Source of the DNA: Diphasiastrum complanatum
Taxonomy: Eukaryota; Streptophyta; Lycopodiopsida; Lycopodiales; Lycopodiaceae
DNA length: 64,000 nt
NCBI GenBank assembly: GCA_029204225.1
Contig: CM055112.1
Location: 24,611,693-24,675,692 of the forward strand
Direction: 5' to 3'
This document shows positions 1-64,000 of this stretch, in pieces. Made by a program: the position numbers and the translations under genes. The notes below the pieces were generated by a model. The model saw nothing but the letters and a program-made list of their open reading frames with translations. It was not told the DNA's origin and did no database searches. The stretch's first letter is position 1; every line of letters starts with the position of its first letter.

Positions 1-490
1 ATTTATACAAGTGCTTAAAAAAATATACAAACCTAATCATCGATGATAAATTGTAAAGCGTATTTCGTACATCATCGTCGAAGAGACCTCGAATAGAAAG
101 TGGAAGTATGAATTGCAACATCTTATGCCAATCATTTGATTTCAACCATAGAGGTATGTTGTAATTAACGAGCACAACTGGCCATGTGGACCAAGTTGAT
201 GCTTGAATGCTAAAAGGATTTACGCCATCCATGGCAAGGCCAAATCTCAAATTACAAGGTTCGTTTTTAAACTCGGGCCATTGGTCTTCAATATGTTTCC
301 ATGCAAGTGAATCACTTGGTACTCGCATCACATCATCCGTAGATCGATTTTTGACATGCCAATCCATTAGTTGTGCCAAAGATTTACATCAAAATACATG
401 TTGCCATTGTGGGATAATTGAAAAATGTCGTAACACTTTTCGTAGCATTTTATCCCCTTGTATGTCATCTCGAAAACGTGAAGCGTTACA

Positions 491-1135
491 TGTGAGAGAT
501 TTCAACTAGTTTAGTCTAGTTTAGTCATATTTTGGTAAATTGTTAATAAGAGGCCAAAACTCATTTTAGACTTAGAGATAAAGTTATATTAGTTTGAAAT
601 ACATTCAATAAACACTTTTTGAAAGCGTGAGAAAGTTGGTAGTTGAGTTTGAGAGAGATTCAAATTTGAACTTTGGGTACATTGAATCTAGACCCAAAAA
701 TAGTAGGGTTTACATTTAGGAGGAAAAGCCAAGTGGCCAAATAGGGTTTGAAAACTCTATAAAAGTATGTAACTCGTGGAGAGACACATCTTCTCTCTTC
801 TCTCTCTCATTTCATCATTATACATGGTTCTCTTTGGGTTCTACTACTCATTGGTGCACTATCTTGGTGTTATCTCGCAATCTTGTGTGTAGAATGCTCA
901 TTTATTGCTATTTTCGGTTCCACACATGTGAAATACAGTAGGGTACTATAATTTTATGGACAACAAACATATTTTATGTTTTGATTCATGTTTGATCAAT
1001 ATCTCTTAGAGTTTGCATCTCATTTTGTATGTAGATGCTAATTTTTCTACATTGGCAGGATTGTTCGTTTGCTCCTTATTATAACCAAAGGTCAGGGACA
1101 TGGATTGGATCTTGAATGCTCTGAAATCCTTCACA
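491..1135 (+). repeat. 5' LTR of the Copia element 491-5761
   Basis: The LTR is 645 bp, begins TGTGAGAG and ends CTTCACA. It contains a TATA-like box near 756 and a pyrimidine-rich stretch after it, which suits an LTR promoter. The primer-binding site follows immediately. Confidence 0.93.
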
Positions 1136-4100
1136 TGGTATCAGAGCTATTGTGTTTCAGGTTATGAAAGAATCAGCCATCTTTAGCAAGGATTTGGAGG
1201 AGTTACCAATGCTAGAGCATGCTAGATTGATTTCTACTCAAAAATCAGCATTTTTGCATGTGTAGAATTGATCTTTTGTAGGTCAAAACTCAAGATAGGG
1301 TTATATACTTGATCAATTCCAATTTCACACTTGGCTTACTGGATTTAGATGATTGCATTAGGAAGGTCTCATTGGAGTCTACAAGAAGATATATCAAGTT
1401 TCTAGAAATTGCATGTAGAATTTGAGATATTCATTTTTTTGTGATTTTGTCAAAACCCTGATTTTGATTGGATCTCTAGTTTGTGAGGTTACTAAACTTC
1501 ATTTGAGTGTTTTTCAATCTTAGTAACTGGCAAGAATCATTAGATTGAGGATAGATCATAGGTTGATCAAGATTTCACTATTCTATGTGTTGATTTTCTA
1601 GTTAGAAGTGTTAGAAGAGATTTGAGAGGTCCCACATCTTTGTGATTTCTTCTTGAGTTCATTTGTTGACATTCAAGAGAGTGCTTTGTGCATTGGAACA
1701 GGCTAAAAGAGAAGATCAGGTCACTTCAACATGGCTACAATTGGAGGCTTTATGTTGGAGAGCAATGATAGGCTTACCTCAATCAACTATTCTACTTGGA
1801 AGGTGATGATGGAGTCCTTATTGGAGATGAATGAGTTGATGGAGATTGTTGCAGGTGTGGAGGAGAGGCCTCAAGCACCTCAAGATCAAGTGAGGTATGA
1901 CGAGAGCAAATAAAGCTCTACACATGATTAAGATGAATATTACCAATGAACTTCTCAAGGAAGTTGGTAAGTGCACATCATCTTTGGAGGCTTGGGAAGC
2001 TTTGAAGAAGCTTTATGAATCCAAGTCTACATCAAGAGTGCTTACTCTTAGGAGGAAAATATTTTAAGGTTTGCAAAAGAAGGAAGAGAGTACTCATGCT
2101 TTTGTTTTCAGGGTTAAAGCATTCAATGATGAGTTAGCATGTATTGATGAGAGCATTAAGGAGGTAGAACTTGTTCAAGTTATACTTAATGGCTTGTTGG
2201 ATAATCATGCTAATCTTGTTCAAAGTTTTGCTATTCAAAAGACTTTGCCAAGTATTGTGGATTTGCAAGAGATCTTGGTGAATGAGGAGTATAGGCTTCA
2301 ATCAAGAGGAGGTGGATCTACATCGGCATCTTAATATGAAGAGGAGGCTATGTTCATCAAAGGCAAGTTCAAGGGCAAAGGCAAAGGCAAGTGGTCTAAA
2401 GGTCAAGATCAAGGTGAGACTTATTCTTTTGGCAAAAAGAAAGATAAGTCTAAGTTAAAATGCTTTTATTGTGGAATCAAAGGGCATTTTTCTAATAAAT
2501 GTTTGAAGAAACAAAGAGATGAAGGTAGCAAGCAAATCCACTTTACTACTAATGATGAGGATCTAGGTGGTGGTGATTCTCTTTTGATGTGTTCTTCAAG
2601 TCCAATATCAAGTGAAAGTGACAAAGATTCATGGTGCATTGATAGTGGAGCTAGTTCACACATGACTAGTCACAAGGAGTTCTTTACTTCTTTGGTCACT
2701 TATGATGGAGCCAAGAAAGCAATTCACATGGCCAATGGTGGTGAGTGTGTGATTGAAGGTATTGGTTCTATTCCTATTTGTCTCTCTACTAATAGGAAAG
2801 AAAGACTTGATGGTGTTCTTTACATTCCTTCACTTTCAATGAATTTGCTAAGTGTTGGTCAAATGATAAAAAAAGGATACATGGTAAAGTTTGGTGGTGA
2901 TGCTTGTTTCATTACAAAGGAAGAAATCTTGGTTGCTAGGGGCAATATACAAGGTAGACTTTTCAAGCTTGATGCTTTTGTTATAACTAACAAAAAGGAT
3001 GGAATGGAAAATGATATTGGTCTCAACTTTCCAAAGTTACCTTTTAGTATCAATAAGATTGGTGGATCTTATGCAAAGTCTAACAAGCTTCCTTATGCTA
3101 GATCTAGGTCAAGATCTAATATGCTTCTTGGAGATGTTCATCTTTGTGCTAACTTGGCTAGTCTTGAGGATAATGATGGTGTTTCAATGGTTCTTCATGG
3201 CAAGTGCAAGCATGCAAAAGGTAAGGAAAGAGCTAACTTCATCAATGGAGGTGAAGGTTCTTCCTTGGAAAAGATTGTTTCTAATGATTTCTTTCATCAT
3301 ATGGAAAAAGATGTTGCTAGGTGCATTCATGAAGGAGATGGTTCTTCTACATTCTTTTGTGATGAGTCCAAGAAAGTAATTTTTGCAGCAAGTGGAGTCA
3401 CATGTCTTCATAAAGAGAGTAGATCAAATGGTTCTATCAAGAGACTTGGTGAGGAAGATAGTCACAAGTCAAGAAGAAGAGAAATATGTGAAGAGTTCAA
3501 AGTAGGATGTACTTTGAATGATGTCATTGTGAATGATAGTGAGGAAGAATCATTATCATATGAGTCATTACCTAAAACATTGAGTAGAAGTTCTTGTTTG
3601 AAAAAAAAGAGTACTTCAATCATCCTTATGTTGAAGGTACTAATCATTTTTTTCATGGCTTCTAATGTTTTTGAGGTTTCTACTTCTTATGATGCAATCA
3701 TTAAGAGGGAGTCTTATGAAGGAAAGAGCAATGAAAGATTGGTTCTTGGGAAGATCCAAGGCATGGATCTCACATCTCTTCATCAACTCAAAGGATTCTA
3801 TGATTATGAATTGATCACTCATGATAAAGATGGCAAAAGGTTGGTTGGAGAAGACTACATGGAGCAAATCGAAAGAAAATTTCTTCGGAGATCTCATTGG
3901 TGAGCTCATTGAGGTTTGTTATGGACTCAAGAAGACTAAATTTAGATGTGATACTCATATTCACCTACTCTACTTCATGTTGGATGGAAAGTTTGGAATC
4001 TATCTTTTGATTTATGATGGTGACATTGTTTTCACTAACCTTTGTGGAAATTCGAAATCAAGCATTGATGAGATATTGTTTGATCTAAATCATATGTTTG

Positions 4101-5117
4101 AAAGGGAGTATTTCCAGAGGTTCGGGTCTAAAGATATTCATATCTTTGATATCTTTGATGATCAAGAGAAAGGTAAGCAAGTGGAAGCGACTCACTTTGT
4201 TTTACTCACATGTTTTGGAGAATTTTCTTGTGTAGATGATGCTATGCAAGTGGATATTGGTTCTCATGGTTTTCATACTAGAAAAGAAATTAATGGATCT
4301 GGAAAACAAAGTTTGTTCAATGACTTTGATGGTCAAGAGGAAGATCAAGAGGTTGGTCTCAAAGGGCTTCAACAACACAAAAGGAAAGGTGGCAATTTGG
4401 AGCTAGTCAAGACCATCAAAGGAAGGTTATTTGGCAAAAATGTTATGGATCTGTTTTTGCAACTTATTGAAGACTCAAGTAAGGTCAAAGGAGCAGCAAG
4501 GAAGTTTATTTCAAGTTGACTTTACTTGTTCTATCTCATGTTTGAGCTATTTCATATGGATGTGTGCAAATTGTCAAGATATGGACAAACTAGCTAGATT
4601 GTCTTGCAATATCTTATTGTTGGAGTTGTACTAGCATTCTTGGCTGGTTTTGTTGATGGAAATGAATCTAATGGAAGTTCATTATGTCACTCATTCATGG
4701 CCAAGTCATCAAGGTTTGATGATATCTTGTGGCAAGATGGAGATGGAGGCTCATTCATGGAGTTTTATGGTGGAGACATATCAAGAAAGGACAAAGTTGG
4801 AGGAGACAAGCAAGCAAATGGCCATCACTCACAATTATTGTTTGGTTTTTGTAATTTTTCAGAGATTTCAAAGTTTGAAGCATGGAGGAATCATTTCATT
4901 CACATTCTATTTGGTTCTTCATGTTCTAGTTATATCTTGATGTGTAAAATTGATGTAAGAAATAGTGAAACATCCAATTTGGACACTATTCTCTATATCA
5001 ATTATGAAAGATACTTTAGAACCTTAAAAAGGATATCTGTACTTAGGATGAAGTTCATTCTAAAGTTGGATCAAAGTTCTATTGGAAAAACTATGCCAAA
5101 ACTAGTTGAAGAGGGAG

Positions 5118-5761
5118 TGTGAGAGATTTCAACTAGTTTAGTCTGGTTTAGTCATATTTTGGTAAATGTCAATAAGAGGCCAAAATTCATTTTAGACTTA
5201 GAGATAAAGTTACGTTAGTTTAAAATACATTCAATAAACATTTTTTGAAAGTGTGGGAAAGTTGGTAGTCGAGTTTGAGATAGATTTAAATTTGAGCTTT
5301 GGGTACATTGAATCTAGACCCAAAAATAGTAGGGTTTACATTTTGGAGGGAAAGCCAAGTGGCCAAATAGGGTTTGGAAACTCTATCAAAGGATGTAACT
5401 CGTGGAGAGACACATCTTCTCTCTTCTCTCTCTCATTTCATCACTATACATGGTTATTTTTGGGTTCTACTACTCATTGGTGCACTATCTTGGTGTTATC
5501 TTGCAATCTTGTGTGTAGAATGTTCATTTATTGCTATTTTCGGTTCCACGTGTGTGAAATACAGTTGGGTATTGTAATTGTACAAACAACAAACATATTT
5601 TATGTTTTGATTCATGTTTGATCAATATCTGTTAGAGTTTGCATCTCATTTTGTATGTAGATGCTCATTTTTCTACATTGGCAGGATTGTTGGTTTGCTC
5701 CTTATTGTAACCAAAGATCAGGGACATGGATTGGATCTTGAATGCTCTGAAATCCTTCACA
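5118..5761 (+). repeat. 3' LTR of the Copia element 491-5761
   Basis: This is a 644-bp partner of the left LTR, about 94% alike by eye, with the same TGTGAGAG...CTTCACA ends. It is preceded by a GAAGAGGGAG polypurine tract and followed by the target duplication TTACA. Confidence 0.93.
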
Positions 5762-7139
5762 TTACACATGGGACATTGAAGCTTTTATGAATACTCACCT
5801 CTATATAGAACATGGTCTTCTGGACATACATGTATTGTGTCATAATCCATTCCAAGCACGGTCATCATCTTTCGTGTTTCTTTTCGTGTTTTAGGTCTCA
5901 CATTTTCTTTCGAAAGTATTTGATGCAACAACCTAAAAAAAGAGCATTGCGAGTTGTTAGAAAAGAAATAAAAAATTAACTTAATGTAAATATACTATAA
6001 AGTATAATAGTTGTGTTATGCGTTAAGTACCCGAATAAAGATGTCACGCTACAATCACTCCATTTGTATGTTGCTTGAAAGTTTAGAATAAGAACTGATG
6101 TAGCTAGTCTCAAAATGGATGCTCTAGGATATAGAGGAGTGTCTGCCTCCTTGCGCAATAGAATCTCGTCTTCATCCATCTCAAATTGTTCGTGATCTCC
6201 GTTTTCATTAGAAGATGCATGCATATCATCATTCTCATTTGTTTCAAAGTAAGATTCAAACATGTTGTGCATTGCTTCATCGTGTTGCACCTCATCATCA
6301 TAATCATTAAAATCAAGTTGATTATTCTCTTTTCCAATTGTGTTTCCCTCTTCAATTTGTTTCATTCTTTGTTTTCTCATGTCTATCAAAACTTGACGTT
6401 GATTGTAACTAAACACGGATGGATCAACTCCGTGGAATGGCATTCGATGTATTGGCTACACACATGAAACAAATTTCATAAGTGACATATATAGATTGAC
6501 GAAGATTACAATAAAAAATAATCATATAAAATTAACAAACCTCAACGTCTTCCAAATTCGATGGTTGACCTTCTTCTTTTTGTCCAAACTTCCACAAATG
6601 ATTTTCAACAATGCGTCTTTCACGCATCTTTTGTCCATCACACTTGAGGCATGTGCACCATATTTTATTTTGAAAATAATTTCTCTTCGAGAAACAAAAA
6701 TCAAGTACATGTCACTTTAGCACAATATTTTAACTTATAATGGTGTAGTTTTTTACGAACAAGAAAGTATGCATGTTTATTACTTACCCTGTTAACTTGA
6801 GTAGTGTCTTCATCGCTAGACTGATCTGAATGTAATTCATCTCATTGTGATAAACTGCGTATATGCACAAGTACAAAACACAAATAACATAAAACTATTG
6901 TATGATTCTAATGTTTTAATTTTTAGATAGTACTATTCTTATACATTGTCGCTTATATGATTATTTTGCATCTTGGTGCAGGTTCAAACTCTACACGCAT
7001 ATCTCTCTTCTTTTGTCAACACAGGTATGAAGTTCTACTCCAATATGCATTAAAGTTCTGTAATCGATCTTCTTTTCTACTTCATTTCTATATATTAGGG
7101 TTTATTGTAATGTATTGTATGTTTATGAATGTAGTAATC

Positions 7140-8156
7140 ATGTTGGGGTCAGGCAGTGGTGAAAGCTCGAGAGACTCTGTAAAAAATTTATATGAATCAT
7201 TAACTCCTGAGTAGAAAACACAACTGCAAAGTATGCTTAGCCAAGATGAGGGTGGTCCCTCACAAGCGGCCGCAGCTCCCACCCCCACCGAAGAGTCATC
7301 CACAAATTTTTATTATGGCATGGATCCTCAAGGCAATATAATTGCCAATAGAAAAGGGAGGGTGGTTTTGGACCGACTCTATTCTTTATGTCAACGCCAT
7401 TTTGGCGATATATTATTTAGTAAATGGTCCAAACAACATGCCGCCGATAAACGACAGGTTATTGGTACCCTTTGTGACGAATTCCAACAAGAAGAGAAAT
7501 TTGAGGAGAATGAAATTCATAAGCATATAAGCTTATGGATTAGGCATCGTCGTGATATGGCATGACGAGCTTATAGGGGCGGGCTATCCAAGCCCTCCTT
7601 GTGTTCAAGAAATGATTGGAACCGTGTAAAAGTGGATGAACGAACACCAGATAAATACAAGATTCAGAAAGATGCTGCAGTCGCTAGGATGCATGGGATA
7701 GGCAATTCTAGGTTGGGCTCGAGCGGAAAGACGGGATTGCAAGCAAGCATGGTAAGTGAACTTACACTACTCTTATAGTTTATCTTTGATTTCATATGCT
7801 TTTATTTTTTAATATGCATTATGACTAGCTGCTTCAACGTAGCCCTAAATTAATTTCTCCTTAAATTGAATGCATGGATAGTTGGTGGACTATGGATGTC
7901 TGCCAACTAAGGAGGAATACGAATATGCCTACAGGGAATCGTACGACGCATTAGTCGACAAACTAAAGAGCGAGGGTCATCCTCCAAATGTAAGTACAAG
8001 TTTTTGTATTCATACGAATGTTGTTTGTATCATGACGTCAATTTTATTTAATTTAATACGATCATGCGTTAAATATATGTAGTTTGTTTGCTTGTGTTCA
8101 TGCAGACTGGACGTCACGACGACAATGAGAAGATTAGATTTATAAATTTTAGTTGA
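7140..8156 (+). pseudogene. Second CACTA-element gene (plant En/Spm Transposase_24-like), three exons
   Basis: Three exons join in phase: 7140-7751, 7882-7989 and 8106-8156, each bounded by GT...AG. The product begins MLGSGSGESS, has an Ala/Pro/Thr linker, then MDPQGNIIANRKGRVVLDRL, a tryptophan-rich segment (FSKWSKQH, ISLWIRHRRD), DWNRVKVDERTPDKYKIQK and finally LVDYGCLPTKEEYEYAYRES. The tail resembles the plant 'Ptta/En/Spm' transposase family that accompanies TNP2 in CACTA elements; I infer this from pattern alone. Exon 1 contains two in-frame stops (after SLTPE and after RHRRDMA), so the copy is inactive. It is transcribed away from the TNP2 gene, sharing the 6720-7140 spacer as a putative bidirectional promoter. 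Most CACTA elements carry both genes in one direction, so the divergent layout is notable. Confidence 0.65.
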
Positions 8157-8640
8157 TGTTAGATTTAGAAAGACTCGTGTGACATTAATTTTGTAATACA
8201 TTGATTCATATTATGAAAATATTATTATTGCAAATGATCGTGGTATATTGTCATTGCTTTTATATGTGCAATGTTCTTTTTTTCAAAAATTGCAATGTCA
8301 AATTCAGGGATGTGGATTGACGTAATAACCAACTAAGAAATTAAAACCATGTGCAATGTCGGATTTTAAAACAACAATCAATATCATATTTAAAAATCTA
8401 AATGAAATTTATGATGTGCACAAAGCAATGCAATAAAGTGTTGTCATTCATAAGGAACATGAAGTAATACAATAAAATATAAAATGAAAACTAGTTTAAG
8501 AATGAAAAGTACCCCATGCTTAGTTTGTTGTTTGATCCAAATGTTGAATGCAACTCAAAAATATTGTTTTAAAAACAATTCATGAACATCGTTTCTCCAA
8601 GAACTCAACTCCAAGAACAACCTGATAAAAATGCGCGCGC
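8157..8640. other. AT-rich 3' flank of the CACTA second gene
   Basis: I see no gene here. It is low-complexity AT-rich sequence lying between the last exon of the element gene and the subterminal repeat array. Confidence 0.5.
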
Positions 8641-8677
8641 TGTTTTTCACGCATTTTTTATTTTTTTAACCTAATTT

Positions 8678-9010
8678 GGGACGTCGGAATCCGACGTCCT
8701 AACGCGTCGGATAGATGCCGAATAGACGTCGGACACACGTCGGACATATTTTTTGATCATTCTGTTAACAGACGTCGAACTCCGACAACTTTATGGGACG
8801 TCGGATTTCGACGTCCAAGCATACGTCGGATGGGCGTCGGACATCCGTTGGTGAAATTTTGACATCATTCTGTGTTTACAGACGTCTGAATCCGACCAAG
8901 ACATCACAATGCGACATCCATGTCAGAGCGTTTGCGACGTCTTTGAACGTCGTAATGCGACGTCCACATAGGACGTCGCAATGTCAGATCGGGTTTTTGT
9001 ATCGAAAAAA
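8678..9010. repeat. CACTA subterminal repeat array built on ACGTC palindromes
   Basis: About fifteen copies of ACGTC or GACGT occur in both orientations. The clearest unit is a near-perfect palindrome, GGACGTCGGAATCCGACGTC at 8679-8698. Two longer units begin with a CATTCTGT...ACAGACGTC word at about 8757 and 8868. Arrays of short inverted and direct repeats near element ends are the binding sites of the second CACTA protein in known En/Spm systems, so I read this as the right subterminal region. The clear CpG excess contrasts with the AT-rich surroundings. Confidence 0.7.
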
Positions 9011-9136
9011 TACGTTTCCAGAATCCAGCACGTTGTGCCTGTCGAAATGCGATGTTTTTTAAAGTCATCGAATTCCGATGACCTTATAGCGATGTGTTTT
9101 TTTGACGTTCGCAATGAATTAAAAAAAAATTAAACT

Positions 9137-9171
9137 CGCGATTTACGTTGCAAAACACGTTGTAAATCGCG
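9137..9171. repeat. Inverted repeat (stem-loop) near the right end of the CACTA element
   Basis: CGCGATTTAC at 9137-9146 pairs with GTAAATCGCG at 9162-9171 around a 15-base loop that itself contains partial repeats of GTTG. It sits just beyond the ACGTC array. I could not find a CACTA/TAGTG terminus, so the exact element end (probably near 9.2 kb) is unresolved. Confidence 0.55.
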
Positions 9172-9998
9172 GCAGGTGTTGTTGTGTTCGATTTTGTGTA
9201 AAAAGTCGTAGGTGTTGAACTGCTGCACAAAAACCTGTGTATTTTACCAAGCATTGCTCTGCATACAAAATGAAAGTAGAAACATGACTAAATATGCATA
9301 ATAACAAAACAGAAAACTATAATTCCTGCAGGTATCAGATGAGCTGATAGAAAACCTAAAGAGGTTGCATCTGATCCTAGATCAATGATTTAATTCAAGG
9401 ATAAAAAATGTGCAAGAAGAATCTTGAATGTAATTGAAACACCAAAGAGAAAACTGTGAGCTTAATCTCCAACAAAGACGTGCATGAGTTTTTCTATGAC
9501 CAGCCTCTCCACCCCTTGGAGGAAGGACCAGACACCAAAGGGGAAAAAGAATAAACAAATTTCAAGCCGTAATGTCATATGGGTCAATAGCCAAGTGATC
9601 GAGAGGAAGGCGCATAGCAAGTTGAGTTTCACGATGGAGAGCCAGGGGAATATGAAAGTAGAGCCTTGGACCAGTAAAACCCAAGTGAAAGTCTAGAACT
9701 TACAGTCTTGTGTGCACGTTCTTGGAGCCACTGTTCCTATCATATTCTGCTTCCTGTTGCTTGGAGTTTCTAGCTACATGGAGTTTCTCTGCAACAGCCT
9801 CAATGCCCAAGGCCTCCATTGTGGATCCTTCACTTCATTATCAGTACAAATAGTGCTTTTCAACGATCAACCAACATGTACCTGCAATGCGCTACCAGTT
9901 GGTAGATTTCTATCGTGCATCCACCACAGATTTTGCCTACAAACAGACCTCCAACATTCCAGGTGACTGACCTCCAACACACTCCACTGACCTCCAGA

Positions 9999-10001
<3 letters not shown>
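9172..10001. other. Intergenic, no supported gene
   Basis: Short open frames occur (for example 9484-9696 and 9712-9966), but none shows a recognisable domain, splice-phase continuity or codon pattern that I would defend. Confidence 0.4.

Positions 10002-10049
<48 letters not shown>
10002..10049. repeat. (CT)n microsatellite
   Basis: This is an uninterrupted CT dinucleotide tract of about 48 bp. A shorter CT run follows near 10350. Both lie upstream of the NDUFAF3-like gene, and CT tracts are common in plant 5' regions. Confidence 0.95.
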
Positions 10050-10052
<3 letters not shown>

Positions 10053-11175
10053 TCTTTATCGTTATTTCTCATTCTAAAACTTAAAATCCTAAAAAACCCC
10101 TAAAACTTTGAAAAAATCGTGCTACTCTCTCATGCCCTTCTCTTTCACTCTCTTGGCATTGCTATATATATTTGGTATCTCTCTTAAAACTTCTCTTCCT
10201 AGAAGTTTCTCTTCTAAAAGCATGTGTTTTGCGTGTTCTCTCACTTCAAGTGCTTTTCAACGCTTTTCAACTGCCCTTCAAAAACATTTTAGGGCAAATA
10301 AGGCCCAATGAAAATGTGAAAATCGCTTTTTCTCTACAACGGCCTACATTCTCTCTCTCTCTCAATAGGCAAGTCTTTGTGTCGTGCGATAGGCAGTCAA
10401 GTAGGAAGGAAGTAGGTAGCTAGTGATAGAAGTATGTAAAAAGGGAGAGCAGCTAATAATCGTAAAATAATATAGGAGGGCCCAAAAGGGCCTAGCAGTT
10501 TGCAAGTAGGTAGTGGCCTTTAGACCTAATGGTCGCCTATCTAAAAGTTGATCAAAGAAAGAAGTATGTGACTTGTTAATTTGACGTCCTTGTTTCACGT
10601 TGCTTGGGCAGGAGCGAATAGAAAGTGATGATCACTTCTTTCTTCTTTGTTTCACGGCAGCACTTCAATCAATTTTGCTTGAGCGTTCCAACTGCAATCT
10701 TGGGCTTCAACTCAGGCTTCAGAGAAAGACAGCAGCTGCTTCTGGACCTGCAAGGATGTTTCTTGCAAATTGGGCTTGATTGCCCATTTCACCGCAGTCT
10801 AAAAATATCTATATGATTGCGGATAAAGAATGTGTTATGTATCACATGTCCTCACCAATTGGTCAATAGATGTAACGATCTTGTAACAAAACATGGCAGG
10901 TTGAAGGTGAATAAATAAGTAAGGGTGAAATTTAGTACTAGTAGTAGTAATAGAGGTTGTTGTTGATGCATTGCGCATGTTATAGCGTTATCGATCGTGT
11001 TAGAGAGTGTTCAATCTGTTAAAGCCATACATGATATATATGATGCATATCTAACTGTTTGTTTGTTGACGATGATGTGCTTAGGGTGACATGGAGGATT
11101 GTGTGCTATGAAACATTTGGACGCAACCTGCAGGCGAAATAAAGAGCAGAGCGACACACAGAAGAAGGGAGGAAG
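10050..11175. other. Upstream region of the NDUFAF3-like gene
   Basis: No coding exon is recognised. The region should contain the promoter and 5' UTR of the gene starting at 11176, but I see no convincing single TATA box or initiator to annotate. Confidence 0.4.
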
Positions 11176-14100
11176 ATGGCGCTCATGCGCATAGCTGCTG
11201 CATCTTCAGTGCCAACGCTGTTGAAGAATGTTGAGAAGGTTCCTTGGAGCTACTGCTTCAGGTTTTCTATTTTGTTGTGCTTCTTTGCTGATATGTTTTG
11301 CCGGAGGCTAATTCACTCGAAAAAATTGTTTCTTCCTTGAGATGAGAAACAGGGCAACACAGTAGTAAATGCATCTCTTCTTTTGGGACCCCTTGTTGTG
11401 GACTTTCACATTGTTCAATAGTTTTATAGAATTGACCCATGAATAGAATCATCAATTTGGGTGTTTTGAGTGCGAATATATAGTTGCTTAAACCCATCAC
11501 TTGGCAACTTAAGGATTCTTTAAGAGGTCCAAAAGAGGGGATCCAATATGAATGAATGAAAACAAAGGTCTCTTATAGGATAAAAGCTTTGAAGTAGATT
11601 GTAGGAGTTCAATTTCAAATCCTAAACCCCACCCCAAATTATTTAAGATATCTTGTGCTAGTACAAAACTTACAATGCCATGTGGCCATTTTTCATGCAA
11701 CATGAAATGGCTAATGCTTTGACTGCAATTCTCCTTGGCTGACAACAGCCAAAGGTAAAAATGTCAGTACCTTATAATTTGAAATTTCAATCTTCCTAAC
11801 TTGTAGATATAAGAATCACAAGTTGTAGATTGCAATGCAACTGCCGTACTTTGGGGTGAACAATAATACAAAAAGTATCATATAACATGGTAACGCTACT
11901 AAAAGTATTATAAAAGGAAATGATGCCACTATAAGAATGTATCAGTGATGCATGTAGTGGCCATCATATGTACATGTATGTTCATAATAGAGACCAAGTG
12001 TCAATATTGTGGTAAGCTTGGACATTGTGTCAATCAATTTAGCAAGAGGAAGGATGACTTGGTGGCTAAGAAGCCAAAGGATAAGGATGACATGAAAGAC
12101 ACTATAGACCTCTATGTTGAAAGAGAAGTTATCTCTTCTCTCACAACAAATTGAATGCCTTGATTTTTAACAAACTAGCGTCGATCATCATTGACATATT
12201 TTCACCTATGCTATTTGTATAAGCTAAAGATAAATTCGTCGTTTATGATTTGGTAAGCTTTTTGCAAGGGATGTATCATTTTTTTGCCTACTGGATATTG
12301 TATAAACTATGACATTGTGCTAAGGGAGGACACTTGACAAGTGGTTCTATGTGTTTTGGTTTAGAATTTACAAAAGAATTTCTTGAAAAACTCAAATCCT
12401 ATCAAAGACTGGTTTAAGCATGATGCAATTGTAGTCAATCTTGAAGCTAAATCTTTTTCTTGTCTTGGTATGTTGATGGACAGGCGTGCAAATAGAATCT
12501 ACGAAGATGTCGATGTCCTTGCTGGAGTTGGTGAAGCATCCATGCGCACAAGCATAGAAGGGTTAGTATATATAGTGTTCAAAACCAAAGCGGTGTTTGG
12601 GCTAGTGTTCACAATCGTGCCTTCATTTTATGTGTTTTTTCCTCTTCTTAGAAAATTGTATGTGCCTTTTGATTTGGATGAAAATTATAGCTTTTCTTTC
12701 TTATGCATTTTATGATTGTTTTCCTCTCTTTTATGGTTATTGATGATGCTAGTAAGTGTGATTTTACTTTTTAGAATTGCCTATAGTACATAAAAGAGGA
12801 TTCTTTTCTTAACAGGAGATTGATGCTTATTAGAAGTTAGGTTTCTCAAATGAACCTTTTTTATGGTTGTTTGTGCACAATTAGCCCTTTTACAATGTTC
12901 AAAACTTTGTACTCAATGTTGGTTGAAATACAAGCCAATTTTCTATTCTATACTCATTGAACCTTTTCCAAGATGATGTTTGCTTTCCATTCGACTTCAC
13001 TCAAGATGTTATTCTTGTCAAATTTCAGAGTAAAGGACTGAATTTGATCTACAAATGATCACAAAGAGTGATTGGTAGCTTGGGATCTTGATCTATATCA
13101 AGACTAGCTTCCAAATCTAGCTTCTACTTGACAATCTTTGTGATTCCAAGCAAGAACAATCAAATTATGATGACACATGTGAAGTATAGCTACTGTACGG
13201 CCTAATAACAGAGAAATAGTTTACTTAACTTTTACTAAGCATTCATCCATAAACAAAGTGCTTAAGAGAGTGTAAACATCAAGATTGCTCCACAAAACCA
13301 AGATTTTTCATAATGGCTCAATAATGGATCCATCATGGATCAAGTACAAAATCACAATAATCTCTCTCTAAGCTGCATCCAGCACGTGTGGGACAGCTCA
13401 TTGTACTCATCCATATCCACTTTGGATAAGATCTATCAAGTTTGCCACATCATCCATTGGTGGTTTGTGTTGACCTTCTAGATTCCTACAATCTAGGACC
13501 TCACTCCTATAATTTAGGAGATGTCATATTAGACTCAAATGAAAGCTAATCAAAATGGATCTGAATATTACAAGTGTCATTTCACACGTGTGGACAGGTC
13601 CTCACACTTGTGGATCCACATAGATGTCAAGATACATAAAAAACCATGTGAAAATTGCTTAATTCTAACACTCCTCCTCAACTTTTACATGATATAACTA
13701 TAGTACATCTATCTACAACTCCTAAGGCTGATCTTAACTTGATAAATGAAGTGTTTGGCAAGGCTTTAGTGAGTAGATCAGCAAGGCAATCTGAAGAAGA
13801 CACATGATGTAGCTTGATCTCCTTTGCTTGAATCTTTTCTCTCACAAAATGGTGAGCAATCTCTATGTGCTTGCTCCTTGCATGGAATGTGGGATTGGTT
13901 GCTAATGCTTGGTTTGATTGGTTGTCACAAAATATTATTGGCTGCTCCTCGGCCTCCATGACTTGCAACTCCACCAAAAGCCTCTTCAACCATAGGATCT
14001 CCTTTGTTGTGGATGTTAGTGCCTTGTATTCCGATTCGGTTGAAGATAGAGAAATAGTATCTTGCTTTTTGGAAAGCCAAGACACTATGCCATTGCAAAG

Positions 14101-17100
14101 GAAGGTAACAAAAGCACTTGTGGACCTCCTATCCACCTTATCACCTACAAAATCAGCATCCGAATATGCCCTTAAGGCAAGATTAGATCCATCATATAAA
14201 ATGCCAAAGTTCTTGGTGGCCGAGATGTACCTCAACACCCTTTTTGCATTTTTCCAATGACAAACCAATGGATATTGCATAGATTGGCTTAGTTTACCTG
14301 CACTATAACTTAGATCAGGTCTAGTTATAGTAAAATAGATCAAGGAGCCTACAAGTCTCCTATATAGTGTGATGTCCTCAAAGGATGCTTCATCATCACT
14401 ATTGGAAACTTTTACATTTTGCTCCATAGGAGTTTCTACTCCTTTACAATCTTTCATTTCAAACTTTTCTAAGATAGAAGAAGCATATCTGGATTGACAA
14501 ATAAAACTCAAATCCTTGCCTCTTGAAACTTCTATTCCTAATATGAAATGAAGATTACCAAGATCCACCATCTTAAGCTCCTCAAACAATGCTACTTTCA
14601 CTTCTTGTATACCATCAAGATCATTTCCACTAAGGATAATGTTATCAACATACAAAATGAGAATGATGATCTTACCATCATTGAATCTTAAGTACAAAGG
14701 ATCATAAGCACTTACAACAAACTTAATAGAGTTCAAGAAAGTATTCAACCTAGAGTATCAAGCTCTAGGTGCTTGCTTAAGCCCATAAAGGCTTCTTAGC
14801 AACAAACACACTTTTTCCTCTTGATCTTCTTTGATGAAGCCCTCGGGTTGCCTCATGAAAATTTCCTTGTCCAAATATCCATTGAGAAAAGCATTAGTCA
14901 CATCAAGTTGAAATAGAGGCCAATTGAAAGTAGTTGCAAGAGAAATAATCAACCTTATGGAAACTAGCTTAGCAACAGGAGCAAAAGTTTCATCAAAATC
15001 TACTCCCTTGGTTTGCAAGAACCCTTTTGCCACTAGCCTTACCTTGTGTTTGTTGATGCTCCCATCTTGATTGTACTTCAATCTATAGGTCCATTTGCAC
15101 TCAAGTGGCTTTCTTCCTTGAGGAAGATCCACAAGCTTCCATGTATGATTCTCCATAAGAGCATCATACTCCTTTTGCATGGCATCCCTCCATTCTTGTG
15201 ACTCCATAGCCTCTTCAAAGCAACTTGGCTCATCAAACATAGAAGTTAGAAAAGTGTAAGAGGTAAGTGAATGAAGATCTTCCCTTTGTTCACCTTTGTC
15301 AACATAGGTGAGCCTTGAGGGCTCGGCCTTCCTTCTTGTAGATCTCCTTGGAGTCCTTGGATCTTGAGATGGATCTTCAAGATCTTGATCATATGTAGGC
15401 TCCTCCTCAAACCTTACAAGATCCTTGACATAAGATGGATTAGAAGCTTTCTCATTCAACTTGTAGTAGTTACCTTCATCAAAAGTAACATCTACTCACT
15501 AAAATCTTCTTAGTGATTGGATTATAGACTCTATATCCTTTGCTATTTTCAGCATAACCAACAAAGATCCCTTTAATAGAAGTAGGATCATCCTTTTTTC
15601 TTGTATCTAATGCTTGAAAAACATAGCAAGTAGATCCGAAAATTCTTAGATCTTTAAGATTCGGCTTCTTACAAAATAGAGCCTCATAAGATGTTATGCC
15701 TCCAATGGGCTTACATGGCAATCTATTACACAAATAAGTTGCACAAATAATAGCCTCTCCCCAAAAGGACTTAGGTAGAGATGCATCTAACCTTAAAGCC
15801 TTAGCACACTCACAAAGTGTTCTATTCATCCTCTCGGCTATACCATTTTGTTGAGGACTATAAGTACATGGAAGTTCTCTCTTAATGCCATTGGATTTAC
15901 AAAACTCTATCATCTTGGTGGAGATATACTCTCCACCATTATCACTCCTCAATACTTTAATTCTAGCATCAAGTTGATTTTCAACTGGAGTTTTGAACTT
16001 AACAAAAGCTTCAAACACTTTACTTTTGGAATCCAAAGGTTCAATCCAAGTGTATCTAGAGTAATCATCAATAAAAGATACATACATAGATGCACCTCCA
16101 TTAGATTCTAGAGAAAAAGAGTGCACATCACTATGAATAAGATCTAATGCTTTTGTAGATCTAGTGGAAGAGTTATCAAAAGGTAGCTTGTGTGCCTTTG
16201 AGAGGCTACAAGCTTCACAACTTTTTCCACACTTTGAGAGTGTCTTTGGAAGGCCGAGAGCAAGATCCTCGATGCATAGCATCTCCATAGATTTGAAGTT
16301 GGGGTGGCCCAACCTCTTATGCCAAAGCTCCACTTGATTGAGCTCCTCCTTCACCATGTTCACACTTCCAAGAAAAACATTAGCATCTAGCTTAAAAAGA
16401 CTTCCTTGCTTGAATCTCTTTACAATGCAAGTATTATTCATCATTATGGAGCAAACACCTTGCTTAAAATGGACATCTAAGCCATCATCCATCAATTGTC
16501 CTACAGTTAACAAATTCTTAGTGAGTGTAGGAACATAGAGTACATTATCAAGATCTACTCTTTTAGAGGATCCAAGACTTAAGGGAATAGTTCCCACTCC
16601 ATCTATTCTACATTCTTGATCACTTGCTGTTAGAATAGACTTTTTACAACCTACCAAAGGTACAAGAGTTGAGAAAAAATCCTTTTGGAATGTCATGTGG
16701 GAACTAGCCCCACTATCAATCCACCATGTGTCATTGGAGTAGCTCTTTGATGTTGATGTAAAAGCCATCAAGGATGAATCCACTTCATCCTCATCTTTTT
16801 CAAGAGTGAGGTTGCCTTGTTTGCTCTCTCCTTGTGCATTCTTCTTCTTGAAACACTCGGATGCAAAGTGCCCCTTCTTTCCACAAAAGAAGCACTTGAG
16901 TTTGGCTTTTTTCTTCTTTCCACCTTTGGAGCTTGATGGTTGATCATCATTCTTGGTCTCCTTGTGTTGGATCTTCTTCTTTGACTTTGCCTTTCCCTTG
17001 CTTGAGAAGTTGGCCTTCTCATCACCATCATGCAACTTCAAGGATCCAATCCTTTGCTTGACATGAAGGATCCTACTCTCCTCGGCCACAAGCACACTAT

Positions 17101-20100
17101 GGAGCTTGTCAATGGAAGGTAGTGCATCTTGAATAGCAAAGCTTTGTACAAGATTGGAGAACTCATCTCCAAGACCATTCAAAATGATTTGAACAAGTTC
17201 ATCATCATGAATACCCTCACTAATGATGGAAACATACTCTTGAGCACTCTCATCACTCCCTCTAATGCTTTGAAGAACTTTGTTTCTAATCATAAGCACT
17301 CCAGAGGTATTTTTGGATTCATAAATCCCTTTAAGGTAGTTCCATGCCTCCTTGGCCGAGATACATTAGAAATTCATTACTAACATTCATTTTCAAGCAA
17401 TGTAATGCTAGTCTAGCTCTCTTTTTGTACCTCACTTGATCTTGCCCTCCTTGAGGTTCTTCTTTCTCTCCTATGACAAGATCAAACATATCTTGGAGCA
17501 CAAGTAGTGACTCCATTCTTACTTTCCAAGTTGAATAATTATTGGAATTTAGCCTTTCACTAGCCTCAAGAAGATAGGCTCCAATTGAACCCATTCTATC
17601 TAGTAACAAGTACAACAAATGTACTATTCAAAGGCTCTCCCTTCTTCCTTTCTCAAAATTTAGCTAAAATGCTACTCTCTTGAATCTCACTAGACCCAAG
17701 AAGCAAGATTTATAATGATCTTGAACTCAAGAAGATTTGGGAAAATGTATTCTACACAATCTATTTGACTCTTGGAAGTGCCAATGCCTTCCAATGGTGT
17801 TTAGAATGGTTTTAGTTTCACTCTTGAACTAAAAAACATAAGCCTCAAACTCTCTCTCAAGGATTTGTAGGTTTAATAAGCTTCTAACACCATTTACTCA
17901 TCAAATCTATAAAGGAAACAATGGTTTTTCATAAGCACATCACTAGTTTCAGTCTACACAACTTGTTTGAAGCTCAAATATTGAAAAAACACAAAGTTTT
18001 GGTGAAAGTACAACTCCAGCAGCCACTCACATGTGTGAGAAGTACATCTGAACTTTCCACACTAATCTGAACCTCAACATTACAAGTAAACTATTAGAAA
18101 AGGTCGCCCTCCAAAATGAATCTAGCACCAATGCTTTCACCAAAATGAAGATTTTTGGATCATCAACTAAGCTCTTTGACTTGGCTCTGATACCATGTCA
18201 AATTTCAGAGTAAAGGACTGAATTTGATCTACAAATGATCACAAAGAGTGATTGGTAGCTTGGGATCTTGATCTATATCAAGACTAGCTTCCAAATCTAG
18301 CTTCTACTTGACATTCTTTGTGATTCCAAGCAAGAACAATCAAATTATGATAACCCACGGCTTCACATGTGTGAAGTACAGCTACTATACGGCCTAATAA
18401 TAGAGAAATAGTTTACTTAACTTTTACTAAGCATTCATCCATAAACAAAGTGCTTAAGAGAGTGTGAACATCAAGATTGCTCCACAAAACCAAGATTTCT
18501 CATAATGGCTCAATAATGGATCCATCATGGATCAAGTACAAAATCACAATAATCTCTCTCTAAGCTGCATCCAACACGTGTGGGACAGCTCATTGTACTC
18601 ATCCATATCCACTTTGGATAAGATCTATCAAGTTTGCCACATCATCCATTGGTGGTTTGTGTTGACCTTCTAGATTCTTACAATCTAGGACCTAACTCCT
18701 ATAATTTAGGAGATGTCATATTAGACTCAAATGAAAGCTAATCAAAATGGATTTGAATATTACAAGTGTCATTTCACACGTGTGGACAGGTCCTCACACG
18801 TGTGGATCCACATAGATGTCAAGATACATAAAAAACCATGTGAAAATTGCTTAATTCTAACAATTCTTTGTTCGTCATGAAAGTCAACACTCAATTGTTC
18901 TTAAACATGCTAACTCTGCTTTCTTGACACACAAAGAGACACTTCTTGATCTTGTAATATTGCTCTTAAAAGTATGATCAAATGTTAAGGAGAATCTAGA
19001 GATATTGATGTTGCTCTCTATATGTCCTCTTTTCATCTTTTTTCTCAATATAGCACAATACATTAAGTGCAAAATTTCAACTTTCTCCTGAGGTGAATTT
19101 CTTGTATGACTTTAAGGCATTTTCTTATTACAAGGAACTAGAAAGCATGCATTGCCCTCATTACAAGGATGTGAAAGAATATGTCCAAATTGGATACATT
19201 GAAAAAATTCTCTTCCTAGGTGAACTACATGAAACAATCTTTTTTTCAAGAGCATAGTATTGGGAAAAGGCATTTCCTAGCATAGTCCATTTTGCCAAGC
19301 ATGGGAAACAACCCTGAGAATTGGTTATGTCTCAATGGGGAAATGGAAAAGTTAAAAAAAACCTGAAAAAATAGTCAAATTCAAGCTGTTGGGAGTAGTG
19401 GATGTTTACTGTACATGAAAATGGCTTGGAAATAGCTAGAAGGAGGTCTCAAGCAAGTTGGAATCCTCCTAGGGGCTCCCACCACCCCTCCTCTAAACTC
19501 GAGTTCGAAGCAAAAGGTTTTTTGCTCAAAACTCTATCCCTCCGAAAAATTACAACGTTGGATGGCAAGGTGTGTTATTGATCATTACTTTTGCTATGGG
19601 CTCTGTTTTCAACAAGATTGGATGCAACTGTTTGTGAAGCAGCGATTAAACCTTTTGACAGTGTTTTTGGTAAGAGTATTGCCTAGAAAATCGTGCACTT
19701 TGATGGATTTTTTAAGTGTTTTTCACCTTCGATGTTTATAAGGTTTACTTCACAATGTGCAATGATTCTTGCAAATTGCTTTTGGTGATAAATTGTATCT
19801 CGTTTATTGTTAAAGGCAATCTAAATTTGTACTGTAACCCTTCAATCCAGCTCTTTCTTAATGCTTGTTTGCTCTATTTTGGCATTACCAGGACTTCTAG
19901 TAATCCCACTCAAAGTGGAGATGTTGAGATTATTGCCAAAGGAGTCCCACAAGGATATCGGTGGAAACATGTACATCTTAATGAAGTTGCTCGTGGTGGG
20001 AGTAGAAGATGGGTGTGCGGTTATTGCAAGGAGGAAAAGGCCAAAGGTGTAGGTTAAAAGCTCACTTCTTAGCTTTGGGTGGACAACAAATCAGAAGAGG

Positions 20101-23100
20101 ATGAATGGGAAATTGTTATTGGCAGGAAAGCAATACTCAATAAGTTTGTGCTTGAAGAGAAAATTAGAGCGGTGAAAACCCAACTATCACTATATAGAAG
20201 AAAGGAGCACACATTTCTAGTAAATGGGGTGTAGTGGTGGGAGGACCATGGTGCTGATACATTGAAGCTGAAAAACTTGGCACTTAAGATCTTATCACAA
20301 CACTGCAGCTCCTCTCCATGTGAGAGGCTTTGGAGCAAGTTTGCTCATGTAGTTACCATCTATGGCGTGGGTGCATGTAGAAGTTATTGGGGAAGTTGGA
20401 AAGATAGAAAGGGCTTGTGGAGATGTGATGAGGATGAGTATGGTGATAATCTCTATCAAGGCGTCCCTCAACAAATTGTCCCATTTAATAGGCATAGGAA
20501 GATTTGGAGTGGACAAATGTGAGAAGGTTTTTGTGGAATGTGAAGAAATCTTCAAAGGTCAAGTTTTCTAGCATGCCGAGCAATGAGGATGAGGTGGGAC
20601 TTAACGAGGAAAAACCAGTAGGTGCATCTATGGCTGCCTCTATAGGATGGGTACCTAAGAGATGTCGACAAGCTTTAGAGGGCTAAGGTGGTGATCTTAC
20701 TACTACATGGGCTATACCAAAGATATTTCCAAATGCAATCCCATCTAATGTGATTAGAGATGTTGAGAACTGGAAGTGAGGTGGCTCCTTCAATGAAGGC
20801 CCCAACCTGCGAGGCTATCAGAGTGCACAAATTATGGGAGAACAATTGCTTCATAAGGCCACAACTATCAAGGATAAGTGGATGAAGTATGGATGCTTTT
20901 GTCGCTACTAGTATCTATGGATCTATCTTCTTACGTAACGTGGGGTGGTGCAAGTTGTGAAGGACAATGTGCACAATTTACTTGTGTGTTGGAGCTATAT
21001 TGGAGTATTTGTACTTTTGGAGCTATATTGGAGTAATTGTACTTGAGAGTATGATGGTCAATAAATACATAAAATTTGGCACTAGCTGGAGTTAGCTCGA
21101 CGCACCTAGCCTAGTGGCCTCCCATTTCAAGCTGATTGTAGAAATACTTGAGAGTATGATGGTCAATACATAAATGAAATTTGGCACTAGCAAGAGTTAG
21201 CTTTGGCACCTCAGATTGTCTGTACCACAATGTCATTGGCATTGGTCTTTAAACAAAATGGCTTTTGGTGACCACAGGTGCTCCTCTAATAACCAAAACG
21301 TTATCTCCTCGTAATTGGTCTGATATTGGAATAGCTAATCTACTGTAATTCTTTAATGAATTTGAGATAAAAAACCTAGACGTATATTTGTTGGCCAGGG
21401 CCAACTCAATATCACAACCACCTTGGTTGTATCTACAACAACTCCCTCTACCGCCACTCTGTGATTGAGGTAAACCACTTGAGTCATACACAACTCAGTT
21501 TTCTTATCATTGTCATAAAGAACATAGTTTTGCAATGCCCTAAATATTTTTCCTAGATTCTCTTCATGGTAAGGAATCTTTAATCACTATCTAACATATC
21601 TGATGTAAATTGCAACATATTTTTCAAAACTTGAAAGATGAGAATCATTTTCAATGTCATCTGCATTTGAAAAATGTAAGTACAATTACTCGAAAATTTG
21701 TTGCTTTATTTCCAAAGTAGAAATGAGAGAGCCATCTGGCAACTTTTCTTAATTACAAAAGTAACAGTATCGAAAAACAAACAAAGAAACTCACAAAAGC
21801 TAAATAAATAACTCTATTAAATGATGATCATGAGGGTATTCGTCATCTCTCCAAGGGGTTTTGGGCACTTTATCATAGATCTCCTTTCTTGAAAGAAAAT
21901 TGTGTTTTTAAACTAGCATTGACCAAGCTAGGCACGAATGATGAAGTTCATAAGGTTTTACATGTCCAAAAAACAAGGCCCCTTATGATAACAAAGTTTC
22001 TAATGTGATTAATGTCCTCAAATGTCCTATTTTAATACTTATACATATGCCAATATGCCAAATTCGTAGTTGACATCGTTTCATATACGAAGGAGCTAGA
22101 AGCAAAGTCAAGGATGTAGAAGGAATATGTGCCACAAAATGAGGATAACAAAGATGTCATGGTGAAAGGGTATTAGGAAGTGGTGCCATATACAAGCTCA
22201 AAAGCTGATATCCAAATGGTGATGAGTCTCTAGCTGCATATTGTCAATAGTCCTCATAAGTAGCAATGCTTTGTAAAAGAAACAACTTGATGACAAAAGA
22301 AATACTCATATTGAATTTAGAGGTAGCTCCCTCTCTTCCAAGCTAAAAAGTTGAACGGGAAATCAAATAAGGTTAGGGCCCTCCTGCAACAAATCAAAAT
22401 CTAATTGGAAAAGTCAATAAAATGGATGCCCTTGATTTCTTGTAGGTGATTCAAGTCTACTGATTAGAAAAAGACTACGTTGTATGCTTTGTAAAAGTAA
22501 TTGTTTGGTGAAATAAAATAACCTTCGTATTGGAATTAAAAGTAGCTCCTCTTGAAGGCTAAATTGTTGAACTGGGATTGCAATGGGGTTCGGGCACCAG
22601 TGTTAATCAATCGATATCTAGATTGATTAACATTGGTGCCCCAATTCCTTGAAGTTAATCGGAGTCTCCTTAGTAGAAAAAGACTCCTATGTGTCACAGA
22701 AAGTGCTCTAGTACCCAAGGTATGAACAAATTCACCATATGCCATGCACAAGACAACAATTGCACAAGCAACCTCAATATCTTAATAATTCGTCAACAAA
22801 GTGATTGCAAACAAACGAAAATAGTTTGCCTTAGGATTCCCCTACAAAGGAACTTAGCTTATCAAATTTCCTTGGCAAAGAAAGTCACAAAACATAGATA
22901 AGAAAGCTATTAAGTGAGGATCCTTTTGAGGATATTATGGCCTTTAGAGGATTGGAAAGCCTTTTTCTCGGGAAGGTGTTTGGATCCTTGACCCAAAAAC
23001 TAAATCGCCAAGTTGGGAACAAATGCAATTAGTGTGGTTCAAAGGGTCCAGATGTAATGAATCATAATAGGTTGCTTCAATGTGATTAACATCCTTATCG

Positions 23101-26100
23101 CCAACAAGGATCTAGTGTGCATGCTGATGTGATCTTGCTCACTCCCAAGTTGTTTGTTTGAAATAGTAGGAGAAAGAATAACCATAAGACAAAGTAACAT
23201 TTCACAAACAATCTTGACAACTTATGATTATCAGGACATAGAGCCAAGTAAAATGTAGTTATTTTGTCTTTGTGATTAATGGATACATTTGCAAACAACA
23301 TTTTATTAGAAAAATATGTTGTTAAAGAATACCTTTTGGAGATAAATTCCTTGTAGCATTTTAACAAGCCTATTTGCTAGTCGTTCTTATACTCACTTGA
23401 TATATTTTGACCAATTTTTATTTTCTTCAACGACTTAATGTTAACTTTCGCTAGCCAAGGAGTCTCATTGTGTGCATAAGTGTCTAGTTTCAAAAAATTT
23501 CAGAAGAATGGTCATTATTGGTTCATGTTTGTGCTTATATGTTATATGTAGCCTATATATAGATTCTAGTACTTTAAAGTATGTGTAAATTGGCCTTATT
23601 TCTGAATTTTTGATGATGATGGTTTTGAGTAGGTACTCTGAGACAGGATTTTTAACAAATGATGGAATCAATCATGAGGGTTCAATCATTTGCCTTAGCA
23701 AGTTTACATTATTGTGGACTCCTAAAACAGTTCCAGAAATCACCCCTAACAGGTCAATTTTGATCTCTATTTATGTTAGCTTTTTATTTGGGTAAGAGCT
23801 ATGTGGGTCTATCATGTAGTCTATATCGTTGAGCACATGAATCGGTCATTACACAAATAATTCTAACAAGATCAATAGACTATATGTAGTCAACTAATTC
23901 CAAGGGTGAAAGATGTACATGTTGCTTGATTTTTGTGGGAAAAATTTAAGAAAAATCAACTTTATCTTATTCAACTATAGAAGCTATAGTATCAAATCAG
24001 TTTTATATGATATTTGTTGGGGTGGCTGTTGCTGCAATTCTATACTCAGCTTCGGTAGAGGATAATGCCACTGTAGGCTGCTTCTTACAAAGCCAAGTTA
24101 TCGCAGCTGAACCAAGAAAAAATATCCAAAAATTGACCTCCGATTTGTGGGATCACTTGCCCAATAATAGCCGAACAATTTGAACATGTCATTCTCAGCA
24201 TATTCAAATCCATAATTAATTGTATGCTTTAGATAATGAAGAATCCTCTTGGCTGCCTTGAGGTGGACCTGTTTTGGATTCGCCATATGTTGGCTAACAA
24301 ACTTGACACGATATGCAATATCGGGCCTGGTTATAGTAGCATATATGAGGCTACCAACTAGTTTCCTATACAAGGTCTTGTCAAATTATTTTTATTCATT
24401 TTTATCTAATGTGGACAGCCTAATCTCTGCTGGAGTTGCAGCAGGTTTGCAGTCCATAAGATTGAATTTCTCAAGCATGTTGTATATGTATTTGCTTTGT
24501 GTGAGGAAGAGCGAGTGTGGGAGCCTCCACACCTCTAAACCAAGATAGTAATGGACTTGTCCCAAGTCCTTCATCTCAAATTCTTGAGATAAAGTGTTTT
24601 TAACTTCGACGATTTGCTTAGGATTACTTCCTGTGATTATCATATCATCAACATAGAGTGTTAATAAGAGGATTTTACCTTCTTTATTCAAAATATAAAG
24701 GTTGGGATCACCCTTATTCTTTGTGAAACCACGGGAAAGATATATCTCTTCATCGACATAGCCAGAGAAAGGCAGATTTTACATCCATTTGATGTGTCTC
24801 CCATCCAAAGTGAGTTGCTAAAGCAAGGACAAACCTAATGGTGGGCATTTTGGCAACAGGAGCAAGCGTTTTGTTGAAATCTATGCCCTCCTTTTGCGCA
24901 GATCCCTTTCCACTAGCCTCATGTTGTTCTTGTCAATTGCGCCTTTGACATCATACTTGACTTTGTAAACCACTTTGTACCTATTGGTTTTCAATTTAGC
25001 TTTGGTTCAACTAATACCCATGTTTTGTTCCTCATAATTGTGAAGCTTCTTCATCGAGGCCCTTCAACGTTTAGTACCTTTGCCATTAAGGCAAAATTCA
25101 TAGAACTTTTGAGTCTCTCTCTTAGGACTCTTTGAGCCCCTTGTTGGCTAGATTCGGCTTTATCGACTCTCTCTCCTCCTCCAATTGTCTTCAAGTACCA
25201 TTGAGGGAGTTTCTTGGGTTGAGGAGGAGCACTAGGCTGAGGATTAACCACTATGGGTTGCTGGAAATCACCAATATGAGGGCTGTTTTCATGTCGGATC
25301 TGCTCCGCATCTTGAGCAGCACCTTCTTCCTCTTCTCTTAGATCAAGGGGAAGAAACTCCAGGTCGTTGTCCACTTGGCTGTCTGCAGGTTTTAGATCTG
25401 CACCAACCATCTTATTTTCATTGAAATAGACATCCCGAGGTGATCGATTTTGAAGATACGCTGCTGTTTGGACAGCTTCAGCCCAAAAGCCTCTTGATAA
25501 ACCACTTGCCTTGAGCATAGTTCGAGCCGCTTCCACAAGAGTCTTACGCTTGGCAACACCATTTTGTTCTGGCATGTAGGACGTGGTTAATTGGCATTTA
25601 ATGCCTTTGTTTTGCAGTAGTCATTAAACTCGAAAACTCTCCTCCCCTATCACTTCTTAAGCATTTGATTTTGCTATTAGAATGTAGTTCAACCATAGCT
25701 TTGAATTCAAGAAAGTAAGAGAATGCTTGAGGCCTATGCTTCAAGAAGTATACCCAAGTCTTTCTTGAATAATCGTCGATGCAGGTTAAGAAGTATGTTG
25801 AGCCACCAATACTTTGGGTTTGTGCTGGTCCTCAAATATCGCTATGAATGAGCTCCAAGAGTGATTTGGCTTGCGTTGAACCATCCAACGGAAACTTTTG
25901 TTGATGGTGCTTGCCATGGACACAAGGTTCACATACCTCTTGGCCAATTTCAATTGGAGGTAAGCCAAGTATAAGATTTTGATCATGAAGGTACTTGGTG
26001 CTTTTATAATGTAAGTGACCGTATCTTCTATTCCAAAGTAAACTTTGAATAACAACTTTTGAAGACAAAGCATGTTGATCAAGTATTGTATTAAGCTTGT

Positions 26101-29100
26101 ACAATTTTCCTTCATTTCTAAAGCCTGGCAACGATTTTCTTATCTTGCTTTAAATCTCTAATGAAGCACCTATCATTGTAGAATTCCACAAGCATGTCTT
26201 GATCGGTTAAAGCACCAACTGACAAAAGATTTCGAGCAAAGTTAGGAATAAGCAAAGCATTCTTGATCACACTTGAAAATCCAGAATTGAATTGAATTGG
26301 AATGTCACCTTTGCCAACTATATCCTGTGTGCTATTACCTCCTAGCACAACTTGACCATTTATACCTTTGGAAAAGGATGAAAACCAATCCTTTCTAGGA
26401 GTCATGTGTGAAGACGCTCCGCTGTCCATTACCCATTCCTCGCCGCTTTTTGAGTTTTGATTCACCTTGAATAGGTACTCATCACTAAGACCACCACCAC
26501 CAATGAAGTTGGTTGATTCATCTTCGGCTTGCTTGGTTGATTGAGAGGTTGATTTCCATTTGACTTGTGCTTCCGATGCAGCTTGTTTGATACGGCAATT
26601 CGATGCTGAATGTCCGCTCTTTTCACAATAGAAACAAGGGCCTTGTACCTTGTTTGTTGAAGTAACTTGCTTTTGCTTCGCCTTAGATGGATCGTCCTTG
26701 AACCAACAATCTGCTTCTTTGTGGCTTTTCCTACCACAAATAGAACACTTAGAGTGAGGGGCACGATATGTGATAGCAATGCCTTTCCATTGTTACAAGC
26801 ATTAGAACCTTGTTTCTTCTTATTCTTTGGATTCTTCTTGTTGTTATATGCAACAAGAGCTTGAGATTGTGCATAAACCTTTGCTGTCCCATAAGTTTGG
26901 GAAACTAATTCTTCTTGAAGAAGAATTCCAGCCACATTATCGTAGTTTGGTGGTTTCTCTCTAACATTTAATGTGGTGACAAGATGCTGGAGTTGTGGAG
27001 GAAGCCCATTGAGGGTGACACTAACAATGTCTAGGTCATCTACATCCTTCAGTTGATCTACCACATCTTTGATTCTCATCAAGTATGGTGTCATAGCTTC
27101 TCCCTCACTCATTTTCAAGATATGAAACTTTTGCTTGAGGGAGAGGATCCTAGTGGTGGAAGATGTCTCAAACATTTTTTGGAATTTCTCCCAAGCCTCC
27201 CTAGAGTGATTTGACATTAGTGGCGTGTGGAATAAGGCTATCCTTAATAGACATATTGATTATGGCTAGTGCTTTATTAACTCTTTTATCAAAAACCTTT
27301 TTCCTCTTGAAAGTAGCATCCTCCTCGTCGGATGTATCATTTTCAGGAGGAGGAGATTCTTCTTCTCCTATTGTCAAATTCCATAGATCTAACATAACCA
27401 AATATCTTCTAGGGTTACAGGTTTTACACACACACATTGACATGTATAGGAATTCGGACTTTCAATTTCGAAGTTCAAGATTTGATGTGCACTCAGGAGT
27501 CAATGCTGCAAACAGTCTGAAGCTCTAATTATTATTTTGATGTCACCCTAAACCCGAAAACCATGTAATTTTTCTGCACCATATTTCAGCCCCCAGAAAC
27601 CCCCAAGGAAACAACCCCTCCCTCCCCCAAAAGAAAAAAAAAATGGTATATTTAACTATGTCCTAGATAAAAACACAAACAGTTTAGTTTGTTCCTGAAT
27701 GTTGTGCAACTTTGGCTCAGGTTATTTATTATTTGAACCCTATTTTAGATGACTAACTCACAGTTAAGGAATATTATGACTTTGTTATGGAAACTCTTGC
27801 CTTAGGCAAAAATCCTTGGCTAGTTTGTATGGAAATCAGATCGATAACCTTCTCATGAAGTCCTGCCAAAATTCATAAGGATGACTGTCATGAAAAGAAT
27901 TACCAAACAAGTTGCTTGTTGCCATGTACTCTTGGAGGTAATAGCTGTAATTGATCAAAGTCTTAACGCCCAAATTATTTTGTATTAAATGAGATTAGCC
28001 ATGGCGTTTGACCTCGTGGTTTGATTTGTGTTTGCAGCTTGACATTGTTTCAACTTTTGCGACCAGCACCAGGTATACACTTCCCTTGCTTGTGAGCATG
28101 TTGCAATTTTGGTATTCCTTACACATTCCTATAATTAGGTCTATTTGTTCTGTCTTCTTTTCCACGTAAGGTTTTTGAATGAGAGGAGGCAGGCTGCTTT
28201 TTCTGGAATGTTTTAGCATACTTAATAGCAAATTTCCCAAGCTTCGAGCTGGATCAATGGTTGTGAATGATGATGGGTGGCACCTGACCCATTCTTTCTT
28301 TTAGTATCAAGAAAATGGTCAGAGATACTTCACAACTGTGCGGTAAACACAAAATTTGAAAGTGCACTTTTTTGCTCCCCTCATACTTTTCATAGAGTTT
28401 GATTATGAACACGTACATGTACATGCAAACGCATAGGCACCTTGGCAGACCAGGTTTGTCTCTGTGGTGGCCATTTGGTCCAGTTAATTGGGAATGCGCG
28501 CATTGTGTGACTATATTGATAAGACGTATCAAACATGGTTCTTCATGCTATCATAACATTCTCCCATGCTAAAAATTGCTGAAAGGTGCATCAAAGTCCA
28601 TAGTAAGATTTTTGTTTGTTGCAGCTTTCAGTCTTATCTTTCTGAAGCTTCATAGGGAAGTGATTGTAATGAGAAGGCTGACTTTAGCTCTTACCAGAAA
28701 TTTTAATTCTTGGCTGTGGGAGAACAATACAACCTGTGAGCAAAGATGTCAAGGACTTTCTACGATCAAATGGCATAAAACTTGAGTTTATTGACACGGT
28801 ATTGTTTATGCAATTATTAAACTCAAAGTTTGAAGCAGTCGTGCAAAATCGAATCATGCTATCAAATAAGTGTCTGCATAACTGGCCTGTGGTGCTCTCC
28901 ATTATCACATATAGTGGGAAAAAATTTGGTGTTTGCAACTTTCAAATGTAGACACGTAGTTTGAAGAGAGGTGTAAGAGACCAGATCGAGAACATGCATA
29001 TTGATTGGCAAATCTGGTGAAATGTTCATCTCTTGTAGTTCACATGATACGTGACCTCAGGGACTAGCACTTTACTTGTAATCTTTTTCTTCTGCTCACT

Positions 29101-29260
29101 TTTGCGATGCCCCAAATGCTTTACTTTTCATTTTCACTTTTTGCTATGTCTGAGTCCTGTTAGTGTTAATCCACAGAGAAATGCTGCCTCAACATTCAAT
29201 TTTCTGAATGAAGAAGGCCGACTTGTTGCTGCAGCTTTGCTTCCACAAGGTGCTCAATAG
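11176..29260 (+). CDS. NDUFAF3/Mth938-family protein, mitochondrial complex I assembly factor, six exons
   Basis: Exons: 11176-11261, 12484-12561, 23633-23752, 28038-28072, 28698-28798 and 29177-29260 (TAG). All introns are GT-AG and all phases agree, giving 504 nt or 167 aa. The N-terminus ([18 protein letters not shown]) is basic and non-acidic, like a mitochondrial presequence. The DUF498/NDUFAF3 fold begins near residue 55: [53 protein letters not shown] (conserved GCGR at 112-115), [18 protein letters not shown] and the signature end [20 protein letters not shown]. Plant homologues share this size and motif order. In animals NDUFAF3 helps assemble respiratory complex I; the same role here is inference. 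Start choice: the first ATG, in a good plant context (AAGATGGCG). Introns 2 (11,071 bp) and 3 (4,285 bp) are inflated by elements, mostly antisense to the gene. No coding break is seen. Confidence 0.93.
11980..12150 (+). mobile_element. LTR-retroelement gag zinc-knuckle scrap in intron 1
   Basis: A short frame resembles a retroelement CCHC knuckle region (CQYCGKLGH) followed by a Lys/Asp-rich tail. It lies in intron 1 (11262-12483) of the NDUFAF3-like gene. It is only a fragment, broken at both ends, and has no LTRs. Confidence 0.5.
13016..13670 (-). repeat. 3' LTR of the Copia element 13016-18862
   Basis: This 655-bp LTR starts TGTCAAAT and ends TTCTAACA in plus-strand reading. It is followed by CTCCTCCTCAAC, the complement of the polypurine tract. 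Confidence 0.94.
18196..18862 (-). repeat. 5' LTR of the Copia element 13016-18862
   Basis: This 667-bp LTR is nearly identical to the one at 13016-13670. The primer-binding complement GCTCTGATACCA lies directly to its left. The repeat ATTCT follows at 18863. Confidence 0.94.
19880..20700 (+). mobile_element. hAT transposase relic with internal loss
   Basis: On the plus strand a BED-type zinc-finger block ([15 protein letters not shown], then WVCGYC) is followed about 250 bp later by a hAT C-terminal dimerisation block ([20 protein letters not shown], then LWSKFAHV). In whole hAT genes these blocks are more than 1 kb apart, so most of the catalytic middle is missing and the frame is interrupted. 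No terminal inverted repeats were identified. It lies in the sense direction within intron 2 of the NDUFAF3-like gene. Confidence 0.6.
21038..21212 (+). repeat. Direct duplication, about 65-bp units
   Basis: The segment 21040-21106 (ACTTGAGAGTATGATGGTCA start) recurs at 21146-21212 with a few changes. A shorter word, TTGGAGCTATATTGGAGT, is repeated just upstream (20990-21035). It looks like a local slippage or small segmental duplication within intron 2. Confidence 0.75.
21245..21535 (-). mobile_element. Ty3/gypsy reverse-transcriptase/RNase H scrap
   Basis: The minus-strand frame has [19 protein letters not shown] and SWPWPTNI, the recognisable hinge between the RT thumb and RNase H in Ty3/gypsy pol. 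It is short, broken and without LTRs, and so old. Confidence 0.65.
22592..22641. repeat. Strong 21-bp stem-loop in intron 2
   Basis: GGGCACCAGTGTTAATCAAT and one more base pair with the complementary arm ending TTGGTGCCC (one mismatch in 21), around an 8-base loop GATATCTA. It may be the core of a small foldback element or a structured intron RNA; I see no terminal duplication that decides it. Confidence 0.75.
23753..28037 (+). other. Intron 3 of the NDUFAF3-like gene (4.3 kb)
   Basis: The donor GTCAATTT and the acceptor GTGTTTGCAG are seen. The body is mostly the truncated Copia copy at 24.0-27.5 kb. The last 500 bases (27540-28037) show no feature apart from a C-rich then A-rich patch near 27.6 kb. 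Confidence 0.85.
24020..27530 (-). mobile_element. Ty1/Copia fossil, truncated, no LTRs found
   Basis: The minus strand shows Copia parts in the normal order: gag from about 27.4 kb, two zinc knuckles near 26.7 and 26.6 kb, protease with [15 protein letters not shown] near 26.4 kb, GAG-pre-integrase and integrase 26.1-25.4 kb, reverse transcriptase 25.0-24.4 kb and RNase H to about 24.05 kb. It is broken in many places and both LTRs are absent, so it is older than the 13-19 kb element and of another Copia lineage by sequence. It lies antisense in intron 3 of the NDUFAF3-like gene. Confidence 0.88.
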
Positions 29261-30482
29261 CTCAAGTTTGAGCTAATACCAGCACAGCTTCAGACTGTGC
29301 ACTGATTGAAAGCCATTCTGATGAATTGGGATTAATGATGAATCAAACAATCGTAGAAATGATTAAGCCTCTTTTGTCTGGAGAACTGAACTGTGTTTGG
29401 GCATTATAATGTGGTGATTAGGTTGGAAGAACTGGAGGAGAAACTCCTGCAGGGGATAGTGCTACCTACCGTACAGATCTGCCCGTCGTTACACTTTCCA
29501 TGTTAGAGTGTGATCTTGACATTAAGCTCGTATTATGTAAGAGTGGGCTAGTACAAGGTGATGGATATCAGATAATGTTTTTGTTGATAAGCTTTTTTGT
29601 AATTGACTGTTGGTTACAATAGGCTACAACTATACATGGATGTATGTCTCCTTACCAGAGACATTTTCAATGCTATATAACTGCTCTTGAGAGACATGAG
29701 ATGTACTTGCTCAAAAATGGATGACCTGTATGATTTGTTTCCTTTTCTGATGTTTGTTCCCCCAAGGTATCTCCAGATTGTTAACAGCCCAGAAGTTTGA
29801 AATTCTAATGACTCACTCGTAATCATTATATTGATGATGCAAGATGTTTCTTTAGGTTATTGGTGCTGTCAAATATGGTACAAGGAGAAAGAATGCTTTA
29901 TTTCAGAGTGGGGCAAAGTTTTCTTTGAACCTCACCAATTTAACACTTGCTGGCACCAAGCAAATGTCACCTCAGGTAGTACACATCAGTGAATTAGTAG
30001 TCTGAAAGAATCATAGATAGTAGCCTGATGTTGCCAATCCGGCAGTAGTGTGGTCCACTGGGGAAGCTGTGAAGATGGAATGTGGAACAAGCACCCTTGC
30101 TTCAAATGGTTCGAATAATAAATACTCCCACCTAGTGACAAACCTGCTGTTGGCATGAAGGCTGGCCAGGAGGCCCCCAGCAAAACATTTTTTCAAAAAA
30201 GAGAGATCAAAAGAAGAAGGAAGCTTGTACTTCGCTTCACCATCATGTTTTCTCATCTTATACAAGTTTGCTCACAATTGGAAACACTAAATGAGTCTGT
30301 CTTTAACTGTGTGCTACTACCCATCTATGTCCGGTCACAAGGGCCCATGTTTGATTTATAGAATGCCATGAGTCCTGCAGTAGTAATACACATGTCCAAT
30401 GTGATGTGTCTTGTAGTAAACTTTTTTTCTTTTCTTAAAATAATGCATAAAGGAGAGGATTTTGTTTTAACAACGGTTCAAT
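29261..30482. other. 3' flank of the NDUFAF3-like gene, intergenic
   Basis: This region contains the presumed 3' UTR and spacer. No exon or element domain is recognised. The next gene (PMI1-like) is convergent. Confidence 0.5.
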
Positions 30483-30497
30483 GCGCGCGCGCGCGGT

Positions 30498-30572
<75 letters not shown>
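30483..30572. repeat. Compound microsatellite (GC)n(GT)n(GA)n
   Basis: About 14 bp of alternating GC is followed by about 26 bp of GT and about 50 bp of GA, without interruption. Both alternating purine-pyrimidine (Z-prone) and homopurine (triplex-prone) tracts are adjacent. Confidence 0.97.
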
Positions 30573-30574
<2 letters not shown>

Positions 30575-31430
30575 TGCCTGACCAACCCGCAGTCAATCGT
30601 TTCTTTATGAAGGGTAGTTAGCATCCTTCAAAAAGCTAGGTAGTAGTAGGTAGTACCACAAATTTGTTACCCAAAAGTGTATTTTATGAAATGAAGTTCT
30701 TGATGGTGACATATAATTTTTCAACCCAAATTTCTCTGAAAAGTTTGTACTAGGGAAGCTAAATCCATATGAAGGACATATGCTTTATAACAACAATATA
30801 TGTGCTTAAGCCAAGGCTCAGCCACCTAAGTTCATTTCTTTGTGATCAGGTTGATAATACCAAAGAGCATCACAATAGTAGATTGACACAAACTCTTGAA
30901 TATACAAGTTCATAAATAATATGCTTGATGCCAAATGCATAGGCTACTTGGTATTATGCAATTGCTTGTCATTCAAGGAACTTAATAGGGTATATTTGAT
31001 ATGGATGTGTAGCAAGAGGAAGTTGGAAATTATTGAGGAATTGTAGAATATCTTTTTTATTTATAAATCTCATATCACTTTAAAAGAAAACTTGAAAGTT
31101 TTTTAAATTTTCCAATGTTGAAGCTTGACAAGCTTTATAATAGATTGAATTTGAAAGAAATTTAGATTATAGTTAAACCATATGGGAATTATAGAAGCTC
31201 ATAGGAATGTCATTAATATATTTCAGTGCATGGTCTCCCAATCCAACAATACAAAATGGTAATAGGGCATTTTTTCCATTGCACTCCGTACAATTTATTG
31301 ATATGTTCACAATTACAAGTTTATTTGTTAGTTTTATAACATTTCAATTATTATTTTTACTTGGGACCTTAGGACCTTATTTCTATATATCATAAAATAT
31401 TGTCAGATGCATATGTGATCATACTCACTA
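30573..31430. other. Intergenic, no supported gene
   Basis: This is AT-rich sequence. Only short chance frames are seen, and no repeat structure that I can define. Confidence 0.4.
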
Positions 31431-31434
31431 GGAG

Positions 31435-31760
31435 TGATTCCAATGGAAATAAGAAAGAGATTTAGTCTTGTATTCCAAGGTCTTGAAGCTTGCTTCACAC
31501 CATACCTCTTTGAGCAATTCATTAGCAACATTCATTTTGATGCAATGAAGAGCAATTCTACATCTCTTTTTGCACTTGCTGTTTGTGGATGGATGGATTC
31601 ATCTTCCTCACCATTCACAATGTCTATCAAGTATTGGAAAACAAGAATGGACTCTATCCTCATATTTGTACATAGTCATTTCATACTTAAACTTAACATC
31701 AGTAACCTAATATGGCCAATCAATCAAAACTTTGACTTTCATGTAGGAGAAAACCCTTAT
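31435..31760 (-). mobile_element. Copia gag scrap
   Basis: The minus-strand reading contains IALHCIKMNVANELLKEVW, which parallels the gag of the Copia element at 491-5761 in this window (ALHMIKMNITNELLKEVG). It is a broken fragment with no LTR or pol nearby. Confidence 0.65.
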
Positions 31761-31889
31761 ACTAGATAAAATTTGTAATTTTGTAGCTCTTGTATTATCT
31801 CCAATAGCCATTTGTACTAATATGAAATGATGCCTCAAGACCCCAAATGAGAATTATACATTATATCCACATTGTCTTAAGCATATATC

Positions 31890-32163
31890 CATGCGTCAAA
31901 GCCACCTCATCATGATAGAAGACAAAATACATCAAGCTAGTATTGTGTATCTTCAACAAAACAAAAAGCAAACAACATTGGCATATTTGGTGATGTTGGT
32001 TGCTTTGAAAATTTTCAAAAAAATCAAAATAGGAGTTTTTTCAATGCCAGATCACACTCATGATTACATTGACCAAATGTTTAGCTACTTTTCTAAAAAA
32101 ATTGAGACATATGAGAATCTTCCAATAGATTGTGATGAAGAAAACAAGCCTTCAACTTCATAA
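31890..32163 (+). mobile_element. Transposon-type ORF fragment with HTHxYIDQMF motif
   Basis: The 90-residue frame ends with IGVFSMPDHTHDYIDQMFSY and FSKKIETYENLP. The HTHxxIDQxFS pattern is a hallmark of the DUF7869-type domain found in transposon-derived plant ORFs. There is no partner domain and no ends, so this is a scrap of an unknown element. I am confident of the motif, less so of the family. Confidence 0.4.
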
Positions 32164-32169
32164 GCTGAA

Positions 32170-33838
32170 AAGGAGAGCCTTAACAATATATCTATTGGGG
32201 GAGAAACGGAAAGTTCTTCCTATCTATGCATGTACTATGCTTATCAAATTAGAATCAAGATGGTGAGTCAAATGACTTGGCTAATTCTACTTGATTCTAA
32301 CTTCGAAGTTGTCAGAATCAACAAGGTTGATTACATAGAACAACACAAAGTCGATAGACTGTTGGTTGTAGAAGTGATAGATAGTTCAGACAATTTTACA
32401 CGAGAGTAGTAACAAATAGAATAGTTAATTAGAGTATCATACAATCATATTGACATAATTTTGAATGCAATAAGACAATGGAGTGATTCGGTAAGTAATA
32501 AGTACAAGCAAGCTGAAATAACGAGCACAAGACAATTGTAGTGATAACCGCGTACTCGGAACTAACTCTGGTTCTATAGCAGCTTCGATGGCTTGAAGAT
32601 CATTTGATAGCTTATTCTGATTTATTGATCAAAGGATTTTTTGAATCTTAAGAATTCATTACTCTCATTCACAAATATCAGTGTCTCTTAATACCTAAGG
32701 CAGTGACCCTCACATCTTGTTTGTAATTAATGTGCAGACGGTAGTGGATGTCTATATTATTCTCACATTTTCACCCCGCAAAACGAAAGGCTACTTTTGG
32801 TTGATCATTGTTTGGACATGTATATCTAAAGTATATTGTTAAAAATCCAAAATGGTATACAGATTTACCATAACCAAACACAATCTTGTTTTTTGAATAC
32901 AAATTCTCCCTCTATCCCTCTGGGCTTTGGTACATATCAATTCAGACCATCAGAACTTATATTAAGTGTCTGTAGATTTTATGTAGTGATTCCAATCTCT
33001 AGTTCTTTCTTTATGTAACACTTCAAATTTCAAGTGTTCAGTTGTTTTTAAATATTGTCTAGAAGATAGTTTCAACCAGATCAAGAATAAAAAAATATGC
33101 CCATCATCAGCTCGTCTAGATGTAAAGCACTATCAAAAAACTTTGTTTGTATTTAAAAGAACTGTTATATGGCATAACTTGACAGCTGTACTAACACAAC
33201 TATTAGAGGAACCTTACATCTGTGTAAGGTCCATCGTCAAAGACTGTTTTACTGCAGAGGTAATTTGAGAAAATTTTACCAACTGTAAATGGAAAATGAT
33301 GGGCTGACAAACAGAAATGCGAAATGGATCGCGTGGTGTGCTGCTACAGCAACGCTACTACGCTAGATATGGCGGAAGATGCTTGCAGGCTACAGCAGCA
33401 GCATCTCCGCTCTTGAATCTTGAATTGGCAAACTGCATGGAAGCTACTGTATAGTCTCCAAGCTTTTTCGTAAATGAGTAAGCTTTTTGCAAAGTCAAAA
33501 GGACTATTGCAAACAAACGGGAGCCACAATGAAGCTGCAGTTAAGTTTGCATTACTCTTTGCATTCAGATCTTCCTTTTTTGTTTCTAAACTGGCTGGAA
33601 AAACTGGCTGGAAATTATGTTAAGGTGTAACTTCTCCAATGAACGCTGATAAAGCTATAATCCAGCTGAGTTTTAAGATCTGAATACATTTTGGCTGTAA
33701 TTTTTGCAGCGATATTATATTATGAAAATCACATGCATGTGTGTTCCTACTATGAACGTAATTTGCAGCCTGGAGAGCTTGAAAGGCCACCATAGTAAAA
33801 ATGTCCGTTTAAAATTTTTGTGATAGTGCCTTTACGAC
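32170..33838. other. Intergenic, no supported gene
   Basis: No domain, RNA gene or repeat could be supported in this stretch. Scattered short frames look random. Confidence 0.4.
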
Positions 33839-33963
33839 GGGGAAGGGCCCCATCCTAGGCCTTCCCCAATTTAAGGCCAATTTAAGGCCCTGGGCCCTCC
33901 GGCTGCCGCCCTCAGGCCCAAGGGCCTTAAATCGGGGAAGGCCCTCCAACAGGGGTCTTCCCC
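33839..33963. repeat. GC-rich foldback (MITE-like inverted repeat)
   Basis: GGGGAAG...GGCCTTCCCCAATTTAAGGCC on the left pairs with GGCCTTAAATCGGGGAAGGCC...CTTCCCC on the right. This makes a roughly 50-bp imperfect arm on each side of a short centre. Each arm also has an internal GGGGAAG/CTTCCCC inverted pair. The block is far richer in G and C than its flanks, suggesting an inserted foldback element. No target duplication was clear. Confidence 0.75.
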
Positions 33964-34672
33964 TATACTTAAATTTCTAACAGCTTAGACTGTTAGCGTA
34001 AGGGTTGAAGCAGAATCTGCTGGCAACTCCAGTCATGAATCACATTGCTTAAAAAAAATGATCACATTAATATGAAGAAAAATACCCAATATCTCAAAAG
34101 CCTTAGGAGATCTAGAGTCCTAAACTTGGTCCCTGACAGATTCATTCTCACGCCAAGCACATGCCTAAGTAACCCTTTTAAATTTTAACCTGAACTTCAA
34201 CAAGTAATAACTATGCAGGTATGAATGCATTATTCAACTGAAGCTTCTTACTTTTTAGAAGACAAAGCAACAGATCAGCTGCCATATGGCAACAAGCACA
34301 AAGTTAGTTCTATATAATAAGCACAAAGTTATTTACAACTTACACATTTTAAAATGCAGAGTGTAACACAGGTTATCGATCTCAAAGGTGAAGAAATTTA
34401 ATATGTATATAGGTATCCCCAACCCTGTTTCAAAAATGCTGCTCAAGTTGCTGAGACTTCGATCAAGCTGTTAGTGAGGCATACATCAACCAAATTCCAT
34501 GATCACCATCATACGTAACCATTTTCTTGTTGCTGTTTCGTGCATCTGATCCAAATATTATTCTGTCCTGAGGTATGTTGTACTGATGAGTTGCTTTTTT
34601 ACATGAATAAGAACATTTGCATGAAGCTTTGGTGGGGCCAATTCAAATACAGACATGCAGCAAAATAGCCTT
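33964..34672. other. 3' flank of the PMI1-like gene
   Basis: This contains the presumed 3' UTR of the minus-strand PMI1-like gene, whose stop is at 34673-34675. No other feature is seen. Confidence 0.5.
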
Positions 34673-37600
34673 CTACCTTGTCCTGATGGTATCATTCGTA
34701 AAGATAATATTTGGGTTACGAATGTGGGAATTTAAAGCTGCAATTTCTGGCCATTTTGCCCCACTTCCATGCACCTGAGCCGAAATGCTCCAAAGGGACT
34801 CTCCCTGCCTGACCTTTGTTTTAGCTGGCATTTGCTTTGATTTAAGGAGAGGATGCTTAGAGGTTGTTATTTTACTCATGCCATTAGCAATAAGCCACCG
34901 TGAACCTGATTGATGCTGCTTTTCATTCCCCCATATCTTCTTCTTACAATTCCTGTTCTCCAGTCTTGTGTTCAAACCTGACACGTGCACTCCTGTGATC
35001 TTAAACTTTGGGATTTGTGCTTCATATGTCTTAATAGCTTCCTCGTCTTCACATTTTCCCTTGACAGAGACTCTTTTCCACATCTTTTGACGGTATGGTA
35101 CAATTACAGGCTCTGCCTGAACCAAGGCCATCATTGGTGAACCTACTGGCTCGTAGTTTCGAAGTGGATTCCTGAGCTGGACTAGCATTGCCAAAGTAAG
35201 AGCATTATTCATGAATCCAGTTTTCCTTGATGATAGATTATCAGTAGCTTTCGTTATTTCTTGTTCACTATTTCTCTTTTCTCTTGGAACTATCTCATTA
35301 TGAGCTGCATGATGTACAGCCAAAATTGCTGATGTTTTCTCATTAGTCTTAGATTCATCATAAACCCCAGCATCAAGCCTCATCCATTCTTCCAGTGGGA
35401 TGGACATGGACATTAGTCCACCATTTCTGTGTGGATTCTCTTGCCCAGATTCTGTCCCCTCCAATAGATGCGTAGCTGCAACACCCTCTATTATATCAAT
35501 ATGACTGCCTTTTTTTGCTCTTATGCTTTCGGAGGCAGGCACGTCTTTCCATGAAAAAGCATCAATGTTGTACGGGGCATCTTCCTCAGCCATGCCACAT
35601 TGTATTTTCAATCCTTCGATGGCCAATGCTTCAATTTTTTCCACGGCAACAGGTGCAAGCTTTTCAAGAGACGTGTATTCTTCAATTGGATCTGTGGAGC
35701 TCTCTGTTCTTTCTTTGCTGTTCCCTTCAAAGCCTCCCCTAATGTCTTTTGCTTTGCTGGAGTAGATGTCAATGGTTACAGAATCTGCTGCAAAATCTTG
35801 GCAACAAGTTGTCTGTAAATCAAGCCCGCCTTTCTCTGTACTATCCAAAGCCAGATATCTGCTGTTTCCATAGAAACAGTTCATTAAACAACAACTGTTC
35901 CAGAGATGTCAAATACCATCTACGGGAAGAAAGCCGGCCAAGTTACATGAAAGCTTTAACTAGTACTAATATCTTCTGTAATATGTTGTTCAAAACACGA
36001 GAACTTGTTTTGCGTGTAAAATCCACGAAGCTTAAAGACATTATACAGCAATCACCCAGGGAAATAAATACCTTGGCTTAGAGGATGAACAAGCTAGAAA
36101 TTCATTTTTGTATCTAGATGTATGGAAAGATGGAAACTTTTGTTTTGTTCCTAGCCTAGAACAAAGAAAAAGACCTTATTTCACCAAGTCAGAAGACAAA
36201 ATAACTTTATCTCTAAGACTATAATCAACTCCAAAATTTGTTCCTGCTGATTCAAGTTTGCCATAAATTCAGTAAAACGAATTACATAGCACACAGAATC
36301 CCAGCCCACCCTCCCAACTTTTGAACAGAACAAACTGATCATACTTGGATCATTAAGGTAATTCTACAGGGAAGGCAGTACAACCTGTGGCTAGTGCTTT
36401 CCAAGGCAGCCCTCCCCTCAAGTGCAATTTGTTGCTCAGATTTGCCTGTGATATCATCTAGAGGCATAGCTTTTATGGCCTGAGCAACCATTTGTTCCAT
36501 CCCAGCAGCTGCCAACTCTTGTAAGATGTCCACTGCCTTATAGCCCATCTCAGCTGGCACAACTACTGGCCTTGACAAATGCATCACCAGCCTAACATCA
36601 TATTGACTTCTTTGGAAATGGATTGAACTCATTGATTTTAATGAGCCTCCATCTCTGGTAGGAATAACTGCATCAAAACCTTCTGTAAGGGGAGGTGCTG
36701 GTGGCACGGCAGTCAGTGTACCTTCTAAATTTAGGCCATGCTTATTTGTTTGTAGGGAAGTGCTTTGGAATGCCTTCTCATCTAGCCCCCATTCATGCAT
36801 CAGTGCTTCAGTTTCTGCATCTTCAAGCATTTTAGCACGTGCCTTGCTACGCATCTTCTGAGAGGCTTTCCGAAGCTCTGTCTCCGCTGCATCCATTATT
36901 GCTGCAAGCTCAAATTCCTCCTCACTGCCCCAGGTTGCTGCATATTCATCGTCACCGTTTGTCTGTTTTTCAGGCAGCAGTCTGTTGTTCACTGCAATAG
37001 CACTTGGAATCTTTTGCTGACAGTCATCCAGCTGTAAATCTGGAACTTGGGGAGAAGCAAAGTCAAGGTCTAAGTCTCCTTCCGGCAGAGACTCCTTTAA
37101 TTGCTTCGAAAACAATGATGCTCTTGGAGAGTTTTGCTCACTGTTAGACAAGTGCTGACCAAATTGTTTCTCTTCGTCCAGCATGTGCAAAAACTCCCCA
37201 GTCACCACGTCTACCTCATGGTCTGAATGTGACATGACACATTCCCCTCCTGTTCTCGTCCGAGCTGCAGAGAAAGCCTCTGAGTTCTTGTCGTCAATTA
37301 TATCCCTGCTCTTCTTCTCATCCAATTCTTGAAAAGTGCCAATACCTCTTTTTAGTGAATCAGCATTGCAAGAATTCTCAGTATCGTTCTTTCTCAGCAG
37401 ATTTTCATCTGAAATGCTTTGCATTATGTCCAACCCCCTCTCCGTTGCTCGGTCCCCTCTCACCATATTTTTAACCCTATAATCACTCTCCTCTATGCTT
37501 GGAAAATCCATTGGCAGTAGTTTCTCATCAGCTGGTGGGCTCACATTCAGCTGCTTCTGTGCGTCAGATACTTCCTCTTCATCTTCAAGGTTAGCCGGAA

Positions 37601-38906
37601 GACGCATGGGTTCATTAACACTCAACGTGCTAACCTCCACTCCATGCTCCACAACCTCAAATTCCACATGCTCAGGAGCTATATCTACTTCTCTGATCTG
37701 CTGCTGGCTTGATTTGCTGGCTTGCACTGCAAAATTGCCCAACTGCAAGGGATCTACTTGAGGAATTTTCTTAATCTTCGAATTAAACTTCGAAAAATTT
37801 GCAAACTTTTTATCACATTGACAGAGAGATGTCTGCCCTTTGCTGATTATGAAAGGATCGGATCTTTCCTCTCCCTCAACAACACTCAAATTCTCCACGG
37901 AGGGAGATGAGAGACGTGTGTTGGCTGGGTGCGCAACAGGCCTGGTCTGAGGAGAATTGAGCAGGTTGTTGAGGGATGTCGTTCCTCTCCCAATAGAAAA
38001 TTTGCCCGATTCATCATTACCACCACCACTGGTGTGTCTGGATTCCCTGTCCAGAATTTCATAACTGAATTTCACCATCAAAGTGCCTCCCTTTGCCTTC
38101 CCAGAAAGATAGAAGTTTGTGGTCTGATTCAGATTCTTCTCAAAATAGCCCTTTCCATCAGAGCTCTCAGGCAGCATTCGGGTGAGCTCTAATTGATGTT
38201 TCCCAAGCTCCAATTTATCTACATCCACAGCAACAGTAGATAAAATGAAGCATTCGGACATGTATTTGATTCGGTGTGAAGCTTTTTTCGATCCATAGAC
38301 GGTGCAGCTGATACGCAAAGTCTCATAAAATTCTGCACGGCCGTGAGAAACTCTGCAGGGTACAGTTTGAGCGGAGTTATCCTGGTGGCGAAAGTGGACA
38401 GTAAGCCTCAGTCCATTCATGGATGCCGGCAAATTGTTGATGGACTGAACTTGGATCAGAAAAATGCAGTGAAATCTCTGCTGCCCAATGTGCGCCAGCG
38501 CTCGCAGTGGCTTCCAGTTCCACAGGCTCTTGTTTTGGCTGAAGCTTGCATTTTCCTGCAGCCATTCAGAGAAATTGCTAACCTTATGCAATTGCTTCTC
38601 GTATCCCTCTTTCTGCTGTTGTTTCTGAGCTCCATCCGAACCTGCAGTAGAGATGGAGTGACGGAACCCAACAGACCTGAAAACAGAGGAAACTGTGTGC
38701 TCTCTGTGCTGGTATTCACTGGCCCGCCTCTCTCTGGCAGCTCTAGTCTCACTGCCTGAGCGGAAGGACGAAGCTGAATCATTCCAAGGAGGAGCAACAG
38801 GACGCCCTGTTTTATAGAGCGCATGGCTGAGAGCTTCGACATTCTCTGGCAAATGGCTTCCTTCCTCTACCTGCTTACTGAGTCCACCAGAGCCTGAGCT
38901 AACCAT
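34673..38906 (-). CDS. PMI1-like: PLASTID MOVEMENT IMPAIRED1 (PMI1)-like protein, two exons
   Basis: Exon 1 is 38906-36385 and exon 2 is 35861-34673. The 523-bp GT-AG intron preserves frame, giving 1236 aa. Domains: basic Ser-rich N-terminus; NT-C2 (EEIG1/EHBP1) domain at about 130-287 (FHCIFLIQVQSINNLP, LMVKFSYEIL); a long acidic, probably disordered middle (about 290-690); then conserved PMI1 blocks ALMHEWGLDEKAFQ, PVVVPAEMG, AMPLDDITGK and, in exon 2, YTSLEKLAPVAVEKIEALAI; finally a LysM-like tail, residues 1187-1236 (GESLWSISAQVHGSG, NPNIIFTNDTIR). In Arabidopsis PMI1 is needed for chloroplast and nuclear light-driven movement through short actin filaments; the same role here is inferred. 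The Arabidopsis protein is about 840 aa, so this one is long, mainly in the middle. Start: first ATG of the open frame, next to MVSSGSGG. The frame is clean. Confidence 0.95.
35858..35866 (-). promoter_or_regulatory. Tandem NAGNAG splice acceptor of the PMI1-like intron
   Basis: On the minus strand the intron ends AACAGCAG, giving two acceptors three bases apart (exon 2 starting at 35861 or 35858). Both keep the frame and differ by one residue at the exon junction, so two isoforms of 1236 and 1235 aa are possible. Confidence 0.7.
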
Positions 38907-39904
38907 CTCACTTTTTCTGCTCCTTCAATACAGCTGCTCTCCTACTCTGCATGCCGATTCCCTCAAACTGGACATCACTTGCAGACAAACCCCCAAACAA
39001 TTCATAAAAACCTTCCTGGAATCGTCAATCAATGTCTGCCAAAATTTTATGGATGATGTTCTGATTCAAATTATGGTAGAAAAGTTATGCAAAGACAAAC
39101 CCAGAAACCCATTCAATTGGGATTTGAAAATTAACTCACAACAGCTTGCTGTGTTCCTGGAGAGTTGATCATCATTCTCGCAGAAAGGAAAAACTGACTA
39201 ACTTCAAATAACCAGCTCAGATATTTGGAAATTGCGCTCAAATTCCTTCGATGCTTTTGCGAGACACAAATTTTGAAGAGTTTTCAAGGCTGATAGGGAC
39301 TGATCAGTTGATGTTCCGAATGTGATGCTCTTGTCACTATAGCAACAGAGATCAGTCTCTTACAACCAGGAGCCAAATAAGTGTATTCTCCACTCTCAAT
39401 TGAGGAAATATCAACACAAGATACTCAACAAATTTCCAAGCTTTGCCAAAACAAATCAATGAGGGCATTTGCAACCGTCCATCACCCATCTCTTGATTGC
39501 CAACTGATCAAATACATGTTAGAGCTGGAGAAAGCTAGAGCTGATCAAATACATGTGAAGCTGGAGAAAGGCAGAGCTGGGTTGGCGAGCCCTTGAAGAA
39601 TTAGGAGGAAGAAAAGGCGTGCCATAGTTTCACTTCGACATGTATGAAACGAAATATGACTTAATTTGAAGGGCATTTTCAATTTGTGTGTGCAAAACTT
39701 TGTGATTCTCTTGAAAAGCTCCCTCATCTTGACATCCCAAATTTCTTCCTTTTCTTACACTTGAAAATGCCAAGGCCAGGCTTCTATGCCACAGATTTGT
39801 TGTAAGGGGGATTTTTTTATCCAGGATCAAGAGTCCAATCATACTGGATAATATTGGATATGACTCATATCCACACCTCCTTAGCACACTTGTTGGAAAC
39901 CCTT
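38907..39904. other. Upstream region of the PMI1-like gene
   Basis: This is the presumed 5' UTR and promoter (minus strand). No recognisable exon or element is seen in it. Confidence 0.45.
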
Positions 39905-40140
39905 TCCATTTTAGCGTTATGGGAAATTTTTGGCCTTGTATTGCATTCTAGGCAATACTATGTGGTGAGGCTATGTGGTGAGGTTGGTCAATGGAGTTGC
40001 AAAAACAGTCAACGTTAAAGGATAAATAAATTGTGTGGTGGTCTAAAATTTAAAGGTATGGACTTTATTGGATGGCTCGCATACAAAAATTTCACTTAAT
40101 TTGCATGTGAATGTACATGGTTGAGCATGCGAGCAATCCT
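39905..40140 (+). repeat. Dispersed repeat, left copy (partners at 46.15-46.30 and 46.93-47.04 kb)
   Basis: Two segments recur beyond the hAT element. Segment A (GGCAATACTATGTGGTGAGG..., about 39950-40040) matches 46940-47035, and segment B (AAAGGTATGGACTTTATTGG..., about 40050-40135) matches 46185-46295. The copies are clearly diverged and in the same orientation. The family is unknown and no coding sequence is seen. Confidence 0.65.
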
Positions 40141-40935
40141 CTAACTTGCAACACACGCATGACGTGGCTGCATGTTTTTCTCACCAAGCGAACGGTTGGT
40201 TCATCGTAATTCAACGCCTCTGCCTTTTCTATTGAAATCACACAATCATTTTGAAGAGATAGTATAGTATTTTCCAGGCATATTGATTTTTTGGCTATTG
40301 ATAATACCATAGAATCTGAACTTATTTTGAAATCTGGCTGATGCATGTCTTCACTCTTATGGTGATATGATACGTGGCATAGCATAGAAATTAATTTGGG
40401 TGACTTCTTGAAGTTTTCTCACGTACATATACTTTTGCAGAGGTTGCAAACACAAAGCCAGTGTTTAGACGCGATAGCAAACATGTAGCCTTGTCCTCGG
40501 ATGCTCTGTTCAGAGGCAGATCGGAAATAGACAAATCACTTCCGCCCAGCAACAAGTAGTCAAGCTTCCAGGTGATGTCCAATATGAGACATGGCTTTCT
40601 GGCTGGGCCAGATTCTCCTGCACAACAAAATATAGGAATTAACAGCAGTCAGGACTACGTTGGCATATTGAAAGATAGCAGGCTCATATCTGTAGCATCT
40701 GGACAATGTATGCTATCTTTTTTACCCTTAGCTATAGCGTTGCATTTTGAAATTAGTTGTCTCTCACAAGTGCATGTACATGTTGATCTTTGCAGCCTAC
40801 AGATGTGCACCTTACTAACCTGAACGTAGACCTTTTGAATCATCACAAGCCAGAATCGATTGTCAATTTAATCACATTATGGACAATGAAATCGTTGCAA
40901 GTTTCAACTGATATTTTCTTCCAGGTGCGTATGCA

Positions 40936-40943
40936 AATCAAAC
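40936..40943 (+). repeat. Left target-site duplication of the hAT element
   Basis: AATCAAAC here is repeated exactly at 46043-46050 on the other side of the element. An 8-bp duplication is the hAT hallmark. Confidence 0.9.
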
Positions 40944-41050
40944 CATAGTTGCAGCACGATTCGCGAATCGCGATTCAGAATCGCGATCAGAATCGCGATC
41001 CCGATTTGCGATTCGGGATTTTCCCAGAATCGTGTAGAATCGAATTTTTT
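40944..41050. repeat. hAT left terminal and subterminal inverted repeat
   Basis: After CATAGTTGCAGC come CGATTCGCGAATCGCGATTC and further ATCGCGAT words. These mirror the right end at 45962-46042. Such short palindromes near hAT ends are expected transposase-binding sites. Confidence 0.85.
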
Positions 41051-41805
41051 TTTTAAATTTTTTTTTTTTGTGCAATATGGGTATCAGATGAAAGCTCTGA
41101 TCGAGGGGAGTATGATTGTGTAGTTTGCCGACTGTTTCAGGTGCAAGATGGCCCTTTTACGCTAAAGCTGCATCCCATATAAAAAAAAGAGAACACATTG
41201 GGGCATTCCTAGTGAACATAGCAGGAATCTCCCTTTCTCTGATTCTCCCTCTCTCTATCTCTCTCTGATCACGATTCACAACAAACGGAACTAAAACCAT
41301 GCTGAACAAAAACCTAGCTGAATCATTCTGAACTTTAGCCTTAAATGAAACAATTTTTGACAAAACAACCATAACCATAAATCATAAAATCGAAGTTACT
41401 GAACTAAAACCACAAAGAACAATACTGAATCACGACAATGCTGTGAATAGGATCATCATAATATATAATATCGGGCCACATGGCACCAAAAAGGGGTACA
41501 ATGATGTTCCATGAACGTAATGAAAACTATATAACTAAGGCTCGTCAGAGTCATGGTAGGATAAATCATCCGAATCTGTGGACTGCAGATCCCATGGGTC
41601 CGCAGATGAATCGGAACTGGAGGGAGCCATATGTCATGGTGTGGCCCTGGCTCTGCTGCGTGCTCTGGATCCCTGCTGCGTGCCCTGGCTCTGGACCACC
41701 CCCCTCTCCCTGCCTCTACCTTTGCCTCTGCCTCTGCCTCTCTCCCCTCCTCTGGCCCCCATCTGGCTGCCCCCAGCCCTGTGTCTACTCCGTCGTGCCT
41801 ATGTG

Positions 41806-44800
41806 TCAGGTGGCCGTAACCCTACGCCCTGGGATGGCCCTACCCACTGTGATGATGCCTGGCCGACGACTGCCTGTGATGCTCCACTCCTGTCTACAAA
41901 AAGAGTACTCAGTCCCCCCCCTCCTAGAACCTCTAGGTCTCCCCCTAGGCCTACGTGCAGGAATGACTGGCTCCTCCTCTGTCTCTGCATCAGGGTCCAC
42001 TAGCAGGTCAGCCAGGTCATCCCCCTGTGCCTCCGCCCACATCTCCTCGTCCTCCTCTGTATCTCCCTCAACCCACTCATCCTCCTCCACATAGTCTGTC
42101 CCGAGCATCTCTCCACCCTCCGAGACCTCGTCATCTCCCTCCTCAGCCCTCTCCCTCTGCCTCTCTGTCCTCCTCTGCTGCCGTAAAGCCCGTGCGTCAG
42201 CCTGTGCCTGTCTGTAGAGCTCTCTATGGATCTCATCATCCATCTCCTCCTATGTGGGTGGTGCCCGAGGAGCAGCAGCTATCGAATTCACCAAGCAAGT
42301 GTCGGGGTCCACCTGCAACCAAAAACAATACATTGTTGTTACGCATGTATTGTGCAACTAACTGCATATTTTGAAAGCAAATCAATTCATCAAAGCATAC
42401 CAAGAAAAAAGGGGTGATGATGTGACTCACCTCGAGCATCTGACCCTCTCCTCGTGTGCGCCTCAGCATACGGCCGTTGGTGTTCACAAACACCAACCGC
42501 CTACACTGCTCGATGGACAACCTGTTCCTCTTCTGCGTGTGATACAAGGCCCAGGTGCTCCAATTCCTCTCACAAGCTCCTGCAGAACAGTCCTGTGCAA
42601 GGACTCTCTCAACCAATCGCCTCAGGTCACCTGTGCTGCGCCCGTGGATGCACCACCATGTAACGGGCCTCAGCTGATCCTCCCTCCACCGACTCTGCTC
42701 TCCATCGAAAGGAAACTGGAAGCGCTCAAATGCGAGCAGCTGGCTTGCAATGTTGGCCAGCATCGGATCTATTGGCAAAAGGAAAAACATGGCACATGTA
42801 AGACCCCTCAAATTCAGACACTACCAATGAGTACAATACTGCAGTAACATTGCTACCAAATGATTTCTCACACGTACCTGGTCCGGGCCATACGCGCTCC
42901 GTGTACTCCACCCATCCCCGGTGCAGCTCCGGATCGTCCCTCTCTCGTGTAGAGCGCCACAAGGGGTGTAACATGTGGGCTACGGCGTGAATGGGTCGGT
43001 GGAAGTAGTCCCATCTGGCCTCCCAGATGCGTGAGATCTCGCGCCTCCTGCAGCAGACAAATTACAACAATCACTAAACCATAGCATAAAAGAAATGCAT
43101 CAGACTCGAGTGAGAAACAACAAACTAGACACTGAAGAGTCATACCTATGCTCGTCCAAGGCTGACAACAGAATCCCCTCACCGATGCGCTCCATGAACT
43201 CGTAAATGAGACCGAGGGTGCACCCCTCACAGTCTACCAGACGCAGCACTCTGTAAATGGGTAGTAGGATCCCACTAATCTCCTCAGTAGCTCTCCAGAA
43301 TTCGTCGTCGTACACAGTGGACTGGAAAAATGCCGAATGGGGGAGGTTTGTAAAGTCTCGGAGGGCCATGCTGGAAACCATCCGCCGCAATGCATCCTTC
43401 ACCACCACCAATCGCTCTAGCACCAAGAAGTAAAACGCAAAGCGTGTGGGTGCGGGCTTCTTCAGGTTTAGGGTGGAGAAGGTGCGGAACAGGGCCAACA
43501 CACGCCTCTTCCTGGTGACAAAAGTGACCAGGCGCATGGCCGTAGAAGTGATCTGCAACACAAACACCTAGTAAAAAAGTTTAGACGGTAATTGAGACGT
43601 GGTTAGCAACATCGAAGGAAGAAAGCATAGCAAATAGAACAAACTATACCTCTCTGATCCATGGAAGCGCACATAGGTCATGGATGAGCAAGTCTATGCA
43701 ATGTGCAGCACAGGGTGTCCACACAATGCTGGGGTGCTCCCTCATCATAATCTCGCCCATCTGCTTGCGAGGCGTTGTCGGTGACAAACCTGAACCACGT
43801 GCTCATCTCCGATGTCAGCAATAACATCTCTAATGACCTCCCATATGAAATCGGCTGTGATGGCGTCACCACCTCGAGTGGCATCCACGCCACATAGGAA
43901 TACTGTGCCAAGCGGGCAAGAAACCAAGACATTGATGACGGATCGCCGATGAATGTTGGTCCATCCATCGCTCAGTATCGTGCATCCATACCTGTCGCAA
44001 AACACCCATTAGCTACATGCAAAAATTACGGCACCAGTAAATCCTAAACACATGCAAAGAGATTACAAAGACAAGTTACTTACTGCTCCCAAGCTAAGCG
44101 AATGGAACTCAACTCCCGCGTGATGGTCTTCTCCTCTTGACGAAGCAACCTCCCTCGTAGTGCCTCTCACCTAGGAGGTGTCCATGTAGCATCCACGGCC
44201 GCCATCTGTGCACAGAACTCCCTGAACACCCAAGTGTCAGCAACAGCAAAGGCAATGCCGCACTCGTAAAAGAATTGGCCACACAGTCGAGTGCAACGGG
44301 CCTGCTGCTCTCTCCGCCAACCGCATCGATCAAGGGTCTGTTGCCTGGGCCTGACCCCTCTCTGCTGTGTATAGGGTGCTCGTGGTCTGGCATGCCCAAC
44401 GGATGGCTGATCTGTGGGTGTGTCACTCTCTCTGGCAACATCTGTCGAAGCATGTGGTGCATCTGCTGCCGAGGAGGAGGGTCGAGAAGCACCCGCTGCT
44501 GCTGAACCAACATGCTCATCTGATGGTCCTATTGCTGTTGCGGATGGAACTGAAGGTGCTCTACTGGGCCTTGCACCTGAACCATGCTCTGCCCGTGCTG
44601 TACTGGGCCCTGCAACTGTACCATGCTCTGCCCATGATGTACTGGGCCCTGCACCTGTACCATGCCCAACCCATGATGTACTACGCCCTGCAGCTATACC
44701 ATGCCCTGCCCGTGATGTACTGGGCCCAATATCCATGGTAGGCCCTGCCTGTCTGCCTGTGAGCCCTCCTGCATGCCTACCTGTAGCTGCTCCTGCTGCC

Positions 44801-45092
44801 TGTCCCTGTCTAGAACCCTGTGATGCAGTACCGGGCCCGTACATGGTAGACAACCTCTACAAATCCTCATAAGAAATCCTGGGGCAATCAGATATGCCCA
44901 ATGTCCGCCCATCTGGCCCTCTGACCCGCAGCAAGTGAGCCCTAACCCTGGTGAGTGATCCCGTGAAGTGACCACCGCAATGCAAGCATCTCCATCTGCG
45001 GGTGCCTGAGCCATGGTATGTGCCCACATCCCCGTCGGTAAGCTCAACCTCGACCCAAAGGCCTTGGTCCCGCACTGGCATCGTATCAACAC
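41806..45092 (-). pseudogene. hAT transposase gene (BED finger, DUF659, dimerisation domain), lightly damaged
   Basis: Read on the minus strand from about 45.08 kb. A BED-type zinc finger comes first (WRCLHCGGHFTGSLTRVRAH), then a linker with a 13-residue repeat. DUF659 follows (FFYECGIAFAVADTWVFREF, then across an intron at 44088-43989 WEQYGCTILSDGWTNIHRRS, FLCGVDATRGG and VTDNAS). Further exons (43.57-43.14 and about 43.05-42.88 kb) lead to a hAT dimerisation domain (WWCIHGRS, CSAGACERNWSTWALYHTQK) near 42.55 kb and an acidic Arg/Glu-rich C-terminus ending near 41.81 kb. Breaks seen: an in-frame TAG after ISYEDL, an in-frame TGA after WTPPR, a frameshift near VQV/VTDNAS and a further in-frame stop in the last exon before the EEMDDEIHRE segment. 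It is therefore probably inactive by itself, but recently so. Confidence 0.85.
44542..44735 (-). repeat. 39-bp tandem repeat inside the hAT transposase linker
   Basis: About five units with a 39-bp period are seen (starts of the ACCATGC word at 44581, 44620, 44659 and 44698). They encode a 13-residue repeat with the core GPSTSWAEHG. Being in frame, they lengthen a probably disordered linker. Confidence 0.8.
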
Positions 45093-45961
45093 GACCCTAA
45101 ACCTGCAAACAACAAATAATCAGGCAAACGTTCAGTAGAAAAAAAAATACATTGCATTGAACAACATTACCGAGCTCAAATAGAGCTCAAAATACCAGAG
45201 CATACATCAAAACGATTCCAGTTCACACATTAAATCAAGTTCCAAAGAAGAACATGAGATTAGGGCGTGGGATAGAGCAATTTCTATATGAGGGATAACA
45301 GGCGACTGACGTTAGCGTCGGAGTCCGTGCAGGCATAAAGGAGTGCAGTGTGGGCCTAAACTGCGCCCCTAGCAGATGTTTGCACGATGGTCCACGCCTA
45401 AACCCTAAAAAGTATGGAATCAGGACATGAAGATTAAAATTTGTGATACGGACGTAGACGAGCGGAACGGAGGTCATAGGAGTCTGTGCAAGCATGTGGA
45501 AATGCATTCTAGGCTCAGACATCACCTCACTCGGTTTCCAGCAAGCCATTCTGTGGAAATGGCCAAAATACACAAGCATTTGGAATGTGGTGTTCAAATC
45601 TCGCTAGGCGTGTCGTGACGGCTGAAACTGATGCTGTAAAAATCACTGTGGGCGTGAAGAAAGGTGGTCTAGAGCCAAAGTACGCTCGATTTGGTTGCCT
45701 ACAGCTCAATGTCAACAATTGCAAAAAATCAAGCCTACACTTATCAAATATCGAAATTTGGTCGTTTCGCTCTCCACGAAGCTCAGACCCACCCGGCACC
45801 GTGCACACCAACTCCGTATCGTCGAGTAGATGCCTGCCAAGTATTCACTTGCGAAGATTGGACGCCCACGGCTCTCAGAAAAATTTTTTGCCTCCTCCAC
45901 TGCTGGCGCGGTTCTGTGCGCGAGGAGGAGGCCAAAAATCGGGTTTTTTTTTTTTTTTTTT

Positions 45962-46042
45962 GCGATTCTGTCCACGATTCGTTGCAGCGAATCGCGATTC
46001 CCGAATTGCGAAGCTGGCGAATCGCGATTCGCTGCAACTTTG
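45962..46042. repeat. hAT right terminal and subterminal inverted repeat
   Basis: GAATCGCGATTC and related words run up to GCTGCAACTTTG at 46031-46042, which is the inverted partner of the left end. AATCAAAC follows at 46043. Confidence 0.85.
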
Positions 46043-46050
46043 AATCAAAC
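46043..46050 (+). repeat. Right target-site duplication of the hAT element
   Basis: AATCAAAC is identical to 40936-40943. Confidence 0.9.
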
Positions 46051-46149
46051 AATGATTTATAGTTTGAAGCCATTGACAATATTGAGTTTTATAAAGAACT
46101 TTCAATAATTTGGTACTAATCGGTTGTGAGCGACCACTTTGTTTTGAAA

Positions 46150-47040
46150 AACTATGGTGGTGGTTGGAATTTTTAAGGTGACCCAAATTTTAAAGGCATG
46201 GACATTATTGGAGGGCTCTCATGCATAAATTTCCCTTAATTTGCATGTGAATCAACATGGAGCATGAGCATTCGCTTTTTTGTACAGCTGAGCATGCGAG
46301 CAGTTTTCATCTATGGCTGAGCATGCTAGCATGAGCATTTGCTTTTATCTTTGTGACTTTGAACATGCATAAATTTCAACAAAGCATGCAACATAAGACC
46401 ATCATTGGTTCCCAAACGTGTTGGCAATCAATTGCGTGATTTTGAGAACTTGTATTGGCATCTGGTCATTGTGAACGTTGTTGAAAACATTTGTTCCTCT
46501 TTGATAGATCTAGCTTATCAAGCAAAGTATCACAGGGATATTACTATTACTGACCAATGAAGAGGAATTTTGCAAGTTTTTGATGATAAGCAACTTGCTT
46601 GTGGATATGGCTTAACATCCACACCAGCGACATTCGAACTATGCCTGTAAAGTTTGCCAGTATACTAGAAGGCTTTGAGTACGCTTGATCTTTTGCTGGT
46701 GATCATCTTTGGTGCTGGACAAATTTACTTCTATGTCATCTCAAAGGCCTTGCCATTATTGTGGTGTTTTGAGATTTGTAATAGATCTTAATGAGGGCCA
46801 TCTTTATAGAGATTTTAATACATGCTTATGTTATTCTAATCCTATGACACATATTTGGTTTCACACAATGGGCAAAAACATGTATTGGAAAAAGCTAGAA
46901 TAATAAATAACTATTTAAACTCTGGATGTTATGAAATTTCTTGCCTTGCAAAGGCAATACTATGTGTTCAGGTCGGTCAATGGAGTATGTAACAAAGTGA
47001 AAGTTAAAGCATATTATGTGGTTGTTGTCTTAAATAGTAT
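46150..47040 (+). repeat. Dispersed repeat, right copies
   Basis: Segment B is at about 46185-46295 and segment A at about 46940-47035, matching 39905-40140. Between them (46300-46930) I see no supported gene. Confidence 0.6.
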
Positions 47041-47764
47041 CAAATATGTTCAAAGCTGACTTTCACAGAGGTCAGGTCCAGCTGACACGCTTCATAAATG
47101 ACGAAAATAAAACGCTTCTGAACTCTGACGGTTTATTGCGATTTTAAACTATCAGTTCTATCTCAGACAAGCATAGAGTAAAACACATTCACCTTTTAAA
47201 ACTGTATCCATATAACTACTTCCAAACCATGCTAATAAACCCTGGTTACAAGCGTTCTTGCTTTCACTAAACGTTGATAACCGAAAAATCAATCATTCCC
47301 TTAATTAACTCCACCACATATGACATTCATTACTGTAATTCTCAATTGAACTCTAGTTCATGCTTAAAAAATCGATTCACTACCAAATCTTACAAGTAGT
47401 CACCAATGTAAATGAGTACAACTGAAAATTACAACCATCAACAACACTTAAATCTGTAGGACCTCCGAAAAAAAACTTGACGTAATTAGTCCCTCAACAA
47501 GCTTACTTCCCTAGACCATTTGTTTTTAGTAGATATTACTTCCGTCGTTTCTCAGTTTTTAGCTGATTAAACATTATTTATTGTTCATAAAATTGATATC
47601 AGATCTGCAATGTCAGTCTGTAGTTTGGAAAATGATTGATCGTAGTTTGAAGCAATAGCTGCAACTACAAATATCGACTGCATCAATGAATCAGAAGTGT
47701 TCGACTTCGAAGTGCTCTAAGTATTCGACTTCCTCGATGATTCCCAGAACAGAGTTGTTAGGAA
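47041..47764. other. Intergenic, no supported feature
   Basis: This is AT-rich sequence with no recognisable domain or repeat. It precedes the gypsy remnant. Confidence 0.4.
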
Positions 47765-49190
47765 CCATTGGATTCACAACAATTCTCTAATCTGGTTTTC
47801 CATAAAAAGAGCACACCCTATTGCCCACATTGTAACGGACAAGCAGAATTGTCAAACAAGATCCTCTACGGTATCATCACGAAGATGGTAGAAGCATCAC
47901 ACTCTGATTGGGAACACAAACTGAATGCAGCTTTATGGGCATTCAGGACCACCTTCAATGTGAGCACTGGACAAACTCCATTTCAAATGGTGTATGGATA
48001 GGAAGTCGTAATGCCTACTGAATTTGTCGTTCCGAGTTTGAGAGTTGCCATCACCGAACATTTAAGTATAGAAGAATCTACCAAGAGGAGACTTCAAAAT
48101 CTTCTCCAACTCCACGAGACTCGCTTCCTAGCACTTCATGCCCAAGCTGTAGAAAAATAGTGAAGGAAAGGTTGGCACGATCAGAATATCAAGACCAAGG
48201 ATCTCGTCAAGGGAGAATTGGCAGGAAAGCAGGAAATGGTTCGAAATTATATTGAACGGGTTAAACGCCTCAAATTTGAGTGCGTACCCAAGCTGATTAA
48301 CGAAGATGCCATGATTATGTGATTTTTGACAGGTCTACCTAAAAGGATTAGATGCGAGCTGAAATTCCATAATGAGTACGCAACTTTGCAAAATGCTATG
48401 GACGATGCGATACGAGAGGAGGACGAAGATTCAGCCGAATATTGGTATGTTGCCTTATATAGCAAGGCAAACCACTACGACATCCACCACTATCGCATCA
48501 ACAAATATCAATGCCGTTGTAGAGATGATGCTCAATGAGTTTGAAAAACTTGGGAAGAACTAGCAGATACAGATGGAAAAGTTGCAGTCGCAATTTGATG
48601 AAAAGATAAAAGCCTTGGAAGATTTCCACGGAAAAGTGACAAGGAACCTGAGAAGTTTGCTAAGACTTTTCCTACTAGGAAAAATGTCTGGTGTTCCATT
48701 TGTATGGGCAATCACACAACGAATGAATGTCCACAATTGAAAAAACAAATGGAAACCAGTATTTGCCATCTATGCAATTCACCTGATCATGAGACTGCTT
48801 ATTGCCATTTTAATCCTCAGATTATTCAGCAATGATATGCCCAGATGAGATATCGGGAAACCCTTTACGGAAAGGATCCTACAGCCAAACCTTGTCAATC
48901 TACTCTTGGGTATCTGGAGAGACTAGCTTTACCAGCCCCACCAACACAATCAGCTCCTCCTGCTAATTTGATAGAACCTGAACCTTACAAAGGTAACGAA
49001 CAATGGAATTACAGTAATGATCATGAAAGTGGACCTTCAGAACAGTATGCTATTTATGCTACCACACAACAACAAGCATCTAGAAATTGGACTAGAGTGC
49101 CACTTGGATGCTTTTCATGTGAAGAAAGATATATTATCATAGGACATGATAGAAGAGGCCATCAAATGATTACACTCCCATCAAGCTAAA
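47765..49190 (+). mobile_element. Ty3/gypsy fossil with rearranged order (integrase then gag)
   Basis: On the plus strand the C-terminal integrase region (STPYCPHCNGQAELSNKILY and LWAFRTTFNVSTGQTPFQMV) comes first. From about 48.2 kb there follow gag-like sequence and two CCHC-like knuckles (CSICMGNHTTNEC and CHLCNSPDHETAYC, about 48.69-48.81 kb). Gag normally precedes integrase, so this is a joined remnant of two pieces, not one simple copy. It is broken in several places, has no LTR found, and is old. Confidence 0.75.
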
Positions 49191-49475
49191 GACATTGATG
49201 AATAAGGGGGAAAAAAAAAAAGTATGCTGCTGACATCCTCTCATCTTTCTGTCTATCTTTGTACAGAATCCGAGTATCAGAGGTTATATCACCTGAGGTG
49301 GATAGTACAATTGGAATCAAACAAGGATACGAAATAGAGACATGAAGTACTAGCTTGACAACTACTTCTATTGTGTGGGCACACATCTCATGACTACAAA
49401 TACATATGCTATCTCAAATCATATGGGCTAAGCCCTCTATACCACATCATATTATCTTGTCATAGTTTGTTGTCT

Positions 49476-49491
49476 CCCCCCCCCCCCCCCC
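49476..49491. repeat. Poly(C) tract, 16 bases
   Basis: This is a pure run of C just upstream of the LINE-like fragment. Confidence 0.95.
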
Positions 49492-49544
49492 ATTCAAATT
49501 GAGGCCTTGTTCCACATTGTCACTTTCATACAATGACTAGAGGA

Positions 49545-50285
49545 TCTCTAGGGTGGAGACATGCACCATGTTGCAGCATCATATAGTGGCACCCCACAAG
49601 AGGCTTGACTCTATGGTATGTGTGATATACACAAGGTAGAGGATGAGTTCCATTTTCTCTTCAGATGCCCAGCTTACTATGAGATCCAAGGGAGGTATTA
49701 TTGCTTGTTCCGAGATCACCTAGCCACACTTTCTACTTTGATATCATATGAGGATCCCAAATGTTGCAATGATGATTCGAGAGATGCCAAACTTGAGAAT
49801 GGTGCAACTAGACATAGACACCCCCCTTTGATACAGATGAGCATCGGGAGTGCTTATCTCGTCGGAGACAAAGATAGGAGGTTACCTTGAATGGTGATTC
49901 TGATGGAGAGGCTAAGATTCCAGACGTTCCATGCATAGACGACAGAGAAAAAGTGTACGCCCAGAGAGATAGCCAAAGGCCATAGCCCACAATTCCACAA
50001 TAGCAGAGATGACATCCCACTCGAAGATAGAGGTTCTCAACCCGTTCAACGCCAATTTTACAACATACTATACACCATTTTTTTCCAGGCGGAGGGACAT
50101 CTATTATATCAGGATGATGGATTGTGATTGTGCTTGCCATCTCACTACATGCAGTTTCTATATTTGCAATTATTGTTTCTTTTAGATGGTTGAGGTTTTA
50201 AGCTCCTACTGTGCATACTTGACATGTATCTTTTATCAGTCGTGTGTACCTCAGGGTATTTCAAGGACATTAATTTAAACAATAA
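49545..50285 (+). mobile_element. LINE-like 3' end fragment (zf-RVT-type), plus-strand copy
   Basis: The frame 49618-49890 reads CDIHKVEDEFHFLFRCPAYY and EIQGRYYCLFRDHL. The Cys-His pattern with EDEFHFLFRCP resembles the zf-RVT domain after the reverse transcriptase of plant LINEs. The following 400 bases match, inverted, the sequence at 53285-54215, down to a shared end GGACATTAAT. The frame is interrupted, so only a relic. LINE assignment rests on the zinc motif alone; no RT block is present. Confidence 0.5.
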
Positions 50286-50289
50286 CTTG

Positions 50290-53196
50290 CTGGCCAAGTT
50301 TTCTTTGAATGTCTAAGATGAAGGCACTTGATAGGATTTCAATTCAACGATGGGCATTATCAAGTCCTTGGTGCACTGAAGGGAACCTAAGTTATTATAA
50401 GAAGGAGATGGTGTACCCTAAAATTCACTCTTCCTTTCTTGCCTTGATTTGTTCTCCTGCCCTCTCTCTCTCTCTCTCTACTGCGACCTATTGAGGCTTG
50501 GGATGCTCTAATTGAGGACTTGTGACGATGCTTGGAAGAGTAACACAATAGCAAAGGAGCTTGCAACAAGAAAAGGTAATGAAACTATCATTTTTTAGCA
50601 TTGTAAATCAATTTGGTTCTCACCTATGCATGAATGCATTAAGCTATTTTGTATGAGTGGCTCACAAAGATGAGCATGTCAAAGGTAGTAAAATGAGTTG
50701 GATAAGCATGCCATGCTGAGGCAGAAGCCATGCCCGCCGTTGCTCTATTGATATGTTGGAGACCTTGTGCTCTCAAGTTAGGTCCTAACATTATGTGATG
50801 GTGCATACAATATGCTAGTAGTATTCGATGTGCTTTGTGCTAGGCTTAAAAAAAGAAGATGAAAATCTCAAACACAAGCATTTGCATAGCATCTTGCAAT
50901 AAAAATTTAAAGTTTTTAAGTGACTGATGAAGGAGACTAATATGTAGTGAAATTTTATTTATTTTGGACAACATGAAGGTTAAGACCTAAACTCCTCTTG
51001 CTTACATCATCAATTTTTGGAGTTTGGTTGCTTATTACATAGAAGCAAAAGCAAGTGTTTACTATCATCAATTTTTGTAGTTTGGTTGCTTACTCAAGTT
51101 AAAGTTAAACGAACTAGGTCAACCATTTCTGCCTGAAACCCAATGAGCATGATAGGGAACTATCTCTTGAGCTTGTTGAGTTCCTTGCATGAAATACACC
51201 AACTCCAACAATTTGAAAATGTAGTTCCATTTATTCACAAAACAAAAATCCAAATACAACTACAAATCCAAGTGCTTGTTCAATGTCCTTGGTTCATATT
51301 TTGGATTCCAAAATCCCCAAGATTTTCGGAGGACTGTGGCAATTTAGATCAACAATGTAGCAGTCGGGTCCACAATGATGGCTCTTTTTTTTAAGAGCAC
51401 TTGTTACCAAGACCAGCCCCTACACATTTTGAGGCTCTTTCTCCTCACAAAATTACAGGGCATCATTGTGGATGGCGCTTTCTCCTTTAATAAATTAGTT
51501 TTAATTAATATTTGGATTACAAATTTTTTATCTCTCTCTCACACCCTATGTTTATAACTATGACTTCTTCTATCTCATCTTCTTCTCCACCACGCAAGCA
51601 TTTGATCCCGGCGTGCCTCCAGCCACACGTTTTCTTTTTTTTAAATAAATTTTTGTGGCTGAACGGAGTGCCATGTCATCGGGCAGCCGAAAACTTTATC
51701 CCATAAGCAAACAACACTGATGTGCATTGACTAATATATATGAAAATTAGGAAATTATACAGGCTCGGGAAAATGGCACCATTGGTGCTCGTGAGAAAAT
51801 GGTGCCTACAAAAATTTATCCGTGCTCACAAAAGTTCCTCCAATGCCCACTAGAAATCTACTTTGTCTCGCATGGTGCCCATGAAAATGACCCAGATCAA
51901 TGCTCATGAGAAATTGGTGCTGGGCTCGGCAGACAAATTTTTCTCGGGCACATATCTAGTTTGGCAGGTCCAACGCCACATGGCACAACTCTACTACGCG
52001 GGGCCCAAATATTCACATGCCCAAAAACGTGCTTCTAATTTTTGGAGCTCGATGTATTGAAGTGATTTTTTTTTGTGAATCAACAAATTTGTGGTAAGAG
52101 AGCGCAGACGAGAGCTTGGAAAACTAGCAGACACAGAAGTTGGATGTGCATTGTTCGTCTGCTTGTCACTCATGCAGACAGTGGGCTTACTGAAGCAACC
52201 ATTTTTACTCGATTTCAAGCTCACAGCTCTATTTTGTGTGAGAATCTCTCTAACACTCATTTTTGCTCTTTTTGATTTTGTTACGTCTTCATATGGAATT
52301 GAACTCCAGGCATCCAAATGAGCAAAAGAACGGTCAACCAAGAGGCGGCATTTGTTGATAAGCTTTTCAATCAGTTGCATGCTAGCGAATGCTAATTTGA
52401 CTTTTTTGTACATGCTATTAGGTTACAAAGCCAAAGATATGGTGGTCTATCTAGAATTATTTGTTTGCTTCATAACCCATTAATAGAAATACAAGGCTTT
52501 CACACAAGGCTATTTGCTACATGTTAGTGCAAATGGACAATGTGGTAATGCATATTAGAGCGATCATACTTCTATGCACCCATAGAATTGTTTGTAGTGT
52601 GCTAAGAATTTCTTGTACTTGTGTGATGCAAAACATAGATACATAAGGTTAAAAATTTACCACATTATATGGGTGGAATATGATCTATATGTAGTTACTT
52701 TCCAATTGAATACTAGATTATAGAAACAGACAAGTTTCAACATCATGACTTCAACTAGTGACTCTTGAGAATATGGTAACAAAATAAAATAATGCTATTT
52801 CAAGGATTTACTGTTTCCACGAATCGCGATTTGTTGGTTGACGAATCACAATTCGTCAATGAATCGAACGGTCCAGATTCAAATTGGGAATGTAAATGTT
52901 CTTGCTACAACTTGGGCCGATTCCAATCGCATTTCATGTTTTACCCTTTTTTGCACCTCTTTCAAGGGAAAGAGAATAGGAGAGAGAGAGAGAGAAACTT
53001 GAGAAGAGGAGAAAGGGGAGGAGAGAAGAGAGTGGAAAGAGGAAAGAGGAGAGAGGAAATGTTTGAAAGTGTTAGGTTAATCTTCATTGTTAAATTCACT
53101 TTGAAGGAGAGAAATGAGATTAGGAGTTAGGAGAAGTTAGAACTTAGGTGTTTAGTAGTATTAACCACTAGTATTAGGTAAATGAAGGAGAGAGGC

Positions 53197-53198
<2 letters not shown>
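50290..53198. other. Intergenic, no supported gene
   Basis: This stretch has a CT run near 50463, a duplicated 45-bp phrase (TCATCAATTTTTGGAGTTTG at about 51007 and a near copy at about 51065), and a patch at 51760-51960 repeating the words GTGCTC and AAATGGTGCC. A relic with GAATCGCGATT words lies near 52816-52870, and a purine-rich zone at 52965-53070. No exon or domain is recognised. Confidence 0.45.

Positions 53199-53284
<86 letters not shown>
53199..53284. repeat. (GA)n microsatellite, left of the LINE-like copy
   Basis: This is an uninterrupted GA tract of about 85 bp, passing into GAAAGAAAG and then the element end ATTTTATTAATGTCC. Confidence 0.96.
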
Positions 53285-53288
<4 letters not shown>

Positions 53289-54215
53289 AAGATTTTATTA
53301 ATGTCCTTGAATACCCTAAGGTATATAGGACTCAGAAAAGGTACATGTCAAGTGTGCATATAGGAGCTTAAAGCTCAATAATCTATAAAACAACAACTGC
53401 TAATATAATGCCTGAAGCCTAAAGATGGCTGGCCAAGTCCGGCAGCCTAGAATTGAATAGCATGATGCCTATCAGCCTGGAAGAAGTGGTGAATGGTATG
53501 TTGTGAAGGTGTTACTAGGTGTGCCATGGACCGCTACCGTCGGGTAGGCTGTTGGTGTCGTCGTTGCTGCCGTGTCCATCTGGGCTGGGGCCTAATGGTT
53601 GACTGTCTCTCTGGCCGTCGACATGGTCACTGCTGCTGATGCATAGAAGAATCTGGAATCTCGGCCTTTCCATCCGAATCGTTGGATCTCTGTCTCCGAC
53701 GGGATATGCACTCACTGATGCTCAATTGTACCAAGGGGTGTGTATCAGTATCTAGTCTCCTCCTCCTCAAGTCTGACATCTCCCGGATCATCAGTGCTAC
53801 ACATATGGGGTCCTCATCCTCGTCGTTGTCATAATCCTCATCCTCAGGCACTAAATCACGCGATCTCCACCTAGTAAAGAATGAAGTAATCAATGGTCAT
53901 GAGGTAAAATGCTGGGGTGTCCCGTATAAATCTCTCCGTAGGATGAACATCTCGCGTACTATTAGAGCGACACATCGTGGGTCCTCATAGGTGATGAGAG
54001 AGCATAGAGTGGTAGGCATGTCTCGAAACAGGCAATGATATCACCCTCTGATCTCATAGTATACAAGGCATCTAAAGATAAAGTGCTCTTCTGTCTATCC
54101 CTGGTAACGCCTGTATCCTCTGTATATAGGTAATGAGCTGAAGAGCTGCCCCGATCTGTATAGGTGGAACTGCAAACTCGGCCAGGAGAATCTCATGTGG
54201 AACAGAAGGCTGCGC
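53285..54215 (-). mobile_element. LINE-like 3' end fragment (zf-RVT-type), minus-strand copy
   Basis: This is the inverted relative of 49545-50285. The minus strand shows EEHFIFRCLVYYEIRG, HCLFRDMP and LITYEDPRC, and an adjoining frame with HPLVQLSISECISRRRQR. The copy lies exactly between two GA tracts in the same orientation (53199-53284 and 54217-54291), as if the element had inserted into, or carried, a TC-rich tail. It is decayed, with interrupted frames. Confidence 0.5.

Positions 54216-54216
<1 letters not shown>

Positions 54217-54291
<75 letters not shown>
54217..54291. repeat. (AG)n microsatellite, right of the LINE-like copy
   Basis: This is about 75 bp of pure AG repeat, in the same orientation as the tract at 53199-53284. 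Confidence 0.96.
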
Positions 54292-54293
<2 letters not shown>

Positions 54294-55430
54294 CGACGGG
54301 GAGCTAGATCCTTTCTTGAAGCTATTCTAGCCTGCAAAGAGAAGAGATAAGAAAGAGAGAAGAGAGAGAAGGCAGATTGTGGTCCCTTCAAAGAAGATCC
54401 TGCAACTTGCAAAGAAACCCAAAAAAAAAAAAACACTCCCTATTGCTCAGGAAAGTGCTTTTATTATCAATGATTGCCGATAGCCCAGGCAGATCTCCAA
54501 GTAAGATCTCGAAAACAGTACAACTCCCCTACAAGAAGCTCAAGACTCAAAAATCAGAACTACCTAATGACTAGCCTCAGTGGCTATTTATAGTGGACAA
54601 GTCCTACCTCCCTTCATATTGATTTGGAGGGAAGGTGAAATTCAAAAATTAGGGCCAAATAGAAAACCATGTAAAATAGTATTTCTAGGCTTGTCACATG
54701 TAATATAAGATGCGTGTCCACTAACACTTTACTATGTAATCCATTACGCGTAAATCATGGCATTTTGTGAGAAAGTTCAGCACCAAGTAGCAGCTTTGCC
54801 CTCAAATAAAGTGCCACAAACTGATGCTACTGCTCACTCTTCGAGTACAATTGAAAGTATGTCTCAAGCTTGGCCATCTGGCTCCTCTAATTTATGGCCA
54901 TTTGACAAACTCCAGTACACAGTAAGCTGCACCTTGTCCCTACCGCACGAGATACTCCAAAACTCATAGGAGAGTAATTGCAGTTGGTGCTATGAAATGA
55001 GTAGGAGCATTTGGAACAAAAGCAACCATTTGATCCATACATGTCATGGAAATGGTCACCTCCATCATCACTCAAAAGATGGTAGTCGACATTACCAAAC
55101 TATAGGGAAGGATCAAGTAAGGAAGCCGCTAATGGTCTTACAAGAACAACAACAAGGTATGAGACAAATTCCTACTACCTTACAAAGACCTGAGCAACAT
55201 AGTTATGAAGACGTAACTTAGGAAGGAATAGGGCAACAGACTGTGAACAAAGAATGCTTGTCTTGTACTTGAGCTGAAAAAGCTTCATGTGGAATAAAAT
55301 GATGAAAGTACATCTCAAAGATCCTATAGAACTCTATTTCTTTTAGCTACCTAGAAGATCTAATTAACTAGCTTAATTTCCTATTCTTGGAACTCATAAC
55401 TAACTTGTGAACTGATCCTTCACTCAAGTG
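54292..55430. other. Intergenic, no supported gene
   Basis: Short open frames (for example 54757-54969 and 54997-55221) show no recognisable domain. The region may hold more retroelement debris, but I cannot name it. Confidence 0.4.
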
Positions 55431-55539
55431 CTAGCTTTAAAATTTAACCTTCTATCGAATAATTGATGTCTCATTTTTGAGACCTTTTTTCATGAGGCTT
55501 GCTTTCATATCTTTAGTTTTGTTTTATTTAGTGTCTTAT

Positions 55540-55790
55540 TCTACTCAGTCTCTTTTGAATTGAAACCTAATGTCTATGTGTTAGTCCTGTTATGAAACAA
55601 TCTACTTTGGTGAGTGCAACTACAACTTGATTATTGCAATAAATTGTATTTGACTTTTTCGTTAACCTCTTAGTCAGTGTCAAGTCTACTCAAGAGAATC
55701 AAGTCTCTTGAAAGTTGAAACCCAGGTTGCAAGTTAGCTTGGGCACTGATCATGGAGACATGTATTCCATTCCAAGGCACATTCTGATGT
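55540..55790 (-). mobile_element. Copia RNase H scrap
   Basis: The minus-strand reading includes EYMSP and NTIYCNNQVVVALTKV, which fit the Copia RNase H segment that normally reads like EAEYxA...IYCDNQSAIALA. It is broken and short, and lies just upstream of the first coding exon of the LpxD-like gene. Confidence 0.6.
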
Positions 55791-55992
55791 GTCTGGTTTG
55801 TTTTTCTTTGGTGCTTATGAAAGTAGGATGTATTCCAACCTTACTAAGAGATGTTTTCAACCAGAAGTTAACTTCAATAACAGACATACTTTTGTAAGCT
55901 GAATGTCTTGTACATAATTCTAGACTCTAGTTCCCAACAATTATTTACACATGATATTGAGTATAATTTTTTATTTGCAGGGTGAGTCAAAG

Positions 55993-58900
55993 ATGTCATT
56001 GCTATCTCATCGGCATGCCGTGATGAAGGTTGTTCTTCCTCTCAACTAACCGTTTAAGAAATAAAACACTTAATATTTATGCATTTGTATCATCATTGTT
56101 TTGTGCTCCTTTTGCTTTGAAATTGCTTGTGATAGGCTTTTTCTGGTGCATAGATGGGCCTCCTGTCACCAACCACAGTTTTGAATTAGCACAGAGTTTT
56201 GTGATTCAGGTTGCATGCACTTCAATATGCAAGCCATTCATCGTTTGTTTGGGCAACCATATTCCTATTTCACATAATTTCAACACTATTTTTAATGTTA
56301 TGGCCTCTTTATGCATGTGATTCATGTAAGATAAGTTGAGGCTTGTGTTTAAGATAAAGGTCACTTCATTTACTGATCATCACTGTACATGATACAAGCA
56401 ATATCTACAATGAAAAGCTTCATTTTCTCCATCCACTGCATAGTAGTTGTTTTTGGTTCCTTACCTCATTTGCCTTGATACAAATGCCATTGTCTTTACT
56501 GTAGCAGCTATCATGTAATTGAATGCCATTAACAGAGTTTCATTTTCATTTTCTTGGTGACCATGTTCTTCTTCGATATCTTACTAATAATATGAAAAGT
56601 CATTTTCAAGTTAAGGTCACCTTTTTAGACTACAAAGTTCAAACTGGGATCTGGACAATGTTTTACGGACTTTTATCGTAACTGCAATGAAAAGTATTAA
56701 AGAAGGTTTGACTGAGCTAAGAACTCCTAATATTAATTTTGACATGTTCTTAGTAATATTGGCAATTAATTTTTGCCACCTGGTCTTATTTCATGTGAGA
56801 CTCTTGCAATAACTATCTTTTGTGTATTGGTCTGTGTAAGTGAATCTGAATGCTCCTAGCAACTTGAAATCTGAATGTTTTGCAAAGCCCTCCAATTCAA
56901 AATTTTCCTTTGTGTATATAAGAAGAATTTAACTTAAAATTGGAGACTCTTGTACAAAGATGATCCTACAAAGAATTTTCAAGAAGTGTAGTTTCAAATG
57001 TGAAATCACTATAGTCTTTGTCTCCTTCTTAGGCTTAAGCGTCTGCCATATGATCCTTGCCCCCAAACAGTGACCAACTCCTTGACTTAACTAGTGATCA
57101 AATGACATTATTAGCCTCTTAGGCTTATGTGCCCTACCATGTGATCCTTGGACAGTGACAATTCCTTGAGAGTCACTTAACTATTGATTGTAATAGACTC
57201 CATGTAATAAACTAGGACGTTGAAGGCGTAATGAAATAATGAGTTTTTGTTCAAGTTGCTTTGAAAGTTTGAATAGCTGTTTAATCTATCTACTTCTGAA
57301 TTTTGCTTGGTCGCTGCAATCTTTGAAAACTATATGTTTTTTATCAACATTCTTGGAAGTTGGATGGAGCAAATTCACAAGGGTTACCATGCAAATGCAA
57401 TTTTGTTGAGCTTATCATATCTAGAAATAACACTATAAAATCAATACAATTTATACGATATGAAGTGCAGTTGATACAAAATAGCATCACATTATTCCTT
57501 GTTCTCGAAGGGCTATTTTTCCACTTGTTTGAATTTCTAACTGCATAGTTTTCGTCGGATGGCTGTCTTCTTTCTTCGTGTCTTAGGGAGATGGGTACCT
57601 AGATTGGTCATCCTTGGTTGTCTGACATGAATCGACGTTTAATTTTTCTTTAGTGATGTGCAATCGATTGAAATTTGTGTGGTTGTGGATTTGTTAACTG
57701 ACCTCATGACTTGCTATTGAGATTGTTTTCTCATCATGTTTATCGAGTTTTGGCTTAGTATTGTTGTAGTAGTCAGAAGCAATCACAGTGTTACAGCAGG
57801 TTGGTTTCTGTTGACGTTAGCTCTTCCAATTCACAAATTGCAGTTGGTGTGCTCAATGAAAGGAGCAAGTAGTGCTCAGAAGCTACATTTAGGCAAAGGT
57901 ATGCAAGAATTTGAACAAACTGTACTTGCTTGCTTATGTAGTTTGCGATTGTATCTTATGAGCCGACCTCATTGAATTTCTACACAAAACTGGACTTCCC
58001 AACATATCTTGTCAAGCATGAAGTGGATTAGCTTGGGAACATTGTGAAACTTTTCATTTGGCCTTTTGGGGAGTTGCGATTTGTGGTTGGCCAATATGTA
58101 CGATCTCAATTATTTTCGGCGAAAGAAGCTTATGTATATTAATGTCTCATTCAACAGCTTTGCAACAATTTTCGTCAGAAGCTAATAGGTCAGAGCATGA
58201 AAAGTGGGAAAAAGGTGGAGGTATGGTTCACAAATTGGCTGAAGTGCATACAAGTGCAGTAATTGAGCTGGGAGCAGTGGTGCAAGCCAATGCGATTGTG
58301 GGAGTGAATGTCCACATTGGTGCAGGCTCCATAGTTGGACCACATGTCAACATTGGATCTGATACGCTGCTCGGGTTTGTAGAGTATGCTTTTAAATGTG
58401 TATACTAAATTGCATTCTGTAGCATTGAAACTTTACTCTCTAACTGGTTCAAGATACAAGTACCTTAATGGTAGCAAGTTTTTTCTCTTAAGCTCTAATT
58501 GGTGTGGAATCTCAGATGCATGGTTCTCTCTCATGATCAAGCCTATGTGTTTTTTATCAATGCTATTTCAGTAAATCATTTGGCCAAAGATTTATTTGAT
58601 ACTATTGTTTCTTGGTAGCTTGTAGGCCAAATATTGAGTTTCACAAGTGCTCACTAATATGATTTATGAGTCCATACTTCATGTTTCACAGATTCAATGT
58701 TGCGCTGCAAAATTGTTCTTTGGGCACTTCTTGCATTATCCACAATGGAGTTTGCATTGGCCAAGATGGTTTGTCTCTCAATTATTGCTTAAGGCGCAAC
58801 ATCTTCTCCTTTTAGTTAGTGTAAGTGTTGATAAAAATGCTTGCTAATTCATGCCATTTGTTGAAAGTTGACATGCATTACATTGTTATGTACTTGATTG

Positions 58901-61900
58901 CATAGTTGCATTCAAATGTATCAAACATCCATGTCTGAAACATTTGACAGGAAGTTTCAAATGTTTGAAACAAAACCCTATTTTTATTTATTTATATTTT
59001 TTTGCCAATTTTTAGACAACTAAGTGTTGGAACCTTAAATATAACATAAAAGTGGTTGAATAAGCAGGTTCAAGAAATTAAAGCATTCAATGTAGATAGT
59101 AGTGTGTTCAAATTACAATGATTAGGTGGATATCAAGGAATAACAATGATTAGGAATAACAAGTGCACCATCATCAACTGTGCCCATCTATACTTGAGAA
59201 TTTTGAGAAATTGAGTTGGAAGAAGAACATGCACATGTTTGGTGCAACAATTGTCTATGTCCAACAGCAGGGAATTTAGTCGATATGATTATGTCTTTTG
59301 AAAAAAACTTTCCAAACATGTATGTAGAATCCACCCGAGTTGCAAAGGTTGGCGATCAAGATACTTAGCTAGGGAAGTACAACCTCTTCTGGTGAGAGAA
59401 ATTGGAATACCTTCTCCTTGATTCATACCAAGAGGAGAAATAGCTTGAAGCCATCCACTCGTGACATGCTGGTCGTTGTGCATTTCAACCTTTGTGTCCT
59501 TGATAAGATCAAGGCATGAGGGTTTGAGGAGATGGAACTAACTTTGCAACAAGTCAAGGGGGATCGAGATGAGGATTGATTGATGGTGCTGAGGCTGAGA
59601 GAGCCAAAATAGAGGAGGGCTTGGAGATTTAGGGTATTACCTAGGCTGCTAGGGATATCGAGATGGGCATGGCTTCCACTTCCTCTCATGCTTCTTCATG
59701 TGTTCCTGCTAAGCCTGGGGATCTTGATGAGGATGAGGATGAGGAAGAGGTTGATTTACAGGATGATGCTAAGGATGCCGATGTTGTCATACCACTTGAG
59801 GACATTTGATTTACCACTTGCTTAGTTTGCTAGCTACTAGCTAGTGGCCATTTTGTAGTAGAATGTAACTAGTTAGCTTGATTTTCATTTTGAACCAAAC
59901 AAATTTTGAGGATGTTGATGAATCATTATTATGTACTTGCATTTCACAAGACACTACATCAAATTGTTACTTCTCTATAGTAGTCTAAGAAAATGGAAAT
60001 GGTTTGATCTTTAGTTTGCTATAAACTTATATGAATGGTTTTTATGCACAGCTTGTTGTGTGTCCCGAAATGGTTGATCAATTCGTAGATTATGCTTTAT
60101 TTGGAGGTTCCAAAGGACTCCCACCAACGCACACCCGTCTGCTTCTGAGATGCCAACTGTGCCACTGACTTCCCATTCTTGTACATGTCCATTTGATTTA
60201 ACAATGTTCGTTTGCAGAATTTCCATTGGAGTATCTCTCCACAATCTTTTTCCATCCCTTGTCCACCTCTACATTGGACTCTTGCCACATATCCAACCAT
60301 TGTGGATGCGAAGCAAATGCTGCAGCATGTTAGAGAAAATGCATCATGTCCCATCTCTCAAGGCAAAGGCTCTCTATCACATGTATTCGAGCGGTATCAA
60401 AAGAGGTACATGACCGTATTTCCTCAACCATCTGGTCCATCAGCTCATAGACAAACTCCATGGTGCCTCCCTCTCTATCCACAATTCGTAACAACTTTAG
60501 GATAGCATAGCTTCACAATATTCTCTGCCTCCTCCCAAAGGAATGGACCAAGGATTGTACGAGAGAGCTCATGAGAATCGGAATCTAGCAGACTAGCGTA
60601 GGACAAGTTGATATTTTGGTTCTGACTTTCGCTGCAAAGGACTTGTTTAGTTTGCTGAAAGGAACTTACTTTAATGCACAAGGCTGAAGGTTGCATGACG
60701 TGTTAAGAGACTATCAAAAACACGTTTTTTGGGTAGTTTCTAGAGCGCTGCAGACTCTGATACCTGTAGGCTATAGCAAATGATTCAAGTGACCAAAAGC
60801 CACCAACATGCAGCCAAAGGTATCCTCAAACAACCAGCAAAATATGAGTCAACGATTCAACCACAAAAAATCCATGAAAACTAAGTCAAAAAATCCTGGT
60901 TTTTCGTGATTTTCGTCACGTTTTTAACTGTTTGATCATTATAGGCTCACTACAGCTCCTTGCAATTGATTCTCAGGCACATAATCATCCCACTGGTGTC
61001 CTCTACAGTTGTAGGTAGTCTTAGAACACACCATCCATGATTATTGTCCAAAACCTCCTATTTTGCAACCTGTCGACGATTCAATCTCGCGCACAAATTA
61101 TCATAATCTATACTGATGCAAAATCGACCTCCTTATAGCACACAACCCTCTGAAAATAGCAATTATCAGTTCTAAGCACCGTTTCTAAGTAAAAAAGCAT
61201 AAATTTTCACCTAAAATCACTAACTTGTATTAGAAGAACGCTGACATGCAATCACCATACCCAGTCAAATCCCTTGGAGACAAGTCTTGCCTTCCCTAGA
61301 ATCCATCAGATATTGCCTCAACCGAACAACATCAAGCTAGCATAGAGTTTCGTTCAACAGGATGATAATCTATGAGATGAATCCTTACAAACGTCAAGAA
61401 CTTGAATTATTCCTGAGCTACCGATTCACAAGCAAAGAGGACCTCAGAAATCTCATACCTAGAGATCAGTTCCTCCACTAGGACATACAATAGCATAGAG
61501 TTATGTTTCCTTACCATAACTTGTGGAACATCAACATAAACCTCCATCTTTCACCCAATCGTAAGCCTTGCTCTGATACCAAGGTAAAGACCATCCTAGG
61601 ACAAGCTTACAAACACACCGAAAGGACACTTTGGAGCCAAACCACTCAACCAAGTAGAAGCCGATGATCAAACCCCAAAGGCTTCACCCAATGCAAGAGA
61701 GGAGAGGTAACTGGTAGCTAGATCTGTCAAACTGGAAGTGTAGATGGTCGAGTTCCTGTATGTACATATAGCATCCAGGGGTCTGTGCATGATGACATGC
61801 ATGCCCAAGGTTGCCCTATAGATAGGAAATGCTACAATTGATTCTCCTTCCATGCATACAACTGTCACATACCATGCACCACTCCACATGTCACTTTGTG

Positions 61901-63143
61901 AGTGCTTAGGTCCTCTCAAGGTTATTGATTAAGAAACTGACCTTGAATTGGAATTTATTTGAGGTGTAACTAATAATCTCGAGCACTGGAGGGCCGGTCG
62001 ACCATGTCAAGGATAACTATCCTTTGAAATGGTCATGGACATAACACTCCCAATGCTACTTCCGCCATACACTCTAATGAGGGTGAGGACATTGATGACT
62101 ACAAATTCCATTGAAATACTTTAGCACTACCTATTTAATTTTCCAAAAGATGTCATAAACTTCTTTCCTTCCTCACATATTTGAGCATATGCCTCTACAT
62201 GACTTCTCGTCTTTGGCCAATAAAACTTTCTTATGATTAAGTCATGTTTTCTCTTTATGTCGGGCACTCGAATTTCAGCCTTCATGACATCGATGTAGGA
62301 TTTGTGCCCTAATCTCTTCTATGACTAGTGCACATACTTCCTCTTTTCAAAAAAATAACCCATTGACTATGTGCATCCCTTAAATGTCTCTTAAACAAAA
62401 TTGCTCCTTATTCACCGAGGAAGAATGACCTTTCCACAGTTGACAACTAGCAGCCTGTGTCTCATGCCATATATGGTGCCAGTGAGAAGTACACCAGTAG
62501 CAGGCTCGTGCCCTCAGGGGAGTGGAAACATCCCACTTAGAAACCATTTGACTTGGACATGAATGCCAATGGCCTAAATTTGATGTGATGAAAGATGCTT
62601 GTTAATGATATGCAATAAATGGGGAAAGGGAAAAAGGGGATGTATCATACTTATTTATTTATGATTCTAATTTGTTGAAAATGACAGTTTGAATCTTTTT
62701 TTATCCTTTATGAACCTAGGTTTCTTCCATGTAATATGATTTCCTTTCACTCTGTTTGCCATCATATGCATAAGAATTTCTTTCTAGTACCAATGAAATT
62801 TTCCTATCCTAATTGTGTGGAAGAAAATGGAAAATTCTTTTTACTCTCCTTAAAAGCTTGGAATCTTTCTGTGAGCCTTAGTTCTTTGATAAGTTTTAAG
62901 TCAACAATGAGCATTCACCTCATTTCCTATGCCATTTTCAGGCTTTGGCTTTACAGTTAATGAAATGGGCGAAGTTGTAAAGAAACCACAGGTAGTCCTT
63001 CCTTCTAAACACTTTGTTAAGGCTCAATTTTTGTAGATTTTTTATAAAGTCAATAATCTCGAAAGTGGTCATTTGCAGTTACTGACTGTGCAAATAGGCA
63101 ACTTCGTGGAAATTGGTGCTAATTCGTGCATTGATCGGGGCAG
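55993..63143 (+). CDS. LpxD-like: LpxD-like UDP-3-O-acyl-glucosamine N-acyltransferase, mitochondrial, 3' end outside the window
   Basis: Exons: 55993-56028, 57844-57898, 58158-58374, 58692-58768, 62942-62991 and 63079-63143; all phases agree (about 166 codons). The next exon (expected to start WRDT-like) is not in the remaining 857 bases. The N-terminus MSLLSHRHAVMK plus LVCSMKGASSAQKLHLGK and ALQQFSSEA lacks acidic residues for about 35 positions, like a mitochondrial presequence. Then come left-handed beta-helix hexapeptide repeats (VHTSAVIELGAVVQANAIVG, VNVHIGAGSIVGPHVNIGSD) and the family signature HNGVCIGQDGFGF, KKPQLLTVQIGNFVEIGANS and CIDRG. LpxD adds the second acyl chain in lipid A biosynthesis; plants keep a mitochondrial version of this pathway. 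The bacterial N-terminal uridine-binding domain is absent, as in plant homologues. The third to sixth exons are certain; the first two rest on phase, splice sites and presequence character. Confidence 0.88.
56029..57843 (+). other. Intron 1 of the LpxD-like gene
   Basis: The donor is GTTGTTCTTCC and the acceptor AATTGCAG. A tandem duplication of about 75 bp (AGCCTCTTAGGCTTA word at about 57031 and 57113) is seen near 57.0-57.2 kb. No element domain is recognised. Its existence depends on the first coding exon being correct. Confidence 0.5.
60060..60700 (-). mobile_element. hAT transposase relic in the LpxD-like intron
   Basis: Minus-strand pieces FLWEEAENIVKLCYP (about 60.55 kb) and DMYKNGK plus VRWWESFGTS (about 60.13-60.20 kb) fit the order of hAT transposases between DUF659 and the C-terminal dimerisation domain. 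The frame is badly broken and no ends are found. Confidence 0.4.
61560..62050 (-). mobile_element. Possible LTR-retroelement vestige (primer site plus putative LTR)
   Basis: GCTCTGATACCA at about 61571 is the complement of the tRNA-iMet primer site used by both Copia elements in this window. About 460 bases to the right, a TAACA end followed by CTCCC resembles an LTR end next to a polypurine complement. There is no second LTR and no coding part, so the call is tentative. Confidence 0.3.
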
Positions 63144-64000
63144 GTATAATGCTTTTTTACCTGTTCTTGACTACTTAAGCTATGCCTTCAACTCATTCAT
63201 GTGAGGTAGTTTTCTATTAATTTATTTTCATGGTACTGAACTAGGTATTGGATCATAAAGTTTCATTCTTTTATAAGCTCCTGTAGATATGAATGAAACT
63301 TGGTGGATTCACTGTGTATAGCCAACTTTCCTGCTTTTCAAAAAAGAAACTATAATATTGATTTCTGGACCCTAAGGTAAAAGTAAAGGCTGCCATGTTT
63401 TCTTGAGTGATAAGAGAATTGTTGGTACGGCTCTTGCATCTGGAATAGTTAATCTTATGAAAAAGTGAACATGTTTTGTTAATTTTCCAACTCTGAGTTG
63501 ATTGAAAACTATCTTTCTAAGGTCTTGAGGTGTATAAAAGTCACCTGGCAAGCCATGCACAATGTAATTTCATGTTGCATGATGCCCAGACTCTTGGATT
63601 TTTACAATTGTAGGCTTCAAAACGTCTTAGCTAAGGTAGTGCACAACTTAGTTAGGAATAAGTTGCACGTCATGGTAATAGGAAATTAAGTCTTTCAAGT
63701 AAAATATGAATAAGGGTTGAGAAAAATCATTGCTTATTTAGGTGTTGAGTTTTTTGCTTGGAATATGAAGTTTTGAAGATTGGAAATTTCTCCTTGATTT
63801 ATTTCATGTTGGTGTGCTCTTTTATTGATGTGCCCTACGCTTTGGTGCTTTGTGGTGCCTGGTGAAGTGTGTATTGAGAGAGCGGTGAGGAGGGAGAAGT
63901 GTTAGAAATAAAAGCTAAAAGTTTACGTCGTCAGGACTCAGTAGGAAGTCAGTTCCTTCTATACATAGCCAGCTAGTCATGTGCACCCATGTTTTTTCTA
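63144..64000. other. Start of intron 6 of the LpxD-like gene (runs off the edge)
   Basis: The donor GTATAATG follows the CIDRG exon. I found no further exon of the hexapeptide domain in these 857 bases, so the intron continues beyond the window. Confidence 0.6.

What the first reader, a model, noticed from the sequence alone, without database searches (positions are those of the whole stretch)
11176..29260. A 167-aa NDUFAF3-like gene stretched over 18 kb by intronic elements
Only 504 of about 18,085 bases are coding. Intron 2 alone is 11.1 kb and hosts a nearly whole Copia element, yet all six exons, phases and splice sites are intact. It is easy to miss by ORF-based gene finding because the exons are 35-120 bp. 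It is a good natural case of how long, antisense-element-filled introns are still spliced.
Basis: partly seen in the sequence, partly recalled or inferred. Interest (0 to 1): 0.75.

Follow-up and report, generated by a model that had tools for sequence, protein, structure and literature searches.

The report
Ordinary plant gene with long introns
A small plant gene, probably for a protein that helps build the respiratory chain in mitochondria, is spread over 18,000 bases because old and fairly recent jumping genes sit in its introns; some other genes sampled in the same genome are as long, so this looks ordinary.

Summary
Six exons with GT-AG borders and fitting phases give 504 nt and 167 aa over 18,085 bases, 2.8% coding. 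The product matches Pfam DUF498 (PF04430, NDUFAF3's family) over all 109 profile positions, E 1.6e-31. In the 1.74-Gb assembly only this locus matches. Intron 2 (11,071 b) carries a 5,847-base antisense Copia with two LTRs and a 5-bp target-site duplication, pol interrupted. Intron 3 holds an older antisense Copia relic. Intron 2 also holds a hAT relic in sense orientation, so the filling is not all antisense.

The claimed interest is not borne out. Two of three other conserved families located in this genome span 15-33 kb, one with a single intron of about 20.7 kb; NDUFA12 does not in the part seen. Long TE-filled introns are published for a fern and gymnosperms, though Isoetes sinensis averages 426 b.

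No RNA data: splicing is inferred. Junctions 3|4, 4|5, 5|6 rest on homology, 2|3 thinly, 1|2 on phase and splice sites only.

The parts
11176..11261 (+). exon 1 (86 bp), start codon, presequence-like N terminus (by eye)
   Evidence: GT donor, in-frame TAA 36 bases upstream of the ATG; no homology support
11262..12483 (+). intron 1 (1,222 bp)
12484..12561 (+). exon 2 (78 bp)
   Evidence: only its last codons fall in the DUF498 match, which begins at residue 53
12562..23632 (+). intron 2 (11,071 bp)
13016..18862 (-). Copia LTR retrotransposon in intron 2, antisense to the gene, 5,847 bp, pol interrupted
   Evidence: LTR pair; gag, Pol beta-barrel, integrase, RT domains in Copia order; ATTCT duplication and initiator-Met-type PBS; interruptions
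13016..13670 (-). LTR (3' LTR of the antisense element)
18196..18862 (-). LTR (5' LTR of the antisense element)
19880..20519 (+). hAT transposase relic in sense orientation; limits approximate
   Evidence: Dimer_Tnp_hAT E 1.6e-5 in the open stretch 20235-20519; a BED-finger-like stretch upstream is by eye only, Pfam did not find it
23633..23752 (+). exon 3 (120 bp)
23753..28037 (+). intron 3 (4,285 bp)
24006..27461 (-). degenerate antisense Copia relic; open stretches with Pfam support run from 24395 to 27259, the wider limits are by eye; no LTR pair found
   Evidence: RVT_2, rve (just under its cut-off), gag_pre-integrs, Pol_BBD, Retrotran_gag_2; stretches 25054-25620 and 24101-24385 gave no family; no repeat pair in the self-comparison
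28038..28072 (+). exon 4 (35 bp)
   Evidence: skipping it breaks the frame; not found on its own
28073..28697 (+). intron 4 (625 bp)
28698..28798 (+). exon 5 (101 bp)
28799..29176 (+). intron 5 (378 bp)
29177..29260 (+). exon 6 (84 bp with stop)

Best explanation
A single-copy, intact nuclear gene of a plant for a mitochondrial DUF498 protein, most likely the orthologue of the complex I assembly factor NDUFAF3. It is transcribed as a pre-mRNA of at least 18 kb and its five ordinary GT-AG introns are removed by the major spliceosome. Introns 2 and 3 grew by insertion of transposable elements, including two Copia elements in antisense orientation. Shown: exon sequence, phases, splice dinucleotides, domain, one locus in the assembly, element anatomy. 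Inferred: transcription, splicing, mitochondrial import and the assembly role. Also inferred: antisense orientation spares the gene the elements' own promoter and poly(A) signals, and read-through of heterochromatic elements of the IBM2/EDM2 kind known in Arabidopsis may help polymerase to cross them.
For: Six exons with GT-AG borders and continuous frame; full-length DUF498 match, 1.6e-31; five distinct solved-structure sequences of DUF498-type proteins matched up to E 1, the best (3cpk) without gaps over residues 105-165 and 2fvt with one gap over residues 51-162; in the genome only this locus matches, with five of six exons found on their own and exons 5 and 6 by profile; skipping exon 4 or 5 breaks the frame and reading on into any of the five introns meets a stop; LTR pair, target-site duplication and PBS of the intronic Copia; long genes in two of three other families in this genome and in print for other plants (passages).
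Against: No transcript evidence. Exon 1 and junction 1|2 have no homology support, and junction 2|3 has only the few residues before residue 55. Skipping exon 2 or exon 3 keeps the frame, so shorter isoforms cannot be excluded. No eukaryotic NDUFAF3 was compared; NCBIfam gives no match. No AATAAA lies within 540 bases after the stop codon, while intron 2 has six on the sense strand, two of them inside the Copia. NDUFA12 shows no long intron in the part seen, and Isoetes sinensis, another large plant genome, has short introns on average (passage).
Confidence: 0.88

Rival explanations
1. The locus is a recently silenced gene: its exons are still intact, but the intronic elements stop productive transcription, and the function is lost or carried by an unassembled copy.
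For: The Copia in intron 2 is fairly young (14 substitutions in 655 aligned LTR sites, K2P 0.022), so decay of the exons might not show yet.
Against: No other copy of the gene found in the assembly; no stop or frameshift in 167 codons; the protein fits its family well. The intron-3 Copia is far more decayed, so the gene bore such an element long before the young insertion.
Confidence: 0.05
2. Exons 3-6 are right but the 5' end differs: exon 1, or exons 1 and 2, are not the true start, for example because another first exon lies upstream or within intron 1.
For: The domain match begins only at residue 53; reading frame, splice signals and start context are the only support for exon 1.
Against: Exon 1 starts with ATG in a good context (A at -3, G at +4), an in-frame stop lies 36 bases upstream, and exon 1 joins exon 2 in the right phase.
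Confidence: 0.1

Closest known systems
NDUFAF3 / DUF498 (Pfam PF04430)
   Same: Whole 109-position domain in a 167-aa protein with a short N-terminal extension.
   Different: Nothing found in the protein itself; only the gene is widely spread. The subgroup was not tested.
TE-expanded long introns of ferns and gymnosperms (Ceratopteris richardii, PMC9477723, passages seen; gymnosperm review PMC9364684, passages seen)
   Same: Introns above 10 kb rich in transposable elements in ordinary genes; Ceratopteris has 17,745 introns over 10 kb and a mean intron of 5,555 bp.
   Different: The genome here is 1.74 Gb, smaller than the 7.46 Gb assembled for Ceratopteris.
Ty1-copia LTR retrotransposon
   Same: LTRs, target-site duplication, tRNA-type PBS, integrase before reverse transcriptase; its LTR has 38 scored matches elsewhere in the genome, the list being capped.
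   Different: pol interrupted.
Arabidopsis genes with heterochromatic elements and the IBM2/EDM2 pathway (PMC10241880, passages seen)
   Same: A gene must be transcribed through an element-bearing stretch.
   Different: No chromatin or RNA data here; the pathway was not looked for in this genome.

Membership tests
DUF498/NDUFAF3 (PF04430) | Match over the curated cut-off | tested here: met
   108.9 bits against a cut-off of 33, profile 1-109 of 109
DUF498/NDUFAF3 (PF04430) | NDUFAF3 subgroup rather than another DUF498 protein such as AAMDC (name recalled) | not tested
   No eukaryotic reference sequence compared. The five PDB matches are called uncharacterized or conserved hypothetical (four) and outer membrane protein (one); that all are bacterial is partly recalled
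DUF498/NDUFAF3 (PF04430) | Mitochondrial targeting | not testable with these tools
   N terminus looks like a presequence by eye only
DUF498/NDUFAF3 (PF04430) | Role in complex I assembly | not testable with these tools
   Reported for a Chlamydomonas mutant (Massoz et al. 2017 as cited in PMC5810273, passage seen); not tested here
Ty1-copia (intron 2) | LTR pair with TG..CA ends and target-site duplication | tested here: met
Ty1-copia (intron 2) | Integrase upstream of reverse transcriptase | tested here: met
   rve in open stretch 15482-17365, RVT_2 in 14761-15495 and 13681-14757, minus strand
Ty1-copia (intron 2) | Uninterrupted gag-pol | tested here: not met
   frame ends at 15479-15481 and again at 14758-14760, minus strand; gag match starts only at profile position 59
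Major-spliceosome introns | GT-AG ends and phases that keep the frame | tested here: met
   5 of 5 introns
Major-spliceosome introns | Removal shown in RNA | not testable with these tools
   no RNA data

The most novel reading that the evidence does not exclude
Removal of the 11-kb intron 2 depends on a dedicated device, such as stepwise (recursive) splicing or chromatin marks over the Copia that help to define the exons, so that the level of the complex I assembly factor varies with silencing of the element.
Probability: 0.04. Interest if true: 0.45.

Novelty: new member of a known kind. Interest (0 to 1): 0.12.

Why it matters
Mostly as an annotation point: ORF-based methods would miss a single-copy gene, probably for complex I assembly, whose exons are 35-120 bp over 18 kb. 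The Copia insertion with its target-site duplication would give a before-and-after pair for intron length if a copy without it were found in a relative, but other loci in such genomes should offer the same.

Tried and rejected
Retrocopy test: I hoped that a processed copy elsewhere would act as a natural cDNA and prove the junctions. The protein search of the whole genome gave 5 matches up to E 10, all at this locus (exons 1, 2, 3, 5, 6), so there is none to use. The matching DNA search with the joined CDS did not complete.

Second copy or paralogue: none by profile (2 matches, both at this locus) or by protein.

Naming the organism: the window lies in a 1.74-Gb assembly of 5,176 contigs. That it is a plant is inferred from the Copia elements and a PMI1/PMIR1-2 domain gene next door. 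The taxonomy look-up only shows where that species stands. The name is not used.

Baseline of intron size: four Pfam families were chosen as yardsticks. Three were answered: PGI, adenylosuccinate synthase, NDUFA12. MTHFR did not complete. They are a handful chosen by hand, not a random sample. Gaps between matches are upper limits for introns except where profile positions are contiguous, because short exons go unseen, as exon 4 does here.

RNA families: no match in the window at gathering score. NCBIfam: no match to the protein. tRNA: none. Recursive splice sites were not scanned for.

Full report
What is there. A script that cut the window at the stated places gives six exons of 86, 78, 120, 35, 101 and 84 bp, 504 nt in all, translating to 167 aa and a stop; all five introns start with GT and end with AG, with lengths 1,222, 11,071, 4,285, 625 and 378 bp; 2.8% of 18,085 bases is coding. 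The ATG has A at -3 and G at +4, and an in-frame TAA lies 36 bases upstream.

Is it a gene. The joined product matches Pfam DUF498 (PF04430) with 108.9 bits against a cut-off of 33, E 1.6e-31, residues 53-162 to profile positions 1-109 of 109. The match runs across junctions 3|4, 4|5 and 5|6 and just reaches across 2|3, which falls in codon 55. Junction 1|2 is not covered: it rests on phase and splice sites. Against solved structures the protein finds 5 distinct sequences up to E 1, four called uncharacterized or conserved hypothetical and one called outer membrane protein, best E 2.5e-7. NCBIfam gives no match. Skipping exon 4 or 5 breaks the frame, skipping exon 2 or 3 does not, and reading on into any of the five introns meets a stop.

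How many copies. A search of the window's own assembly (1,744,706,496 bases, 5,176 contigs) with PF04430 up to E 10 gave 2 matches, exons 5 and 6 of this locus, each under the cut-off as a single exon. A search with the 167-aa product up to E 10 gave 5 matches, exons 1, 2, 3, 5 and 6 of this locus; the 35-bp exon 4 was not found on its own. So the gene is single-copy as far as the searches reach, and no processed copy was seen.

What fills the introns. Intron 2 holds a Copia element from 13016 to 18862 (5,847 bp, 53% of the intron), on the minus strand and so antisense to the gene. Its LTRs (13016-13670, 18196-18862) are 96.25% identical by BLAST; in a pairwise alignment there are 14 substitutions in 655 sites plus 12 gap columns, K2P 0.022. 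Both ends are flanked by ATTCT, and the base run after the 5' LTR, read on the element's strand, begins TGGTATCAGAGC, an initiator-Met-type primer-binding site (the label is recalled). Pfam finds gag, zinc knuckle, Pol beta-barrel, gag-pre-integrase, integrase and SH3-like domains in one open stretch and reverse transcriptase in the next two, in the Copia order. The frame ends at 15479-15481 and again at 14758-14760 on the minus strand. At assumed rates of 1.3e-8, 6.5e-9 and 2.2e-9 substitutions per site per year (rates recalled) the insertion would be about 0.8, 1.7 or 5 million years old; the rate for this plant is unknown. The search with one LTR listed 40 matches of 93-100% identity, two of them this element's own LTRs, with 40 of 2,681 first-look candidates scored, so it belongs to a larger family. 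Without the element and one copy of the duplication intron 2 would still be 5,219 bp long. Further on, intron 2 has a hAT relic in sense orientation (Dimer_Tnp_hAT, E 1.6e-5). In intron 3, open stretches between 24395 and 27259 on the minus strand match gag, Pol beta-barrel, gag-pre-integrase, integrase (just under its cut-off) and reverse transcriptase in several frames; two of the stretches searched gave no family. That is 67% of the intron, or 81% with the limits 24006-27461 drawn by eye. No LTR pair was found for it. With the wider limits the two Copia stretches make up 9,303 of 18,085 bases.

Is it unusual. Three other conserved families were located in the same genome; a fourth did not complete. 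Glucose-6-phosphate isomerase, 11 matches: on C23 they span 32.9 kb with gaps of 13.5 and 12.3 kb between neighbouring matches, on C17 15.5 kb. Adenylosuccinate synthase, 9 matches: on C21 they span 25.9 kb, with 20.7 kb between matches whose profile positions are contiguous (1-30 and 29-260), hence probably one intron; much the same spacing is seen on C36, and the first exon again on C2550. NDUFA12: 2 matches within 0.5 kb, part of the domain. So two of three families show genes about as long as or longer than this one, and one does not in the part seen. In print, Ceratopteris has a mean intron of 5,555 bp, 17,745 introns over 10 kb and no correlation of gene length with expression (PMC9477723, passages). 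A review of gymnosperms reports introns over 20 kb, a share of Ty1-copia in long introns of Ginkgo and pine, and seemingly minimal influence of long introns on transcript accuracy (PMC9364684, passages). Against a general rule, Isoetes sinensis (2.13 Gb) has a mean intron of 426 bp (PMC10541799, passage), and Arabidopsis and rice average 152 and 387 bp (as given in PMC9477723). The case is an example of a known pattern; how common it is in this genome is known only from these few loci.

How it probably works. The gene is most likely the plant NDUFAF3; a Chlamydomonas complex I mutant is disrupted in NDUFAF3 (Massoz et al. 2017 as cited in PMC5810273, passage). Transcription through the Copia-bearing introns needs that the elements' poly(A) and promoter signals do not interfere. 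Antisense orientation would help; still, AATAAA occurs 6 times on the sense strand of intron 2, two of these inside the Copia (14500, 16070), and not in the other four introns nor in the 540 bases after the stop. In Arabidopsis, mutants of IBM2 and EDM2 show premature polyadenylation in element regions, and the authors suggest that these factors suppress proximal poly(A) sites rather than enhance splicing (PMC10241880, passages). Whether this plant uses that route was not tested. The role of these facts at this locus is inference.

Verdict. Observation confirmed; gene and family supported; splicing untested; significance low.

Noticed in passing
491-5761: A second Copia-type element on the plus strand: LTRs 94% identical, K2P 0.062, TGGTATCAGAGC after the 5' LTR, and TTACA on both sides if the LTRs end one base before the BLAST limits.
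   Followed up: partly
34673-38924: PMI1-like gene on the minus strand (NT-C2 and PMI1/PMIR1-2 C-terminal domain) with a LysM domain match in its last open stretch; whether LysM is usual in this family was not checked.
   Followed up: partly
41462-46043: GC-rich stretch (51-52%, against 44% just before and 37% just after) with a hAT dimerisation domain on the minus strand at 42239-42820, E 9.3e-7: probably a hAT-type transposon.
   Followed up: partly
58022-58405: Open stretch with a weak bacterial hexapeptide repeat match (E 4.2e-4, below the cut-off); reads like the start of an LpxA-like acyltransferase gene, by eye.
   Followed up: partly
G000 C21 and C36: Adenylosuccinate synthase is found twice with identical scores and similar spacing, on C21 and C36, and its first exon a third time on C2550: perhaps alternative haplotypes left in the assembly.
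   Followed up: no
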